This document shows positions 1 through 64,000 of a DNA stretch of 64,000 nucleotides, in pieces. A model generated the notes under the pieces. It ran no database searches. It saw only the letters and a program-made list of their open reading frames with translations, and was not told where the DNA came from. This DNA is from Bacteroidaceae bacterium (GTDB lineage Bacteria; Bacteroidota; Bacteroidia; Bacteroidales; Bacteroidaceae), in contig JAFSPM010000045.1 in assembly GCA_017442855.1 (NCBI GenBank), forward strand, positions 310,001-374,000, written 5' to 3'. The position numbers and the translations under genes are program-made. The stretch's first letter is position 1, and the number at the start of each line of letters is the position of its first letter.

Positions 1-250
1 TTATTTCGTCGTACTCACGTTCGGCCTTCAGGGCATTGATGCAACGTTCTACAGGCTCAATCTTCATGACCATGCCTGCAAAACCGCCAAAGGGATAGTC
101 GTCAACACGACGGTATTTGTCGAGGGTGTAATCTCTCAAATTATGGATGTGAATCTCTGCCAAACCTTTGTCTTGGGCTCGTTTTAAAATGGAACAATTG
201 AAGAAGCCTTCAATCATTTCCGGATATACTGTGATAATGTCGATTCGCAT
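1..250 (-). CDS. trmD: tRNA (guanine-N1)-methyltransferase TrmD, N-terminal part (gene runs off the window)
   Basis: Only the first 83 codons are present; the rest lies beyond position 1. The translation begins [20 protein letters not shown] and contains [14 protein letters not shown] at about residues 50-63, the conserved SAM-binding knot segment of TrmD (usually DDxPYGGGxGM). TrmD methylates G37 at N1 next to the anticodon and prevents +1 frameshifting. The middle Gly of the usual GGG triplet is Phe here, as in some Bacteroidetes. The ATG at 250 is the natural start because it gives the canonical first strand. It is transcribed away from the next gene; the 241-base gap upstream holds a terminator for that gene. 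Confidence 0.93.
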
Positions 251-438
251 GTTTGAACATTTTTTGCAAAAATACAGAATGTAGGCTAAATAAGCAAGAA
301 AACGGGTAAAAACGAATTTGAACGCTTTTCAGTCATAATCACAATTATGTTTAATATAATTTGAGAAAATATCACCTATTCCTGTATTTTGTTGGAGATA
401 ATAAGAAAATTAGAGGGTTTAAGGACGTGGATAAAAAA

Positions 439-463
439 AGTCTCCTCAAAAACTGAGGAGACT
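439..463 (-). terminator. Rho-independent terminator of the small DNA-binding protein gene
   Basis: A 10-bp perfect stem, AGTCTCCTCA with TGAGGAGACT, around a 5-base loop. On the minus strand it is followed by a run of seven T. It lies 29 bases past the stop codon at 492. The rest of the 251-491 gap shows only AT-rich sequence. Confidence 0.85.
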
Positions 464-491
464 CCAATCAAAACTTTAGAACTGGTTTGAT

Positions 492-746
492 TTATTGTTG
501 TGTACAGTCAGCAAGAATCTGCAATGCTCTGTCAAGAACGGTTGTGTCATCAATCTCAACAATGCCGCCATCAGGACCTGGTTCAACATGAATGCCTACA
601 GCTTGGCCAACCTTGTAGTTGTCACCACCAAAAAAATTTCTTACTGTTTCGACGTCCATGCCCAGTTCGTCGGCAATGCGATGCATGCTACCATCTGGCA
701 AAGAATCTTTGATTCTGCGAAGCTCATTAAATGTCATTTTCTTCAT
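492..746 (-). CDS. Small putative DNA-binding protein (84 aa)
   Basis: Short soluble protein starting MKKMTFNELRRIKDSLPDGS. The middle segment MHRIADELGMDVETVRNFFG reads as a helix-turn-helix, which is why such proteins are labelled DNA-binding in Bacteroidales. The C-terminal half is acidic and carries a GPDGGIVEIDD turn. A longer reading from 788 would add 14 residues, but a good promoter (-7 element at 776-783) lies inside that extension, so the start at 746 is preferred. It is a single-gene unit with its own promoter and terminator. The biological role is unknown to me; the HTH reading is inference. Confidence 0.75.
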   Translation of the reverse strand: MKKMTFNELRRIKDSLPDGSMHRIADELGMDVETVRNFFGGDNYKVGQAVGIHVEPGPDGGIVEIDDTTVLDRALQILADCTQQ

Positions 747-775
747 GATCGTATTCTTTTTTATTAATTTGTATG

Positions 776-806
776 CGAAATTACTCAATTAAAAACTATC
801 TGCAAA
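776..806 (-). promoter_or_regulatory. Bacteroidales promoter of the small DNA-binding protein gene
   Basis: On the minus strand: TTTG (803-806), 19 bases, TAATTTCG (776-783), one mismatch from TAnnTTTG. Transcription should begin near 770, giving a leader of about 25 bases to the ATG at 746. Confidence 0.6.
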
Positions 807-831
807 ACTTTCGTACTGATTTTAGCTTTTC

Positions 832-1578
832 TTAAATGATTTCTATAGCACTGACAGGAATCCAGCCCACTTTTCCGTCTTCCAACGTGATTTCTTTCCA
901 TTCTTTCATACTGTTGTCCTTTATGCTGACTTTTCGGCCTTCGTGGATGACAAACAAGCTGGTGCCTTCGTCGCTTGGCGTACTTCTTACAGTGACACTT
1001 GGCGACAGTACGATGGCATCGGTACGATGGTCGATTTTACCTTTTTGTTCGAATGCAAAAAGATTTGTAACTATACACAAAATCAAAGAGATAAGTGCTA
1101 CAAAGAAGCCTATCTTACGCCATCTGACACCTTTGGTAAAGAAATAGATGGCCAATGCTGCTAACGTGCAGAAAAAGAAGCCAATGCCCCATGCGCCCCA
1201 AGTATCTACAGGCAGCATATTGATGAGTGCGCGTGTCCAAGCCACAAAGAATACCTCTGGATTGGGGTTGATCTTATCGACTGTCTTGGCACGGGCAATA
1301 TCGAGATTGGCGCTCACATCGGCATTTCCGGGCTGCAAGAGTAAGGCACGCTCGTAGTTGAGGATGGCCCTACCCAACTCGTCTTGCTTGAAATAGGCAT
1401 TGCCCAGGTTGTAATAGATCTCACCCGACTCGCCCTGTTGCAACAACGACTCATAGATCTCTATGGCTTGGGCATACTCCTTATTTATATAGGCACTGTC
1501 GGCCTGCGCTTTAGTTTGCGCAAATGCTGACGTGACTGCAAATAATAATGCGAATAATATGCTAATATGTTGTTTCAT
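832..1578 (-). CDS. batE: BatE: TPR and SH3-like aerotolerance protein
   Basis: 248 aa. A signal peptide (first ~20 residues, ending AFAQ) is followed by TPR repeats (about 25-100; GEIYYNLGNAYFKQDELGRA is a clear TPR helix pair), two membrane helices (about 125-150 and 155-175) and a bacterial SH3-like domain at the C-terminus (LSPSVTVRSTPSDEGTSLFV). This is the standard BatE layout. It is the last gene of the Bat operon, 7 bases after batD. The Bat proteins are linked to aerotolerance in Bacteroides fragilis and are thought to form an envelope complex; the exact function is not settled. Confidence 0.9.
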   Translation of the reverse strand: MKQHISILFALLFAVTSAFAQTKAQADSAYINKEYAQAIEIYESLLQQGESGEIYYNLGNAYFKQDELGRAILNYERALLLQPGNADVSANLDIARAKTVDKINPNPEVFFVAWTRALINMLPVDTWGAWGIGFFFCTLAALAIYFFTKGVRWRKIGFFVALISLILCIVTNLFAFEQKGKIDHRTDAIVLSPSVTVRSTPSDEGTSLFVIHEGRKVSIKDNSMKEWKEITLEDGKVGWIPVSAIEII

Positions 1579-1585
1579 AACTGCT

Positions 1586-3427
1586 TTAGTGTTTGATAGT
1601 GTTCTCCATTTTACCTATTGTGTCGAGCGCAGATGCATAGACTTTGTCCATGTTCTGATGCTTTTCCTCGCCTGGTGCAAAGCGTGCAAACTCGCATGTG
1701 TCGAGGATTTCAATAAACTCGTTGATGACTTCCTGCGACACTTGGTGTTCTTTCAGCTGTCCCTCGATATTGTCTTTCGACAGCATGGATGAAGGAATGT
1801 TGAGCTTGTCGCTGGTATAGCCCCACAAGGCCTTGAGTACCTCATCGTAGAACTGGTCGCCATTGCCATCGGCTAACAGCTTACCTGCTTCTTTCATGCG
1901 TTTGAGGGCTACCTTATTGGCTTTCTTGTTCTTCATCTTGGTGACATTGGCATTCTCAGCTATCTGACGACGATAGATGATGAAGATAATGATGAAAAAG
2001 GCCAGTGGTATAAGATAGAACAGCCAGTATCCCAGTGAGTTGAAGAAATAGCCGCCTCTGGGTCGCAGTTTCACGTCATTCTGCTTGATAAAGCGGATGT
2101 CTTCGTTGAGGATACGCAGGTCTTCTTTGTTGTTATAGTTGGTCACCGTTTGCGATGAGGTGCCGTCGCCCTTATCTACCTGCAGCTCGTAGGCCTCGGT
2201 GGTGAGTGTTTTGTAGCTTTGCGACTTGGTGTCGAAATAGCTGAACTTCACGGCAGGAATCTTATAATTGCCAGCATTGCGTGGAATCACCAAGTATTCG
2301 ATAGTCTGACTGCCTGAAAGTCCTGTACTGGTGATGCGGAACTGATTGTCAACCTTGGGGTCGTAGATTTCGAAATCATCAGGGAACTTCACCTCTGGCG
2401 CCTTGATGAGCTTGAGGTTGCCCACACCCGTGATGTTGATCTTGAGGGTAACAGCATCGTTGGCCTTTACATGATTGCTGCTCAGCGAAGAGCTGATGCT
2501 GAAATCCCCTACTCCGCCTGTATAGCCTTCTGGCTTGCCGTTTGGCAGAGGATTGACGGTGACCAGTATCTTCGGAGTGGTGAGCGTTTTCTTGATTTCA
2601 ACATAGGTATTGCCACGATTGAAGAAAGCATCGAAAGGGTCAATGGCTTCAATGGCACGGACTACTGAGGCGTCGAAACGGGCACTCTCGATCTCCAACT
2701 GTCCCGTCTGTTGTGGGAACAGCACGAACTGGCGATAGATGGTGGTGCGATAGTTGCGCCCACGATAGTGCTCGAGTTCCCAACGACGGTCGTCAGGCAA
2801 CTCTACTTCTTGCGACTGGAACCCTTTGAAATCAGGTAGTTTCACATTGTCGAAACCACGCAAATCGACAGCAGCATATATCTTATAGGTGAGCAAGATG
2901 GCTTCCTGCTCATAGACGGTGGTCTTGCTGGTGGTGCTGGTAATGAACAAGTCGGTGGCATTCAAGGTACCGCTATTGCGACTGGTTTGGGTATCGCCAC
3001 TACCAACGCCCCCTATCCCATTGGCTTCGTCTTTCGGCAATACCTTTACCTGGAAAGGTGTTGATGCCACCTCTTTGCCGTCGGCTTGTGCCGTAGCGGC
3101 AGGAATGGTAAAGGTTCCTTCTTTGTTGGCCATCAGAATATAGGTAAAGGTGATGCTGCTGGAGGAGGTAACCTTGCCGTTGATTATCTGTGTACTGCTC
3201 TGCTGTGAGCGACTGGGCCCCATAAGTACGTCGAAATCCTTGATCTCGCCCACACGGAAATCTCTTACGTTCTGCGTGTTAATGGTGAATGACAACCTGA
3301 ATTGATCGCCCACGGCTACAGCATCAGGTGCATTGGCTGTGATGCCCACCTGATCGGCTGCATAGATGCCTGTGAGCATCCAGACATTCAGTAGTATCCA
3401 AATATAGAATGTTTTCTTCATAATCAT
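1586..3427 (-). CDS. batD: BatD: oxygen-tolerance membrane protein
   Basis: 613 aa. A signal peptide (MKKTFYIWILLNVWMLTGIY), a long periplasmic beta-rich region of the BatD family (about 25-440), one membrane helix (about 455-480, YWLFYLIPLAFFIIIFIIYR) and a cytoplasmic helical tail. The length is typical of BatD. Two ATGs are possible, 3427 (MIMKK) and 3421 (MKK); the second gives a more ordinary signal peptide. The gene begins right after batC's stop (3429), indicating coupled translation. It probably presents an extracytoplasmic platform to the VWA proteins BatA and BatB; that is inference from the family. Confidence 0.92.
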   Translation of the reverse strand: MIMKKTFYIWILLNVWMLTGIYAADQVGITANAPDAVAVGDQFRLSFTINTQNVRDFRVGEIKDFDVLMGPSRSQQSSTQIINGKVTSSSSITFTYILMANKEGTFTIPAATAQADGKEVASTPFQVKVLPKDEANGIGGVGSGDTQTSRNSGTLNATDLFITSTTSKTTVYEQEAILLTYKIYAAVDLRGFDNVKLPDFKGFQSQEVELPDDRRWELEHYRGRNYRTTIYRQFVLFPQQTGQLEIESARFDASVVRAIEAIDPFDAFFNRGNTYVEIKKTLTTPKILVTVNPLPNGKPEGYTGGVGDFSISSSLSSNHVKANDAVTLKINITGVGNLKLIKAPEVKFPDDFEIYDPKVDNQFRITSTGLSGSQTIEYLVIPRNAGNYKIPAVKFSYFDTKSQSYKTLTTEAYELQVDKGDGTSSQTVTNYNNKEDLRILNEDIRFIKQNDVKLRPRGGYFFNSLGYWLFYLIPLAFFIIIFIIYRRQIAENANVTKMKNKKANKVALKRMKEAGKLLADGNGDQFYDEVLKALWGYTSDKLNIPSSMLSKDNIEGQLKEHQVSQEVINEFIEILDTCEFARFAPGEEKHQNMDKVYASALDTIGKMENTIKH

Positions 3428-3428
3428 T

Positions 3429-4133
3429 TTACCAATCTTTTTCCAGCTTACGGCCCTTGAGCACTTGCTGTTTCTTTACTTTGTCTTGTACGTCTTTCTC
3501 ATCCTGCATAGCAGCACGCAGCAGTTGTTCGGCATTCTCCTGCGACATCTGGTTCTGGTCGTCCTGCTGTTGCTGATCTTGCTGCTGTTGTTGGTCTTGC
3601 TGTTGCTGCTGGTCTTGCTGTTGCTGCTGTTCTTGTTGCTGCTCCTGTTGCTGCTGGTTCTGGTCGTTACCACCACCCTGCTGCTGTTGGTCCTTCAGCA
3701 GTTTCTGACAGAGTGCCAGATTGTAACGCGTCTCGTGATCGTTGGGATTGTTGCGCAACGACTCCTTGTAAGCCTCTATGGCCTGCTGGTAGTGCTGGGC
3801 GCCTTGGTGGATAACGCCTGTATTGTGATAGACCTGAGCGAGCTTGGCCTTATCGTGCTCCATCTTGGAGGTGGCCTCGTATTCTTTCAGCGCCTCCTGT
3901 GGCTTGTTTTGGAAGAGCAAGGCATTGCCCAGGTTATAGCGTGACATAGCGGAGGTGGGCTTGGCCTCGAGTGCCTTACGGTAGCTCACTTCTGCATCTA
4001 CAAACGCACTGTCATGATATTGTCGGTTGCCCTTGCGCAGGTTGTCGCGCTCAGCCTTCTGTGCCATAGCACCCAGCGAAACAAGCGAGCACGCTACAAG
4101 CAGTAAACTATATGTCAATAGTCGTAATTTCAT
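3429..4133 (-). CDS. batC: BatC: TPR protein with Gln-rich tail
   Basis: 234 aa. Signal peptide (first ~24 residues), then three to four TPR units (about 30-145; YHNTGVIHQGAQHYQQAIEA is one). A region of about 45 residues (about 148-192) is almost only Gln with Asp, Asn and Glu, and a charged tail follows. BatC sits between BatB and BatD in this conserved operon and is thought to be a periplasmic scaffold. The Gln run is coded by CAG/CAA repeats and is a likely site of length variation. It overlaps batB's stop by 4 bases. Confidence 0.9.
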   Translation of the reverse strand: MKLRLLTYSLLLVACSLVSLGAMAQKAERDNLRKGNRQYHDSAFVDAEVSYRKALEAKPTSAMSRYNLGNALLFQNKPQEALKEYEATSKMEHDKAKLAQVYHNTGVIHQGAQHYQQAIEAYKESLRNNPNDHETRYNLALCQKLLKDQQQQGGGNDQNQQQQEQQQEQQQQQDQQQQQDQQQQQDQQQQDDQNQMSQENAEQLLRAAMQDEKDVQDKVKKQQVLKGRKLEKDW

Positions 4134-5152
4134 TTCTCAAATAGATGTATGTTGTTGAATAACGGATTCTGACGTTCCAGGATGAACAGCTCGGCCAACA
4201 GGAACAAGAACAGGAGCCAAGCAACGGCTTGGAACTGCTCGTTGTAGTCGGAATAGACCTGTGTCTCGATATCAGCCTTTGCCAGTTTGTCGATGGCCTG
4301 CTGAATGGCACGCTGCGCCGTATTGGTGTTATCCACTCTGACATAGACGCCATTGCCCGCCTTGGCGAGTTCCTGACACATGGCTTCGTTGAGCTTGGTG
4401 ACCACGATGTTACCATCCTTGTCACGACGAAAATCGTTGGAATTATCAATAGGTATAGGTGATCCTTCTGGTGAGCCAATACCTAATACATTAATCTGTA
4501 TGTCTTTGTCGGTCAATGTCTTAATGGCTTGTTCTACCCCACCTTCATGGTTTTCGCCATCAGTAATGAGGATGATGGTTCGCCCCACCTCGGGTTGCGA
4601 TGTAAAACTGCGGTTGGCCAATGTGAGTGCTGCCCCCAAATCGGTGCCTTGCTTGGTGATGAGCTCAGGACTGATGGATTCGAGAAACATCTTGGCAGAG
4701 ATATAGTCGCTTGTGATGGGCAATTGGGTAAAGGCATCGCCTGCGAAGACGATGAGTCCTACTTTGTCCTGCTCCATCTTATCCACCAGCTGAGAGATCA
4801 GTCTTTTGGCCTTTTCCAGGCGGTTGGGCTGAATATCCTGTGCCATCATGGAGTTGGAGATGTCGAGGGCGATGATGACCTCTACCCCCTGACGTTTCAC
4901 CGTTTCGAGTCGCGAGCCAAACTGCGGACGGGCCAGTAGCACGGCAAACAGGGCGATGCACACCAGTATCAAGGCAAACTTGATATCTGGGCGACGCTTG
5001 GACACCTCTGGCATAAGGGGCGCCATCAGCTCAGGGTCGCCAAACTCACGAATAGCCTTGCGACGCTTATAGTTGGAATATATGTATAAGGCTGTCAGCA
5101 CTGGCAGCAAAAGCAGCAAGTAAAGATAAGCCGGTTCTTCAAATCTAAACAT
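4130..5152 (-). CDS. batB: BatB: membrane-anchored von Willebrand factor A protein
   Basis: 340 aa. Two N-terminal membrane helices (about 7-25 and 58-73), a VWA domain (about 90-280) and a C-terminal helix (about 310-330). The MIDAS metal site is intact: DISNSM (Asp97, Ser99, Ser101), followed by TDGEN. This matches BatA/BatB. The protein is paired with the paralogue BatA just upstream (10-base gap). In Bacteroides fragilis the operon supports growth in trace oxygen. It probably acts with the MoxR ATPase of the same operon. Confidence 0.92.
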   Translation of the reverse strand: MFRFEEPAYLYLLLLLPVLTALYIYSNYKRRKAIREFGDPELMAPLMPEVSKRRPDIKFALILVCIALFAVLLARPQFGSRLETVKRQGVEVIIALDISNSMMAQDIQPNRLEKAKRLISQLVDKMEQDKVGLIVFAGDAFTQLPITSDYISAKMFLESISPELITKQGTDLGAALTLANRSFTSQPEVGRTIILITDGENHEGGVEQAIKTLTDKDIQINVLGIGSPEGSPIPIDNSNDFRRDKDGNIVVTKLNEAMCQELAKAGNGVYVRVDNTNTAQRAIQQAIDKLAKADIETQVYSDYNEQFQAVAWLLFLFLLAELFILERQNPLFNNIHLFEK

Positions 5153-5162
5153 ATATCTTTAT

Positions 5163-6146
5163 TTAAGGAATCTTTTTCAATATTGTATTACGCAACAGCA
5201 CTTCCAGCAGGATGCAGAACAGTGCTGCTAAAGCAAACCATTCGTATTTCTCGTCGCGTTTGCTGAACTGGCGCACGCTGAGCTTGGTCTTTTCCAGCTT
5301 GTCGATTTCCTGATATACTTCCTCCAGCTTTGAATTGCTGGTGGCACGGAAATAGTTGCCTTGGGTAACACTGGCTATCTCGGTCAGTGTTTTCTCGTCA
5401 ATCTCGACAGGCAGGTTGACATACTGAACGGTACCTGCTACCTGATAAGGATAAGGTGCCATGCCGTTTGTACCTACGCCGATGGTATAAACTCTGATGC
5501 CGAAGCTCTTGGCTATCTCGGCAGCTGTAAGGGGCGAGATGTCGCCTCGGTTGTTGGTACCATCGGTAAGGGCAATTACTACCTTCGACTTGGCCTTACT
5601 GTCCTTGAGACGGCTCACAGCATTGGCGATGCCCATACCCACAGCAGTACCGTCTTCTATCAAGCCGCACTGCACATCCTTGATCAGGTTCAGCAGGACG
5701 CTATGATCAACGGTCAGCGGACATTGGGTGAAGCTCTCGCCTGCAAACAATGTGATGCCAATATTGTCGTTAGGACGACCATTGATGAATTCGGCAGCTA
5801 CCTGCTTGGCTGCTTCCAATCGGTTGGGCTTGAGGTCTTCGGCCAACATACTGGTGGAAACGTCGATGGCCAGCATGATGTCAATGCCCTCCATCTCGCT
5901 GTTTTGCCAACTGTTGGTGGTTTGAGGACGAGCCAACACCATGATCAGCAGGGCTAAAGCCAGCATTCTCAGAATGAAGGGGGCGTGTATCAGGTAGTTC
6001 TTGTATGATTTTGGTGCATGGGCATAGACAGAAGCGTCAGAGATCTGCAATGACGCATCGGCCTTCTTTCGGCTCAGCACATAACCCACGATGAGTGGGA
6101 TAAGCAGGAGCAACAAAAACAAATATCCACTATCTGCAAAAACCAT
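5163..6146 (-). CDS. batA: BatA: membrane-anchored von Willebrand factor A protein
   Basis: 327 aa. Membrane helices at about 8-24, 56-72 and 305-322 flank a VWA domain with an intact MIDAS motif, DVSTSM (Asp95 onward), and the later TDGTNNRG. It is a paralogue of BatB with the same topology. The start (MVFADSGYLF) gives a short periplasmic N-terminus before helix 1, usual for BatA. It is 16 bases from batB in the same operon. Confidence 0.92.
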   Translation of the reverse strand: MVFADSGYLFLLLLLIPLIVGYVLSRKKADASLQISDASVYAHAPKSYKNYLIHAPFILRMLALALLIMVLARPQTTNSWQNSEMEGIDIMLAIDVSTSMLAEDLKPNRLEAAKQVAAEFINGRPNDNIGITLFAGESFTQCPLTVDHSVLLNLIKDVQCGLIEDGTAVGMGIANAVSRLKDSKAKSKVVIALTDGTNNRGDISPLTAAEIAKSFGIRVYTIGVGTNGMAPYPYQVAGTVQYVNLPVEIDEKTLTEIASVTQGNYFRATSNSKLEEVYQEIDKLEKTKLSVRQFSKRDEKYEWFALAALFCILLEVLLRNTILKKIP

Positions 6147-6154
6147 AATCTACA

Positions 6155-7228
6155 CTATACTAAATTGTTATACAACTCCAAGCCCACATACACCAACGAT
6201 CCGACCAGGAAGATGGAGACGAGCGCAATGCCCACACCCAAGATGATCTTGGTGCGTAGCGGACGCTTCTCGACGATGGTGATTTCCGTAGGTTCGGGTT
6301 TGGCATCGGGGTCTTCGGCCTCGCGTGTCTCGTTGATGAAATTAACAGCATTCAGCAGGTTGGCATCGTTCTCATTCATCATTGGGATGAACTTGGCAAA
6401 CTTCACCAGATCGGCTGTCTGCAACAAAGAACGCAGTTCTCTCATGGCCTCGGCATCATGGATGCTCTCCAACTGCTCGATAATCTGGTCGGTGGTCATT
6501 TCCAAGGCCTTGAAGCCGAATCGTCTTTCTATATAGGTACGTAACGTATCGGTAAGCTGGGTGTAATATTCCTTCTGCAAACCGTGTTGCCATACTTTCT
6601 CATTGCGGATGCGTTCAATCTCTTGCATGGCTTCCTGATGGGGCGGCAACTTGGGTTCTACCTTCACCTTGCGAATGATAGGCTGGTTGTCGCGGAAGCG
6701 TCTGATAAGGTAGAGTAACAGGAATATGGCTGGTGCCCAGAGTACGATGCAAGCAATGATGCCGTACCAGTCGGCCCACATGAAATCGGGCTTCATCACA
6801 TCTTTAGGACCAAAGAACTGTTCTGGATGCAGGGTATCGACAGGCATTGTTATCACCTTCAGTGCCAAAGGATTGGACTTATATGTCTCATCCTCAACTT
6901 GAACCTCCATTGGGGGCAAGTAGTACAGGGCTGAATCGAACGAGGTGATGGTATATACCTCTTGGATGAGCATGCGTTTGTTGTTGTTGAGATACTGTGT
7001 ATCGGGCTTGGCCACATCGAGTACCTCCACCCCTCTTACCAACGTGTCTGGATAAAAAGGTAGCTGTAAACGCTTGTCGGCATCGAGCGTCACCTGCAAC
7101 GTTATATGTGCCTGTTCGCCTATCAGCAACTCGAGCGAATCGATGGATGCCTCGACGAAAACCTGTGCCGCTACAGGCATCAGGAAACAGGTGATATATG
7201 TCAATACAACTAATAGTCTTTTCTTCAT
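6155..7228 (-). CDS. Bat-operon membrane protein of unassigned function (357 aa)
   Basis: A signal peptide (about 1-21) is followed by a beta-rich extracytoplasmic domain resembling the N-terminal part of BatD. A membrane helix at about 155-175 (IIACIVLWAPAIFLLLYLI), a charged helical cytoplasmic part and a second membrane helix near the C-terminus (about 333-353) complete it. A gene of this type regularly lies between batA and the DUF58 gene in Bacteroidetes. The gaps to its neighbours are 8 and 9 bases, so it belongs to the same operon. I know of no experimental function. Confidence 0.8.
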   Translation of the reverse strand: MKKRLLVVLTYITCFLMPVAAQVFVEASIDSLELLIGEQAHITLQVTLDADKRLQLPFYPDTLVRGVEVLDVAKPDTQYLNNNKRMLIQEVYTITSFDSALYYLPPMEVQVEDETYKSNPLALKVITMPVDTLHPEQFFGPKDVMKPDFMWADWYGIIACIVLWAPAIFLLLYLIRRFRDNQPIIRKVKVEPKLPPHQEAMQEIERIRNEKVWQHGLQKEYYTQLTDTLRTYIERRFGFKALEMTTDQIIEQLESIHDAEAMRELRSLLQTADLVKFAKFIPMMNENDANLLNAVNFINETREAEDPDAKPEPTEITIVEKRPLRTKIILGVGIALVSIFLVGSLVYVGLELYNNLV

Positions 7229-7237
7229 TTCTTACAC

Positions 7238-8107
7238 TTAGTTTCGTTGTGCAAACAAACTCATAAGAGATTTCACGTAGTCTTGGTCGGTACGGATGGA
7301 CACGCTGTCAACATTACTCTTCTGGAAGATGTCGTCGAGCGTCGTTTTCTGTGCTATCCACCAGTCGTGATGGGCTTTACGTACTGCCTTCGATGAGGTG
7401 TCAATCCATCGTTCCACACCCGTTTCGGCATCTTTGACCTTCATCAGACCTATTGCCGGCAACTCTTCCAGACGACGGTCGTACACTTGCAAGGCCACCA
7501 CGTCGTGCTTCTGGTTGGCAATGGTCATTGCATTCTTGAAGTCCTTGCGGTCGATGAAGTCGGACAGGATAAAGGCTGTACATCTGCGTTTCATCACGTT
7601 GGTGAGGTATTGCAGTCCTACCCCAATATCTGTCTTCTTGCTCTCAGGATGGAAATCAATCAACTCTCTGATAATATAGAGGATATGTTTCCTTCCTTTC
7701 TTGGGAGGGATGAACTTTTCAATCTTATCGGAGAAAAAGATGACACCTATCTTATCGTTGTTCTGCATGGCCGAAAACGCCAAGGTGGCCGCTATTTCAG
7801 TCACCATATCACGTTTCATCTGCTTGACTGTACCGAAATCCAGACTTCCGGAAACATCTACCAGCAACATGACCGTTAACTCACGTTCTTCCTCAAACAC
7901 CTTGACGTAGGGCTTGTGGAAGCGTGCGGTTACGTTCCAGTCGATATCGCGAATATCGTCGCCATACTGGTATTCACGCACCTCTGAGAAGGCCATACCC
8001 CTACCCTTGAAGGCCGAATGATATTCGCCAGCAAAGATATTGTTGGACAACCCACGGGTCTTGATCTCAATACGACGGACTCGCTTTAATAACTCGGTAG
8101 TTTCCAT
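7238..8107 (-). CDS. DUF58 domain protein (VWA-like, MoxR partner)
   Basis: 289 aa, soluble. It carries the DUF58 signature YQYGDDIRDIDWNVTARF (about residues 45-64), then LLVDVSGSLDFG at about 80-91, a VWA-type metal-site motif. No signal peptide or membrane helix is visible. DUF58 proteins are almost always encoded next to a MoxR AAA ATPase, as here (19-base gap), and are presumed to be its substrates or adaptors. It completes the usual MoxR-DUF58-BatA-BatB order. Confidence 0.9.
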   Translation of the reverse strand: METTELLKRVRRIEIKTRGLSNNIFAGEYHSAFKGRGMAFSEVREYQYGDDIRDIDWNVTARFHKPYVKVFEEERELTVMLLVDVSGSLDFGTVKQMKRDMVTEIAATLAFSAMQNNDKIGVIFFSDKIEKFIPPKKGRKHILYIIRELIDFHPESKKTDIGVGLQYLTNVMKRRCTAFILSDFIDRKDFKNAMTIANQKHDVVALQVYDRRLEELPAIGLMKVKDAETGVERWIDTSSKAVRKAHHDWWIAQKTTLDDIFQKSNVDSVSIRTDQDYVKSLMSLFAQRN

Positions 8108-8125
8108 AAGCTGAACAGCTTGTTA

Positions 8126-9121
8126 TCAAGGAACCTTCACTTCATCCAAAATCATGCTCACAATCTCGTCGGCAGTGAGGTTGCTGGCTTCTGCCTCGTA
8201 AGACAAACCAATGCGATGGCGCATCACATCGTGAGCCACAGCACGCACATCCTCTGGGATGAGGTAGCCGCGATGCTTGATGAATGCGTAGCTGCGAGCG
8301 GCCAGTGCCAAGTTAATGGAAGCACGAGGTGAACCGCCAAAACTGATCATGCCCTTGAGCTTTTCTAAGCCGTACTGCTCAGGATAGCGCGATGCAAACA
8401 CGATGTCGAGGATGTATTGTTCAATCTTCTCGTCGATATAGACCTCGCGAACCAGTTTGCGGGCTTCGATGATCTCTGCTGCAGTGATGACAGGCAGTAT
8501 GTTGGTTCTGTCGCCATTGATATTCTGACGGATGATGAGTTTTTCTTCGTCGAGCTTAGGATAGTCGATCACTACCTTCAGCATGAAACGGTCCACCTGG
8601 GCCTCTGGCAACTGATAGGTTCCCTCCTGTTCGATAGGGTTCTGAGTAGCCAACACCAAGAACGGTTCGGGCAATTTGAACGTCTCGCTGCCAATGGTGA
8701 CCTGACGCTCTTGCATAGCCTCCAACAGAGCACTCTGCACTTTGGCTGGGGCACGGTTGATTTCGTCGGCCAGTACGAAGTTAGCAAACACAGGACCTTT
8801 CTTCACTTGAAACACTTCGTCTTTCTGACTATATACCATAGTACCTATCACATCGGCAGGGAGCAAGTCGGGTGTAAACTGTATGCGACTGTATTTCGCG
8901 TCGATCAACGATGCCAGTGTCTTGATGGCTAATGTCTTAGCCAAACCTGGTACGCCTTCCAACAGTACGTGACCATCAGAAAGTAAGCCAATCAACAAAG
9001 ATTCTATCAGGTGTTTCTGTCCTACTATTGTCTGGTTCATGCCAGTAGTAAGATGCGTGATAAATGCGCTTTTGCTTTCAATCCGCTCGTTCAGTTCGCG
9101 GATATTAATTGAATCTGCCAT
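8126..9121 (-). CDS. MoxR-family AAA+ ATPase
   Basis: 331 aa. Walker A GVPGLAKT (56-63), Walker B with LADEINRAP, sensor region LATQNPIEQEGTYQLPEAQ and a C-terminal lid. These are hallmarks of MoxR chaperone-like ATPases. It is the first enzyme gene of the Bat operon (also called batM in some annotations) and probably remodels or loads the VWA proteins downstream. It begins 7 bases after the preceding HU-LysM gene ends, so transcription may start further upstream. Confidence 0.93.
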   Translation of the reverse strand: MADSINIRELNERIESKSAFITHLTTGMNQTIVGQKHLIESLLIGLLSDGHVLLEGVPGLAKTLAIKTLASLIDAKYSRIQFTPDLLPADVIGTMVYSQKDEVFQVKKGPVFANFVLADEINRAPAKVQSALLEAMQERQVTIGSETFKLPEPFLVLATQNPIEQEGTYQLPEAQVDRFMLKVVIDYPKLDEEKLIIRQNINGDRTNILPVITAAEIIEARKLVREVYIDEKIEQYILDIVFASRYPEQYGLEKLKGMISFGGSPRASINLALAARSYAFIKHRGYLIPEDVRAVAHDVMRHRIGLSYEAEASNLTADEIVSMILDEVKVP

Positions 9122-9128
9122 AGTTTTT

Positions 9129-10562
9129 TTATTTCTTTACTAATTTAGGAATTCTTAGTTTAGTACCCTCTGGTATGTTGTCCGGATTCTTGATAACGTC
9201 TTTATTATATTCAATGATGCAGGCGTACATAGCATTGTTACCATAGTATTTTCTGGAAAGAGAAAAGAGTGTCTCTCCCTTTGACAATACGTGTGTTTCT
9301 ATCTCACCTTCGACAACATATTCGTTCTTCCCTACTTTGAGCGTGGTAGCCGACTTAGTTGTTTGAGTAGCAGGCTTTGCTGCTTGGGTAGCTGCGCTCG
9401 CTGCAGGCTTGGTGGTTGTCTTTGGCTGCTCTGCTGCAGAAGTAGTAGGTTGTGTAGCTGCAGGAGTAGCTGGTTGAGTTTCAGCCTTAGGAACAGACTC
9501 TTCCCTGACGGTGATGGGGGCTGTTACCTCCTTCTTGACAGGTTCCTCAGACTGTGTCTGTGCTTCAGCAGCAGGAACTGCTACAGAATCAGGTGCAACA
9601 TCTGGTTGGGTTGTTTCAACGGGAGCCTCTATTGTACTTTCAGCCTCTGGCTGCTGGGTATTGATTTCTGAAGAAAGCGGTGTGATGGGCTTTGCATCAT
9701 TATTCGCCAAATCAGGATAATAGATATAAGCGACAATGCCCAAGCAGATCATGATGGTTAGCACCGCCAAGAACATCAGATAAGGTGTGGCCGATCTGTC
9801 GGCTTTACGAGAGATTTCCTTGCGTTTTTCCTCAGTCAACTTCAGGGCCATCACTTCTTCTTGATGACTCACGGGCTGGTCTTTCTTCTTAATGGCATCA
9901 TCATCAAAAATCGACAGTATTGTTGCATCTGCTGGTTGTTCAGCTTCGGCCTGAGGTGCTTCACTTTCTGTCACAGGCTCTTCTGTTACAGCCTCTTGAA
10001 CCTCATCTTCTTCAGAAGGATCAGAAGGTGCAGGCTCCTCAGCCACTGGTTCTTCAACAGCAGGCACTTCTTCCACAACTGGCTCGACTGAAGCAGCTGG
10101 TTCGTCTATAGGTTCAGCTTCGGCAACAACAGATGCTGTTTCGACTTGAGGCTCTGCTTCTATTACAGCTGGCTCCTCCTCTTTAATTTCGTCAGAGAGG
10201 GCGTCGATAAGGTTTTCCTCTGGTGCATCGATGGCAACACCATCGGCCAAAACTACTGTCTGGAATGCGGAGAAAGGCTTGTTTACTGCCTCTTTGATAT
10301 TGTTGTCGGGAGTAAAGGTTATCTTTGAATGACCTTGTATCTCGAAGCGTTCGCCTGTATTTACATTGATGCTCTCACTGCTATCAACCTCGATTAGTTT
10401 AAAGGTACCGAAACCTTTTATCTTGACGTACTTGTCTTTTTCAAGACCCTCTTGAATCACTGAGAAGAACTCTTTTATGAAAGCTTCTGCATCTTTACGG
10501 TTGATACCACAACTCTCAGCAAATTCGTCGGTAAGATTTTGTATATTAAGTTTTTCGTTCAT
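9129..10562 (-). CDS. HU-like DNA-binding domain fused to membrane anchor and LysM
   Basis: 477 aa with an unusual order. An HU/IHF-like domain (about 1-95; KIKGFGTFKLIEV and a PDNNIKEAVN tail) is followed by a long acidic, Glu/Ala/Pro/Val-rich linker (about 105-225). A membrane helix follows at about 261-283 (YLMFLAVLTIMICLGIVAYI), then a Thr/Pro/Ala-rich extracytoplasmic linker, and a LysM domain at the end (VLSKGETLFSLSRKYYGN). LysM binds peptidoglycan. The layout would tether DNA to the envelope from inside to outside, but this is inference. It lies in tandem with the next HU gene (5-base gap). Confidence 0.85.
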   Translation of the reverse strand: MNEKLNIQNLTDEFAESCGINRKDAEAFIKEFFSVIQEGLEKDKYVKIKGFGTFKLIEVDSSESINVNTGERFEIQGHSKITFTPDNNIKEAVNKPFSAFQTVVLADGVAIDAPEENLIDALSDEIKEEEPAVIEAEPQVETASVVAEAEPIDEPAASVEPVVEEVPAVEEPVAEEPAPSDPSEEDEVQEAVTEEPVTESEAPQAEAEQPADATILSIFDDDAIKKKDQPVSHQEEVMALKLTEEKRKEISRKADRSATPYLMFLAVLTIMICLGIVAYIYYPDLANNDAKPITPLSSEINTQQPEAESTIEAPVETTQPDVAPDSVAVPAAEAQTQSEEPVKKEVTAPITVREESVPKAETQPATPAATQPTTSAAEQPKTTTKPAASAATQAAKPATQTTKSATTLKVGKNEYVVEGEIETHVLSKGETLFSLSRKYYGNNAMYACIIEYNKDVIKNPDNIPEGTKLRIPKLVKK

Positions 10563-10567
10563 CGTAT

Positions 10568-10840
10568 TTACTTGAATTTATCTTTCAACATGTTGCTTGG
10601 TCGGAAGGTAAGTACCAATTTAGGAGGCACCAACAAACGTTGTTTGGAAACCGGGTTGACGGAAATGCGCTCCGACTTCTTACGTACTTCGAACGATCCG
10701 AAGTTCTGAATGGCAATACTATCGTTATTCTGCCATTTATCAGTCATCATTTGCGTCAGCGTGAAAATCATATCAGAGACATCCCTGGAGGAACTCTCAC
10801 ATCTGCGCGCCAATTCAGCTATAAAATCTTTGTTGTTCAC
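10568..10840 (-). CDS. HU-like DNA-binding protein
   Basis: 90 aa, one HU/IHF domain: helical N-terminal half, then AIQNFGSFEVRKKSERISVN and the C-terminal PPKLVLTFRPSNMLKD, matching the DNA-binding arm and final helix. HU proteins bend DNA and compact the nucleoid. The start is GTG at 10840; no in-frame ATG lies near. A near-consensus -7 box (TATCTTTA, 10853-10860) precedes it. It is probably cotranscribed with the HU-LysM gene and perhaps the Bat operon. Confidence 0.88.
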   Translation of the reverse strand: MNNKDFIAELARRCESSSRDVSDMIFTLTQMMTDKWQNNDSIAIQNFGSFEVRKKSERISVNPVSKQRLLVPPKLVLTFRPSNMLKDKFK

Positions 10841-10925
10841 GGTATAAAGAGATAAAGATAATTATAATTTCCGAGCGTGAAATTACTGATTTCTTCGATA
10901 AATTGGAAATGTTTGGGCAAAAAAT

Positions 10926-12224
10926 TCACACTATTTGTCCAAAAAGGTCATAATCTTCAGAAGAAGTAATCTTTACTTGACAAAAATTACCAATTTGTAA
11001 CGTTTTATCTGTCTTTTCAATCAGCACTTCTGGGTCAACTTCTGGCGAGTCAAATTCGGTGCGCCCCACAAAATAGTCGGTTTCTTCGCGATCGATAATG
11101 ACTTTCAGTACCTGACCTACCTTTGCTTGGTTCAGTTCGGCAGATATCTCTTGTTGAATGGCCATTAGTTCATCCAATCGCTGTTGCTTCACCTCTGGTG
11201 TGATAGTGTCTTCATAATGAGTAGCCGCATAGGTGCCTTCTTCCTCAGAATAAGCAAAAGCCCCCATTCTATCGAATCTCATATCGCGTACAAACTGCTT
11301 GAGTTCTTCGAAATCGCTTTCCGTCTCACCAGGATGTCCTACCATGAGCGTAGTTCGGATATGAATGCCAGGGACTTCTTTTCGCATGGTCTCGATTAAC
11401 TGATAGGTCTCAGCTTTGGTAACATGACGATGCATCAGGTCCAACATGTGGTCGCTGATATGCTGCAAGGCGATGTCGAGATAGCGACAAATATTAGGGT
11501 GTTTACGCATGACGTCGAGCAATTCGAGTGGGAAATGTGAAGGATAGGCATAATGAAGTCTGATCCACTCTACACCAGGTACTTGTGCTATTTTGTCCAC
11601 CAGTTCGGCAATCATCTGTTTCTGGTAAAGGTCGATGCCGTAATAGGTAAGTTCCTGGGCAATGATTTGAATCTCCTTTACGCCCTGTGCCACCATGTTT
11701 TTCACTTCGGCCAGTATTTCCTCCATAGGGCGCGAATGATGAGCACCCGTGATGATGGGAATGGCGCAATACGAACAATGTCTGTCGCATCCTTCAGATA
11801 TCTTAAGGTATGCATAGTGTTTGGGAGTAGTAAGCATGCGCTCGCCCAACAATTCATTGCGTTCAGCTGCACCTATATCATGTAACAAGCCTGTCCAGTC
11901 GAACTTGCCATAAAACTTATCTACTTCAGGAATTTCTTGTTGTAGTTCGCCTTTGTATCTTTGTGAAAGACATCCCATTACATATAGTTTCGAGAGCCTG
12001 CCCTCTTGCTTGGCCTGTACGAAATCGAGTATCATGTTGATGGATTCCTCTTTCGCATCACCAATGAAGCCACAGGTATTGATGACGGCAATCTTAGCTT
12101 TGGGAGTTTCAGGATCGTGGTGGGGATTATAGCCGGATGCACGCAACATACCCATCAGGCGCTCAGAATCCACAAGGTTCTTCGAGCATCCTAACGTGAT
12201 AATATCAATGTCTTTCCTTCTCAT
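10926..12224 (-). CDS. rimO: Ribosomal protein uS12 methylthiotransferase RimO
   Basis: 432 aa, full length. MTTase N-domain with three cluster cysteines (Cys13, Cys51, Cys85), radical SAM core with CDRHCSYC (Cys146, Cys150, Cys153), and a C-terminal TRAM domain ending VKITSSEDYDLFGQIV. RimO adds a methylthio group to an Asp of ribosomal protein uS12. The motif SYCAIP and the opening LGCSKNLVDSE distinguish it from MiaB. It overlaps ftsY's stop by one base, so the two are translationally coupled. Confidence 0.95.
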   Translation of the reverse strand: MRRKDIDIITLGCSKNLVDSERLMGMLRASGYNPHHDPETPKAKIAVINTCGFIGDAKEESINMILDFVQAKQEGRLSKLYVMGCLSQRYKGELQQEIPEVDKFYGKFDWTGLLHDIGAAERNELLGERMLTTPKHYAYLKISEGCDRHCSYCAIPIITGAHHSRPMEEILAEVKNMVAQGVKEIQIIAQELTYYGIDLYQKQMIAELVDKIAQVPGVEWIRLHYAYPSHFPLELLDVMRKHPNICRYLDIALQHISDHMLDLMHRHVTKAETYQLIETMRKEVPGIHIRTTLMVGHPGETESDFEELKQFVRDMRFDRMGAFAYSEEEGTYAATHYEDTITPEVKQQRLDELMAIQQEISAELNQAKVGQVLKVIIDREETDYFVGRTEFDSPEVDPEVLIEKTDKTLQIGNFCQVKITSSEDYDLFGQIV

Positions 12225-13180
12225 TATTCACCGCCAAACAGAGAGTCGACGAATTCTTTTCTACGGAATACTTGTAGGTCTTCCATCCCCTCGCCCAATC
12301 CGATGTATTTAACAGGAATCCTGAATTGGTCAGAAATGCCAATGACTACACCACCTTTGGCCGTACCGTCCAATTTCGTCACAGCCATAGCCGTTACTTC
12401 CGTGGCCTTGGTAAACTGTTTTGCCTGCTCGAAAGCGTTTTGTCCGGTAGAGCCATCGAGCACCAGCAATACTTCTTGTGGTGCATCAGGTACTACCTTC
12501 TTCATGACGTTTTTGATCTTGGTCAGCTCGTTCATCAAGCCAATCTTATTATGCAGTCGTCCGGCAGTATCGATGATTACTACATCGGCATTATTGGAAA
12601 CGGCAGAGCTCAACGTGTCGTATGCCACAGAGGCAGGGTCAGAGCCCATTTGTTGTTTGATGACAGGCACACCCACTCGATCGCCCCATATTTGAAGTTG
12701 CTCAATGGCTGCAGCCCTGAAGGTATCAGCAGCTCCAAGATAAACTTTCTTACCAGCTTTCTTGAACTGATAAGCTATTTTGCCAATGGTGGTGGTCTTT
12801 CCGACGCCATTCACACCTACTACCATAATGACATAAGGAGTAGATTTGAGAGGCGCTTCAAAATCATCCACATCATCAGTGTTGTTCTCAATGAGTAAAG
12901 CTGAAATCTCTGACCTGAGAATGTTATTCAGTTCAGAGGTGTTCATATATTTGTCTTGGGCCACACGCTGTTCTATGCGCTCAATGATCTTCAATGTGGT
13001 TTCTACGCCCACATCTGAGGTAATGAGCACTTCCTCCAGGTTGTCGAGTACTTCATCGTCCACCTTAGATTTGCCTGCTACGGCGCGTGCCAACTTGCCA
13101 AACACACTCTCTTTGGTTTTCTGCAAGCCTTTGTCTAATGTCTCTTTCTTCTCCTTAGAGAATAATCCGAAAAATCCCAT
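12224..13180 (-). CDS. ftsY: Signal recognition particle receptor FtsY
   Basis: 318 aa, short form without the long acidic A-domain. NG domain with G1 GVNGVGKTTT, DTAGRLHNK (G3), TKLDGTAKGG (G4 and downstream) and GLGEGMEDLQVF at the end, all diagnostic of FtsY. It is a GTPase that docks SRP-bound ribosomes at the membrane. The N-terminus MGFFGLFSKEKKETLDKG is a membrane-targeting amphipathic segment. A -7 box (TATCTTTG) lies 22-29 bases upstream of the ATG. First gene of an ftsY-rimO unit. Confidence 0.95.
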   Translation of the reverse strand: MGFFGLFSKEKKETLDKGLQKTKESVFGKLARAVAGKSKVDDEVLDNLEEVLITSDVGVETTLKIIERIEQRVAQDKYMNTSELNNILRSEISALLIENNTDDVDDFEAPLKSTPYVIMVVGVNGVGKTTTIGKIAYQFKKAGKKVYLGAADTFRAAAIEQLQIWGDRVGVPVIKQQMGSDPASVAYDTLSSAVSNNADVVIIDTAGRLHNKIGLMNELTKIKNVMKKVVPDAPQEVLLVLDGSTGQNAFEQAKQFTKATEVTAMAVTKLDGTAKGGVVIGISDQFRIPVKYIGLGEGMEDLQVFRRKEFVDSLFGGE

Positions 13181-13201
13181 AGCTCATCATTTTAATTGAT
13201 G

Positions 13202-13209
13202 CAAAGATA
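13202..13209 (-). promoter_or_regulatory. -7 promoter element upstream of ftsY
   Basis: TATCTTTG on the minus strand, an exact TAnnTTTG match, 22 bases before the ftsY ATG. A -33 TTTG is not evident at 19-21 bases; ATTG is the closest. Confidence 0.55.
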
Positions 13210-13236
13210 TAGAAATCTCACAATATAAGCAATAAA

Positions 13237-13269
13237 AAAGCTTTCTTACTTGCACTGTAAGAAAGCTTT
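13237..13269 (-). terminator. Terminator of the rpmB-rpmG-DUF4295 operon
   Basis: A 13-bp perfect stem, AAAGCTTTCTTAC with GTAAGAAAGCTTT, around a 7-base loop. On the minus strand it is followed by a T-rich tract. It lies 28 bases past the last stop codon of the ribosomal operon. Confidence 0.88.
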
Positions 13270-13296
13270 GTATGATTGTTAAAGAAGTTCAGCGTT

Positions 13297-13455
13297 TTAT
13301 TTCTTGAAGAAATCCTGTACCTTCTCATTCTGTACCATCTGCTCATCAAAGATATAGGCACCAGTCTTAGGCGACTTTACCATCTTGATAACCTTAGCAT
13401 ATGCGCGACCCTCTTTTGAGCCTGTCTGCAATGTAGCGACTGTTTTCTTTGCCAT
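13297..13455 (-). CDS. DUF4295 ribosome-associated small protein (52 aa)
   Basis: The sequence begins MAKKTVATLQTGSKEGRAYA and ends QDFFKK; 10 of 52 residues are Lys or Arg. It is the third gene of the bL28-bL33 operon (15 bases from rpmG). The family is confined to Bacteroidetes. I recall that it was identified as an extra large-subunit protein (bL38) in a Bacteroidetes ribosome structure; that assignment is from memory. The location in a ribosomal protein operon supports it. Confidence 0.85.
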   Translation of the reverse strand: MAKKTVATLQTGSKEGRAYAKVIKMVKSPKTGAYIFDEQMVQNEKVQDFFKK

Positions 13456-13470
13456 AGTAGTAAACTATTA

Positions 13471-13659
13471 TTATTTAATTTCCTTATGAACTGTCATTCT
13501 CTTGAGGATAGGATTGTACTTCTTCAGTTCCAGTCTCTCAGGAGTGTTTTTCTTATTCTTAGTAGTGATGTAGCGAGAAGTACCGGGCAGACCGCTGTCC
13601 TTCATCTCTGTGCATTCAAGGATAACCTGCACTCTATCGCCTTTAGATTTCTTTGCCAT
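13471..13659 (-). CDS. rpmG: Large ribosomal subunit protein bL33
   Basis: 62 aa. Conserved bL33 features: [11 protein letters not shown] near the N-terminus, then [20 protein letters not shown] and [15 protein letters not shown] at the end. It lacks the paired CxxC zinc motifs (only one Cys), so it is the zinc-free form. Middle gene of the rpmB-rpmG-DUF4295 operon. Confidence 0.95.
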
Positions 13660-13681
13660 AACTTCTTTTCTCCTTTAAATA

Positions 13682-13942
13682 TTAACCAATCACTTTAATC
13701 TCCTTCCAATCGCAATAGCCCTTCTCTACAGCCTGCTTCAAAGCAGCATCCAGGCCCATCTTGTTGATTGTTCTCAAACCGTTAGCACACAGCTTCAGGC
13801 TAATCCAGCAGTCCTGCTCTACATAGTAGAACTTCTTTGTAAACAAGTTCACATCAAATGTTCTCTTAGTTCTTCTCTTTGAGTGTGAAACATTGTTGCC
13901 AATCATGGCTTTCTTTCCCGTAATTTGACAAATCTTTGACAT
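13682..13942 (-). CDS. rpmB: Large ribosomal subunit protein bL28
   Basis: 86 aa. Starts [20 protein letters not shown], followed by [13 protein letters not shown] and the C-terminal [20 protein letters not shown]. These are the standard bL28 signatures. First gene of the small ribosomal operon; the gap to rpmG is 22 bases. Confidence 0.96.
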
Positions 13943-14056
13943 TTTATCTTATCTTTTTAATTAGCAAATTTTTGATGGTTTCACCAAACAGGCTGCAAAG
14001 TAACTACTTTTTTTCTTATCCACCAAGTTTTTAAGCAAATAATTCTCTTTTTTCTT

Positions 14057-14536
14057 TCATTTTTTATTTTTCAAGAGTTCAAAAAGCAATCTGAGGGCTT
14101 GTTGGATGGCTTTTTCAATGTTTTTGCGTCTTCCTTGGTCGCCTTCCTGACGCAACGTCACGATGTTGTCACCCCATGCTGCTGCTATCCATATCGTACC
14201 TACGGGCTTTCCTGGTTCAGCACCACCAGGACCTGCTATACCCGTTGTTGCCATAGCACAATCGGTTTTAAGCGATTTCATCGCCCCTTTCACCATCTCT
14301 ATTACAGTCTGCTCACTCACGACACCATATTTATTAATGGTAGATGGATGAACGCCCAACAATTGTTCCTTCACATCATTCTGATAGGATACGATGCCGC
14401 CTCTCACATAGGCTGAACTGCCTGCTACAGAGGTAAGTCGGGCAGCTATTCCCCCACCCGTGCAGCTTTCTGCAGTTGATACGGTGAGTCCTTTGCTAAT
14501 CAGCAGTTTTCCCAGTCTTTTCTGTATGCTTTCCAT
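14057..14536 (-). CDS. CinA C-terminal domain protein (nicotinamide-nucleotide amidase, PncC type)
   Basis: 159 aa, only the CinA C-terminal amidase domain; no N-terminal MoCF-like domain. Motifs: [20 protein letters not shown] (about 20-39; catalytic Ser expected in the first half), SYQNDVK, and [20 protein letters not shown]. The family hydrolyses NMN to nicotinate mononucleotide in pyridine-nucleotide salvage. The gene is 8 bases downstream of tsaD and likely cotranscribed. Confidence 0.9.
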
Positions 14537-14544
14537 CGTCTTAT

Positions 14545-15564
14545 TTATAAGCTAACCCGAGAATATGCAGGGGCATCAATCGGACAGAAATCTTTGTCTT
14601 GATACTTGTAATAACCAGTAATGGCAATCATGGCCGCATTGTCGGTGGTGTAGCTGAATTTTGGGATAAAAATCTTCCAACCGAAACGTTGGGCATGATC
14701 GCGGAAAGCATTGCGCAATCCGTTGTTGGCTGATACACCTCCAGCTAAGGCTACTTCCTTGATTTTATATTGTTTAGCTGCCTTACGAAGCTTATCCATC
14801 AGGATATCTACTATAGTAGCTTCCAACGAAGCGGCCAAATCGGCTTTATGATGTTCTATAAACTCGGGATCATCTTTCAGCCACTCTTTCAACGAATACA
14901 AGAACGAGGTCTTCAGACCACTGAAACTATAATCCAATCCGGGAATATGTGGTTTGCTGAATGTGAATGCCTTAGGATTTCCCTGACGGGCCAGTTTGTC
15001 GATGATGGGACCACCAGGATAGCCCAATCCCATCACCTTCGAACACTTGTCGATTGCTTCTCCTGCTGCATCATCGATGGTTTGTCCCAGAATCTCCATA
15101 TCGTTATAGGCTTTCACCAATACAATCTGCGAATTACCACCTGACACCAGCAAACATAAGAAAGGAAATTGGGGTTGGTCGTTTTCTTCACCTTCAACTT
15201 TAATGAAGTTAGCTAATACATGACCTGTCAAATGATTAACGTCTATCAATGGAATGCGCAATGAGCAAGCTAAACCCTTTGCAAAAGAAACACCTACCAA
15301 CAACGAACCCATCAAACCTGGTCCTCTGGTAAAGGCAATGGCACTCAGTTCCTCTTTGCTGACTCCTGCCCTTTTCAATGCCTCGTGCACTACTGGTACG
15401 ATGTTTTGCTGATGAGCTCTTGAAGCCAATTCCGGCACCACACCTCCATAGGATTCGTGTACTGCCTGACTGGCTACTACGTTAGAGAGCAGATAGCCGT
15501 CTTTTATAATAGCTGCAGAAGTGTCGTCACACGATGATTCTATGCCTAAAATTATTGTACTCAT
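14545..15564 (-). CDS. tsaD: tRNA N6-adenosine threonylcarbamoyltransferase TsaD
   Basis: 339 aa, full length. [14 protein letters not shown] at the N-terminus, metal-binding NHLTGH (about 109-114), [23 protein letters not shown] and the C-terminal [11 protein letters not shown], all typical of the Kae1/TsaD ASKHA fold. The enzyme transfers the threonylcarbamoyl group to A37 of tRNAs reading ANN codons. A -7 box TATTTTTG (15588-15595) lies 24 bases upstream of the ATG. It is divergent from tamB. Confidence 0.96.
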
Positions 15565-15633
15565 AGCTATTTTTCCGTTTTGCGGTACAAAAATAGTGAT
15601 AAAGTATCAATCATTTCATTAAAATGAGTAATT

Positions 15634-18600
15634 TTGTTCAATAAATTAATAAAAAGCAACCTGAAGATACTGAAAAGAGCCATACAAACCCTTGTCGTTA
15701 TCTTGCTGGCAAGCTATATCGGCATCATCCTCGCGTTGAATATACCTGTTGTTCAGCGTGCAGTATCTTCTTTTGCTAGCGATGAACTCTCCAAAGTCTT
15801 AGGGGCAGATGTTTCTATAGGCAATATCAATTTAGGTTTTCTGAATCGTATCATTCTGGAAGATGTACGCTTGAATGATGAGCAAGGTGCTGAATTGTTA
15901 TCTGTTGCGCGTGTCTCTGCTGCCTATGCCCTCACTCCCTTATTGGATGGAAAGATTGATATTAGCAGTGCCCAACTCTTTGGTTTCAATGCGCAACTGA
16001 GCAAGGAAACACCTGATGCCAAGCCCAATTTTCAGTTTATCATTGATGCTTTATCGTCGGATAGTGAGGAACCTTCACGCATCGACCTACGCATTAACTC
16101 ACTTTTGATTAGAAGAGGAAACATTACCTATGACGTACTTTCAGAAGCAGAGAAAGAAGGTGTTTTTAATCCTAACCATCTACAAATGAACAATATGCGT
16201 GCTAATGTGTCACTCAAGGCTTTGCGCAACGACACACTGAATGCATCCATTAGACAATTGAGCATGGAGGAAGCAAAATCGGGGTTCATCCTCAAAAGGT
16301 TGGACTTTAGAATCATCAGCAATAACCAACATACGGTAATTGACAACTTTGACATCCAATTGCCAAACACCACTTTGATGATAGATACCATCAATGTACG
16401 CTACGACAGCATAAATGCATTGGATAATTTCGCCGATAATGCCCGATTTTCCGTTCACCTAAAGCCCTCAGAAGTCACTTTGCAGGATATTGCCGCTTTT
16501 GTACCTAACCTCAAGACGTTCAGAGACAAAATCTTTGTCGAACTCTTGGCAGAGGGAACTATAAACGATCTACACCTGCCCATCTTAAAAGTTAACGGCA
16601 ATCATCTTCGCATTAATGGAGATGCTGACATTCAAGGTATTGGCCACCCCGAACAAGCCAGCATCAGAGGACAGTTGGGTGAGGTTTATGCCGACCCAGA
16701 AGGATTGGCTTTCCTGATGCGTAACTTGTCCAACAATTTCGATGAATTGCCCGATGTAATAAGGAACTTGGGAAGCATCCACTTCAACGGTAATATATCA
16801 GGACCACTCAGTCACATGGTGACACACGGAAAACTGGAAACCGACTTGGGATCATTCCAAGGAAACATGCAGCTAAAATCGGACAATGCAGTAGGCGCAT
16901 TTGGCTATGAAGGCGACTTGCAGACCGATGGATTCTCTTTGGGTAGTTTGTTGGAAAACAAAAATTTGGGTGATATCGCTTTCAGCCTCGACTTGAATGG
17001 TACCTATCCACGAGTTGGACATCCGAAAGTGCTTGTCAAGGGCGTTATCGACTCTTTGATGTACAGCGGCTATACCTATCATAACATCACCCTCGATGGT
17101 GAGCAACAAAACGGTGGATACAACGGAACCATCGTACTGGATGATATGAATGCCTACATAAAAATGGTGGGCACCATGAACATGCTCTCTTCTGTTCCTG
17201 TATTTAACTTTAATGCTGACATCGAGCATTTCCGCCCCACTCCGCTGCATTTGGCTGAAGGTTATAAGGATAATGAATTGTCGTTGAATATCAAGGCCGA
17301 CTTCGTGGGTCGTTCGATAGATGATATGATTGGCGAACTGAATATCAACAACATGCGATTTGTGACGCCTTCCAGAGCTTATCATCTCGACAATTTCAAA
17401 GTGGCGGCAGTAAAACAGGATAATGGCAGCAAGAAGCTGACCTTCACCTCCAACTTCCTACAGGCCAATATTGAGGGCGACTATTCCTATCGTACGCTTC
17501 CCAATAGTGTGATGGCTGTTATCGACCGCTATGTACCTTCTTTGTTCAACTACAAGAGCATCAAGGAGTCGGAGAACAACTTTACTTTCGACATGCGTTT
17601 GGACAATACTGAGTTTATTTCTGCCTTGTTACACATACCCTTAACTGTCTATACCCCTTCCACACTCAAAGGATTCTTCAACGACAAAGAACGAAAGATG
17701 CGCATCGAGGGTTTCTTCCCCAGGTTCATGTATGATGATAAGTTCTTGGAATCTGGTGTATTGCTGGCAGAAACACCCACCGACCAGTTCCACGTTACGG
17801 CAAGGGTAAGCGACCGTGACCTGGAAGATGACATGAATTACGCAGCTGACATCTCTGCCCGCAACGACAGCGTGATTGCCTTGATGAATTGGGGCAATAA
17901 GGGTGAACATACCTATAGCGGTCGTCTTTCCACTTTGGTTAGTTTCCTCAAGCCTGAAGCACGTGACGAGGCTTTGGCGGCAGAATTGATGCCGTTGAAA
18001 GCTAAGATTGACATCAACCCATCGAACGTGATCATCAACGATACATTGTGGAACATTCATCGCTCACATGTTACCATTGAAGGCAAGCGTTTCCATGTGG
18101 ATGATTTCTTGGTAACCCAAGCCGAAAACAGATTTCTGAAGATCAATGGCGACATCTCTGAATCTCCTGAAGACACTGTATTTATCGACATGAACGACAT
18201 GCAGCTCACCTACATTTTTGAGATCCTGGACCAAGGCGTGTCGTTCGACGGTGATGCCACAGGAGAGTCGTATGCCGTAGGTGTGCTGAAAGCGCCATTT
18301 CTCTATTCTAATCTTCATGTCAAGGATTTCGGTACGGAGGGCTATCGTATTGGCGACTTGGATTTTCACGGAGAGTGGCACCACGAAAAAGAAGGTTTAT
18401 GGATCATTGGCGACATCCAGGAAGACACCATTGCCCACAGTCATGTAACAGGTTATGTTTACCCTATCAAGCCCACCTCGTCGCTCGACCTGATGGTGAA
18501 TGCCCAAGGTACCAACCTAAGATTCCTCCAACATTTCCTGGATGGTGTGACGCCCGACTTCAACGGACGTGTTTGGGGTGATGTACATTTCTTTGGCAAA

Positions 18601-20208
18601 TTCAAAGCATTGAATGTGGAAGCCGAGAAGAAAGTAGCGGCAATGGCCAGTCTTAAGGTCGGTATGCTGAACACCGATTTTGTCCTCCGCGACAGCATTA
18701 CGGTGAAACAAGACGGTCTTACTTTCAGTAACAGTCACATGACCGACCACAGTGGTGATCATGATGGCCGTCTGAATGGCTTTATCCATTGGAAGAACTT
18801 CTCTGATGTGCGTTTCGACCTGAGGTTTGACATGAACAACATGTTGGTGCTCAACACCCAGCAATCGGTGGAATATCCTTTCTACGGAACAGTATATGGT
18901 ACTGGCAACGCCCATATCTATGGCGACGACAATAACGGTATGCGAATTGATGCAGCCATCACCACTAACCGCAATACAACGTTCAACTATATCAAGGATG
19001 GTATTACTACTGCTTCAGGCAGTCAGTTTGTTACTTATAACGACAAGACGCCTCGCCGTTCTATCCTCGATTCCATTCCCAAGTCAGACTTTGAAAAAGT
19101 GATGCAAAGAGAGCAGATAGAAGAAGACTCGCACACGATGGATACCTATTTGAATATCTTGGCCGATGTGACTCCCGATGCTACCTTCCGCATCATCATG
19201 GATCCCATTGTGGGCGATAATATCAGCTTCACGGGCTCTGGTAGTCTGCGTGCCAATTACTACAACAAGGGCGACTTCAATATGTTTGGCACCTATACGA
19301 TGGACAAGGGTGTCTATAAGCTCAGTATGCAGGAGATTATTCGCAAAGACCTTCAGTTGCAGGAAGGCAGTACGCTTACCTTCAGTGGAGACCCACTGGA
19401 TGCCCAGCTCGACTGGCATGCGAAATATACCGTTAACTCTGCCTCTCTGAACGACCTGATACCTAATGCCAGTTCGTTTGTCAACCAGACTTCCGTGAAG
19501 GTGAACTGTCTGCTCAACATATCGGGCAGCATGACCAACCCTGAGTTGAGTCTGGGCTTAGAGCTTCCACAAGAAAGCGATGAAGTACAGTCATTGGTGC
19601 AGAATTATATTCCTACAGAAGAACAGATGAACATGCAGATTCTTTATCTGCTGAGTATCGGAAAATTCTATACCCCTGATTATGTCAATGTTTCCCAAAA
19701 CTCCAATGTGATGAGTAGTGTGGTGTCTTCTACCCTCTCGGGACAATTGAACAACGCCCTGTCAGACGTCATCAACAGCAATAATTGGAATTTTGGCACC
19801 AACCTCAGTACAGGACAGAATGGATGGAATGACTGGGAAGTAGAAGGTATCCTTTCAGGTCAATTGTTGAACAACCGTTTGCTGCTTAACGGTAATTTCG
19901 GTTATCGCGAGAACCGCATGTCGAACACCAACTTCGTGGGCGATTTCGATGCTCAGCTGCTACTGAACCAATCTGGCAATATCCGTCTGAAAGCATATAA
20001 CCAAACCAACGACCGCTATTTCGTGCGCACCAACCCAACCACTCAGGGCTTGGGCATCATCTTCAAGAAAGATTTCGACAACTGGCGCGAACTGTTCTTT
20101 GGACGAGGCAAGGGAAACAAGAAACAAACAGAGACGGAAACGTCTGCAGAAGAACAACCTGATACAGATACAGGATTTGTGAAATTTAATGAGAAACAAG
20201 ATAAATAA
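15634..20208 (+). CDS. tamB: TamB-like translocation and assembly module protein
   Basis: 1524 aa. An N-terminal membrane anchor (about 15-36, TLVVILLASYIGIILALNIP), then a very long AsmA/TamB-type beta-helical body, ending in the TamB C-terminal domain (about 1080-1470; EEQMNMQILYLLSIGKFYTP). A hydrophilic tail rich in Glu and Thr follows. TamB spans the periplasm and is tied to outer-membrane protein or lipid transport. No in-frame ATG exists near the anchor; TTG at 15634 is the best visible start, and it overlaps a TAATTTTG box. The DUF1080 gene follows after 17 bases. Confidence 0.88.
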   Translation: MFNKLIKSNLKILKRAIQTLVVILLASYIGIILALNIPVVQRAVSSFASDELSKVLGADVSIGNINLGFLNRIILEDVRLNDEQGAELLSVARVSAAYALTPLLDGKIDISSAQLFGFNAQLSKETPDAKPNFQFIIDALSSDSEEPSRIDLRINSLLIRRGNITYDVLSEAEKEGVFNPNHLQMNNMRANVSLKALRNDTLNASIRQLSMEEAKSGFILKRLDFRIISNNQHTVIDNFDIQLPNTTLMIDTINVRYDSINALDNFADNARFSVHLKPSEVTLQDIAAFVPNLKTFRDKIFVELLAEGTINDLHLPILKVNGNHLRINGDADIQGIGHPEQASIRGQLGEVYADPEGLAFLMRNLSNNFDELPDVIRNLGSIHFNGNISGPLSHMVTHGKLETDLGSFQGNMQLKSDNAVGAFGYEGDLQTDGFSLGSLLENKNLGDIAFSLDLNGTYPRVGHPKVLVKGVIDSLMYSGYTYHNITLDGEQQNGGYNGTIVLDDMNAYIKMVGTMNMLSSVPVFNFNADIEHFRPTPLHLAEGYKDNELSLNIKADFVGRSIDDMIGELNINNMRFVTPSRAYHLDNFKVAAVKQDNGSKKLTFTSNFLQANIEGDYSYRTLPNSVMAVIDRYVPSLFNYKSIKESENNFTFDMRLDNTEFISALLHIPLTVYTPSTLKGFFNDKERKMRIEGFFPRFMYDDKFLESGVLLAETPTDQFHVTARVSDRDLEDDMNYAADISARNDSVIALMNWGNKGEHTYSGRLSTLVSFLKPEARDEALAAELMPLKAKIDINPSNVIINDTLWNIHRSHVTIEGKRFHVDDFLVTQAENRFLKINGDISESPEDTVFIDMNDMQLTYIFEILDQGVSFDGDATGESYAVGVLKAPFLYSNLHVKDFGTEGYRIGDLDFHGEWHHEKEGLWIIGDIQEDTIAHSHVTGYVYPIKPTSSLDLMVNAQGTNLRFLQHFLDGVTPDFNGRVWGDVHFFGKFKALNVEAEKKVAAMASLKVGMLNTDFVLRDSITVKQDGLTFSNSHMTDHSGDHDGRLNGFIHWKNFSDVRFDLRFDMNNMLVLNTQQSVEYPFYGTVYGTGNAHIYGDDNNGMRIDAAITTNRNTTFNYIKDGITTASGSQFVTYNDKTPRRSILDSIPKSDFEKVMQREQIEEDSHTMDTYLNILADVTPDATFRIIMDPIVGDNISFTGSGSLRANYYNKGDFNMFGTYTMDKGVYKLSMQEIIRKDLQLQEGSTLTFSGDPLDAQLDWHAKYTVNSASLNDLIPNASSFVNQTSVKVNCLLNISGSMTNPELSLGLELPQESDEVQSLVQNYIPTEEQMNMQILYLLSIGKFYTPDYVNVSQNSNVMSSVVSSTLSGQLNNALSDVINSNNWNFGTNLSTGQNGWNDWEVEGILSGQLLNNRLLLNGNFGYRENRMSNTNFVGDFDAQLLLNQSGNIRLKAYNQTNDRYFVRTNPTTQGLGIIFKKDFDNWRELFFGRGKGNKKQTETETSAEEQPDTDTGFVKFNEKQDK

Positions 20209-20225
20209 TTCAATGTTTTAAGTGT

Positions 20226-21452
20226 ATGAAAAAGTTATTCTTTGCAGCAGCTATGCTGGCGACCTTGTTCACCTCTTGCGGTGACGGCAAGGAAGTACTG
20301 TTCAACGGACAGGATTTTGACGGTTGGGTACTCTTTACTGATCCCACCAGTGATGTAAAGCCCGAAGAGGTGTTTTCAGTGAAGGACGGCGTTATCAGTG
20401 TGACTGGTATGCCTTATGGTTACATGCGTACCGCTAAGAAGTATGCTGATTATGTAGCACATGCTGAGTTCCGTTGGACTGACGGTAAGGGCTCTAACAG
20501 CGGTTTCTTCCAGCGTGTACAGGAAGGCGACAAGATTTTCCCTACTGATGTCGAGGTACAGATGAAAGTCGGCAGCATTGGCGATTTGATGGGTAGTGTG
20601 GCCAATAAAGTAGAAGCTCCTGGAGGACCTCAACGCGTACTTCGTCTGCAAGAGGAAGGTTTGGAGAGTCCTGCTGGCGAATGGAACGTTATGGAAGTAA
20701 AAGCTGAAGGCAGTCACCTCACTGTTACCCTGAACGGTAAGGTAGTGAACGAAGCTGAGACTGAGCTCACCGAAGGCTTTATTGGCTTGCAGAGCGAAGG
20801 TGGACCGCTGGAGTTCCGCAACGTATGGGTAAAGGAACTCAAGCCCGCTACAGGTGCCCCTGCTCCTGAGGTAATCCCTACTGAGATTGCTTTGTTCAAT
20901 GGTCGTAACCTCAACAACTGGACACTCTTCACCGATCCTACCAGCGATGTGAAGCCTGAGGAAGTGTTTACCGTTCAGGATGGCGTGATCAACGTATTGG
21001 GCAATCCTTTCGGATATATGCGTACCAACCGTCAGTTTGGCAACTATCGCCTGCATGTGGAATGGCGTTGGGTAGATGACAAAGCTACCAAGAACAGCGG
21101 ATGCTTCCAGCGTGTACAGCCGGGCGACAAGGTTTGGCCTAAAGGTGCAGAATGTCAGTTGGCTGATGGCAATGCCGGAATGGTAGTTGGCTTAGGCGGT
21201 TATAAGGTAGAAGGTGCTATCCAGAACGGAGAATTTGGCATCAAGCCCCGCATTGCAGATGCACCATCAGAGAAACCTTTTGGCGAATGGAACGAAGCCG
21301 ATATCGAATGCGTAGGTAAACACATGATATTCAAGATTAATGGTGTGGTACAAAACGAGGCCGATGGTGAGTTCGAGCAGGGTTACATTGCACTGCAGAG
21401 CGAAGGTGGTCCACTGCAATTCAGGAACGTAAAAATTTTTGAATTAAAATAG
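20226..21452 (+). CDS. Lipoprotein with two tandem DUF1080 (3-keto-disaccharide hydrolase-like) domains
   Basis: 408 aa. Lipoprotein signal (MKKLFFAAAMLATLFTSCGD; lipobox FTSC, Cys19). Two copies of the DUF1080 fold follow (about 22-205 and 220-408). Both begin with the same pattern (LFNG, then LFTDPTSDVKPEEVF) and both close with LQSEGGPLEFRNV or LQSEGGPLQFRNV. DUF1080 is a concanavalin-like sugar-binding or hydrolase fold. The two domains are much closer to each other than expected of an old duplication. It follows tamB by 17 bases and may be cotranscribed. The substrate cannot be told from sequence. Confidence 0.82.
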   Translation: MKKLFFAAAMLATLFTSCGDGKEVLFNGQDFDGWVLFTDPTSDVKPEEVFSVKDGVISVTGMPYGYMRTAKKYADYVAHAEFRWTDGKGSNSGFFQRVQEGDKIFPTDVEVQMKVGSIGDLMGSVANKVEAPGGPQRVLRLQEEGLESPAGEWNVMEVKAEGSHLTVTLNGKVVNEAETELTEGFIGLQSEGGPLEFRNVWVKELKPATGAPAPEVIPTEIALFNGRNLNNWTLFTDPTSDVKPEEVFTVQDGVINVLGNPFGYMRTNRQFGNYRLHVEWRWVDDKATKNSGCFQRVQPGDKVWPKGAECQLADGNAGMVVGLGGYKVEGAIQNGEFGIKPRIADAPSEKPFGEWNEADIECVGKHMIFKINGVVQNEADGEFEQGYIALQSEGGPLQFRNVKIFELK

Positions 21453-21470
21453 AAAAAAATATCCAATATG

Positions 21471-21502
21471 TTTTTATATATTAAAAAAAAGATTTATATT
21501 TG
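21471..21502 (+). promoter_or_regulatory. Promoter of the DUF4332 gene
   Basis: TATATTTG at 21495-21502 is an exact TAnnTTTG -7 element; a T-rich -33 region (TTTTT, from 21471) lies about 20 bases upstream. The predicted transcript leader is about 45 bases. Confidence 0.6.
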
Positions 21503-21553
21503 AGGCGATTATAAAGGGCATAACCTAATTATTAACCTTAAATAAATTCCATT

Positions 21554-21961
21554 ATGGCTTACAAAATTATCGACATTGAGGGCGTTGGTGAAGTATATGC
21601 TGAAAAGCTGATTGCTGCTGGCATTACAAAGCCCGAAGAATTGTTAGCAAAGTGTGCAGGTCCTGCTGGCCGCAAGGCTTTGTCAGAACAAACTGGTATT
21701 GCTGATGGTCTGATTCTGAAATGGACCAATCATGCAGATCTGTTCCGCATCAAGGGCGTTGGCCCACAGTTCTCAGAACTGCTGGAAGCTGCTGGTGTTG
21801 ATACAGTAAAGGAATTGAGAAACCGCAACCCGGAGAATCTGGCTGCTAAGGTTCTTGAGATCAACAACGAGAAGCACCTCGTTCGTCGTGTTCCTGTTAT
21901 CAAAGAAATCATTAAGATGGTCAACCAGGCAAAGGAATTGCCTCCTGTGATGACTTATTGA
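21554..21961 (+). CDS. DUF4332 helix-hairpin-helix protein
   Basis: 135 aa, soluble. Two helix-hairpin-helix units are visible: DIEGVGEVYAEKLIAAGI (about 7-24) and RIKGVGPQFSELLEAAGV (about 65-82), each with the G-V/I-G hairpin. This is the DUF4332 pattern, related to HhH DNA-binding modules in helicases and polymerases. The product may bind DNA non-specifically; no partner is suggested by context. It is a single-gene unit with its own promoter and terminator. Confidence 0.82.
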   Translation: MAYKIIDIEGVGEVYAEKLIAAGITKPEELLAKCAGPAGRKALSEQTGIADGLILKWTNHADLFRIKGVGPQFSELLEAAGVDTVKELRNRNPENLAAKVLEINNEKHLVRRVPVIKEIIKMVNQAKELPPVMTY

Positions 21962-21981
21962 TCTGCTCACTACAAAGATAT

Positions 21982-22007
21982 GAGAGGCCGGGATTTCCCG
22001 ACCTCTC
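21982..22007 (+). terminator. Terminator after the DUF4332 gene
   Basis: Stem GAGAGGCCGGG with CCCGACCTCTC (one C-A mismatch) around a short loop, then TTTCTTTTA. It begins 21 bases past the stop codon. Confidence 0.8.
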
Positions 22008-22076
22008 TTTCTTTTATGCTTTTCGGAGACTCTCGCCCCTCTCCTTCTTTTTATTCAGCTCGCTAAGGATTTTACG

Positions 22077-22970
22077 TTAACATTTTATATTCAGCTCGCT
22101 GAGGATCTTTCTCATTGCTTCAAAAGTAGTAATCCTCGTTGGTACTAACGGTAAGCGAAGCTTGTTCTCTATCATACCCATAGCATGCAGCATCGCCTTT
22201 ACACCCGCAGGATTACCATCCACGAACAACAGCTTGAACAATTCCGTAAACTTATGATGAATCGTCAGCGCATTGGCATAATCACCTTGCAGCGCCAAGC
22301 GAGTCATGCGACCAAACTCACGAGGAAAAGCGTTACCGATAACAGAGATAACACCCACGGCACCCATCGTAATCAGCGGATAAGTAATACCATCGTCACC
22401 AGAGATAACGTTAAAGCCCTCAGGACGGTTCTTGATGATATCGTCAATCTGTGTCATATTGCCAGAAGCCTCTTTCACCGCAATCACGTTCTTGAAATCG
22501 TTGGCAATACGCAACGTTGTCTCAGCCGTCATGTTCATACCCGTTCTACCTGGTACGTTGTAAAGCACCAACGGCAACTCAGTCGATTCAGAGATAGCTT
22601 TATAATGTTGGTAAATACCCTCCTGCGAAGGCTTATTGTAGTAAGGAACTACTGACAGTATGGCATCCACACCATTATAATTGCCGTTCTTCAGCGCATC
22701 TGTCACACCACGTGTATTGTTGCCGCCTACACCCAACAGTATAGGCACTTTGCCGTTTACACGCTCTATAACGGTCTCTTTCACCTTCTCTTTTTCGTAG
22801 TCTGTCAATGTAGGAGTTTCTGCCGTGGTACCCAGCACACAGAGGAAATCAACGTTGTTCAGCAGCAGATAGTCCACCATACGCAACAAAGCAGTATAGT
22901 CAACGCTATCGTCCTGTTTGAAAGGCGTAATCAACGCCACGCCCAGTCCTCTCAAGGTAGTTTGTATCAT
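22077..22970 (-). CDS. dapA: 4-hydroxy-tetrahydrodipicolinate synthase DapA
   Basis: 297 aa, full length. LGTTAETPTL (pyruvate-binding Thr pair region), VLYNVPGRTGMN (catalytic Tyr), AVKEASGNM (Schiff-base Lys) and ISGDDGITYPL are all present. It condenses pyruvate with aspartate semialdehyde in lysine and diaminopimelate synthesis. An exact TATCTTTG -7 element lies at 23000-23007. The gene stands alone between a convergent DUF4332 gene and ligA. Confidence 0.95.
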   Translation of the reverse strand: MIQTTLRGLGVALITPFKQDDSVDYTALLRMVDYLLLNNVDFLCVLGTTAETPTLTDYEKEKVKETVIERVNGKVPILLGVGGNNTRGVTDALKNGNYNGVDAILSVVPYYNKPSQEGIYQHYKAISESTELPLVLYNVPGRTGMNMTAETTLRIANDFKNVIAVKEASGNMTQIDDIIKNRPEGFNVISGDDGITYPLITMGAVGVISVIGNAFPREFGRMTRLALQGDYANALTIHHKFTELFKLLFVDGNPAGVKAMLHAMGMIENKLRLPLVPTRITTFEAMRKILSELNIKC

Positions 22971-22999
22971 AAAAACACTATAATTTCGTAATTCCGTTG

Positions 23000-23007
23000 C
23001 AAAGATA
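23000..23007 (-). promoter_or_regulatory. -7 promoter element of dapA
   Basis: TATCTTTG on the minus strand, 30 bases from the dapA ATG. The -33 region is weak (TGTT at the right distance). Confidence 0.5.
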
Positions 23008-23023
23008 GTAATAGATTTGCAAA

Positions 23024-25111
<2,088 letters not shown>

Positions 25112-25142
25112 TTACACCTATATTAATTAAAAGCAAAGCGTA

Positions 25143-27248
25143 ATGAAAAAGCATTTCTTAATGGCATCAGTAGCTACCCTATTGTTAGCAGGATGCACAA
25201 GTGAAAAAACAACACCCAATCCTTTCTTTGCTGAATCGTACGGTACAGAGTACAACATTCCTCCTTTCAGCGAGATCACTATGGATGATATCCGTGAGGC
25301 AATGCTCAAGGGTATCGACGAACAGAAGCAGGAAATCCAGGCCATCACTGAAAACGTTGAGGCTCCTACTTTCGAAAACACCATCCTGGCACTCGACAAT
25401 GCAGGCGAGCTGATGTCAAGGGTTCGCCAAGTATTTGGTCCTTTGTCAAGCAGTGACTCTAATCAGGAATTCCGTGACTTCCAAAAGGAGATTTCTCCTC
25501 TTACCTCTGAGTTGAGCAATTCTACATTCTTGAACGACAAGCTCTTCCAGCGTGTAAAGCAAGTTTACGAGAACAAGGAAGGCAGAGAGTACGACAAGGA
25601 ACAGCTCAAGCTCATCGAGAACTACTACAAGCGTTTCGTTCGCAACGGTGCAGAGTTGGACACTGAGAAGAAGGAACAGCTCGCCAAGTTGAACAGCGAT
25701 ATTTCTATGCTTCAGTTGCAGTTCAGCCAGAACCTGTTGCACGAGACCAACAATACTTTCGTAACCGTTGACAAGCTCGAAGACCTCGACGGTCTGCCAC
25801 AGGAGAACATCGATCGTGCAGCTGAAATGGCTAAGCAGAATGGCCAGGAGGGCAAGTGGATGTTCAACATGCAGCGTGCAAGTTGCAACCCTGTACTGCA
25901 GTACTGCACCAACCGCGACCTGCGTAAAAAGGTATATGATGCTTACTACAACCGTGGTAATCAAGGCAATGAGTGGGACAATAACGAAGTGAGCGTTAAG
26001 ATCATCGAACTCCGCTTGCAGAAGGCTAAGCTGATGGGCTACAAGGACTATGCTTCTTATGCTTTGGAAGATCGTATGGCTAAGACCAGCGAGAATGTCT
26101 ATAACCTGCTCGACCAGATCTGGACGCCAGCTGTAAAGAAGGCGCAGGAAGAGATTGCAGATATCCGTGCAGAGATCAAGAAGGAAGGCAACAACTTCGA
26201 ACCGGAAGGCTGGGACTATATGTATTATCTGGAGAAAGCCAAGAAGGCTAAGTATGATATCGATGATGATGCCGTTCGTCCTTACCTGGAGATTAACAAC
26301 GTTCAGCAGGGTATTTTCTATGTGGCCAACAAACTGTATGGCCTGACCTTCACAGAGCGCACCGATCTGCCTAAGTATAATACTGATACCAAACTGTTTG
26401 AGGTTCGCGACAAGGATGGTTCTCTGTTGGCTTTGTTCTACAGCGACTACTTCCCACGTGATGGTAAGGGTGCAGGTGCTTGGTGTACCAGCTTCCGTGG
26501 TGAATATTACAAGGATGGTGAGCGCGTTGTACCCATCGTGGTAAATTGCGCCAGCCTAACTCCTCCAAGTGGTGACACTCCTGCTTTGCAGAATGTAACC
26601 AATATCACTACCCAGTTCCATGAGTTTGGTCATGCATTGGATGCTTTCATGCATAACACTCACTATCGTGGCATTGGTGGCGTTGAGCGCGACTTTGTGG
26701 AGGTTCCTTCACAGATCAACGAGCATTGGGTACTGGAGCCAGAGATCCTGAATGTATATGCTAAGCATTATCAGACCGGAGAAGTGATTCCTATGGATTT
26801 GGTGAAGAAGATCCAGGAGAGCGAGAAGTATGGCCAGGGCTTCGCAACTGTTGAGCTGGTAGCTGCTTCATTGGTAGATATGGATCTGCATACCTTGACT
26901 GAGATTCCTGCCGACTTCAACGTAATGACCTTTGAGGAGCAGAAAATGAAGGAACGTGGCATTCCTTCACAGATCCTGCCTCGCTATCGCGTTACCAACT
27001 TCTCTCACACCATGGGTGGTGGCTACACCGCTGGTTACTACAGCTATCTGTGGGCCGAGGTATATGAGTGCGATGCTTTCCAGGCATACAAGGAAGCTGG
27101 CAACATCCTCGACAGCAGTATCGCTCAGCGTTTCCGTGAGACTATCTTCGAGCCTGCAGGCCTTGATGAAGGTATGGTGATGTACCGCAACTTCCGTGGT
27201 CGCGATCCTAAGATCGACGGTCTGCTGGAGAACCGCGGTTTGAAGTAA
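25143..27248 (+). CDS. M3-family oligopeptidase lipoprotein (Dcp-like)
   Basis: 701 aa. Lipoprotein signal with lipobox LAGC (Cys19). Thimet-oligopeptidase fold; the zinc site is TTQFHEFGHALDAFM (HEFGH, about residues 494-498) with a downstream Glu in the NEHWVLEPEIL region. The length and motif match the peptidyl-dipeptidase Dcp group. The signal places it in the periplasm or on the outer membrane, where it would trim imported peptides. It has a strong promoter just upstream. The HAD-DUF3667 gene begins 49 bases later, after a GC-rich hairpin. Confidence 0.92.
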   Translation: MKKHFLMASVATLLLAGCTSEKTTPNPFFAESYGTEYNIPPFSEITMDDIREAMLKGIDEQKQEIQAITENVEAPTFENTILALDNAGELMSRVRQVFGPLSSSDSNQEFRDFQKEISPLTSELSNSTFLNDKLFQRVKQVYENKEGREYDKEQLKLIENYYKRFVRNGAELDTEKKEQLAKLNSDISMLQLQFSQNLLHETNNTFVTVDKLEDLDGLPQENIDRAAEMAKQNGQEGKWMFNMQRASCNPVLQYCTNRDLRKKVYDAYYNRGNQGNEWDNNEVSVKIIELRLQKAKLMGYKDYASYALEDRMAKTSENVYNLLDQIWTPAVKKAQEEIADIRAEIKKEGNNFEPEGWDYMYYLEKAKKAKYDIDDDAVRPYLEINNVQQGIFYVANKLYGLTFTERTDLPKYNTDTKLFEVRDKDGSLLALFYSDYFPRDGKGAGAWCTSFRGEYYKDGERVVPIVVNCASLTPPSGDTPALQNVTNITTQFHEFGHALDAFMHNTHYRGIGGVERDFVEVPSQINEHWVLEPEILNVYAKHYQTGEVIPMDLVKKIQESEKYGQGFATVELVAASLVDMDLHTLTEIPADFNVMTFEEQKMKERGIPSQILPRYRVTNFSHTMGGGYTAGYYSYLWAEVYECDAFQAYKEAGNILDSSIAQRFRETIFEPAGLDEGMVMYRNFRGRDPKIDGLLENRGLK

Positions 27249-27261
27249 AAAACCCACAACC

Positions 27262-27281
27262 CCTCCCCTGTTTAGGGGAGG
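27262..27281. repeat. GC-rich hairpin between the peptidase and HAD genes
   Basis: CCTCCCC and GGGGAGG pair across a 6-base loop (TGTTTA). There is no T-run on either side, so it is not a classic terminator; it may slow RNA decay or cap the peptidase mRNA. Confidence 0.6.
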
Positions 27282-27297
27282 AAGTTAAACCACCAGT

Positions 27298-29052
27298 ATG
27301 GCGAAAGAGTATGTCTATTATCTTTTCGATTTTGACCTGACACTGGCCGACTCGTCGCGAGGCATCGTGATGTGTTTCACCCATGTACTGCAAAGGCACG
27401 GCTACAACGACGTGACGGAGCTGCAGATCAAGCGCACCATTGGAAAGACCTTAGAGGACTCTTTCGCCATTCTTACTGGCATCACCGACCCAGCCCAGTT
27501 GGCCGACCTCAAGCAGGAATATACCAAAGAGGCTGATATCTATATGAACGACAACACAGTGCTGTTTCCTGAAACGGTTTCTGTGCTGACCCAGCTGAAA
27601 GAGCAAGGTGCCAAGTTGGCCATCATCTCCACCAAATACCGCTATCGCATACAGGCGGTGATCGACAAATACTTCCCCAAAGACTTTATCGATGTCATCA
27701 TCGGAGGCGAGGATGTCAAGCGCCCCAAGCCCCATCCCCAAGGCGTCAAGGCGGCGCTCAAAAAGCTGAAAGCCCAAAAAGCCACTGCGCTCTATGTGGG
27801 CGACAGCACGGTCGATGCCGAGACAGCCTGGAAGGCAGGTGTCGATTTCTGCGGAGTGCTCAACGGACTCACCACCTATCAAGAGTTGGCGGCCTATCCA
27901 CATCGCAAGATACTCAACGACCTCACCCTGCTCCCTCTGTTGCTGAAAGATGTTGCCTACATACCCAAGCAGCCTATCCCTACCTCAGTAGATATCAGGC
28001 GCAGGGCGTTCAACATCCATCAGATCAAGGGCAACAAGAACAAGCCCATAACGCCTCCGGCAGAGCATGTTTGTAAGAATTGCGGCAAAGTCTATCAGGG
28101 CGACTACTGTCCCTCTTGCGGTCAGTCAGCTTCCACCAAGCGCATCACCCTCAAGAATTCATTTGCCAATTTTTTCTCCTCTTTCTTCAGCATTGAGAAA
28201 GGTTTTCTGCACACCATCTACGAACTGTGGTACCGTCCGGGCTATATGGTGATGGACTTCGTCCGTGGGCATCGTCAACCCTACTACAAGCCCTTTTCGC
28301 TGCTTATCGTTATGGCCGCCCTCTACATTGTGGCAGCCCATATTTTCGACCCCCAGTCGGTAGGTAAGAAATCGGACAAGATAGAAACCGTTGGCAAGCA
28401 AATCGATTCGTTGTTTGTTGCCAGAAAGTCAGTCATAAACGACTCCTTGCAGCTATCGGCCAAAGATTTTACAAACGCTAACGTTAACGAAAATGTTAAC
28501 GAAAACAATAACAAGAACGAGGATAAAGACAATGAGGAGGTAGAGAACCCTAGCGTCAACGCCTCCGAATGGATTGACAAATATTTTGGTCCAGGCACTA
28601 TTCTGTATTCCATATATGACCTACTGAAAGGCTGGTTCGAAGGCAATCAGGCGTTTATGTTCATCATCACCATCCCGTTCTTTATCTATGGCACACGCAG
28701 AGCCTTCCGCCACACACGCGTAAACAAGCAACTCAACGCAGGCGAATACACCTTTATCTTTGGCTATATTGGCTCGCAGTTCATCATGAAAGACATCCTG
28801 CTGGTACCCTTCTATGGTTCCAATGTATCCACCTATTTCGTTGCCGGCAGTCCCGTCTTCATCAGCACCGTCATCGAGTTTTTCCTGCTGACCCGCAACT
28901 TCAAACAGCTGTACCAGCTCGACTGGTTCACCACCATCAAGTGCACCTTTAAGACCTATTGCTGGATGGCCCTGTCGCTTGTCCTCGCCATTATGGCGGT
29001 TGTCGGCATCATTGCTATTGTTGCCGGCATCTTCACCGGCTATAATTTCTGA
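27298..29052 (+). CDS. HAD-superfamily phosphatase fused to DUF3667 membrane domain
   Basis: 584 aa. Residues 1-215 form a HAD hydrolase of the phosphoglycolate phosphatase type: YLFDFDLTLADSS (nucleophile Asp), IISTKYRY, VKRPKPHP and VGDSTVDAETA. Residues about 257-273 are a zinc ribbon, CKNCGKVYQGDYCPSCG, opening a DUF3667 region with four or five membrane helices to the end. A hydrophilic Asn/Glu repeat (about 398-422) sits in a loop. In most genomes DUF3667 proteins stand alone, so this joining is notable. The membrane part may tether the phosphatase; function unknown. Confidence 0.8.
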   Translation: MAKEYVYYLFDFDLTLADSSRGIVMCFTHVLQRHGYNDVTELQIKRTIGKTLEDSFAILTGITDPAQLADLKQEYTKEADIYMNDNTVLFPETVSVLTQLKEQGAKLAIISTKYRYRIQAVIDKYFPKDFIDVIIGGEDVKRPKPHPQGVKAALKKLKAQKATALYVGDSTVDAETAWKAGVDFCGVLNGLTTYQELAAYPHRKILNDLTLLPLLLKDVAYIPKQPIPTSVDIRRRAFNIHQIKGNKNKPITPPAEHVCKNCGKVYQGDYCPSCGQSASTKRITLKNSFANFFSSFFSIEKGFLHTIYELWYRPGYMVMDFVRGHRQPYYKPFSLLIVMAALYIVAAHIFDPQSVGKKSDKIETVGKQIDSLFVARKSVINDSLQLSAKDFTNANVNENVNENNNKNEDKDNEEVENPSVNASEWIDKYFGPGTILYSIYDLLKGWFEGNQAFMFIITIPFFIYGTRRAFRHTRVNKQLNAGEYTFIFGYIGSQFIMKDILLVPFYGSNVSTYFVAGSPVFISTVIEFFLLTRNFKQLYQLDWFTTIKCTFKTYCWMALSLVLAIMAVVGIIAIVAGIFTGYNF

Positions 29053-29088
29053 CCTACCCAACCACTGCTTGTCTTTTTTCGTTTCCGC

Positions 29089-29119
29089 TTTGGTAATACG
29101 AGAATTAGTAGTATCTTTA
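29089..29119 (+). promoter_or_regulatory. Promoter of the MscS-like channel gene
   Basis: TTTG (29089-29092), 19 bases, TATCTTTA (29112-29119; last base differs from the TAnnTTTG consensus). The leader would be about 20 bases. Confidence 0.65.
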
Positions 29120-29142
29120 CACCGTGGTAAATACTTTTCACT

Positions 29143-30966
29143 ATGATGAGAATGACTAAATGGGCATTGTTGCTCTGTTTCTCGTTGTGTACGGGAATGG
29201 CAGCGGCGCAGACGGCAGCAACAGCTGCTGCACAGACGGCAGAGATTGACTCACTTCAGGGTGCACAAGATTCCCTCGTGCGAGAGCTTCAGAGTCAGTT
29301 GCAGGAGTTTAAGATGCAACAGATTATCCTGCAAGAAGAACTCGAACGCACAGGACAGAGATATGTGAACGACTCGCTGGCCGAGGTGCAGCGCAAAATG
29401 CGTGTTGACTCGCTCAGGCAGATTACCCCAGGTGCCCCACTCGTCTTCGACAACGATACCCTGTTTGTACTCTATGCCCGTAAAGGCGGCAAATTGGCCG
29501 AGACACGTGTCAGAGAGGCCAAGGAGATGATTACCACCGTCGGACAGAGCCTCTCATTTACCATCGACTCCATCTACACCTTCGAAGACGAGTTGTCCAC
29601 CGACATCATGGTGGGTAATCAAGTCATCGTCAGCATCACTGATATGGATGGCCTCTGGCAGCATAAGACACGCACTGAGCTGGCCAACGAATACCTGCCC
29701 CTCATCAAGCAGAAAATCGATGAGTTGCACGAAGACTACGGCTTGCAGCAGAAGCTGAGAGGCATTCTGATGGCAGCTGTCCTTCTCTTTGTGCTCTACC
29801 TGCTCATCCGCTTCACCAACTGGCTCTTCCGCCATTTCAGGATGAAGCTCATTCGTAAGGTGGTGAGCCTCCTGCGCCCCCTCAGTACGGAGAACTACAA
29901 GTTCCTCAACATCCATCGGCAGTGCGTTATGGTGATGATAGCCTACAACACGTTGCGCTATATCCTCATCGTCATCTATCTGTTCCTCATCATTCCTACG
30001 CTGTTTTACATTTTCCCAGAGACCCAGACGTTCACCATGACCGTCTTCAGCTACATCTGGGACCCGTTCAAAGACATCGTCAAGGCCGTCATCGACTATA
30101 TCCCCAATATCTTCCAGATAGCCGTCATTTGGGTATGCTTCTACTATCTGGTTAGGTTTATCCGTTATATCTGCAACGAGATTGCGGCCGAGCGAATGAA
30201 GATCAGCGGCTTCTATCCCGATTGGGCAAAACCTACCTATTTTATCTTACGCGTGCTGCTCTATTCGCTCATGTTCGTCATGATATGGCCCCTGCTGCCC
30301 AACAGCAACTCACAGGTGTTCCAGGGCGTGTCAGTATTCATCGGAATCATCGTCTCCCTGGGCTCTACCTCCATCATTGGCAACCTCATCTCAGGCATGG
30401 TGATGACCTACATGCGCCTCTTCAGCATAGGCGACTATATCAAGGTGGGCGATATTGTGGGCGAGGTGGTGGAGAAAACCATACTTGTTACCCGCATCCG
30501 AACCCGCAAGAACGAGATTATCACCATACAAAACTCAAACCTTATGGGGTCGCAAACCAGCAACTACACCGTAGCTGCCAAGAACTACGGCCTCATTATG
30601 CACACCAAGGTTACCATTGGCTACGATGTGCCTTGGCAAAAAGTAAAAGAGATTATGGAGTCGGCAGCCCTCGAAACCCCGGGCATCAAGCACAAACCCC
30701 GTCCGTTTATGATGACCACCTCGCTCGATGATTACTATGTGGAATACGAAATCAACGCCTTTACCGACGATGCCGTAAGGTTGTCCACCATCTACTCCAA
30801 CCTGCATCAGAACCTGCTGAAGCGCTTCTTCGAAGAAGGTGTTGAGATTATGTCGCCGCATATCTATGCCCATCGCACCGATCTTGACCTGCAGGTACCT
30901 CCAGAGTTTAAGGAAGAGTTTGAAACGCCCCAGCCTCAGGAAAAAGAAGTCCAAGCGAAGAAATAG
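29143..30966 (+). CDS. Large mechanosensitive ion channel of the MscS family
   Basis: 607 aa. A signal peptide (about 1-23), an extracytoplasmic coiled-coil part (about 30-65; QSQLQEFKMQQIILQEELER), several membrane helices (about 205-225, 265-290, 320-345, 365-385 and 393-425) and the MscS pore-lining and beta domain (SLGSTSIIGNLISGMVMTYM, then GDYIKVGDIVGEVVEKTILV). A C-terminal alpha/beta domain and a charged tail follow. It releases solutes on hypo-osmotic shock. The own promoter and the convergent maturase gene mark it as a single-gene unit and as the edge of the accessory island. Confidence 0.9.
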   Translation: MMRMTKWALLLCFSLCTGMAAAQTAATAAAQTAEIDSLQGAQDSLVRELQSQLQEFKMQQIILQEELERTGQRYVNDSLAEVQRKMRVDSLRQITPGAPLVFDNDTLFVLYARKGGKLAETRVREAKEMITTVGQSLSFTIDSIYTFEDELSTDIMVGNQVIVSITDMDGLWQHKTRTELANEYLPLIKQKIDELHEDYGLQQKLRGILMAAVLLFVLYLLIRFTNWLFRHFRMKLIRKVVSLLRPLSTENYKFLNIHRQCVMVMIAYNTLRYILIVIYLFLIIPTLFYIFPETQTFTMTVFSYIWDPFKDIVKAVIDYIPNIFQIAVIWVCFYYLVRFIRYICNEIAAERMKISGFYPDWAKPTYFILRVLLYSLMFVMIWPLLPNSNSQVFQGVSVFIGIIVSLGSTSIIGNLISGMVMTYMRLFSIGDYIKVGDIVGEVVEKTILVTRIRTRKNEIITIQNSNLMGSQTSNYTVAAKNYGLIMHTKVTIGYDVPWQKVKEIMESAALETPGIKHKPRPFMMTTSLDDYYVEYEINAFTDDAVRLSTIYSNLHQNLLKRFFEEGVEIMSPHIYAHRTDLDLQVPPEFKEEFETPQPQEKEVQAKK

Positions 30967-30985
30967 TTTGAGGTTTGCAAAGATG

Positions 30986-32410
30986 TTATGCCTCTGCTGA
31001 GGGCTTAGCTTTCTCAGTGACTTCCTGTGACTGTTTTTCTGCTTCCTGTGCCTTTTTCTCGGCCTCCTCCTGTTCCTGCTTCAGGTGTGCCTTATACAGC
31101 TGCTTCATCTCCTGCTGCATCTCGCGCGCATACTCCTCAGGCATCTCAGGATAGCACTCGTTGCAGTTCGGACAAGCCTTCAGAACGGCACACGCAGGAT
31201 ACTTCGCACAATGTTTGCAAGCCTCTATCCAGTCATAGCCCATCTCCTTGAAGTAAGCAATCATCTGCTCATCAAAGCCTTCTTCGCTGATATGTCCAAC
31301 GTGGTGACTGTCAGTATAATGCTCGCATTTGGTAATGTATCCATCCGGCTGAATCACCACACAGGCATCATTGTCAGCCATACAACTGCCCGATCGTACA
31401 ATGCCCTCGAACGAATCACGATCATACATTCCCCATTCCGTCATCTTGTCTTGTATCTGTCGCATTTTCTGTAGCAATACCTTGCGTTTCTTGTCGTCAC
31501 TTATCCCTGTACGCTTGTTCTTGTCCTCAAACAAGAGATGTGTGTAAGCATGCAGGTTCTTGTTGTCCTTGAAGCGCTCATGCAGCTCCTCCGTCACCCG
31601 CTCCAGGTCGTCGGCATTATGCATATCTATGTTCATGCGGATGCTCACAGAGATATCCGCCGCCAACAGGTGACCAATGTTCTCCATCACTTTTTCGTAG
31701 GCATTCACCCCCTTATAGATATAAGCCTTCACACGGTTGTAAGTCTGCTCCGTGCCGTCTATGGTAATCTGAATTTGATTCAGTTTCCACTCGTCGTGCG
31801 CCTCCTTCACCGTCTCGGCATCCATCAGATAGCCATTGCTGATCATGGAGGATTCATATTTCACGTTCGCCTCCTTCAGTCTGTTGCAAATCAGGCTGAT
31901 AATGGGCTTATTAAACAGCGGCTCGCCACCAAACCACTCGATGTTCACAGGTTCCCCGCCACAATGCTTGATGATGTATTCGGCCGTCTGCTGCGCCGTT
32001 TCCTCCGTCATCGGTCTGCGTGCTTGCCCCAGCTCGTAGCAATAGAAGCAGCGGGCGTTGCAGTCGCTGGTGGTCATGATGGTATAGCCCGTGATGTGCG
32101 TCTTCTTGGGTGCCAGCATACGCGCCACGTTCGTATATTGTCGGCTCAGCAAGCAGTCGTCGTGATCCTCAGGCACCAGGAACCAATGGTTTATCAGTTC
32201 AGGCAAGTCGGTGGGACATTGCTCAAACACCTGCTGTTCCTCTTTCGACAGCAGCACCATCTCTTTGGTCATGTTATGCAGTAGCAGCAGGCCATCATCC
32301 ACGGCGGTCTGCACCACAAAGTTCATCAGGCGGTAAGTCGCTCCCGTCCGATGTTTCTGATTGCCCAATAGTTTGAAATAGGGCTTTGCCGGTTCAAAAA
32401 TCGTTTTCAT
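30986..32410 (-). CDS. Radical SAM/SPASM peptide maturase
   Basis: 474 aa. Residues 1-105 form an N-terminal domain without cysteine clusters, likely to bind the leader peptide. The radical SAM core carries CNARCFYC (Cys117, Cys121, Cys124) and the GGEP motif (161-164). The SPASM region has about ten Cys from GSCMADNDAC to CPNCNECYP for two auxiliary FeS clusters. The last 35 residues are a charged Glu/Lys/Gln tail. Such enzymes form thioether or carbon-carbon crosslinks in RiPP precursors. Two leader-bearing small genes lie directly upstream on the same strand. The start at 32410 falls inside a remnant of a precursor gene. The modification cannot be told from sequence. Confidence 0.88.
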   Translation of the reverse strand: MKTIFEPAKPYFKLLGNQKHRTGATYRLMNFVVQTAVDDGLLLLHNMTKEMVLLSKEEQQVFEQCPTDLPELINHWFLVPEDHDDCLLSRQYTNVARMLAPKKTHITGYTIMTTSDCNARCFYCYELGQARRPMTEETAQQTAEYIIKHCGGEPVNIEWFGGEPLFNKPIISLICNRLKEANVKYESSMISNGYLMDAETVKEAHDEWKLNQIQITIDGTEQTYNRVKAYIYKGVNAYEKVMENIGHLLAADISVSIRMNIDMHNADDLERVTEELHERFKDNKNLHAYTHLLFEDKNKRTGISDDKKRKVLLQKMRQIQDKMTEWGMYDRDSFEGIVRSGSCMADNDACVVIQPDGYITKCEHYTDSHHVGHISEEGFDEQMIAYFKEMGYDWIEACKHCAKYPACAVLKACPNCNECYPEMPEEYAREMQQEMKQLYKAHLKQEQEEAEKKAQEAEKQSQEVTEKAKPSAEA

Positions 32411-32438
32411 CTATGCTCAACACTCGCTTGTCTTTCTC
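32394..32438 (-). pseudogene. Remnant of a sixth precursor leader overlapping the maturase start
   Basis: In the frame offset from the maturase, the minus strand reads EKDKRVLSIDENDF then a stop. The first eight residues plus the Asp-Glu match the opening of the five intact leaders (EKRVLSIELDDE), and the DNA shares CGAGTGTTGAGCAT exactly. There is no in-frame ATG upstream, and the leader stops after about 11 codons. It looks like a decayed or recombined precursor gene whose end was joined to the maturase. Confidence 0.6.
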
Positions 32439-32496
32439 CAAAAATATCAATCTAATAGTTATTTCTTCTGCTCAATCTGATTGTATCCTCATGCTG

Positions 32497-32712
32497 CTAT
32501 CCGTTTTTGGGGGAGCACCCCTCATACGGATAGATATTACTTATCCGGCCGCCTCCACCTACATAGCCGCCCGTCGCCTGCTCCAAGTCATCTTCGCTCA
32601 GTTCCTGGCGCATCACCACTTTCTCATCGCTGCCCATGCCAGTGATAGAAACCTTCTTCACTTCATCGTCAAGCTCAATGCTCAACACTCGTTTTTCTTT
32701 CTGCTCTTCCAT
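32497..32712 (-). CDS. RiPP precursor peptide 1 (71 aa)
   Basis: Leader of 49 residues (KRVLSIELDDEVKKVSITG, then SDEKVVMRQELSEDDLEQATGG at its end, given here in two parts) closed by the double-Gly site at 48-49. The 22-residue core is YVGGGGRISNIYPYEGCSPK plus NG, with one Cys, three Tyr and a run of four Gly. It lies 86 bases upstream of the maturase in the same direction and 33 bases after precursor 2, so the three probably share a transcript. The leader end resembles Nif11-type double-Gly sites, but the N-terminal half does not. Confidence 0.85.
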   Translation of the reverse strand: MEEQKEKRVLSIELDDEVKKVSITGMGSDEKVVMRQELSEDDLEQATGGYVGGGGRISNIYPYEGCSPKNG

Positions 32713-32745
32713 AGACTAATTTTATAAAACCATTTGATTTGACTA

Positions 32746-32937
32746 CTAGTATTGATGTTTTCTACATCTTGGTAATAGTATTTTAGATCCTCCGCTGGCC
32801 TGATCAAGGTCCTCTTCGCTGAGTTCCTGCTTCATCACTACGGTTTCATCACTGTCCGTGCCAGTGATGGAAACTTTCTTCACTTCATCGTCAAGCTCGA
32901 TGCTCAACACTCGTTTTTCGTTCTTCTTCTCTTCCAT
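32746..32937 (-). CDS. RiPP precursor peptide 2 (63 aa)
   Basis: Leader of 50 residues (MEEKKNEKRVLSIELDDEVK, then a stretch ending ELSEEDLDQASGG) with only scattered substitutions against precursor 1. The core of 13 residues, SKILLPRCRKHQY, is basic with one Cys and is the shortest of the set. First gene of the precursor 2 - precursor 1 - maturase run; it begins 46 bases after the ATPase reading frame stops, so read-through from the ATPase promoter is possible. Confidence 0.83.
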   Translation of the reverse strand: MEEKKNEKRVLSIELDDEVKKVSITGTDSDETVVMKQELSEEDLDQASGGSKILLPRCRKHQY

Positions 32938-32983
32938 AATCTATGTTGTTAAAGGGTTCGTAATAATATAACCATCACTTTTG

Positions 32984-34181
32984 TTAATATAGAAAGCCCG
33001 CTAACCATAATGGCAATTTCTTACCGATGGGGAATTCCATAGAGTCAGCCAGAATATATGAGTTGGGAATACCGGCTATTTGGTCGAAAGACTTATCTTT
33101 GCCCCCAACCTCAATGGTTATCTTTCCGTCAATCTTGAAATCACCCTGAGCCGTTCCGTATTCTACAGTATGATTGTTCGACAATTGATTAACGACATAA
33201 CATTCGCGTATAGTACCAATCTTCTGCGCTGAGCTCATGGCATAGTGCATGTTGGGATTGTGAAGGTAAATCTTATCGGGTTTCTGCATCTTGGTCACTG
33301 ATTTGTTGTCGGTATAGAGCAGATTAAGCAGTTCTGCCTTCTGCATGCTGGAAAGATAACTAAGAACGGTGTTTTTGTTGATTTCCAGGTAAGATGCGAA
33401 TTTGGCAATGCTTACATCATAGGGTACGTTGTTAGCCAGAAATAAAAGCATGGCTTTTAGTTTGCGTGTATAGGCAGGATCCACGCCGCAGAATTGTGTC
33501 ATCTCCTGATCAATGATAAAACTTACCACATTCTCTATTCGGCTATAGTACTCTTGTTCATTTCCGTCATAAAAGGGATAGTAGCCCACGTGCAGATACT
33601 CTTCAAAGAGTGCTTGGGGGTTGACATACCCCGCAAACCTTCTGGCAAATGGCGTCTGCATCGCTCAGAATCTCATCTAAAGTATAGTAAGGTAATTCTA
33701 TGCCTTTATAGAAATGCAAGAACTCTCGAAATGAAAGTCCCGCCATATCGTAACTGAGCACCCGTCGCGACAAGTCGGCATCCGCATTCAGTATCTGCAA
33801 CAGCGATGAGCCTGTAAACGTTATCTTCATGTCGGGCCACAAGTCAGTGATTTCTTTTAGCTCTTTGCTCCAAGTAGGGTATTTATGAACTTCGTCAAGG
33901 AAAAGATGCTTGCCGCCCATCAGATGAAAACGCTCCGCAACTTCAAGCAGTGTATGATTGGTGAAATACATGCTGTCCATCACACAATAAAGGGCTTCAC
34001 CTGCATTTACGCCATACTTTTTCTTGATGTATTGGCGCATTAGGGTTGTTTTGCCAACGCCGCGAGAGCCTCGTATCGACACCAACTGTTTTTCCCAGTC
34101 GATGTTGTCCATCAATTGGCGAACAATCTTCATGCTGACCTGGGATACCAGTACTCGATGCTTCTTAAACAGAATTTCCAT
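32984..34181 (-). pseudogene. AAA ATPase (AAA_14 plus DUF4143 type), broken by a frameshift
   Basis: Two overlapping frames make one protein of about 398 aa. The first (34181 to about 33643) carries Walker A GSRGVGKTT (38-46) and Walker B HLFLDEVHKYP (about 93-103). The second continues with YVNPQALFEEYLHVGYYPFY and ends in the DUF4143-like nuclease-fold domain. Removing one G from the GGGG run at about 33637-33640 restores KVCGYVNPQ across the break. The family is common in Bacteroidetes and often accessory; its role is not established. Either a real inactivation or a homopolymer sequencing error explains the break. Confidence 0.85.
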
Positions 34182-34212
34182 GACTATATATTATACTTCA
34201 TACTTTTAGGAA

Positions 34213-34245
34213 CAAAGGTAAAAAAAACTTATTGCAATAACCAAA
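34213..34245 (-). promoter_or_regulatory. Promoter of the AAA ATPase gene
   Basis: On the minus strand: TTTG (34242-34245), 21 bases, TACCTTTG (34213-34220), a consensus Bacteroidales promoter 32 bases before the ATG. A 12-bp palindrome sits inside the spacer. Confidence 0.75.
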
Positions 34246-34273
34246 TCTTTATGAAAAAAAGTTGTTGCAATAA
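34229..34273. promoter_or_regulatory. Paired palindromes, candidate repressor operators
   Basis: TTATTGCAATAA (34229-34240, a perfect palindrome) lies between the -33 and -7 boxes. TTGTTGCAATAA (34262-34273, one base different) lies just upstream of the -33. The centres are 33 bp apart, about three helical turns. This arrangement is typical of an operator pair bound by a dimer; the binding protein is unknown. Confidence 0.55.
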
Positions 34274-34298
34274 GCGACTTCCCTAATAAATAGCTTAT

Positions 34299-34505
34299 TC
34301 AAGCATGCGAGTAGCATACAACTCTCTGCGAATGGTGGTCAGGATCCGTCCTAAAAATTCCTCCCGTCGCCTGCTCCAAGTCTTCCTCGCTCAGTTCTTG
34401 GCGCATCACTACTTTCTCATCACTGTTCACACCAGTGATAGAAACTTTCTTTACTTCGTTGTCGAGTTCTACTCGTAGCACTCGCTTTTCTTTGTTCTCT
34501 TTCAT
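34299..34505 (-). CDS. RiPP precursor peptide 3 (68 aa)
   Basis: Leader of 49 residues (MKENKEKRVLRVELDNEVKK, ending ELSEEDLEQATGG) and a 19-residue core, IFRTDPDHHSQRVVCYSHA, with one Cys and three His. It shares RVLRVEL rather than RVLSIEL with precursor 5, suggesting two leader subtypes. It stands upstream of the ATPase on the same strand, separated by the ATPase promoter, and is preceded by the 535-base gene-free stretch. No strong promoter of its own was found. Confidence 0.82.
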   Translation of the reverse strand: MKENKEKRVLRVELDNEVKKVSITGVNSDEKVVMRQELSEEDLEQATGGIFRTDPDHHSQRVVCYSHA

Positions 34506-35040
34506 GGAATAAATATTATGGTATAAAATTGTTGTAAAGTAAGAGATTATTCAGCAAACATGCATTTTTTTACGGAAGTATTTAACCAAACGCGACCTTT
34601 TTCACCACTTCTGCATCAAAGTCAAGGCTATAATGCCTGCTATCAGTCGTCGGAAAACTCGCTATGGGCGGCGGTAAAGCTTACTACCAGGTGACGGAGA
34701 GTTTCCTACCACTGGCCGCAATATCTGCTATCACCCGTCGCAGTATCTGCCGTACCCCCATAGGAGATACTGCGATGACTCATAGGAGGCTTTGGAACGA
34801 CCCGTAGCAGATACTGCAACAACCTGTAGAAGGCATTCCTTTGAAAATGGACGGAAAGGAGGCTGTATAAAGGCAAGAAATTGCCTGACCATTTCGACAT
34901 GAAACATGCGTATGCAACAAGCCAGAACATACAGCGGCATGACACAGGCCTAGTTTGATGCCTGCGTCAAAGCGTATGCAAACAAGCCAGCTAACAAAGA
35001 AAGAAAATCCCCCGCATTTTTTGCGGGGGATTTATAAACT
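34506..35040. repeat. Gene-free stretch with an array of short direct and inverted repeats
   Basis: No credible gene. The core GCAGTATCTGC occurs at 34740-34750, with a variant GCAATATCTGC at 34718-34728 (22 bases earlier). Its inverse occurs at 34764-34773 (GAGATACTGC) and 34807-34817 (GCAGATACTGC). Each is flanked by related words such as CCCGTCG, CCCGTAG and ATAGGAG. A strong terminator lies at 35005-35033. The array could be a degenerate interspersed repeat or a recombination or binding site cluster. Confidence 0.6.
35005..35033 (-). terminator. Terminator after precursor 4
   Basis: A 12-bp perfect stem, AAATCCCCCGCA with TGCGGGGGATTT, and a 5-base T loop. On the minus strand TTTTC follows, so it ends the WbsX-precursor 4 transcript 8 bases past the stop codon. 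It could also work in the other direction. Confidence 0.9.
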
Positions 35041-35265
35041 TTATTTGCTAAAAAAATCACAGGAAAATGTATGATGATGCCTTACAACTACGCAATGACC
35101 ACTACAATATTTTTTTTCTGTTCCTGCTGCTACATCAAGGTCATCTTCGCTGATTTCCTGCTTTATTACCACCTTCTCATCGCTGTTCTTGCCAGTGACG
35201 GAAACTTTCTTCAATTCGTTGTCGAGCTCTATGCTCAACACGCGTTTTTCATTCTTATCTTCCAT
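35041..35265 (-). CDS. RiPP precursor peptide 4 (74 aa), divergent cleavage site
   Basis: Leader (MEDKNEKRVLSIELDNELKK, ending EISEDDLDVAAG) followed by the longest core: TEKKYCSGHCVVVRHHHTFS then CDFFSK. It has three Cys and four His. The usual double-Gly is replaced by Ala-Gly followed by Thr, so leader cleavage may differ. It lies 12 bases after the WbsX-like lipoprotein stop and directly before a terminator, making a two-gene operon. Confidence 0.82.
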   Translation of the reverse strand: MEDKNEKRVLSIELDNELKKVSVTGKNSDEKVVIKQEISEDDLDVAAGTEKKYCSGHCVVVRHHHTFSCDFFSK

Positions 35266-35277
35266 GATCTTATTGTT

Positions 35278-36480
35278 TTATTCTACTGCTTTTTCCTGAC
35301 GAAAGACGTGCTGAACAGCCTCTAAATAGCCAAAGCCGAAATAGCGGTCGGGCAGCAGATAGCTTCCTTCCACCCATTCGTTCCAAGCATTTATCATGAT
35401 GAAGGGAGGCTGCTGAGGATGCTCATCAACATACTTCTTGGCCATTTCAAGGAAAGATTCGAAAGCACGCGGTGTCTGGTTGAAACGCGTGATGTCGTTC
35501 TCTCCCTTTGCAGGGAAACGGGGTGTGTCATCCCATCCGATGGAAACCGTAGGAAAGACGGGAATGCTAAAAGCTTTTTCCCATTGCTCACGTATCTGGA
35601 TAGCGTTGGCACCATAGGTTAGATAGTCTGGGGTGAAACCACCCATGTTATAAAATGCGTGGCTGTTGATGCCGAGCTTGTCGATACGTTCCTGCTGGGC
35701 TGTGATGAAGTCTTCAGCCAAAAAACTGCCGCCGCCGTTGTTCTGCTGGATGTGGAGCCCCTTGAAACCGGCTTTCTTCACTTCGGCACGGAAGTATTTC
35801 ATCGCCTTGGCGGCTTCGTCTAACGTACCGAAACTTTGGACGAACTGATTCATGTCGAAGATTCCAAATACAGGACAGCCGTCTATCTTCACATAGTTCT
35901 TCTTCTTGAAATACTGATTGATAACTCTTGCCACAATCGTCTTGAACTGATCCATGTTCACCTTCGGGTCGAAAAGGAGCGAAGTGTCATCACCATAAAG
36001 GTGATAGTTCCAGTAGTTCTTCTTCACTTCATGATTGGCCCACATGATGTAGAAGTTCATCTTCCCGTTATTCTTGGCACCAAGGAAACCATCGTCGAGA
36101 GCACCTTCCAGATAAGGATAGTCCATATACCAATACCAGTCATAGACGAAGGTATTCACACCATACTTCAAGGCCGTGTCTATCCATTTCTCCACCACCT
36201 TGGGGTCATCGTCGTGCCCGTAACCCCAAAGCGGCTGCTTCGGCTGATAATGACCAGGGAAGCGAGGATTGCCCTGCTTGATGACTTCCCATTCCCCTTC
36301 TCCTTGCGGCCACAGGTATTTATGTCCGAGCGAGTCGTCGTGACACGAAGGCCAAACGTAGGCACAGACATAGTATTTATCTCCGCTGGTGGGCTTGATG
36401 TCATTTCCTCCACAGGAGTAGCAGCACATCAGAATCATTGTCCAAATGGACAAAAGCAAAATCTTCATTTTATCCGTCAT
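35278..36480 (-). CDS. WbsX/GH99-like lipoprotein
   Basis: 400 aa. The signal MKILLLSIWTMILMCCYSCG (from residue 5) has a lipobox-like CYSC. The body matches the WbsX-type (PF14307), glycoside hydrolase family 99-like barrel: YYVCAYVWPSCHDD at the start, then FVYDWYWYMDYPYLEG, GCPVFGIFDMNQF and MINAWNEWVEGSYLLP. Such proteins act on glycans, often alpha-mannan or O-antigen-like sugars. The export signal points to hydrolysis outside the cell rather than glycosyl transfer. Cotranscribed with precursor 4, which is an odd pairing. Confidence 0.82.
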   Translation of the reverse strand: MTDKMKILLLSIWTMILMCCYSCGGNDIKPTSGDKYYVCAYVWPSCHDDSLGHKYLWPQGEGEWEVIKQGNPRFPGHYQPKQPLWGYGHDDDPKVVEKWIDTALKYGVNTFVYDWYWYMDYPYLEGALDDGFLGAKNNGKMNFYIMWANHEVKKNYWNYHLYGDDTSLLFDPKVNMDQFKTIVARVINQYFKKKNYVKIDGCPVFGIFDMNQFVQSFGTLDEAAKAMKYFRAEVKKAGFKGLHIQQNNGGGSFLAEDFITAQQERIDKLGINSHAFYNMGGFTPDYLTYGANAIQIREQWEKAFSIPVFPTVSIGWDDTPRFPAKGENDITRFNQTPRAFESFLEMAKKYVDEHPQQPPFIMINAWNEWVEGSYLLPDRYFGFGYLEAVQHVFRQEKAVE

Positions 36481-36561
36481 TTTTGCTAACTATTTCAGCC
36501 GTAATGATAGCATTGTTGTTCTGCTCTTCTATAACTCTGTTATTTTAGTTGTTCAGTTTTA

Positions 36562-37892
36562 TTATATAAAGATGTATTTACAGATGAACAGGACCGCCAG
36601 CACCCACATGGTAATCGAGATGTCCTTGAACTTGCCGGCTACAGCATGACAAGCCACATAAGCAATGACACCGATGAGGATGCCGTCGCTGATGCTATAG
36701 GCCAACGGCATGATGATGATGGTGAGGAAGGCAGGGATTGCCCTGCAATAGTCTTCCCAATGGATGCGCTTGATGGCTGGCATCATCATTACACCTACGA
36801 TGATAAGGGCAGGAGCCGTAGCTGCACTGGGGATGGCCAGGAACAACGGACTGAAGAACAGCGCCAAGGCGAAACACAGTGCGGTGGAGAAAGCTGTAAG
36901 ACCTGTGCGACCACCCTCGCCTACGCCAGAGGCGCTCTCCACATAAGTAGTGGTGGTAGAGGTTCCCAGACAGGCTCCGCAAATGGTGGCTACAGAGTCG
37001 GCCATGAACATCTTGTCCATATCGGGTATATCATTCTTCTTGGCATTGGGATCAGCCAATCCTGCACTCTGACACACACCGATGATGGTACCCATCGTGT
37101 CGAACATGTCGATAAACAGGAAAGTGAAGACCACAACCACCATATCCAGGCTGAGTATCTCACTCCACTCAAACTGACAGAAGATAGGTGCCACGCTCTC
37201 AGGTGTTGAAACCACCCCATTCAGTTTGGTGATAGCCTCGCCTGTAGCCGGATCCTTAATGAACAGACCAATCAGCGTGGTGAGAAGGATACCCCAGAGG
37301 ATGCCGCCTCGCACCTTGGCCATCACCAGTCCCAGGTGATAAACAGACCTAACATGGCCAGCAGGGCGGTACCTTGAGTGATGTGACCAAGACTTACCAG
37401 CGTGGAATCGTTATTCACGATGATGCCGGCATTCGCCATACCGATAAAGGCAATAAACAGACCGATACCTGCTCCGATGGCTTTCTGCAGCGTACCTGGA
37501 ATGGCATTCAGGAGCATAGTGCGTACCTTGGTGACGGTGAGAATGATAAAGATGATACCTTCCAACAGCACAGCGGTGAGGGCGAACTTCCAACTATAGC
37601 CCATGCCCAGACAGACGGTATATACAAAGAAAGCATTCAGTCCCATGCCGGGAGCCAGCGCAAAGGGCTTCTTGGCATAGAGGGCCATGACCAGCGTACC
37701 TATGACGGCTGCCAGAGCCGTAGCGGTAAACACGCTCCCGCCAGGCATACCAGGCAAGGCGCTGAAAATGGTTGGATTGACGGCCAGGATGTAGGCCATT
37801 GTCAGGAACGTAGTGATGCCCGCCATAATCTCTGTACGGACGTTGTGCTTCTGGAAGTCGAAGCCAAATAACTTTTCAACAACTTTTTTCAT
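36562..37892 (-). pseudogene. NCS2/AzgA-type purine permease, broken by a frameshift
   Basis: The N-terminal part (MKKVVEKLFGFDFQKHNVRT from 37892) holds helices 1-7 with TFLTMAYILAVNP and ALAPGMGLNAFF, typical of the PbuG/AzgA hypoxanthine-guanine permease group. It ends early as GLFITWDW at about 37339. The C-terminal part resumes in another frame (GLVMAKVRGGILWGILLT) with LFIDMFDTMGTIIGVCQSAG and TTYVESASGVGEGGRTGLTA. A single missing base near 37330-37335 explains the break. Joined, it would be about 443 aa, the normal length. A truncated permease would not work. Confidence 0.87.
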
Positions 37893-37944
37893 AATTATTG
37901 GTTTTCCTGTTCTTTCATAACCTAAAACCCTTTTATGGATTTTC

Positions 37945-38151
37945 TTAGGGCAATACTCTGGGACAAGCACCATCTGCAGGGCAGGGACCTGGGCTGAATG
38001 GGAAGCCTCCTGCCGCCTGCTCCAGCTCCTCCTCACCCAGCTCCTGCTTCATCACTACTTTCTCATCACTGCCTATGCCAGTGATGGAGACCTTCTTTAC
38101 TTCGTCGTCGAGCTCTACTCGTAATACTCGCTTGTCTTTGTTCTTTTTCAT
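37945..38151 (-). CDS. RiPP precursor peptide 5 (68 aa)
   Basis: Leader of 49 residues (MKKNKDKRVLRVELDDEVKK, ending ELGEEELEQAAGG) and a 19-residue core, FPFSPGPCPADGACPRVLP, with two Cys and six Pro. It has the clearest promoter of the set (38179-38210), so it can be made independently of the maturase operon about 5.5 kb away. It sits between cbiB and the broken permease. Confidence 0.84.
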   Translation of the reverse strand: MKKNKDKRVLRVELDDEVKKVSITGIGSDEKVVMKQELGEEELEQAAGGFPFSPGPCPADGACPRVLP

Positions 38152-38178
38152 GGCTAGTTTTGATCACAATGTTTGTCA

Positions 38179-38210
38179 CAAAGATAGAGATATTATTCTA
38201 CTAAAACAAA
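38179..38210 (-). promoter_or_regulatory. Promoter of precursor 5
   Basis: On the minus strand: TTTG (38207-38210), 20 bases, TATCTTTG (38179-38186). Full consensus, 27 bases before the precursor ATG. Confidence 0.82.
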
Positions 38211-38232
38211 CACCTACTGTCTTTTTTTGTTA

Positions 38233-39156
38233 CTATGTCGTAGTAATGAAGCCGAGGACGATGGTGATGGCAAGCATGAGGAGCTCGGAGATGCGGTTGA
38301 TGCGGACGGCCACCTGCATGTCGGCAGTGGTGAGTTCGCGTTCGTTGGTGCCGATATAGGGCTTGTCGAACATTTCGCCAAAATAGATGTGGGGACCACC
38401 GAAGCGGCAATCGAGGATGCCGGCCAAGGCAGACTCCGGGTAGCCTGAGTTGGGACTGGCGTGACACCTGCCGAAGCGCTTGACGAAGCCTAACAGCTGG
38501 GGCTTGCCTGCGGCCATGACCATGAGCAGGGCTGTGAGGCGTGCCGGGAGGTAGTTGGCAACATCATCCATACGGGCGGCAAAGCAGCCAAAATGCAGGT
38601 ATCGCTCTGAGTGATAGCCTATCATGCTATCCAGGGTGTTGATCATCTTATAGGTCATCATGCCTGGGACGCCCAACAAAATGTACCAGAACATGGGGGC
38701 AATAACGCCATCGCTGAGGTTCTCGGCCAAAGTTTCTAATGCGGCCTTACGAACTTCTTGTGCAGTGAGTTGGGTAGTGTCGCGACCTACAATGCGGGCT
38801 ACCTGTTGACGGCCTTCTTCCAAAGACCTGTCGAGGGCATGGAACACTTCGCGTACTTCTCGTATCAGGGTGGTGCCTGCCAAGCAGCAGAATATCAGGA
38901 TGATTTGCACCGCTGCATTGAGCCAGGGGGATACGATGGCGCAGAGCTTGAGCAATGCCCATGTGGCGACAAAGGTAAGCAACACGAGGCTTATGGCGAG
39001 TATAGCGCCTTTCGCCTTTCTGTGCTGGCCTTTGTTCAATGCGTGCTCACCGCTGGCTATCAGCTTGCCGAAGCCGACAACAGGATGCGGGAGCCAAACT
39101 GGGTCGCCGAACAGGCAATCCAACAGCCATCCTACTATAATGTTTATACTGCTCAT
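38233..39156 (-). CDS. cbiB: Adenosylcobinamide-phosphate synthase CbiB
   Basis: 307 aa integral membrane protein with several helices (for example about 55-75 and 82-102). Family motifs: WLLDCLFGDPVWLPHPVVGF at the N-terminus (about 9-28), and MINTLDSMIGYHSERYLHFG (about 178-197). It joins aminopropanol phosphate (from CobD) to cobyric acid (from CobQ). Third gene of the cobQ-cobD-cbiB run; a long hairpin separates it from cobD. Confidence 0.94.
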   Translation of the reverse strand: MSSINIIVGWLLDCLFGDPVWLPHPVVGFGKLIASGEHALNKGQHRKAKGAILAISLVLLTFVATWALLKLCAIVSPWLNAAVQIILIFCCLAGTTLIREVREVFHALDRSLEEGRQQVARIVGRDTTQLTAQEVRKAALETLAENLSDGVIAPMFWYILLGVPGMMTYKMINTLDSMIGYHSERYLHFGCFAARMDDVANYLPARLTALLMVMAAGKPQLLGFVKRFGRCHASPNSGYPESALAGILDCRFGGPHIYFGEMFDKPYIGTNERELTTADMQVAVRINRISELLMLAITIVLGFITTT

Positions 39157-39171
39157 TTTATCTTTTCCGCT

Positions 39172-39230
39172 TAAATAGATGTGCCGACGGCTGACTGCAA
39201 GCAGATATGCCGTCTACACACATCTATTTA
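39172..39230. repeat. Long inverted repeat between cobD and cbiB
   Basis: TAAATAGATGTG (39172-39183) pairs perfectly with CACATCTATTTA (39219-39230). A second stem, GACGGC with GCCGTC, is nested inside. There is no T-run beyond the stem. It could be an RNA processing or attenuation structure within the operon, or a small miniature element. Confidence 0.7.
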
Positions 39231-39256
39231 GCTCCATATTATATAACTTCAGTATA

Positions 39257-40285
39257 TTAAGTTAACATCCACTCGTTAATAGCAGCAACAAGGCAATCGT
39301 TTTCTGCTGGCAGCTGTGCAGCAACACGGAAGAAACGATTGTCAAGTCCATCAAAGTTGGAGGCATCACGAATCAGGATGCCATGCTGCATCGCAAGCCA
39401 GTCCTTCAGCGCAGATGCCTTGCCCATGCGGAGCTGTGCCAACATGAAGTGAGTGCTGGTTTCCCACACATCTACGGCACCAGTGGCTATCAAGCTGTCG
39501 CGCAGGCGTTGTGCCTCTTGCAGGTAATCGGAAATGGGAGGAACACCCCCTATCCCATGCTCCAGCAAGTAATGTCCCGCTTCTATGGCCAGCGCATTGA
39601 CCGACCAAGGCATTTTGTGTGTGCGGAGGTGTCGCAAGAGATGAGGTGCTGCTGTGATGTAACCCAGTCGGATGCCTGGCACACAATAGCGCTTGGTGAG
39701 GCTATGCAGCAGCAAAAGATTGTCGTATTGCAGGGCCTCGGAAGCCGAGAATAGTGGCTTCATTACGAAGTCCTCATACGACTGGTCGATAATGAAAGTT
39801 ACTTGCGGATTTGCTTCAATTAAATTTTGCAAATAGCTTTTATCCAAAATATTACCTGTCGGATTATTTGGATTGCAAATCCACAGTAAATCGACTCTAT
39901 TGTCAATGCGAAATTTTTCGCATTGGGTGGGTAACTGGTAAATGGCACTTACTTTGCAGCCATTCATGACACAGGCATCGGCATACTCACGAAATGTGGG
40001 TTGCAACACCTGTGTATGCTGTCCGTTATAGGCATGTGCGACGAGGTAGATGGCCTCGGTAGCCCCACTGGTGACCATCACACAATCGGGGTCAATATGA
40101 TGCCACTGGGCCAACTCAGCGGCCAGCGTTGTGGCCTCTGGCTCAGGATAAGAAGACAGTACCTCCATCTTGTCGTGCAGATAGGCTTGCAAACCGTCCA
40201 GGTCGGCATGACTATAGATATTGGAGCTGAAATTCAGTCGGATATCCTGATAGCGATAGCTGTCGTCTCCGTGTCCCTCAATCAT
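39257..40285 (-). CDS. cobD: Threonine-phosphate decarboxylase CobD
   Basis: 342 aa, PLP-dependent class I/II aminotransferase fold: VMVTSGATEAIYLVAHAYNG, LLWICNPNNPTGNI and the PLP lysine region HSLTKRYCVPGIRLGYI. It lies between cobQ and cbiB, which fixes the assignment against histidinol-phosphate aminotransferase (a close relative). It makes (R)-1-amino-2-propanol phosphate, the linker of cobalamin. It overlaps cobQ by 4 bases. Called cobC in the Pseudomonas naming. Confidence 0.88.
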   Translation of the reverse strand: MIEGHGDDSYRYQDIRLNFSSNIYSHADLDGLQAYLHDKMEVLSSYPEPEATTLAAELAQWHHIDPDCVMVTSGATEAIYLVAHAYNGQHTQVLQPTFREYADACVMNGCKVSAIYQLPTQCEKFRIDNRVDLLWICNPNNPTGNILDKSYLQNLIEANPQVTFIIDQSYEDFVMKPLFSASEALQYDNLLLLHSLTKRYCVPGIRLGYITAAPHLLRHLRTHKMPWSVNALAIEAGHYLLEHGIGGVPPISDYLQEAQRLRDSLIATGAVDVWETSTHFMLAQLRMGKASALKDWLAMQHGILIRDASNFDGLDNRFFRVAAQLPAENDCLVAAINEWMLT

Positions 40286-41778
40286 GGCGTGGTGAGTATT
40301 TGATAGACCTTGTCCATATCTACATGCTGACGAATATGGGTAGCCAACTTGTCGTACTGTTCTTCCTTGAAAGCCTGATAGTCAAACGACTGAATGGCTT
40401 TGTCAATCTTTTCTTGCCAAGGGCCAAGGAGAAAATTGATAAAGGCGGCATTGTCGAGGATGCCGTGGATATAGGTACCCATGCATTTGGCATCGACAAA
40501 GCAACCATCGGTATGACCGTCGGCAAAGATGTTCAGGGGCGAGGGTGTTGCCTCTTGCACAGGCTTTGTCTCGCCCATGTGGATTTCATAGCCTTGCATA
40601 GTGCTTGCAGCTGCGTTAGGAACGGCCAAGCGGAAGGTATCTTGACGCGTTACCTTCTCGCCTGTCATCGAAGTACTTATAGGCAGCAACCCCAACCCAG
40701 GCAAGCGTTCTATGATGCCCTCCACATGATCTGGGTCTAACACCTCGACGCCCATCATCTGATATCCGCCGCAGATACCCAAGACGGTAGCGCCTTCTCG
40801 ATGGGCACGCACAATGGCTTGTGCCACTCCGTTTCTGCGCAGCTGGTACAGATCGTCGATGGTGCTTTTGCTGCCTGGCAAAATGATGATATCGGCTTTC
40901 AGGATGTCTTCTGTATTATTGGTATAGAACAGGTGTACGCGTGGGTCGCGCTCCAAGACGTTGAAGTCGGTAAAGTTACTGAGGTGTCGCAGCAGTACCA
41001 CTGCCACATTCACTTTTCCCAGTTCGGCCTGCATCGACTTGGTGGCCAGCGCCACACTGTCTTCTTCTTCAATATAGATATCCTTGTAGTAAGGCACCAC
41101 ACCCAAAACAGGCACTTGGCAGAGGTCTTCCAACATCTTGACACCACTTTCAAAGAGGCGCAGGTCGCCACGGAACTTGTTGATGATGATGCCTTTGATG
41201 AGTTTGCGCTCTTCAGGACGCAGTAAGGCGATGGAGCCATAGACGCTGGCAAACACCCCACCCCTGTCGATGTCGCCCACTAAGATGACATCGGCACCTG
41301 CATGCATCGCCATAGGGAGATTTACGAGGTCACTGTCGCGCAGGTTGATTTCGGAGATGCTGCCCGCACCTTCCATCACAATGGGGTTATAACGTTGCGC
41401 CAGACGGTCGTAGGCCTCGCACACAGCCTGACGCAATTCCTCACGCCCCTCTTTGCGGAAATAGTCGTAAGCATGACGGTTGCCGATGGGTTTGCCGTTG
41501 AGCACCACCTGACTGGTATGATCGCTCTGAGGCTTCAGAAGAAGAGGGTTCATATCGGTATGACAAGGGATGCCAGCTGCTTCGGCTTGTACGGCTTGCG
41601 CACGCCCAATCTCAAAGCCTTCAGGCGTGGCGTAGGAGTTGAGGGCCATATTCTGTGCTTTGAAGGGTGCAGGGCAATAGCCGTCCTGCCTGAAAATACG
41701 GCAGAAACCGGCAGCGATGATACTCTTGCCTACATCGCTGCCCGTACCGGCAAACATGATGGGATGCAGTTGTTTCAT
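40282..41778 (-). CDS. cobQ: Cobyric acid synthase CobQ (CbiP)
   Basis: 498 aa. ATP-binding N-terminus MFAGTGSDVGKSIIAAGFCR (about 8-27), Mg/ATP segment VEGAGSISEINLRDSDLVNL and glutaminase domain with the Cys nucleophile in LGICGGYQMMG (about 335-345). It amidates adenosylcobyrinic a,c-diamide at positions b, d, e and g. The start is right for the family (seven residues before MFAGT). The promoter lies so close that the transcript may have no leader. Confidence 0.95.
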   Translation of the reverse strand: MKQLHPIMFAGTGSDVGKSIIAAGFCRIFRQDGYCPAPFKAQNMALNSYATPEGFEIGRAQAVQAEAAGIPCHTDMNPLLLKPQSDHTSQVVLNGKPIGNRHAYDYFRKEGREELRQAVCEAYDRLAQRYNPIVMEGAGSISEINLRDSDLVNLPMAMHAGADVILVGDIDRGGVFASVYGSIALLRPEERKLIKGIIINKFRGDLRLFESGVKMLEDLCQVPVLGVVPYYKDIYIEEEDSVALATKSMQAELGKVNVAVVLLRHLSNFTDFNVLERDPRVHLFYTNNTEDILKADIIILPGSKSTIDDLYQLRRNGVAQAIVRAHREGATVLGICGGYQMMGVEVLDPDHVEGIIERLPGLGLLPISTSMTGEKVTRQDTFRLAVPNAAASTMQGYEIHMGETKPVQEATPSPLNIFADGHTDGCFVDAKCMGTYIHGILDNAAFINFLLGPWQEKIDKAIQSFDYQAFKEEQYDKLATHIRQHVDMDKVYQILTTP

Positions 41779-41782
41779 GCTG

Positions 41783-41813
41783 CAAATATAAATGTTGCAC
41801 AGGACAGAACAAA
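41783..41813 (-). promoter_or_regulatory. Promoter of the cobQ-cobD-cbiB operon
   Basis: On the minus strand: TTTG (41810-41813), 19 bases, TATATTTG (41783-41790). The -7 box ends only 4 bases before the ATG at 41778, so transcription should begin at or next to the start codon. Confidence 0.75.
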
Positions 41814-41848
41814 ATAAAAACGGAGGATTTTTTCAAGTCCCAAAAGGC

Positions 41849-41865
41849 CTATCTTTATAAGATAG
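41849..41865. promoter_or_regulatory. Inverted repeat between the divergent cob promoters
   Basis: CTATCTT and AAGATAG around TAT, a perfect 7-bp dyad in the 85-base space between the cobQ promoter and the riboswitch promoter. It may be an operator acting on both directions; no binding protein is indicated. Confidence 0.4.
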
Positions 41866-41898
41866 AGCGACAAAAAGATAATTATTCCCTAAAAATAA

Positions 41899-41929
41899 TT
41901 TGTCATTTCAGATAAAAGCACTACCTTTG
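41899..41929 (+). promoter_or_regulatory. Promoter of the B12 riboswitch transcript
   Basis: TTTG (41899-41902), 19 bases, TACCTTTG (41922-41929). Full consensus; transcription should begin near 41935, just before the riboswitch. Confidence 0.82.
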
Positions 41930-41934
41930 TCCAT

Positions 41935-42112
41935 TGGAATTGGCAAGCCATTGTATTTTCGTACAAGGCTTCAAGGGAATCAGGTGAAAGACCTGAGCTG
42001 TTCCTGCAGCTGTAATCCTCAACAAAGAGGTCTGCTACTACAAGTACCACTGTCTGATTCGTCAGATGGGAAGGTCGGGCAAGACCGAGGAAAGCCAGAA
42101 TACCTACCTTTT
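41935..42112 (+). promoter_or_regulatory. Cobalamin riboswitch
   Basis: The conserved core is present in order: GGGAATCAGGTGAAAGACCT (41975-41994), CTGCAGCTGTAATC, then GATGGGAAGG (42065-42074) and the B12 box end AGCCAGAATACC. It sits in the leader of the first TonB receptor gene. When adenosylcobalamin or related corrinoid binds, expression of the downstream receptor is expected to fall. The expression platform lies in the 40 bases between 42112 and the ATG and has no strong T-run, so control is more likely at translation initiation. Confidence 0.92.
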
Positions 42113-42152
42113 CCAAACAGAAATTAATTAGCTTCCAGGTAAGAAGCGAAGA

Positions 42153-44312
42153 ATGTCGGCTTTTTATAATTGTATGAACTACAGACATTTTGTTGTAACA
42201 GGCTGTTGTTACCTGCTATCTATGCATATATCGGCACAGAGCATCATCGAGAACAAGTCCAATGAGGAATTGTCGTTGATGCTTGACGAGGTAGTGGTGA
42301 CTGGTACTGGTACGGAGCATCTGTTGAAGGATGTTCCCGTGCAGACCGAGGTTATCAACCACAAGATCATTGAGGGATACGGGGGGAAGAATCTGCAAGA
42401 CATTCTGATGATGCTGACCTCATCGCTCGACTTCAACCAAGACGACATGGGTAGTCAGATGCAATTGAACGGATTGGGTAACAATTATATACTGATACTC
42501 ATTGACGGAAAACGCATTCATGGCGATGTGGGAGGACAGAACGATCTGGGACTGATTGATCCCAACAACATCGATAAGATTGAAATCGTAAAAGGTGCTT
42601 CAAGTGCCTTATATGGCAGCGATGCCATTGCAGGCGTCATCAACATTATCACCAAGAAACATGACGAAGGAATCTTACTGGAAAACACTACCCGTGTGGG
42701 ATCCTATGGCGACATTCGCCAGCACAATGGCATCGGGTTCAGGATAGGTAGGTTCCAAAACTACACCAACTTGCAACTACAGCATACTGACGGTTGGCAA
42801 AACACTGCTACGGAATATACTACTGGTACGGAAGAATCTATTACCGACAGTAAGAACAAGACGGTGAACCGATACACGAACGCACAGGTGGCGCAGAAGT
42901 TTACGTATGACATTGGTGACAAACTGCAGATCTATGCCGAAGGTAGTGCTTACTGGAAGCATATCTATCGTCCATCAGGCAAATATGCACATTATGACGT
43001 AAAGACCTACGACCTGGAATACCATAACTCTTCGTTGGCCGGTGGTGGTAAATACCAGCTTAGTGGAACCGACTATATCACTTTAGACGTGGATTGGAAC
43101 CGTCATGCTTACTTCTATCATTTCACTGACACGACGCTGGTGGATGGGTATTTGTTTGGCAAATTCACACACTATTATCCTATGTTTCCTGGAGAGCATG
43201 AACTGCAGAGCGACCAGCAGCGCACAATGGTCAACGTGAAAGGTGTGTTTGAACTGCCCTACGAGAACCGTCTGAGTGCCGGACTGGAATGGCGCTACGA
43301 CTGGCTGAACGCGCCCATGCGCGTAGAGGGAGAAAAGGTGAGCGACTGGACAGGGGCTTTATATATTCAAGATGAGTTTAACCTCTGGAACTGGTTTAAC
43401 GTTACTGGTGGACTGCGACTGAACAAGAACCAGAACTTCGGTATGAAACTGACACCTAAGATTTCAACCATGTTCAGCTTGGGCGACTGGCGCATCAGGG
43501 CTACTTGGAGCGAAGGGTTCAAGTCCCCTACTCCCAAAGAGTTGTACTACAGGTATGTGAAAGAGATGAACGGCTCTTATCTCTATATGGGTAATCCTGA
43601 CCTGAAGCCGCAGACATCTGACTATTTCTCACTGGGTGTGGAATATTCCTGGAAAGGCTTCTATTTCAACGTGAGTGGCTATTACAACACCTTGAACAAC
43701 ATGATTACGCTGGTGACCATTCCTAACTATCAGGCTCCGGCAGAATATCAGGTAGCCTACGAGCTGAAGAAGACGCGCCAGTATCAGAATATGGAGGATG
43801 CCAAGACCTATGGTGTGGATGTATCACTGCGCTATGCCCATAAAGAATGGAGTGCGGGTATTGGCTACAGCTGGCTGGACAACTCGGCGCATGTGTATGA
43901 CAGCAACAAGGAGGTATTGAAGAAGGTAATCATCGACGGGACAGCACATCATAAGGCCAATGCGTATGTGACATGGAAGCATGCTTTTGGCGATGTCTAT
44001 CGCTTGGGTGTGGGGGTATATGGCCGTATGAGTACGAAACGCTATTACCAGACCGACGGTGATGGTAAGGGCTATCAGATATGGCGCATCAACACTACCC
44101 ACGATTTCGGCAAGAGCAAGACGATGTCTTATCGATTGGAAGCGGGTGTTGACAATATCTTTGACTATGTGGATACTACGCCGCATGGAAGGCATCTGGG
44201 TACCACCACTCCGGGCAGGACCATCTATGCGTCGCTGACCATCAAGTTCAGCAAAGGAAAGAAAACGAACAATAAGTTCAACTCTAATATGAGTAATAGT
44301 GAAGATGATTAA
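42153..44312 (+). CDS. TonB-dependent outer-membrane receptor, B12-riboswitch controlled
   Basis: 719 aa (712 from the alternative ATG at 42174, which gives a cleaner signal peptide ending HISAQS). TonB-box-like LDEVVVTGTGTE, plug domain with LNGLGNNYILILIDGKRI and SALYGSDAIAGVINIIT, then a 22-strand-type barrel. The last strand before a Lys/Asn-rich tail is GRTIYASLTIKFSK. Riboswitch control and the cob genes downstream indicate uptake of corrinoid or a tetrapyrrole precursor (BtuB-like); heme-type substrates are also possible because of the neighbouring chelatase. Confidence 0.88.
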   Translation: MSAFYNCMNYRHFVVTGCCYLLSMHISAQSIIENKSNEELSLMLDEVVVTGTGTEHLLKDVPVQTEVINHKIIEGYGGKNLQDILMMLTSSLDFNQDDMGSQMQLNGLGNNYILILIDGKRIHGDVGGQNDLGLIDPNNIDKIEIVKGASSALYGSDAIAGVINIITKKHDEGILLENTTRVGSYGDIRQHNGIGFRIGRFQNYTNLQLQHTDGWQNTATEYTTGTEESITDSKNKTVNRYTNAQVAQKFTYDIGDKLQIYAEGSAYWKHIYRPSGKYAHYDVKTYDLEYHNSSLAGGGKYQLSGTDYITLDVDWNRHAYFYHFTDTTLVDGYLFGKFTHYYPMFPGEHELQSDQQRTMVNVKGVFELPYENRLSAGLEWRYDWLNAPMRVEGEKVSDWTGALYIQDEFNLWNWFNVTGGLRLNKNQNFGMKLTPKISTMFSLGDWRIRATWSEGFKSPTPKELYYRYVKEMNGSYLYMGNPDLKPQTSDYFSLGVEYSWKGFYFNVSGYYNTLNNMITLVTIPNYQAPAEYQVAYELKKTRQYQNMEDAKTYGVDVSLRYAHKEWSAGIGYSWLDNSAHVYDSNKEVLKKVIIDGTAHHKANAYVTWKHAFGDVYRLGVGVYGRMSTKRYYQTDGDGKGYQIWRINTTHDFGKSKTMSYRLEAGVDNIFDYVDTTPHGRHLGTTTPGRTIYASLTIKFSKGKKTNNKFNSNMSNSEDD

Positions 44313-44342
44313 TTAACATGTTTTATATAAATCTTATTATCA

Positions 44343-45509
44343 ATGAAAAAATTAAAATTAGCGTTGATGGTCGTCATGACCATGGTTCTTGCAGGAACGT
44401 TTACTTCTTGTAAGAAAGATGAGAAGATTGTGGAAGTTGAGAAAGAAGTGGTGAAGGAAGTTCCTGAGGAAACTGCCTACAGTCGCTACCTGAATGCTGT
44501 CGTGTCAAACGTGAAGGCTGAGAAGAAGAACGACAAGGCTATCCTGCTGGTGGCTTTCGGTTCTACTTGGGAGCAGGCATTCGATGCTTTCGATGAAACC
44601 ATCGCTGCTTACAAAGCCGCATTTGCTGGTTATGATGTATTCCTGAGCTACTCTTCAGCTATCTGCATCAACCGTGCCGCTGCTGGTGAGAACGGTGTTA
44701 CGCGTAACTATTATGCTCCTTCTTACTGGCTGAGTGCTTTTGCTAACAAGGACATCCAGTATAAGGAGATTGTTGTTCAGTCATTACAGGTAATTCCAGG
44801 TGAGGAATACACCCGTGTGATTAACTACATCAAGGACTTTGCCAACAATGCTAACGGTGACCTCGATGACGATTACCTGTCTGGTGTTACCCTGAAACTG
44901 GGTGTGCCATTGCTGCAGGATAAGGATACTGATGTGCCTAATGTAGCTGCAGAACTGCATAAGTTGTATGGCGATAAAGCCGCTACAGATATTGTGGCTT
45001 TCATGGGTCATGGTAACCCTGATTCATACGATACCTATAAGGCAAACGTACGCTACACCGAGCTGGAAGCAGCTTTGCAGGCTAAGAGTACTAACTACTT
45101 TGTAGGTACTGTGGATATGATGGAGAACTTCAAGACACAAGTATATGACCGCATGGTGGCTGCCGGTAAGAATAATCAGAAAGTTTGGCTGCACCCATTG
45201 ATGTCCATTAACGGTGACCATGGTCACAACGATATGGCTGGTGACGACCTACCAGAGGATTTAGATCCAGAAAACTATACTTTCGCTGAATTGCAGGCTT
45301 TAGCTAACGAAGAGGGTGAAGTGGAAGATACCAGCTGGAAGAACTATTTCGGTGCTGATGGTTCTGGTTTCTCTTGCGACGACGATACCATCATCCCATT
45401 GGGTCTGTTGGAGTTGCCAACCATTCGTCAGATCTGGATGAACCACACCCAGGATGCTATCGATGGCGATCCACTTGATTACTATCACTCAAAGAATCCA
45501 GAGCCATAA
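44343..45509 (+). CDS. CbiK-like cobaltochelatase lipoprotein (IhtB-like)
   Basis: 388 aa. Lipoprotein signal with FTSC (Cys23), followed by a charged spacer (KKDEKIVEVEKEVVKEV). Chelatase domain of the CbiK class II family: AILLVAFGSTWEQAFDAFDE at the start, then metal-binding His motifs MGHGNPDSY and GDHGHNDMAG. It is over 100 residues longer than cytoplasmic CbiK. The lipid anchor places it at the outer membrane or periplasm, next to its TonB receptor, as for the Porphyromonas heme-linked chelatase IhtB. It may insert or remove metal from a tetrapyrrole during uptake; which is inference. Confidence 0.82.
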   Translation: MKKLKLALMVVMTMVLAGTFTSCKKDEKIVEVEKEVVKEVPEETAYSRYLNAVVSNVKAEKKNDKAILLVAFGSTWEQAFDAFDETIAAYKAAFAGYDVFLSYSSAICINRAAAGENGVTRNYYAPSYWLSAFANKDIQYKEIVVQSLQVIPGEEYTRVINYIKDFANNANGDLDDDYLSGVTLKLGVPLLQDKDTDVPNVAAELHKLYGDKAATDIVAFMGHGNPDSYDTYKANVRYTELEAALQAKSTNYFVGTVDMMENFKTQVYDRMVAAGKNNQKVWLHPLMSINGDHGHNDMAGDDLPEDLDPENYTFAELQALANEEGEVEDTSWKNYFGADGSGFSCDDDTIIPLGLLELPTIRQIWMNHTQDAIDGDPLDYYHSKNPEP

Positions 45510-45564
45510 GAGGTTTATTCTCTCAAATAAAATATAATATCAGTTAAGTTAATTTTGACGGGAC

Positions 45565-45583
45565 TGCCCCCCTTGCGGGGGCA
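45565..45583. repeat. GC-rich hairpin before the second TonB receptor gene
   Basis: TGCCCCC pairs with GGGGGCA across a 5-base loop, in the 108-base gap between the two TonB-chelatase pairs. No T-run follows; it may be a repeat or transcript-stability element. Confidence 0.55.
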
Positions 45584-45617
45584 CGCCCCGTTTCTCCGTA
45601 TCAAAGAAGAACATTTT

Positions 45618-47699
45618 ATGAAGCATTTAATCGCCATTCTGTTGTCAATCACAGCACTGAATGCTGTAGCACAAACACCTGCGTCAACACCACAAGACAG
45701 TACAACAGTAAGACGTATGGGGCAAAACCCCGATGTATTGAAAGAGTTCGAACTGAACCCTGTAGTAGTGACAGGTACAGGTACGCACCAACGACTGAAG
45801 AACACCACTGCCCCTGTGGCTGTGGTAACGGCCAACGAGATAAAACGTGCCGGCATCACCGATTTTCAACAAGCGATGACGATGATGGTACCATCATTGT
45901 CGTTCAACCCTACCACCATGGGCTCTTATCTGATGATGAACGGTTTGGGCAACAAATATGTGCTTATTCTCGTGAACGGACATAAACTCATTGGCGACAT
46001 CTCTAACAACATTGACCTCGAGCGTATCGACATGAGTCGTGTGAAACGTATCGAGGTACTGAACGGTGCTGCTTCGTCTATCTATGGCTCTGATGCCATA
46101 GCGGGTGTGATCAACATCATTACCAACGACCCAGAGGACGAAATCACCTTTACCAGTAGCAGCAAATACAGCGGAAAAGGACAATACACGCAGGATGTGA
46201 GCCTCGATATTGCCAAGGGCAAGTTGGGCTCATCTACTGCCTACAGACATACACAGGCCAACAACTGGCAGAACAGTCCCTACGAGACAGTCACAGCGAA
46301 AGACGGCACAGTGAGCTTGCGCGAGACTGTCTATCCCATGTCGTTTGGCTATCACTCAAATACGGTGAGTCAGAAGTTCACTTTCAAGGCCAACGACCAA
46401 CTGTCGTTCTATGTCAGCGGCAACTATTACTGGAAACTTACGGATCGTCCTGTGAAGACGAAAGACACCAATGGTGGCTTCAACTACGACTTGCACAATG
46501 AGTCGTGGCGCTTCGAGGGGGGCGGACTGTATCGCATCAACAATAAGAACTCCATCAAGCTGGATCTCACGGCGGACGAGTATCGACAGAATCATAAGTT
46601 CATTACCGACTACCAAGGATATCATCCTGGCGACTATGCGATGAGCAAGCGTCAGAAATATTATAATGCCGAACTGCGTGGTGTGTTCCATTTTACGCAG
46701 AACAGCAATACGGTGTTTGGCTTGAATGCCCGTGAGGACAAATTGAAATCATCGAGTGGCGATGTGGAGGGTGATGCTCATACGCTGTCGGCCTACGCTC
46801 AGCATGAGGTGAAGTGGAACGCTTTCAAGGCTACGGTGGGTGCCCGCTATGATTATCACGAAATAGCTGGCAGTCATTTCAGTCCAAAGGCTACCTTGAT
46901 GTATTCCGTGGGTGGATTCAACTTCCGTGCTACGTATGCTCATGGATTCCTGTCGCCGCAGTTGAGTGAGTTGTATTACAAATACTACAACGACAATGCA
47001 GGCAAGAAACCTACCATTACCATCGGTAACAAAGACCTGAAAGCTGGAAAGAGCAACTATGTATCGCTGAATGCTGAATACAGGAACGACCGCTACAGTG
47101 TGTCTGTCACGGGCTATCTGAACTATCTGAATGATATGATTACCCGTAAGGCCTACCCCATTACGGATGAGGTAAAGAACTGGTCGCGTCAGAACTTGCA
47201 CTTGACAGAGGAGCAGATTGACCGTCTGGAAGATTACAGCCTTTACGTCAACTTCGATAGGGCCATTATTCGTGGTGTGCAGGTGGATGCATCGGCTAAC
47301 CTCTTCCCTGGTTTTATCATTACAGGCAACTATAGCTATACCTATTCTCGAGGCAAGTTCGATGGTGTGTGGCAGAACATAGAGCGTAGCATTCGTCATA
47401 CGGGTACTATCTCTGCCAACTATTCACACTCCTGGGGTTATTATCGCCTGAATGTAAACCTTACGGGCAGAATGCAGAGCAAGCGTCTCTTCCCTGACGA
47501 GGACGATGCTCCTGGCTATGGTGTCTGGAATATCAACACGCGTCATACATTCGACCATCTGAAGCATGTACAGATTGAGCCGAGCATTGGTATCGACAAT
47601 ATCTTCAACAAGAAGGATTGTCGTCCGAAGGGTGTCAATTATTCGTTGCTTTCTCCTGGCAGAATGCTGACCGTTGGATTGAATATTAAGTTTTATTGA
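45618..47699 (+). CDS. TonB-dependent outer-membrane receptor, second copy
   Basis: 693 aa from ATG 45618 (MKHLIAILLSITALNAVAQT signal peptide); an upstream in-frame ATG at 45555 would bury the signal. TonB-box-like LNPVVVTGTGTH, plug motifs MNGLGNKYVLILVNGHKLIG and SSIYGSDAIAGVINIIT, barrel ending MLTVGLNIKFY with the terminal aromatic. It is a clear paralogue of the receptor at 42153. Followed by its own CbiK-like gene, so the locus has two receptor-chelatase pairs. Confidence 0.9.
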   Translation: MKHLIAILLSITALNAVAQTPASTPQDSTTVRRMGQNPDVLKEFELNPVVVTGTGTHQRLKNTTAPVAVVTANEIKRAGITDFQQAMTMMVPSLSFNPTTMGSYLMMNGLGNKYVLILVNGHKLIGDISNNIDLERIDMSRVKRIEVLNGAASSIYGSDAIAGVINIITNDPEDEITFTSSSKYSGKGQYTQDVSLDIAKGKLGSSTAYRHTQANNWQNSPYETVTAKDGTVSLRETVYPMSFGYHSNTVSQKFTFKANDQLSFYVSGNYYWKLTDRPVKTKDTNGGFNYDLHNESWRFEGGGLYRINNKNSIKLDLTADEYRQNHKFITDYQGYHPGDYAMSKRQKYYNAELRGVFHFTQNSNTVFGLNAREDKLKSSSGDVEGDAHTLSAYAQHEVKWNAFKATVGARYDYHEIAGSHFSPKATLMYSVGGFNFRATYAHGFLSPQLSELYYKYYNDNAGKKPTITIGNKDLKAGKSNYVSLNAEYRNDRYSVSVTGYLNYLNDMITRKAYPITDEVKNWSRQNLHLTEEQIDRLEDYSLYVNFDRAIIRGVQVDASANLFPGFIITGNYSYTYSRGKFDGVWQNIERSIRHTGTISANYSHSWGYYRLNVNLTGRMQSKRLFPDEDDAPGYGVWNINTRHTFDHLKHVQIEPSIGIDNIFNKKDCRPKGVNYSLLSPGRMLTVGLNIKFY

Positions 47700-47909
47700 A
47701 AATTGATAATTGAGAATTTTATGATGATAAAACTGGCATACGTTTCTGCAGCGTAAAGAAAATCGGGAAAGTTTTCCGTATAAAAACGCAAACAGGTCAG
47801 AGCGCTATGTTTATTTTGCGTTTTAGGAAAACGTGAGCGATTTTTAGTGGAAGAAACTCAGACAGTTTTACCATCAAAAATATTCATTAAGACGTTGAAG
47901 AAAGATATT

Positions 47910-48728
47910 ATGAAAAAATTAAGTGTTTTATTATTAATGCTGTGTATGAGCATGATGTGCTTTGCTCAAAACGAGAAAGTAGCAATCTTGATGGTGCATT
48001 TCGGTACGACCGAACCAGAAGGTAGAGCATTATCGCTGGAGACAGTAAACAATGATGTGAAAGCAGCGTTCCCTGATATGGAAGTGAGACAAGCCTATGC
48101 CTCCGCCATTATCCGCAACATCTGGGGCAAACGAGGCGAACGCTTTTTAAGTCCGCAAGAAGCGCTGATGCAACTGCGTGCCGACGGCTATGAGCGAGTA
48201 TATGTGCAAAGCACCACCTTGATGGAAGGCTATGAAATGACCTACCTCAGAGAAGCCATTGCCGCCCTGCAACCCTTCTTCAAGGAATTGAAAGCAGGCA
48301 ACCCACTGCTATACAGCGTAGAAGATTGCCAGAAGGTATTGGACATCTTATCTCGTGATGCAGCAGAAAAGAACCAAGCTGTGGTGTTGGTAGGACACGG
48401 AACAACCCACCCTTCTACGGCCATTTATGCGATGCTTCAAACTATGTTGCAAGAGCGTGAGCAAAACAACTGGTATGTATCTACCATCGAGGGGTATCCC
48501 ACACAGGAAATGACGCTAAAGAGTCTGAAGCAGAAGAAGGTTAAAAAAGTGCAACTGCGTCCGTTATTGCTCACAGCTGGTGATCATGCCCGCAACGACA
48601 TTGCCAAAGAGTGGAAAGAATTGTTCGAACAACAAGGCTTCGAAGTAGATGTAAAGTTGCAGGGCTTAGGAGAAATTAAAGCCATCAGGGATATTTATAT
48701 CCAGCACATCAAGGATATTTTGAAGTAA
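47910..48728 (+). CDS. cbiK: CbiK-like sirohydrochlorin cobaltochelatase with signal peptide
   Basis: 272 aa from ATG 47910, which gives a signal peptide MKKLSVLLLMLCMSMMCFAQ with cleavage before NEK; a longer frame from 47847 lacks a sensible N-terminus. CbiK features: AILMVHFGTTEPEGRALSLE, VLVGHGTTHPST and LLTAGDHARNDIAKEW, holding the two metal His. The mature length equals cytoplasmic CbiK of Salmonella, which inserts cobalt into sirohydrochlorin, yet this one appears exported. The corrin-ring operon begins 70 bases after it. Confidence 0.85.
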   Translation: MKKLSVLLLMLCMSMMCFAQNEKVAILMVHFGTTEPEGRALSLETVNNDVKAAFPDMEVRQAYASAIIRNIWGKRGERFLSPQEALMQLRADGYERVYVQSTTLMEGYEMTYLREAIAALQPFFKELKAGNPLLYSVEDCQKVLDILSRDAAEKNQAVVLVGHGTTHPSTAIYAMLQTMLQEREQNNWYVSTIEGYPTQEMTLKSLKQKKVKKVQLRPLLLTAGDHARNDIAKEWKELFEQQGFEVDVKLQGLGEIKAIRDIYIQHIKDILK

Positions 48729-48798
48729 TTTCTTTATATTTGCTGATTCAGTATAACCGAGGCAATTTAGAATAGAGCCAAAATATAATAACAACAAG

Positions 48799-50211
48799 AT
48801 GGTGAACGGAAAAATCATAGTGGCCGGCATAGGTCCTGGAAACGAAGCCGACATAACAGGAGCAGTTATCAACGCATTGAGAGAAGCTGATGTGGTCGTT
48901 GGTTACAAGTATTACTTCCAGTTTGTTAAACCTTTCCTTCATGAAGGCGCCCAGTGTGTGGATACCGGCATGAAGAAAGAACGCGAAAGAGCCAAACAAG
49001 CATTTGAGTTGGCCCAAGAAGGACAAACAGTGGTAGTGATCAGCTCAGGCGATGCAGGCATCTATGGTATGACTCCCCTCATCTACGAGATGAAAAAGGA
49101 GCAGAACAGCGATATTGAAGTCATTTCTATCCCAGGCATCAGTGCTTTCCAGAAAGCCGCCTCTTTGTTGGGTGCGCCCATTGGTCACGACCTGTGTCTG
49201 ATATCGTTGAGCGACCTGATGACACCTTGGGATAAGATAGAAAAACGCATCATTGCTGCTGCTGAAGCCGACTTCGTGACAGCTATCTATAACCCCAAGA
49301 GTGTGGGGCGTTACTGGCAACTCTATCGTTTGCAAGAGTTGTTCCTGCAACATGGGAGGAGTGGCGATACACCCGTTGGCTATGTGCGTCAAGCTGGCCG
49401 ACCCGAGCAAGAAGTAAAAGTCACTACCCTCTCGGCTTTCGACCCTGAGGAAGTAGATATGTTTACCGTCATCATCATAGGCAACTCACAATCGTACAAC
49501 TGGCAAGATACGATGATTACCCCTCGTGGCTATTATCGTGAGGTCGTTACCGAAGGACAGAAAGTGGGTCAGAACATCATGATTGAGAGCTTCCGCACCA
49601 TCGAGAAAGAATTAAAAGACAAAGATATACCATTGGGAAGAAAATGGTCGTTATTGCATGCCATCCATACCACAGCCGACTTCGATATGGAGAACATACT
49701 GTTGGTAGATGACCATGCAGTGGAAACACTATACGAGGGCGTGACAAGCGGACGCATCAAGCACATCATTACCGATGTGACGATGGTGGTAAGCGGCATT
49801 CGCAAAGGTGCCTTACAACGTTTGGGTGTGGAAGCCAAATGCTACCTGGATGACCCTCGCGTAAAGCAAATGGCGGAGGAAAAAGGCATTACCCGCACAC
49901 AAGCAGGTATTCGTCTGGCTGTAGAACATTATCCTAATGATGCTATCTTTGCCTTCGGTAATGCACCAACTGCCTTGATGGAGCTATGTGACTTAATTCG
50001 CAAAGGCAAAGCCTATCCAGCTGGCATCATTGCCGCTCCTGTGGGATTTGTACACGTTAGGGAATCGAAGCACATGGTGAAGCCATTCAAGAATATCCCC
50101 AAACTTATTGTGGAAGGGCGAAAGGGAGGCAGTAACCTTGCAGCGACATTGGTAAATTCTATCCTCTGCTTTAATGATGCAGAGGCATTATGGCCTGGGA
50201 GGGATTTATAG
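48799..50211 (+). CDS. Fused precorrin-3B C17-methyltransferase (CbiH/CobJ) and precorrin-8X methylmutase (CbiC/CobH)
   Basis: 470 aa. Residues 1-245: SAM-dependent corrin methyltransferase (IIVAGIGPGNEADITGAV, ISSGDAGIYGM, IYNPKSVGRYWQL). Residues about 260-470: CbiC methylmutase (LLHAIHTTADFDMENILL with the catalytic His, then FAFGNAPTALMEL and PVGFVHVRESK). The first part methylates C17 with ring contraction; the second moves the C11 methyl to C12. Each half has its normal length. It is followed by cobL after 13 bases. Confidence 0.94.
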   Translation: MVNGKIIVAGIGPGNEADITGAVINALREADVVVGYKYYFQFVKPFLHEGAQCVDTGMKKERERAKQAFELAQEGQTVVVISSGDAGIYGMTPLIYEMKKEQNSDIEVISIPGISAFQKAASLLGAPIGHDLCLISLSDLMTPWDKIEKRIIAAAEADFVTAIYNPKSVGRYWQLYRLQELFLQHGRSGDTPVGYVRQAGRPEQEVKVTTLSAFDPEEVDMFTVIIIGNSQSYNWQDTMITPRGYYREVVTEGQKVGQNIMIESFRTIEKELKDKDIPLGRKWSLLHAIHTTADFDMENILLVDDHAVETLYEGVTSGRIKHIITDVTMVVSGIRKGALQRLGVEAKCYLDDPRVKQMAEEKGITRTQAGIRLAVEHYPNDAIFAFGNAPTALMELCDLIRKGKAYPAGIIAAPVGFVHVRESKHMVKPFKNIPKLIVEGRKGGSNLAATLVNSILCFNDAEALWPGRDL

Positions 50212-50224
50212 AATTGAGAATTGA

Positions 50225-51520
50225 ATGAGACGACCTAAATTTATTGTAATAGGATTGAGCGATGCACCAGAGCCTTGGTTGGAACCAAAGGCGCTGGAAG
50301 CCATTAAGCAAGGAAAAGTGTTTAGCGGCGGCAAGCGGCATCATGAGATTATGCGACCATTCTTGCCAGAGAGTTACGAGTGGATAGATATCACTGTACC
50401 ACTATTAAATGTGTTTGCCCAATACAAACAGATTTTCAATGGTCACTTTTCGGAACAGCGAGAGCCATCATGCATGCATGTTTTGTCGAGTAGTGACGAA
50501 ATAGGACGCAGTCAATGGTCAATGGTCAATGGTCAACGGTTCATCGTTGTCTTCGCTTCCGGCGACCCTCTGTTTTTCGGCTTCGCCAACACCATTTTAC
50601 GCGAGATGCCTGATGCAGAAATAGAGCTATTCCCATCGTTCAACTCCCTGCAGACACTGGCACACCGCATGCTGATGCCCTATCACGATATGCGCATTGT
50701 ATCCCTCACTGGACGTCCTTGGCATGAGTTCGACAAAGCATTGATAGAAAGAACTCCCAAGATGGGTGTACTGACCGACAACAAAGAACACACCCCAGCC
50801 ACCATCGCACAACGTATGATGGACTATGGTTACGACCAATACAACCTGTGTGTAGGAGAACATCTGGGTAACCTAGAAAAAGAACGCATCACCTACCTTT
50901 CTTTAGCAGAAGCCACTCAACGGTCGTTCGACAATCCCAATTGCCTGATACTGCAAGCAGCCCACACCTCACCAAGGATATTCGGCATCCCCGATGACCA
51001 GTTTGCTATTTTGGAAGGACGACCACGGATGATTACCAAAGCCCCTATCCGACTGCTTTCATTGCAAGCCTTAGATTTGTATCAGAAGCATACCCTTTGG
51101 GATATCGGCTTCTGTACTGGCTCCGTCAGCATCGAGGCAAAGCTACAGTTCCCCCATCTAGAAATTGTTTCCTTTGAAGTGCGCGAGGAAGGCAAAGAAC
51201 TGATGCAAATAAACTCACAACGTTTTGGAGCGCCTGGTATCACTGCATTGATAGGTGATTTCCTGACACAAGACCTAAGTGCTCTTCCCCGTCCGGATGC
51301 TGTGTTTATTGGCGGACATAACGGACAACTATCCCAGATGCTGGAACGCATCAAGAGTGTGTTGTTGCCTGAAGGATGTGTAGTATTCAACTCTGTAAGC
51401 CAAGAGAGTCAGCAAGCATTTAAGCAACAAGCCGGAGAGAAAGGCTTTACCTTGCAACCCTCGATGCACATAACGCTGAACGATTATAACCCCATTGAAA
51501 TCATAAAAGCAACGATATGA
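50225..51520 (+). CDS. cobL: Fused precorrin-6Y methyltransferase CobL (CbiE-CbiT)
   Basis: 431 aa. CbiE part (1 to about 235; FIVIGLSDAPEPWLEPKALE, FASGDPLFFGFAN) methylates C5 and C15. CbiT part (about 255-431; DIGFCTGSVSIEAKLQFP is the SAM loop) decarboxylates the C12 acetate and methylates. A segment of about 30 residues (about 78-108, with GRSQWSMVNGQR) interrupts CbiE and is coded by a GTCAATG-type tandem repeat. It ends 4 bases inside the next gene (ATGA overlap). Confidence 0.93.
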   Translation: MRRPKFIVIGLSDAPEPWLEPKALEAIKQGKVFSGGKRHHEIMRPFLPESYEWIDITVPLLNVFAQYKQIFNGHFSEQREPSCMHVLSSSDEIGRSQWSMVNGQRFIVVFASGDPLFFGFANTILREMPDAEIELFPSFNSLQTLAHRMLMPYHDMRIVSLTGRPWHEFDKALIERTPKMGVLTDNKEHTPATIAQRMMDYGYDQYNLCVGEHLGNLEKERITYLSLAEATQRSFDNPNCLILQAAHTSPRIFGIPDDQFAILEGRPRMITKAPIRLLSLQALDLYQKHTLWDIGFCTGSVSIEAKLQFPHLEIVSFEVREEGKELMQINSQRFGAPGITALIGDFLTQDLSALPRPDAVFIGGHNGQLSQMLERIKSVLLPEGCVVFNSVSQESQQAFKQQAGEKGFTLQPSMHITLNDYNPIEIIKATI

Positions 51521-53304
51521 ATAAAATAGCCATAATACCTGTAAATGAAGCTGGTACACAAGTAGTCACCTTGCTTCAACAACAACTGGAAGCACAGGTT
51601 ATCAAGCGTACTGACGTTGGCAATTGTTGGCATGAATATGATGCTTTCGTGTTTATTGGAGCCATGGGCATTTGCGTGCGAACCATTGCCCCTTATATCG
51701 AAGACAAACATACTGACCCTGCCGTAGTGTGTATAGATAGCTTGGGTAAACAGGTTATATCTGTACTATCTGGACACATTGGTGGAGCCAATGATTTGAC
51801 TTTACAAATTGCAGGTCTTTTGGGGGCAGAACCAGTGATTACTACCCAAAGCGATAAGGCAGGATTATGGGCACTCGATACGTTTGAAAAGCGGTTCGAC
51901 TGGCCCATTGCCAGCGACTTATGTGGTGATGACATGAACAAGATTATTGCTACTTTTGTCAGTGGTCAGCCCACCGCCTTGTTGCTCGATGTACGTGACG
52001 AAGGTACTGAGTATCTGGAACGTACCCTACCCGCCCATGTGACCATCGTCAACAGTATGGACGAGGTGACATCCGACAAATATAAGCTGGTTATCATCGT
52101 ATCTCCTTATCTGCACAGAGTCCCTCATAGAGTACAGGAGCTGCATTTCGTACCTATGGTTGGCACCATCGGTTTTGGTTTGGCTCATCAGGCAGAAGAT
52201 CCTTTGACGATTTATGATGAGATAGATAAAGCCTTTGCTGAAAGGGGGGTCTTGCCCTGCTCGCATAAGTATTGTACCATTGATGTGAAGGCCGATGAAC
52301 CCTTTGTCAAGGTTTTCAAGGAAGAATATGGTGAGGAAGTGTGGTTTTTCACCGCTGAGGAGTTAGCCCAAGTGGAGGTGCCTCACCCCAGCGATACGGT
52401 AATGAAGCATGTGGGCACACCCAGCGTTTGCGAAGCAGCTGCCATCTTAGGCTCTAATCATGGAAAGCTCGTCATAGAAAAGGTAAAGGGCAAAAACTGG
52501 ACAGCCGCTTTGGCTATCGATTATGCCCATTTGCGGGAGCGTCAACACGGTCATATTGAGATTGTTGGTGCTGGTCCTGGTGATCCCGATTTGGTGTCTG
52601 TTCGTGGAAGAAAGATGTTAGAGAAAGCCGACCTCATCTTGTATGCAGGCAGTCTGGTACCCAAGGAACTAACCGAATGCCACAAACCAGGAGCTACTGT
52701 TCTCAGTTCTGCCTCTATGTCGTTGGAAGAACAAGTAAACCTGATGAAGAAGTTCTACGACGAGGGCAAGTTCATCGTTCGTCTCCATACTGGCGACCCA
52801 TGTATCTTCGGAGCTATCCAGGAACAGATGAATTACTTCGACAAATGGGGCATAAGCTATCACATCACCCCAGGCATCTCATCATTCCTCGCAGCTGCCG
52901 CTGAGCTTCGTTCACAGTTTACGATACCTGAACGTGTGCAAACTATCATCCTGACTCGAGGAGAAGGTCGTACCCCAATGCCTGAAAAGGAGAAGCTGCA
53001 TCTCTTGGCTCGTAGTCAGAGTACTATGTGCATCTTCTTAAGTGCCGCTATTGTTGACGAGGTACAACGTGAATTGTTGATGGAATATCCTGAAGATACC
53101 CCTGTGGCAGCTTGCTATCATCTTACGTGGAAAGACCAACGCATCTATCGTGGGGTATTAAAAGATTTAGCTAAAATAGTGAAAGACAACAATCTGACGC
53201 TTACCACAATGCTGGTCGTTGGCGATGCCATCGACAATCGTCAGGGCTTGTCGGAGCTGTATAACAAACAGTTTACTCACCTTTTTAGAGAAGGAAAGTC
53301 ATGA
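51517..53304 (+). CDS. Fused CbiG (cobalt-precorrin-5A hydrolase) and CbiF/CobM (precorrin-4 C11-methyltransferase)
   Basis: 595 aa. Residues 1-335 are CbiG: GAMGICVRTIAPYIEDKHTD, then SVLSGHIGGANDLT and the C-terminal part with CEAAAILGSN. Residues about 345-595 are the methyltransferase: IEIVGAGPGDPDLVSVRGRK, YAGSLVPKEL, HTGDPCIFGAIQEQM. CbiG opens the ring A lactone and releases acetaldehyde, a step of the anaerobic pathway only. It overlaps both neighbours by 4 bases. Confidence 0.94.
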   Translation: MNKIAIIPVNEAGTQVVTLLQQQLEAQVIKRTDVGNCWHEYDAFVFIGAMGICVRTIAPYIEDKHTDPAVVCIDSLGKQVISVLSGHIGGANDLTLQIAGLLGAEPVITTQSDKAGLWALDTFEKRFDWPIASDLCGDDMNKIIATFVSGQPTALLLDVRDEGTEYLERTLPAHVTIVNSMDEVTSDKYKLVIIVSPYLHRVPHRVQELHFVPMVGTIGFGLAHQAEDPLTIYDEIDKAFAERGVLPCSHKYCTIDVKADEPFVKVFKEEYGEEVWFFTAEELAQVEVPHPSDTVMKHVGTPSVCEAAAILGSNHGKLVIEKVKGKNWTAALAIDYAHLRERQHGHIEIVGAGPGDPDLVSVRGRKMLEKADLILYAGSLVPKELTECHKPGATVLSSASMSLEEQVNLMKKFYDEGKFIVRLHTGDPCIFGAIQEQMNYFDKWGISYHITPGISSFLAAAAELRSQFTIPERVQTIILTRGEGRTPMPEKEKLHLLARSQSTMCIFLSAAIVDEVQRELLMEYPEDTPVAACYHLTWKDQRIYRGVLKDLAKIVKDNNLTLTTMLVVGDAIDNRQGLSELYNKQFTHLFREGKS

Positions 53305-55193
53305 TTTTAGTATTTGGAGGAACAACAGAAGGAAAGATTGCCGTGAGAAAGCTCGAAGAAGCCGGCACCCCCTACTACTACTCAACGCGAGGCGATGAGC
53401 AGGAAGTAACGCTGCACCACGGCACTCGCCTTACAGGCCCTATGGATGCCCAACAACTCACCACCTTCTGTCAAGAACACACCATCCGCTTGCTCATTGA
53501 TGCAGGTCACCCCTTTGCCGAGGTGTTGCATCAAACGGTAGCAGAGGTAGCCCATTCTTTACATCTTCCAGCTATCCGTTTTGAAAGAATCTATCCTACA
53601 CGAGACTCCTCCATCATCTGGTGCAAGGACTATACCGATGCCATTGAAAAGATACAAGAAAAAGGCGTGAAACGGCTGTTGGCGCTTACAGGCGTACAGA
53701 CCATCACCAAGCTCAAGCCGCTTGTCAATCTGGGCGTTGATTGCTACTTCCGCATCTTGAACCGAGAAAGCTCTTTGCGAATAGCGCACGAAAACGGCAT
53801 CAACGATGACCACCTGCTCTATTATGATGCAGATCATAACGACCAAACAGGACGAAGTCAATGGTCACTATTTGACGCTATGATTACCAAAGAAAGTGGT
53901 CTGTCAGGAGGCTTCCAAGAGAAAGTGGAAGCAGCCAAAGTAAACGGTATGCAAATATTTGCCGTTTGTCGCCCCACTACCCCTGCTGTCTTCCATATCG
54001 TCAACGGCGAACATGGGTTGCGTCGAATGGTCGAGCAACTATTGCCCGATTTCTATCCCTTGCATAGCGGTATCACAACAGGCACCTGTGCTACAGCTGC
54101 TTCTATAGCCGCCCTGTATCAGTTAGAAGGACAATGTCCAAGTGCCGTTCCGGTAATGCTACCCAATGGCGAAACCATTCATGTGGATGTACACTATGGC
54201 AACAATTACGCCTATGTCTTGAAAGATAGTGGAGATGACCCTGATATCACCAAAGGCATTGAAATCAGAGCAACCCTTGGATTCTTGCCGAACGACACTC
54301 CCTTAACCCCTGAGGATGAAGTAGATGATGATGGAATCCAGCCTCGTATCCTTATCCGAGGTGGTGAAGGCATTGGCACAATTACCCTACCAGGATTCGA
54401 CTATCCCCCAGGCTCAGCTGCCATCAATAAGGTTCCTCGCCAGATGATTCGTCACAACCTCCGACACTTTCTCAATCCTCAGTTTTCGGAGCAGCAAGTG
54501 CCAAAGATGCTGGCATCGTTTTTTCCGAGTTACAACGAAACAGAACAATATCAATCGTCAATTCTCAATATTGAAATAAGTGTCCCTGTAGGTTCCGAAC
54601 TCGCTCGCAGAACCTTCAACCCCCGCTTGGGTATTATGGGCGGCATCTCCATTGTAGGTGTATCAGGCATTATACAACCCTTCAGCATCGAAGGTTTCAT
54701 CAACTCCATCAGGAAGTGCATAGACGTAGCTAAAGCTATGGGATGCAAACATTTGGTACTTCACTCTGGTGCCAAGAGCGAACATATTTTGCAAGACAAA
54801 CACCCCGATTTACCCACTATCGCTTTCGTAGAATATGGCAACTATGTGGGAGAGGCAATTCGTTTGGCCAACGAGATGCAGATACCCCAAATAACCATCG
54901 GCATCATGTTGGGTAAGGCCGTAAAACTGGCTGAGGGACATTTAGATACCCATAGTCGCATGGCCACCATGAACAAAGAATTCATCAAAGAAATGATGCG
55001 TGAAGCAGGTTGTTCAGAAAGTAGCTTACAGTTAGCCGACAACCTGAATATGGCTCGCGATTTAATCAGTCTGTTGCCCCCTCAGGAACTGGAGGCTTTT
55101 ATATCTGTGGTACTGCAACATTGTTATGATCATTGTGCGCCCCTCTTCCCTAACGGACAATTAGACATAGAATTTGTAAAAGAAGAAAAATGA
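53301..55193 (+). CDS. Fused precorrin-6A reductase (CbiJ/CobK) and CbiD methyltransferase
   Basis: 630 aa. Residues 1-245: reductase with MILVFGGTTEGKIAVRKLEE and AGHPFAEVLHQTVAEVA. Residues about 252-630: CbiD, beginning LHSGITTGTCATAASIAALY, with NKVPRQMIR and LGIMGGISIVGVSGII. CbiD methylates C1 in the anaerobic route. Two short repeat-like segments (GRSQWSLFD at about 186-194, and YQSSILNIEI at about 416-425) match repeats elsewhere in the locus. Confidence 0.94.
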   Translation: MILVFGGTTEGKIAVRKLEEAGTPYYYSTRGDEQEVTLHHGTRLTGPMDAQQLTTFCQEHTIRLLIDAGHPFAEVLHQTVAEVAHSLHLPAIRFERIYPTRDSSIIWCKDYTDAIEKIQEKGVKRLLALTGVQTITKLKPLVNLGVDCYFRILNRESSLRIAHENGINDDHLLYYDADHNDQTGRSQWSLFDAMITKESGLSGGFQEKVEAAKVNGMQIFAVCRPTTPAVFHIVNGEHGLRRMVEQLLPDFYPLHSGITTGTCATAASIAALYQLEGQCPSAVPVMLPNGETIHVDVHYGNNYAYVLKDSGDDPDITKGIEIRATLGFLPNDTPLTPEDEVDDDGIQPRILIRGGEGIGTITLPGFDYPPGSAAINKVPRQMIRHNLRHFLNPQFSEQQVPKMLASFFPSYNETEQYQSSILNIEISVPVGSELARRTFNPRLGIMGGISIVGVSGIIQPFSIEGFINSIRKCIDVAKAMGCKHLVLHSGAKSEHILQDKHPDLPTIAFVEYGNYVGEAIRLANEMQIPQITIGIMLGKAVKLAEGHLDTHSRMATMNKEFIKEMMREAGCSESSLQLADNLNMARDLISLLPPQELEAFISVVLQHCYDHCAPLFPNGQLDIEFVKEEK

Positions 55194-56356
55194 ATAACTA
55201 TATGAAAAGCTTTATCAAAACACTCGGTTTATGTTTGCTGGCCTGTCTCCTCTGCTGCTGCAAAGGAAACAAAACCTCTAATGGTCAAGAGGGCAACGGT
55301 CAACGGTCAACGGTTAACGGTCAACGGCAATTGGAATACGCCCAAGGCTTCAAAGTGCAGAACCTTGCCGATGGTATCTACCTTATCGACATTCAAGACC
55401 CACAGGCAGAAGAATCTACCGCTTGGCATTTTGCTTTGGTACCCAAAGAACTGAAATCATTTGATGTGCCACAGGATTATACTGTTGTTCGCACCCCTAT
55501 CGACAAAGCCATTTGCATGACCATGTTGCAACTGGCCGACTTCATCGTGCTTGAAGCATTAGATCATGTTTCAGGCATCACCAGTACCAAGAACTTGTTC
55601 AACGAAGACGTCTTGCAACGAGTGAAAGACCGCAAGATATTTACCATTGGTTCTGAGGGCGACTTCGATGCAGAGGTAATTATGGCCGCTAATCCTGAGG
55701 TCATCTTCATCTCTCCCTTCAAGCGAGGTGGTTACGAAGCCATCAAGCAAACAGGCATTACCTTAGTACCACACCTTGGATACAAGGAGTTGCATCCACT
55801 CGGACAAGCAGAATGGGTGAAGTTCATAGGTTTGTTTATCGGACAGGAAGAACAGGCCAACGCTTTGTTCGACGGCATTTGTGAACGCTACGACCATATC
55901 AAGGAGATGGCCTCGAAAGCGGAGCATCGTCCCACCGTACTGAGCGGCGAGATGCATGGCGGCAACTGGTACGCTGTGGGCGGCAAGAGTTTTCTGGCAC
56001 AAATCTTTGCCGATGCAGGAGCCGACTATATCTTGAAGGACGATCCCAATAGCGGAGGTGTGAACATCGAGTTTGAGAAGTTGTATGCTATGGCCGCCAA
56101 TGCCGACTACTGGCGCATCCTCAACAGTTATCCGGGCGAATTCAGCTATGAAGCATTAAAGTCGAGCGAACCCCGCAACGAACTGTTCAAGTCGTTCAAG
56201 GAGCATCAGGTCATCTATTGCAACATGCAACGCAGTCCTTATTATGAGAAAGCACCTGTAGAACCCGATGTACTGCTATCCGATTTGGTGTATGTATTCC
56301 ATCCAGAAGTGTTACCAGCTGATTACCAACCTGTTTATTACAAGATATTACCATGA
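55190..56356 (+). CDS. ABC transporter substrate-binding lipoprotein, BtuF-like
   Basis: 388 aa. Lipoprotein signal from Met5 (MKSFIKTLGLCLLACLLCCC; Cys near 20), then a repeat-coded linker with NGQRSTVNGQRQ. Periplasmic binding fold of the helical-backbone family: FTIGSEGDFDAEVIMAANPE, VIFISPFKRGGYEAIKQTGI, and GGNWYAVGGKSFLAQIFADA. Between the corrin-ring genes and a BtuC permease, it should bind corrinoid (or possibly cobalt or heme complexes). It overlaps btuC by 4 bases. Confidence 0.85.
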   Translation: MNNYMKSFIKTLGLCLLACLLCCCKGNKTSNGQEGNGQRSTVNGQRQLEYAQGFKVQNLADGIYLIDIQDPQAEESTAWHFALVPKELKSFDVPQDYTVVRTPIDKAICMTMLQLADFIVLEALDHVSGITSTKNLFNEDVLQRVKDRKIFTIGSEGDFDAEVIMAANPEVIFISPFKRGGYEAIKQTGITLVPHLGYKELHPLGQAEWVKFIGLFIGQEEQANALFDGICERYDHIKEMASKAEHRPTVLSGEMHGGNWYAVGGKSFLAQIFADAGADYILKDDPNSGGVNIEFEKLYAMAANADYWRILNSYPGEFSYEALKSSEPRNELFKSFKEHQVIYCNMQRSPYYEKAPVEPDVLLSDLVYVFHPEVLPADYQPVYYKILP

Positions 56357-57387
56357 AGACTACCACCTACCTTATCGGACTGTTTCTGCTGATTGTAGTG
56401 CTCTTTGCCCTCAATTTGGCCATCGGCACCATCGAGATTCCCCTGAAAAGCGTTTGGCTGATTCTCTTTGGTGACGATACCCAGCAGGAAATCTGGCGCA
56501 ACATCGTCATGCGTTCCCGTTTGCCACAAGCCCTCACAGCTACGGTAGCCGGTGCAGGCTTGGCTGTTAGTGGTATGCAGATGCAGACGGTCTTTCGCAA
56601 CCCGTTGGCTGGTCCGTCGGTATTGGGTGTCAGCAGTGGTGCCACTCTGGGCGTAGGTTTCGTGGTTTTGCTCTCGGGCTCGTTAGGTGGTGTAGCCCTC
56701 AGCCGTTTGGGTTATCTGGGCGATGCAGCTATGTCAGTAGCCGCCATTATCGGTTCATTAGCAGTGCTTTCACTCATCGTTTGGGTGTCGCATAAGGTGA
56801 AAGGCAATGTCACCCTGTTGGTGATAGGTGTGATGATTGGCTATTTGGCTACTGCCATCATTGGTGTATTGAAATTCTTTAGTAATGAGGAAGATGTCAA
56901 GGCTTTCGTCGTATGGGGCTTAGGTAGTTTCTCACGAGTGTCAGGCGATCAGATGTTGCTGTTTGTATTCATCATGGTCGTCCTCCTACCCCTCTCCATG
57001 ACGCTCATCAAACCTTTGAATCTGTTGTTGTTGGGCGACAGCTACGCTCGTAGCTTGGGACTATCCATCAAGTGGGCACGCACACAGGTTATCTGTTGTT
57101 CGGGTACCTTAGCCGCCATCGTCACAGCCTATTGCGGTCCCGTGATGTTCCTGGGTTTGGCAGTGCCCCATTTGTGCAGGGCGTTGTTCCGCACCTCCGA
57201 CCATCGCATCCTATTACCCGCTTGTGTGTTGGCAGGAGCTGCTTTGGCGTTGCTCTGCAATCTCGTTGCCCGTATGCCTGGATACGAAGGTGTGTTGCCA
57301 GTTAATTCTGTAACAGCCCTCATCGGTGCTCCCATCGTAGCAATGGTACTTTTTGGCAAGCGCAAGGGAGACAGAGTAGATGAATAA
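56353..57387 (+). CDS. ABC transporter permease, BtuC/FecCD family
   Basis: 344 aa with about ten membrane helices. Conserved FecCD segments: RLPQALTATVAGAGLAVSGM, QTVFRNPLAGPSVLGVSSGA, WGLGSFSRVSGDQ, GPVMFLGLAVPHLCR and LPVNSVTALIGAPIVAMVLF. It forms the inner-membrane channel for corrinoid import with the preceding BtuF-like protein. No ATPase gene follows; the next gene is on the other strand and the stops lie 5 bases apart. Confidence 0.9.
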   Translation: MKTTTYLIGLFLLIVVLFALNLAIGTIEIPLKSVWLILFGDDTQQEIWRNIVMRSRLPQALTATVAGAGLAVSGMQMQTVFRNPLAGPSVLGVSSGATLGVGFVVLLSGSLGGVALSRLGYLGDAAMSVAAIIGSLAVLSLIVWVSHKVKGNVTLLVIGVMIGYLATAIIGVLKFFSNEEDVKAFVVWGLGSFSRVSGDQMLLFVFIMVVLLPLSMTLIKPLNLLLLGDSYARSLGLSIKWARTQVICCSGTLAAIVTAYCGPVMFLGLAVPHLCRALFRTSDHRILLPACVLAGAALALLCNLVARMPGYEGVLPVNSVTALIGAPIVAMVLFGKRKGDRVDE

Positions 57388-57392
57388 AGTGC

Positions 57393-57935
57393 TTATTTCC
57401 ATTTCTCTGGAGCGATGCCCTCGCTCTGCAACTGTGCCTTGGTCATCACAAACAGAAAGTCGCTGAGTCTGTTCATAAATCGCATGACAGACGGATCCAC
57501 AGGATACTCCCTGTTCACCGTCCACAGTCGGCGTTCCGCCTGTCTGGCTATCGTACGGGCAATGTGTATCTCTGCCGATGCCAACGACCCACTGGGCAAA
57601 ATAAAGTGCGTATATTCCTCCATTCGTGCCATCATCTCATCCATCTTCTGCTCCATACGCTCCGTCAGTTCGTTCACATGCAACGTGCGCGGATTACTCT
57701 TGTCCTGAGGCGTAGCCACATGACTCATCACTGTCATCAGCTCCTTCTGTATATCCTGTAAGTACGACTTCCACTCGTCGCCCACCTCAGGCATCATGCG
57801 CAGTTTACCTATCAAGGCGTTCAGTAAGTCTATGGTGCCATTGGCTTCTATGCGTATATCATCTTTGGGCACACGAACCCCATTCCTCAGACTTGTCAGT
57901 CCCTCATCTCCTGTCTTTGTATATACTTTTTTCAT
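57393..57935 (-). CDS. Cob(I)alamin adenosyltransferase, PduO type
   Basis: 180 aa. N-terminal ATP motif YTKTGDEGLTSLRNGVRVPK, then DDIRIEANGTIDLLNALIG and the helix ARTIARQAERRLWTVN with the conserved Arg pair. It transfers adenosine from ATP to the cobalt of corrinoids. It overlaps cobB by 4 bases and is therefore translated with it. Converges with btuC. Confidence 0.94.
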   Translation of the reverse strand: MKKVYTKTGDEGLTSLRNGVRVPKDDIRIEANGTIDLLNALIGKLRMMPEVGDEWKSYLQDIQKELMTVMSHVATPQDKSNPRTLHVNELTERMEQKMDEMMARMEEYTHFILPSGSLASAEIHIARTIARQAERRLWTVNREYPVDPSVMRFMNRLSDFLFVMTKAQLQSEGIAPEKWK

Positions 57936-59233
57936 GATTGAAACAGTTTCATAATACCATTATCTCCCCAGTAAAGGTGAGTGTAACTGGCTATCAGATG
58001 CTTATATTTGAACACAGACGTATCAACGGCATTTCCTTTAGCATCAAATACTTGCGCAATGGAGTTTGGCATATCTTCCTGTGGTACAAACTGCGTATAA
58101 TGAAACTCATGTCCACGCATCGACAGTTTGTTGGATTCGAATTGTCGATAACCCAACGACAGTTTGCGGTCCTGCTTCCTCATGGATATACTAAACGGCA
58201 GAACACCAGTCATTTCAAAATACTTTTCTTCATCAGCCACGATGCCTTTCGACAGATAAATCATACCCCCACACTCGGCCAATGTCTTACCTCCCTGCTC
58301 AATATATTGCTTGATAGTAGCACGTGTAGTCTTTGCCGCCATCAAAGCCTCCGCATGTTTTTCCGGATAGCCCCCAGGCAGATAGAGCAAGTCGATATCA
58401 GCAGGGATTGCTTGGTCTTCTTCAGGGTTGAAGAAGGTCACCATTCCCATATTTTGCAAGATATCCAGGTGTTCGGCATAGATGAATGAGAACGACTCGT
58501 CGTTGCGAGCCACCCAAATATTCATGTTCTTCTTGCGTGGTTGAGAAATCACTGTTTCAGACAGTTCCCTACGAGTAGCTTGTAAGATAGTTTGCCAATC
58601 CACATGCTTCTCCATCAGGTCTGCTAAACGTTCCCCATCATTTTTCTCACTGAAATCCAATCCCAAGTACCTCGATGCCTGCATCAGTTCTGGTCGTCTG
58701 GGAATAAGTCCCCAACAAGGAACATGCAGATGATTTGTCACTTGCAATAACATAGCTTCGTGCTTCGCAGAACCCACATTATTAAATATCACCCCAGCTA
58801 TCTTCACATCATCTCTAAAATGCAGGAAACCACTGATGATAGCAGCTGTAGAAAAGGCTGCACTTTTGGCATCCACCAACAATATTACAGGCAAATCCAA
58901 TAGTCTGGCAACCTCCGAGCAGGAACCACGGTCATGGTCATAGCCGTCGAACAAACCCATCATACCCTCTACGATGCACATGTCAGCATCCTGGGCATGT
59001 TGTCGATATACCGCTCTCACATGATCCTCCTGTGCCATAAACGTATCCAGGTTATACGAAGGACGATGGCACACCTGTTCGTGAAACTTGGTATCAATAT
59101 AGTCGGGTCCACATTTATACGGTTGCACCTGATAGCCCTTACGTGTAAAAAGGGCCATCAACCCACGGCTCACCGTCGTCTTACCTGCACCCGATGTAGG
59201 GGCTGCAATCAAGAATTGTGGTATTATTCTCAT
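57932..59233 (-). CDS. cobB: Cobyrinic acid a,c-diamide synthase (CbiA/CobB)
   Basis: 433 aa. FLIAAPTSGAGKTTVSRGLM (ATP site, about 7-26), VEGMMGLFDGYDHDRGSCSE and the glutaminase end with Cys in TLAECGGMIYLSKGI (about 314-328). It amidates acetates a and c of cobyrinate. A -7 element lies 22 bases upstream. The gene is divergent from cobU and forms a two-gene unit with the adenosyltransferase. Confidence 0.94.
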   Translation of the reverse strand: MRIIPQFLIAAPTSGAGKTTVSRGLMALFTRKGYQVQPYKCGPDYIDTKFHEQVCHRPSYNLDTFMAQEDHVRAVYRQHAQDADMCIVEGMMGLFDGYDHDRGSCSEVARLLDLPVILLVDAKSAAFSTAAIISGFLHFRDDVKIAGVIFNNVGSAKHEAMLLQVTNHLHVPCWGLIPRRPELMQASRYLGLDFSEKNDGERLADLMEKHVDWQTILQATRRELSETVISQPRKKNMNIWVARNDESFSFIYAEHLDILQNMGMVTFFNPEEDQAIPADIDLLYLPGGYPEKHAEALMAAKTTRATIKQYIEQGGKTLAECGGMIYLSKGIVADEEKYFEMTGVLPFSISMRKQDRKLSLGYRQFESNKLSMRGHEFHYTQFVPQEDMPNSIAQVFDAKGNAVDTSVFKYKHLIASYTHLYWGDNGIMKLFQS

Positions 59234-59254
59234 AAACAGTTAGATTTTATGACA

Positions 59255-59262
59255 CAAAGATA
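59255..59262 (-). promoter_or_regulatory. -7 promoter element of cobB
   Basis: TATCTTTG on the minus strand, 21 bases from the cobB ATG; the -33 region is only T-rich. Confidence 0.5.
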
Positions 59263-59319
59263 CACATATCTCTTGAAAAATCCGTATATTCGCAGAGTAA
59301 AATATGAAAGATTGCATCT

Positions 59320-59829
59320 ATGAGAAAAATCATCCTCATCACTGGTGGAGCACGTTCTGGTAAAAGCAGTTATGCCGAGCAACTGGCTTTACGTTTGTCG
59401 GCCAATCCTGTCTATCTGGCCACCGCTCGCGTGTGGGATGACGAATTTCGTCAGCGTGTCGTAAAGCACCAGGAGCGCCGAGGACCCGAGTGGACCAATA
59501 TCGAAGAGGAAAAACAGCTGAGCAAGCACCATTTGGAGGGGCGTACCGTCCTCATCGACTGCATCACCATGTGGTGCAACAATTTCTTCTTCGACCTGCA
59601 CGATGATATAGAGGCCACTCTCGAAGCCATGAAACAGGAGTTCCTGAAGTTCACCCAGCAAGAAGCCACCTTTATCTTTGTTACTAACGAGATAGGCATG
59701 GGGGGAACCTCGGTCAACGATGTGCAACGCCGCTTTACCGACCTGCAAGGATGGTTCAATCAATTTGTAGCTTCCCAAGCCGATGAGGTCATCTTCATGG
59801 TCAGCGGAATACCAATGAAAATCAAATAG
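59320..59829 (+). CDS. cobU: Adenosylcobinamide kinase / guanylyltransferase CobU
   Basis: 169 aa. P-loop [18 protein letters not shown] (about 8-25), His in [22 protein letters not shown] (Walker B region) and [20 protein letters not shown]. It phosphorylates adenosylcobinamide and transfers GMP to it. First gene of cobUTSC, spaced 2, 1 and -4 bases; a TATATTCG near-match lies 28-35 bases upstream. Confidence 0.95.
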
Positions 59830-59831
59830 CT

Positions 59832-60872
59832 ATGAAAGTTTTATTTAATATACAGGCACCCAACAAAGCCATCGAGCCCAAGCTCATCGACAAGATCAAT
59901 AACCTGACAAAGCCCAAGGGTTCGTTGGGCACGTTGGAAGACTTGGCCCTGCAGATAGGACTCATACAGCAAACACTCGCTCCGCAACTGCATCATCCGC
60001 AAAACATCATCTTCTGTGGCGATCACGGCATAGCCGACGAAGGCGTGAGCGTGTCGCCCAAAGAGGTTACTTGGCAGCAGACCATCCACTTTACCCACGG
60101 AGGTGGAGGGGTTAATTTCCTCACCCACCAACATGGTTTCGGACTGAAGGTTGTGGATGCTGGCGTAGATTTCGATTTACCCTACGAACGAGGCATTATC
60201 AATATGAAAGTACGCAAGGGCACACGCAATTTCCTGCACGAAGCAGCTATGACAGAGGATGAGATGATTATCTGCTTGATGCGTGGTGCCGCGATGGTGG
60301 ATATTTGTGAACAAGAAGGCAGTAACATCCTGAGCTTTGGCGAGATGGGCATTGGCAACACCTCTCCTTCATCCATCTGGATGCATCTGTTTGCCCACAT
60401 CCCACTGGCACAGTGTGTGGGTGCCGGTAGCGGACTCAACAGTCAGGGCATCAGCAGGAAACTGCAAATCCTTCAGCAAGCCGTTGACAACTATAGTGGC
60501 GACGGTACGCCCAGCGATATCATCCGCTACTTTGGTGGCTACGAGATGGTCATGGCCATAGGTGCCATGTTGCAAGCAGCCGAAGACCACGTGATTATCT
60601 TGGTCGATGGTTTCATCATGACGGCCTGCATGTTGGCCGCTATGCAGCTCTATCCTGATGTGAAGCACTATGCCATCTTCGGACATTGTGGCGATGAGTC
60701 AGGTCATCAGTTATTGCTCAATGCCATGGATGCCAAACCCTTACTGCACCTGGGCATGCGATTGGGTGAAGGCACAGGAGCTATCTGCGCCTACCCCATT
60801 GTCGATTCTGCCGTACGTATGATAAACGAAATGGAGAGCTTCCAGCAAGCCTCTATCACAAAATATTTTTGA
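59832..60872 (+). CDS. cobT: Nicotinate-nucleotide:dimethylbenzimidazole phosphoribosyltransferase CobT
   Basis: 346 aa. [53 protein letters not shown] and the C-terminal catalytic-Glu region [14 protein letters not shown] are typical. It activates the lower-ligand base as its alpha-riboside phosphate. Which base is used cannot be read from this sequence; no DMB synthesis gene (bluB or bza) is in the window. Confidence 0.95.
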
Positions 60873-60873
60873 G

Positions 60874-61623
60874 ATGAACCGAGTTTTAGCAGCATTAATC
60901 TTCTTCACCCGCTTACCATTCTGGCGCATCAAGCAGGTCGATGCTGAGCACTTCAAGCATGTAGTGCCCCTCTGGCCATTAGCAGGTTGGCTCACAGGAG
61001 GCATCATGGTGGGTGTGTTGTGGTTGGCAGCACAGGTGTTACCCCTCAGTACTGCGTGGCTCATTGCCATTGTGGCACGTTTGCTCATCACAGGATGTCT
61101 GCACGAAGATGGCTTAGCCGATTTCTGCGACGGCATGGGTGGTGGTGTCACACGCGAGCGTGTTCTCACCATCATGAAAGACTCCCACATCGGCACCTAT
61201 GGAGTCATCGGACTCATCATCTATTTCCTCCTGCTCATGCAAATGAGCGCCTTACCATTAGAACTGTTGTGTGCCATAGTCTTCGTGGGTGATATATGGA
61301 GCAAGTTCGTATCATCACACATAATCAATATCTTACCATACGCACGCAAGGAAGAAGATGCCAAGAACAAAACCATCTATCAGCGCATGAGTGCCCTCGA
61401 GGCCTTCGTAGGTGCTCTGCTGGGTACCATCCCAGCTGTTGTCCTTCTACCCAACACTTTTTGGCCTGCGTTGCTGGCTCCCGTGGTAGTGTTTATCCTC
61501 CTCACTTGGTTGATGAAGCGACGCATCCAAGGCTACACAGGCGATTGTTGTGGTGCCCTGTTCCTCACCAGCGAACTCGCCTACCTCCTCACATGCCTTA
61601 TATTTTTCAATTCTCAATTATGA
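60874..61623 (+). CDS. cobS: Adenosylcobinamide-GDP ribazoletransferase CobS
   Basis: 249 aa membrane protein. Signatures: ALIFFTRLPFWRIKQVD near the start, GCLHEDGLADFCDGMGGG (about 75-92) and KDSHIGTYGVIGLIIY. It joins the nucleotide loop to the corrinoid at the membrane. The last five residues (FNSQL) and stop are coded by an AATTCTCAATTA repeat that also supplies the start of cobC. Confidence 0.94.
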   Translation: MNRVLAALIFFTRLPFWRIKQVDAEHFKHVVPLWPLAGWLTGGIMVGVLWLAAQVLPLSTAWLIAIVARLLITGCLHEDGLADFCDGMGGGVTRERVLTIMKDSHIGTYGVIGLIIYFLLLMQMSALPLELLCAIVFVGDIWSKFVSSHIINILPYARKEEDAKNKTIYQRMSALEAFVGALLGTIPAVVLLPNTFWPALLAPVVVFILLTWLMKRRIQGYTGDCCGALFLTSELAYLLTCLIFFNSQL

Positions 61624-62153
61624 AAATAACACTCATCCGCCATACCTCAGTTAATGTGCCACAAGGCACTTGCTACGGACAAACCGATGTGCCCGTAAAG
61701 TCCACATTTTCAGAAGAAGCAGCGTTGGTCAAGTCCAACCTCGAAGCCTATACCCCCTTCGACAAAGTCTTCTGCAGTCCGCTCACACGTGCCGTTCAGC
61801 TCGCCACCTATTGTGGCTATCCTGATGCCCAACGTGACAAACGTTTGATGGAGATGAGTATGGGCGATTGGGAAATGAAGCCATACAGCGAGCTCAAAGG
61901 CCCTTATGTCAATGATTGGTACAACGACTACCTGCACCTACCCACCCCTCATGGTGAGTCGTTCGAGATCCTGCTCCATCGTGTCAGTCAGTTCCTCGAC
62001 GAGTTGCGCCAACAGCCATACCAAAACGTAGCCATTTTCGCACATGGAGGCATCCTCATCAGTGCCCAGGTCTATGCAGGTCATGTCACCTTCGACAATG
62101 CCTTTTCTGCCTTAGTACCTTATGGTGGCATCGTTCACCTCGAGCTTAAATAA
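61620..62153 (+). CDS. cobC: Alpha-ribazole phosphatase CobC (histidine phosphatase family)
   Basis: 177 aa from ATG 61620, overlapping cobS by 4 bases. A much longer in-frame reading from 61296 is a shadow of cobS. Histidine phosphatase motifs: ITLIRHTSVNVPQGTCYGQT (phospho-His), FCSPLTRAVQLA, MEMSMGDWE and IFAHGGILIS. It removes the 5'-phosphate from alpha-ribazole phosphate or the cobalamin phosphate. Confidence 0.92.
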   Translation: MKITLIRHTSVNVPQGTCYGQTDVPVKSTFSEEAALVKSNLEAYTPFDKVFCSPLTRAVQLATYCGYPDAQRDKRLMEMSMGDWEMKPYSELKGPYVNDWYNDYLHLPTPHGESFEILLHRVSQFLDELRQQPYQNVAIFAHGGILISAQVYAGHVTFDNAFSALVPYGGIVHLELK

Positions 62154-62180
62154 TATAGAAAAAACATACAGGGAAAGACA

Positions 62181-63092
62181 TTATACATCCAAAGCACCGA
62201 TGATGTCGCGGACAGACTTGAAACCGTGGCGATCGAGGTAGTCGTTGATGCCATCAACCACCTTGACGGTGATGGATGGGTCGATGAAGTTGGCTGTGCC
62301 AATCTCAACGGCTGTGGCACCTGCCAACATGAACTCGATGGCATCGGTGGCGTTCATGATGCCTCCCAACCCTACTACCGGCACTTTCACGGCCTTGGCC
62401 ACCTGCCACACCATACGCAGGGCTACTGGCTTGACGCAAGGTCCTGACAAACCGCCTGTTACGGTAGAGAGCAAGGGCTTGCGGCGCTCGGCATCGATGG
62501 CCATACCCAGCATGGTGTTGATAAGGGAAACACTGTCGGCACCGGCTCCCTCAACGGCTTTGGCAATCTCGGTGATGTCTGTCACATTGGGCGTGAGCTT
62601 GACAATGAGTGTTTTATGATAGGCCTTGCGCACAGCACTCACCACCTCGGCTGCAGCGTTGGGTTGCACACCAAAGGTCATGCCTCCCTTCTTGACATTC
62701 GGACAGGAGATGTTCAGCTCAATGGCGGGGATGTTGTCAAGGTCGTTGACAATGGCGGCCGTTTCGCTATAATCTTCTATCGATGAGCCTGATACATTGA
62801 CAATAACATGGGTGTTTATGTCCTTGAGACGGGGGTAGATATGCTCAACGAAATAATGCACGCCCTTGTTCTGAAGACCTACCGCATTAAGCATGCCCAT
62901 AGGGGTTTCTGCCATACGGGGATATGGGTTGCCCTCACGGGGATGCAAGGTGGTACCCTTTACGATGAAACCTCCCAAACGGGTGAGGTCGATAAAATCA
63001 GCGAACTCCTCACCATAACCAAATGTGCCGGAGGCGGTGAGCACGGGGTTCTTCAACGCCAACGCGCCTATATTTACTCTTAAATCTGCCAT
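62181..63092 (-). CDS. pyrD: Dihydroorotate dehydrogenase, class 1B catalytic subunit
   Basis: 303 aa. [18 protein letters not shown] near the N-terminus, [17 protein letters not shown] with the class 1B catalytic Cys, [21 protein letters not shown] and the FMN end [20 protein letters not shown]. It oxidizes dihydroorotate to orotate in pyrimidine synthesis, passing electrons to PyrK. It overlaps pyrK by 13 bases, as usual for the 1B pair. Converges with cobC. Confidence 0.95.
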
Positions 63093-63856
63093 AACAAGTC
63101 GTTGATATTAAACACGGGACCTTCTGTACACACACATACATGACCTGCGGTGGTGTTTTCCACACAACAGAGGCAAGCGCCTAAGCCACAGGCCATTTTG
63201 TTTTCCAAAGAGACTTCGCAGGTGATGCCTTTGGCCTTGGCGTAGCGGGCAACCGACAGCATCATGGGCTTGGGGCCACAGCAGCAGATGCGGTCGAAGT
63301 GCTTGTCGCTCAGGATGGAATGTTGGGTGACAAAGCCTTTCTCGCCGTGACTGCCATCTTCTGTGGTGGTATATACATCACCATATTTATTGAATTCATC
63401 GAGCTGCAGCAACATGGATGCGGTGCGGGCGCCCAGGAGGAATGACGGACGGATGCCTTGCTGCTGAAGTTGCTCGCCAAAATAGAGCATGGGGGCTGTG
63501 CCGGCACCTCCTCCCACCAGCAACAGTTGCTCGTCAGCACGCTGGGGCATAGCGAAACCATTGCCCAAAGGCAGTAGCACATTCACCACACTACCCAGTT
63601 CGAGGGTGGCCAATCGCTTGGTGCCTTCGCCTACAAGCTGTATGAGAAACCATACGCTATTCTGCTGTCTGTCAACGAAATTGATGGATATAGGACGACG
63701 CAGGAAAGTATGGGGAGCATCGTCCACACGGAGTTCGGCAAACTGTCCTGGCAACATGTCAGGCAACGGTTGGTCGCCTTGTAGCTTCAACAACACGAAG
63801 TTGGAAGCCAGTCGCTCATTTGCCACCACCTTGAGATCTAAAAGGTATTTCTTCAT
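63080..63856 (-). CDS. pyrK: Dihydroorotate dehydrogenase electron-transfer subunit PyrK
   Basis: 258 aa. FAD-binding RRPISINFV (about 54-62), NAD-binding [15 protein letters not shown] (about 111-125) and the 2Fe-2S site [10 protein letters not shown] with the later Cys in [11 protein letters not shown]. It passes electrons from PyrD to NAD. A -7 box TACCTTTG lies 22 bases upstream. Confidence 0.95.
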
Positions 63857-63877
63857 AATAAGATGATATTACGAAGT

Positions 63878-63909
63878 CAAAGGTAAGAAAATAAATTCAA
63901 CCAACCAAC
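63878..63909 (-). promoter_or_regulatory. Promoter of pyrK-pyrD
   Basis: On the minus strand: GTTG (63906-63909; one base from TTTG), 20 bases, TACCTTTG (63878-63885). Confidence 0.6.
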
Positions 63910-64000
63910 TATTTGTTGGGCGTAAACGTCTCGTAAGTGCCGTCGTCGTAGAAAATTCTTATTTCAGCAATATTTCTTGCAGGCTTTTCTTTATAGATAA
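63909..64000 (-). CDS. C-terminal end of an unidentified gene (cut by the window)
   Basis: The last 29 codons in one open frame read IYKEKPARNIAEIRIFYDDG then TYETFTPNK and stop. No family can be named from this piece. The frame is the only open one on this strand and lies upstream of pyrK in the same direction. Confidence 0.5.
   Translation of the reverse strand, partial: IYKEKPARNIAEIRIFYDDGTYETFTPNK

Follow-up and report, generated by a model that had tools for sequence, protein, structure and literature searches.

The locus considered here raises the question whether a set of small genes with one common leader and unrelated C-termini, together with a radical SAM/SPASM enzyme encoded beside them, forms a RiPP system, and what chemistry such a system would perform. 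The analysed stretch of DNA (64,000 nt, hereinafter the window) comes from a Prevotella-like gut bacterium, and its relevant features are as follows.

30986..32410, minus strand: radical SAM/SPASM peptide maturase, 474 aa, identified by Pfam and PDB sequence matches
32410..32438, minus strand: remnant of one more leader (the sixth), some 12 codons long, which overlaps the start codon of the maturase gene, read directly
32463..32479, minus strand: relic from a second precursor family, recognised by its EQIEQKK stretch and a 17-base exact match
32497..32712, minus strand: precursor 1, 71 aa, leader and core YVGGGGRISNIYPYEGCSPKNG, five residues past the last Cys
32746..32937, minus strand: precursor 2, 63 aa, leader and core SKILLPRCRKHQY, five residues past the last Cys
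34299..34505, minus strand: precursor 3, 68 aa, leader and core IFRTDPDHHSQRVVCYSHA, four residues past the last Cys
35041..35265, minus strand: precursor 4, 74 aa, Gly-Thr-ending leader and core EKKYCSGHCVVVRHHHTFSCDFFSK, five residues past the last Cys
37945..38151, minus strand: precursor 5, 68 aa, leader and core FPFSPGPCPADGACPRVLP, five residues past the last Cys

Precursor genes and their leader

The five precursor genes, all on the minus strand, and the enzyme gene lie where an earlier note on this DNA had placed them. The shared leader described there is confirmed, with 26 residues invariant in all five copies, while the Gly-Gly end holds for four of them, the 35041 gene having Gly-Thr instead. 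At the DNA level the leaders constitute a five-copy family of 153 nt, with four copies 75–82% identical to the reference copy, and hence their likeness is not due to chance. The cores had been said to share nothing except Cys; each indeed contains it, but the position of the last Cys is also common, exactly four or five residues from the end. The count of five dispersed precursors is correct for the window, which holds about a quarter of the genome's set, and missed the two relics. The relic at 32410–32438 has a string that is unique in the window and did not turn up in 100 shuffles; the 17-base match at 32463–32479, likewise absent from 100 shuffles, is also found within intact second-family genes elsewhere in the same genome.

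Overall, 21 precursors are located on seven contigs of the source genome, 17 with a near-complete and four with a degenerate leader, and this scattering of hypervariable precursors with one leader is an arrangement known from prochlorosins. The leader profile search yielded 96 matches in six genomes. For core counts we left out truncated leaders (matches whose profile end lies before position 48), matches with E >0.001, and exact within-genome duplicates, retaining 88 precursors (81 after clustering), of which 13 have partial leaders (contig edges or degenerate) and 75 near-complete ones. These 88 combine a conserved leader and a variable core in one small product, as expected of RiPP precursors, and their cores are largely unrelated.

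The suggestion that the leader is unlike known families agrees with our comparisons. For the five KRVL precursors no curated model scores above its cut-off, the best in NCBIfam being XyeA (14.0 bits, cut-off 33) and YM-216391 (14.6 bits, cut-off 35), and no match to the NHLP/Nif11 leader models TIGR03793 and TIGR03798 is seen either for them (E<=1) or for four precursors of the second family (E<=10). We found no paper on the KRVL leader or on scattered radical-SAM precursors, coverage being thin for subscription journals and this being weak evidence of absence. A phage origin was considered and rejected, as none of the 45 pattern matches to the leader profile in viral contigs was confirmed. 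The structure model of a precursor is uninformative (pLDDT 53).

The relics raise the possibility of a largely decaying family, with repeats multiplied by recombination and most copies non-functional. Leader fragments truncated at residue 32 (contigs C37 and C15), the four degenerate leaders among 21 copies, one more copy that lacks an in-frame start (C15, about 145.5 kb), one frame-broken and one core-truncated leader unit in the RUG195 assembly, and the absence of a PqqD gene beside the window enzyme, described below, all point in this direction; an in-frame Met is missing from two copies with otherwise near-complete leaders, one of them in the source genome. On the other hand, the median leader dN/dS of 0.10 (from the 95 of 120 pairs giving a value, with dS near saturation, median 1.35) indicates purifying selection, and Cys is kept in all 21 cores of the source genome. 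Moreover, a TAnnTTTG motif, represented in the window by TATCTTTG upstream of precursor 5, precedes 34 of the 73 precursors (out of 88) used in the promoter count, compared to 6 expected. General decay of the family seems highly improbable.

The conserved cysteine and the candidate enzyme

The cores are hypervariable and otherwise unrelated in sequence, Cys being the only residue conserved among them. It is present in 79 of 88 cores, compared to 20 expected; random reading-frame tails raise the expectation to 49 (maximum 62 in 200 draws), still below the observed value. The last Cys is followed by three to six residues in 55 of 73 core clusters (19 expected, shuffles at most 33). When near-complete leaders alone are considered, 68 of 75 cores contain Cys, and in 50 of these 68 it is three to six residues from the end. 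Lys at position +3 past the last Cys is weakly overrepresented (16 vs. 8.9, p 0.007), this trend having been spotted in the same data as tested, and the enrichment of Cys-Pro (19 of 117 vs. 7.5, shuffles at most 18) is weaker than apparent.

Could these peptides be unmodified double-glycine bacteriocins, exported as such by a C39 transporter, with the radical SAM enzyme acting on a different substrate or on just a part of the set? Nine of the 88 cores have no Cys, one Cys-free core type recurring in different genomes, and genome G013 (89% complete) contains 19 leader matches and no match to the enzyme. The second precursor family, which neighbours KRVL precursors, has mostly Cys-free cores (eight of nine listed), and in genome G006 it is found with the exporter and without the enzyme. 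Yet G006 lacks the KRVL leader together with the enzyme, leaders adjoin the enzyme in RUG195, at the L135 locus and in the window, and Cys, near the C-terminus in the cores that have it, is single in 48 of them. As an intramolecular disulfide requires two Cys, the single-Cys cores count against plain bacteriocins, and we regard this explanation as improbable.

For modification of the cores, which we prefer, the window enzyme is the natural candidate. It passes the PF04055 Radical_SAM threshold (55.3 bits, cut-off 29.5) and is just below that of Pfam SPASM (19.0 bits, cut-off 21.5), with seven Cys of the SPASM region invariant in six aligned enzymes. None of the NCBIfam maturase cut-offs is reached among the 25 top-scoring of 48 families, which do not include TIGR04148: the nearest one is TIGR04463 (C-rich peptide maturase; 125.1 bits, far below the equivalog cut-off of 525), and scores are similarly low for the Clo7bot maturase TIGR04334 (117.7 bits, cut-off 600) and the PapB ranthipeptide maturase NF047865 (107.3 bits, cut-off 340). 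The best PDB sequence matches are CteB (5wgg, 1.8e-12) and SkfB (6efn, 2.7e-7), also the top Foldseek matches, with approximately 15% identity in the structural alignment to CteB; the structure model is weak (pLDDT 60, built from six sequences), too weak for us to claim a built-in recognition domain from the N-terminal fold.

CteB and SkfB are SPASM enzymes acting on Cys and, in line with the titles of their PDB entries, thioether formers. Thioether chemistry at Cys is likely for the present system as well, as judged from sequence comparison. The same genes might serve another radical chemistry, i.e., a carbon–carbon or carbon–oxygen crosslink, epimerisation or tail trimming, with Cys only an anchor or a redox handle; this we consider rather unlikely, given that Cys is the sole residue kept across unrelated cores and that the two best PDB sequence matches are thioether formers.

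Co-occurrence, gene neighbourhoods and export

Of the 158 genomes examined for the genus, six, the source genome included, have the KRVL leader family; at the order level (393 genomes) the source genome is the only one. The enzyme is found in four of the 158, all of them among the six leader genomes; one of the remaining two has an enzyme fragment at a contig edge, and the other, no enzyme. Wide occurrence of leaders without a radical SAM partner, which would speak against a RiPP system, is hence not observed. The C39 exporter, at an identity of at least 84%, is present in seven of the 158 genomes, including all six with the leader, the seventh being G006. Hypergeometric probabilities of co-occurrence (6e-7 and 4e-10) ignore relatedness, and as all six may belong to a single clade, the co-occurrence is not independent evidence.

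A single cluster in RUG195 (contig L134) provides the best evidence that precursors, enzyme, PqqD and exporter probably belong together. It comprises, in line, five leader units, an enzyme, a SpoIIE-domain protein, a second enzyme, PqqD (PF05402), STAS, HlyD, a TIGR03796 protein and a near-cut-off TIGR03797 one, and the C39 exporter encoded there shares 73% identity with that of the source genome. The stretches examined around the G008, G112 and G135 enzymes (L128–L130) contain no leader gene; we therefore dropped cluster adjacency as the main proof and used RUG195, L135 and synteny instead. Together, the co-occurrence and the RUG195 clustering suggest that this enzyme is the cognate one.

In seven of seven other assemblies (two of nearly the same strain) a PqqD gene is adjacent to, or fused with, the enzyme gene. 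No PqqD gene was found beside the window enzyme, elsewhere in the window, or in L023–L039, L040–L053, L131 and L132. When the 241 ORFs located up to 2.5 kb from a precursor were compared all against all, no immunity or partner gene looked dedicated; the comparison yielded the second precursor family, self and antisense copies and orthologous flanks, besides a small number of families at two or three loci, presumably esterase-, flavodoxin-, kinase- and peroxidase-like.

The unlinked C39 transporter, a search for which had been proposed, is present in the source genome (contig C32) as an NHLP-type export operon conserved in the six leader genomes. Its ABC proteins exceed the equivalog cut-offs of TIGR03796 (869.9 bits, cut-off 853.3) and TIGR03797 (718.9 bits, cut-off 709.4), and its HlyD protein scores best with, but below the cut-off of, TIGR03794 (104.7 bits, cut-off 156.2). 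One copy of the second leader just passes bacteriocin_sig TIGR01847 (16.0 vs. 15.7 bits, over 13 residues ending at Gly-Gly), and no other curated model passed for this leader. The RiPP interpretation of the earlier note thus gains support from co-occurrence, the RUG195 cluster and the unlinked exporter.

Proposed pathway and known systems

We consider it very probable that these genes form a radical-SAM RiPP system of scattered parts, with a common leader, many cores, an enzyme acting in trans and unlinked C39 export. About twenty small scattered genes would yield peptides with the same leader of approximately 49 residues and differing short cores. The SPASM-type radical SAM enzyme, accompanied in relatives by a PqqD-type recognition protein, would bind the leader in trans and modify the core, linking the near-C-terminal Cys to a carbon of another residue, most likely as a thioether, and a single enzyme may serve all copies. 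The NHLP-type exporter would then cut past Gly-Gly with its C39 peptidase and release the peptide, whose role may be antagonistic or signalling.

A C-terminal ring is possible. As a tentative and rather doubtful extension, one enzyme might close a small thioether ring from Cys to a basic tail of four to five residues in dozens of scattered hypervariable cores, so that each species would have its own set of tailed rings, with cores turning over and leaders nearly constant. The thiolactone ring of AIP pheromones is of about the same size.

If the proposed system is real, these Prevotella relatives use one enzyme to produce large and mostly species-specific repertoires of peptides modified at Cys. 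The precursor genes being mostly outside clusters, a cluster-based search would then detect one enzyme and no more than a few precursors. A maturase tolerating dozens of unrelated cores with a Cys near the C-terminus would be a practical tool for peptide libraries. Comparison of the RUG195 cluster with the dispersed form offers a direct test of precursor genes leaving a cluster, and of leader homogenisation while cores are replaced.

From its gene content, we interpret the system as a new family of radical-SAM RiPPs with an organisation resembling that of prochlorosins. Prochlorosins (ProcM/ProcA) and synechococsins (SyncM/SyncA) are described as having one promiscuous enzyme, a Gly-Gly leader, hypervariable cores, and genes sometimes scattered over the genome (PMC10783134). 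The conserved Gly-Gly leader, hypervariable cores and scattered genes are common to both, as may be the one enzyme for all. However, prochlorosins and synechococsins are cyanobacterial and depend on a lanthipeptide synthetase and Nif11-type leaders, whereas here we see a radical SAM/SPASM enzyme, an unrelated leader that is not of the Nif11 type, and Cys near the C-terminus. CteB (SCIFF ranthipeptide) and SkfB (sactipeptide) are the nearest solved enzymes by both sequence and fold, but at that low structural identity, and the cores of the present system are short and hypervariable, most of them with a single Cys. NHLP/Nif11 peptide systems are described as exporting via TIGR03794/03796/03797 (PMC2887384); the two ABC proteins of our exporter match these by score, and in RUG195 an exporter of this type shares a cluster with the precursors, while the KRVL and second leaders match no curated NHLP/Nif11 leader model and HlyD is below its cut-off. 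Finally, the GG-Bacteroidales system (TIGR04148/TIGR04150), a separate copy of which is located on contig C12 of the source genome, also combines, in Bacteroidales, a Gly-Gly precursor, a SPASM maturase and a C39 exporter, but has another leader and is paired with a pseudo-rSAM protein, and the RUG195 enzyme homologues score far below the TIGR04148 cut-off (49.9 and 64.1 bits, cut-off 300).

Candidate precursors and maturase in the window

The earlier note had placed five minus-strand genes and a radical SAM gene at this locus, and all six were found at the following positions.

30986-32410, radical SAM/SPASM maturase (enzyme)
32497-32712, minus strand, precursor 1
32746-32937, minus strand, precursor 2
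34299-34505, minus strand, precursor 3
35041-35265, minus strand, precursor 4
37945-38151, minus strand, precursor 5
29 bases overlapping the enzyme's start codon, relic of a leader start
17 bases immediately downstream of precursor 1, relic of a second precursor family

Its description of near-identical leaders and unlike C-termini also holds, with 26 invariant positions and a single one-residue gap in the leader alignment, and C-termini that cannot be aligned. At the DNA level the leaders (KRVL leaders) form a five-copy repeat of 153 nt. In all five cores, exactly 4 or 5 residues follow the last Cys. The enzyme has a clear Pfam Radical_SAM domain and a borderline SPASM match; an alignment of six enzymes shows full conservation of C117, C121 and C124 (CxxxCxxC), as well as of seven SPASM-region Cys.

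Other elements are interspersed with the precursors. Pieces of an AAA_14 ATPase and of a DUF4143-like protein (the latter scoring under the Pfam cut-off) lie in two different frames at 32984-34181, between precursors 2 and 3, and look like one broken gene. A dispersed repeat of ~140-230 bases at 34634-34863 has copies of 82-92% identity in four other fetched stretches of the genome (L046, L053, L047, L131). Two overlapping ORFs in different frames at 36562-38036, directly downstream of precursor 5, presumably represent one permease of the xanthine/uracil type, and a long gene run at ~38233-61623 is, we assume, involved in cobalamin synthesis and uptake.

Leader family and variable cores

Searching the host genome (G000; 2.76 Mb in 49 contigs, 80% completeness) with one leader gave 22 matches, of which the last few were weak. 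Profile search and removal of truncated copies left 21 precursors on contigs C7, C15, C22, C25, C33, C37 and C44, with 17 near-complete leaders (one without an in-frame start) and four degenerate ones; all 21 cores differ and all contain Cys. A radical-SAM RiPP system with its parts scattered over the chromosome is, in our view, a highly probable explanation, held with slightly reduced confidence because of the degenerate leaders and the missing start. Two further leader copies (C37:307172 and C15:41324) break off at an identical residue, continue into an identical new ending, EEKVDAIR, and have common 3' DNA, as though both had recombined with a single repeat.

A first profile found the family in 3 of 61 genomes. 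With a profile of 16 leaders, it is present in six of the 158 genus genomes (G000, 23 matches; G008, 24; G013, 19; G112, 7; G113, 8; G135, 15), and at the order level in one of 393 genomes from 206 genera, namely G000. Relatives of the enzyme in another collection come from Prevotella sp. (Tb.RUG.396), uncultured Prevotellaceae (RUG195), uncultured Bacteroidales (RUG12887) and an uncultured bacterium; RUG12887 proteins match G135 at 100% over the shared stretch. We take RUG names to denote rumen assemblies, and the window's host is probably a rumen Prevotella.

Cores were compared among 88 precursors from fetched stretches of the six genomes. Cys is present in 79 (one in 48 cores, two in 22, three or more in 9) and absent from 9. 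The chance expectation for Cys-containing cores is ~20 given the 1.17% Cys of the window, and ~49 if tails are drawn from random reading frames (200 draws, highest 62). Clustering at 60% similarity gives 81 groups, of which just five have more than one member, and therefore cores are seldom common to several species. Of the 73 Cys-bearing groups, 55 have their last Cys 3-6 residues before the C-terminus (shuffles: mean 19.5, maximum 33), as do 58 of 79 unclustered cores (lowest in G013, 9 of 16) and 50 of the 68 Cys-bearing cores among the 75 precursors with near-complete leaders, while the distance from Gly-Gly to the first Cys is broadly spread. The tails are basic, with 71 Lys/Arg vs 12 Asp/Glu among 281 residues (59 tails of 3-7 residues). 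The longest core (159 residues, in the precursor at L168 ~2037-2666, G013:C49) contains repeats of a MGMCSGYEQQ-like unit, usual cores being short.

The leaders of G000 (n = 16) are under purifying selection: median dN/dS is 0.10 (95 of 120 pairs yielding a value), and mismatches by codon position are 0.19, 0.09 and 0.47. Upstream, TAnnTTTG, which we take to be a Bacteroidetes-type motif, occurs within 150 bases of 34 of 73 precursors (shuffles: average 6, maximum 14), and in just 3 of 15 in G008.

Exporter, co-occurrence and probable gene dispersal

The earlier note had proposed a search for an unlinked C39 transporter, and three C39 hits were identified in G000, including an operon on contig C32. 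Its ABC proteins pass both NHLP equivalog cut-offs (869.9 over 853.3; 718.9 over 709.4), and HlyD is under its cut-off (104.7 vs 156.2); genes for an adaptor and a TolC-like protein come next. G000 also encodes a second Gly-Gly leader family (MATLTNEQIEQKK...), with seven copies on C15, C28, C32 and C37 (stretches L048, L131, L132, L042, L043); in four cases a KRVL precursor lies 30-81 bases upstream. It is found in four of 158 genomes, in one by a 14-residue match only; eight of nine listed cores (G000, G006, G008) are Cys-free, the exception, on C28, having one Cys. This would suggest an output of two peptides, a modified and a plain one. Separately, G000 has a GG-Bacteroidales radical SAM system (L053, C12:1-19500) with a TIGR04148 maturase, a TIGR04150 pseudo-rSAM, a C39 exporter and a short Gly-Gly precursor.

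The enzyme is present at E<=1e-40 in four of 158 genomes (G000, G008, G112, G135), all bearing leaders; G113 has part of the enzyme, at the edge of a contig, and G013 gives no enzyme match at E<=0.001. The C32 C39 exporter is found at >=84% identity in seven of 158, that is, the six leader genomes and G006; behind these come G153, with a fragment at 62%, and G159, with a full-length match at 45%. Hypergeometric chances of co-occurrence with leaders, 6e-7 (enzyme) and 4e-10 (exporter), overstate the case, as the genomes are probably related. G006 has the exporter and one second-family precursor, with neither KRVL leader nor enzyme at the thresholds used (enzyme E<=1e-40); 80% completeness could conceal one enzyme gene, but hardly ~20 scattered leaders. 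In the exporter tree, where forks are open, G006 falls near G000, G008 and G113, a position compatible with, though no proof of, joint loss of leader and enzyme.

A clustered version is seen in RUG195 (L134, 19.7 kb out of a 38 kb contig), all listed genes reading in one direction from precursors through exporter.

Features of the RUG195 cluster, in L134 coordinates
3843, 4054, 4265, 4465, 4672, precursor units (one core of just three residues; one unit with a broken frame)
4914-6233, first enzyme
6230-8320, SpoIIE-domain protein, between the two enzymes
8324-9673, second enzyme
9670-9915, PqqD
10449-10754, STAS
HlyD, between STAS and the C39 ABC transporter
11642-13777, C39 ABC transporter (TIGR03796, 888.2 over 853.3)
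Partner ABC transporter, after the C39 transporter (TIGR03797, 699.6, slightly below 709.4)

The C39 transporters of RUG195 and G000 share 73% identity. The array leaders share 84-98% DNA identity, while for each of the ten core pairs at least one of 100 shuffles is as alike or more so. In the four RUG195 cores with Cys, which include that of the frame-broken unit, the final Cys is followed by 3-4 residues, an ending from which the core in another relative's stretch, L135, departs; these RUG195 and L135 cores were left out of the 88. L133, nearly the same strain as L134 (98-100% identity), has equal gene order from SpoIIE onward, and in L135 a precursor end lies directly before the enzyme. In L134, L133 and L135, the presence of SpoIIE-type phosphatase and STAS proteins within or next to the cluster suggests partner-switching regulation of peptide production.

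Within fetched stretches, no leader gene was found near the enzyme in G008, G112 and G135. Still, the G008 enzyme can be tied to precursor loci, since orthologues of its flanking genes adjoin precursors elsewhere. On one side is a 928-aa protein, presumably GlnP-like, whose 84.6% orthologue in G000 stands directly behind one C33 precursor, with a second precursor 2 kb further up, and whose homologue in L133 directly precedes the SpoIIE-enzyme-exporter run. On the other is a three-gene block, which we take to be ridA-hpt-adk, orthologues of which flank precursor arrays in G013, G112 (first two genes in the fetched stretch) and G135. The simplest reading would be one ancestral cluster, dispersed later.

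All seven other assemblies with the 3' end visible (G008, G112, G135/RUG12887, G113, L133, the second enzyme of RUG195, L135) carry PqqD, either as a gene behind the enzyme or as a fusion with it. No PqqD was detected in the window, nor in stretches L040-L053, L131, L132 and L023-L039 of G000. The first enzyme of RUG195 has no PqqD directly behind it, and the window enzyme resembles it in place, directly behind precursors.

Proposed mechanism and known systems

Judging from gene content, the PqqD-type protein and the enzyme would most likely bind the leader, radical attack would link the conserved Cys to a carbon as a thioether, and the C39 exporter would export the peptide and cut it at Gly-Gly. 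As Cys is placed relative to the C-terminus and not to the leader, the enzyme may read the tail, and it could close a small ring at the C-terminus. The role may be antagonism or signalling; we favor competition between strains because the cores are hypervariable.

The exporter trio is described in PMC2887384. A survey of 1,136 Bacteroidales strains noted Gly-Gly precursors with C39 exporters, and its accessible text makes no mention of the KRVL family (PMC10352776). Ranthipeptides are largely absent (n = 2) from Bacteroidota of the Hungate1000 collection, according to PMC13289728. Closest in logic to the KRVL system are prochlorosins, whose precursor genes can lie dispersed across the genome (PMC10783134).
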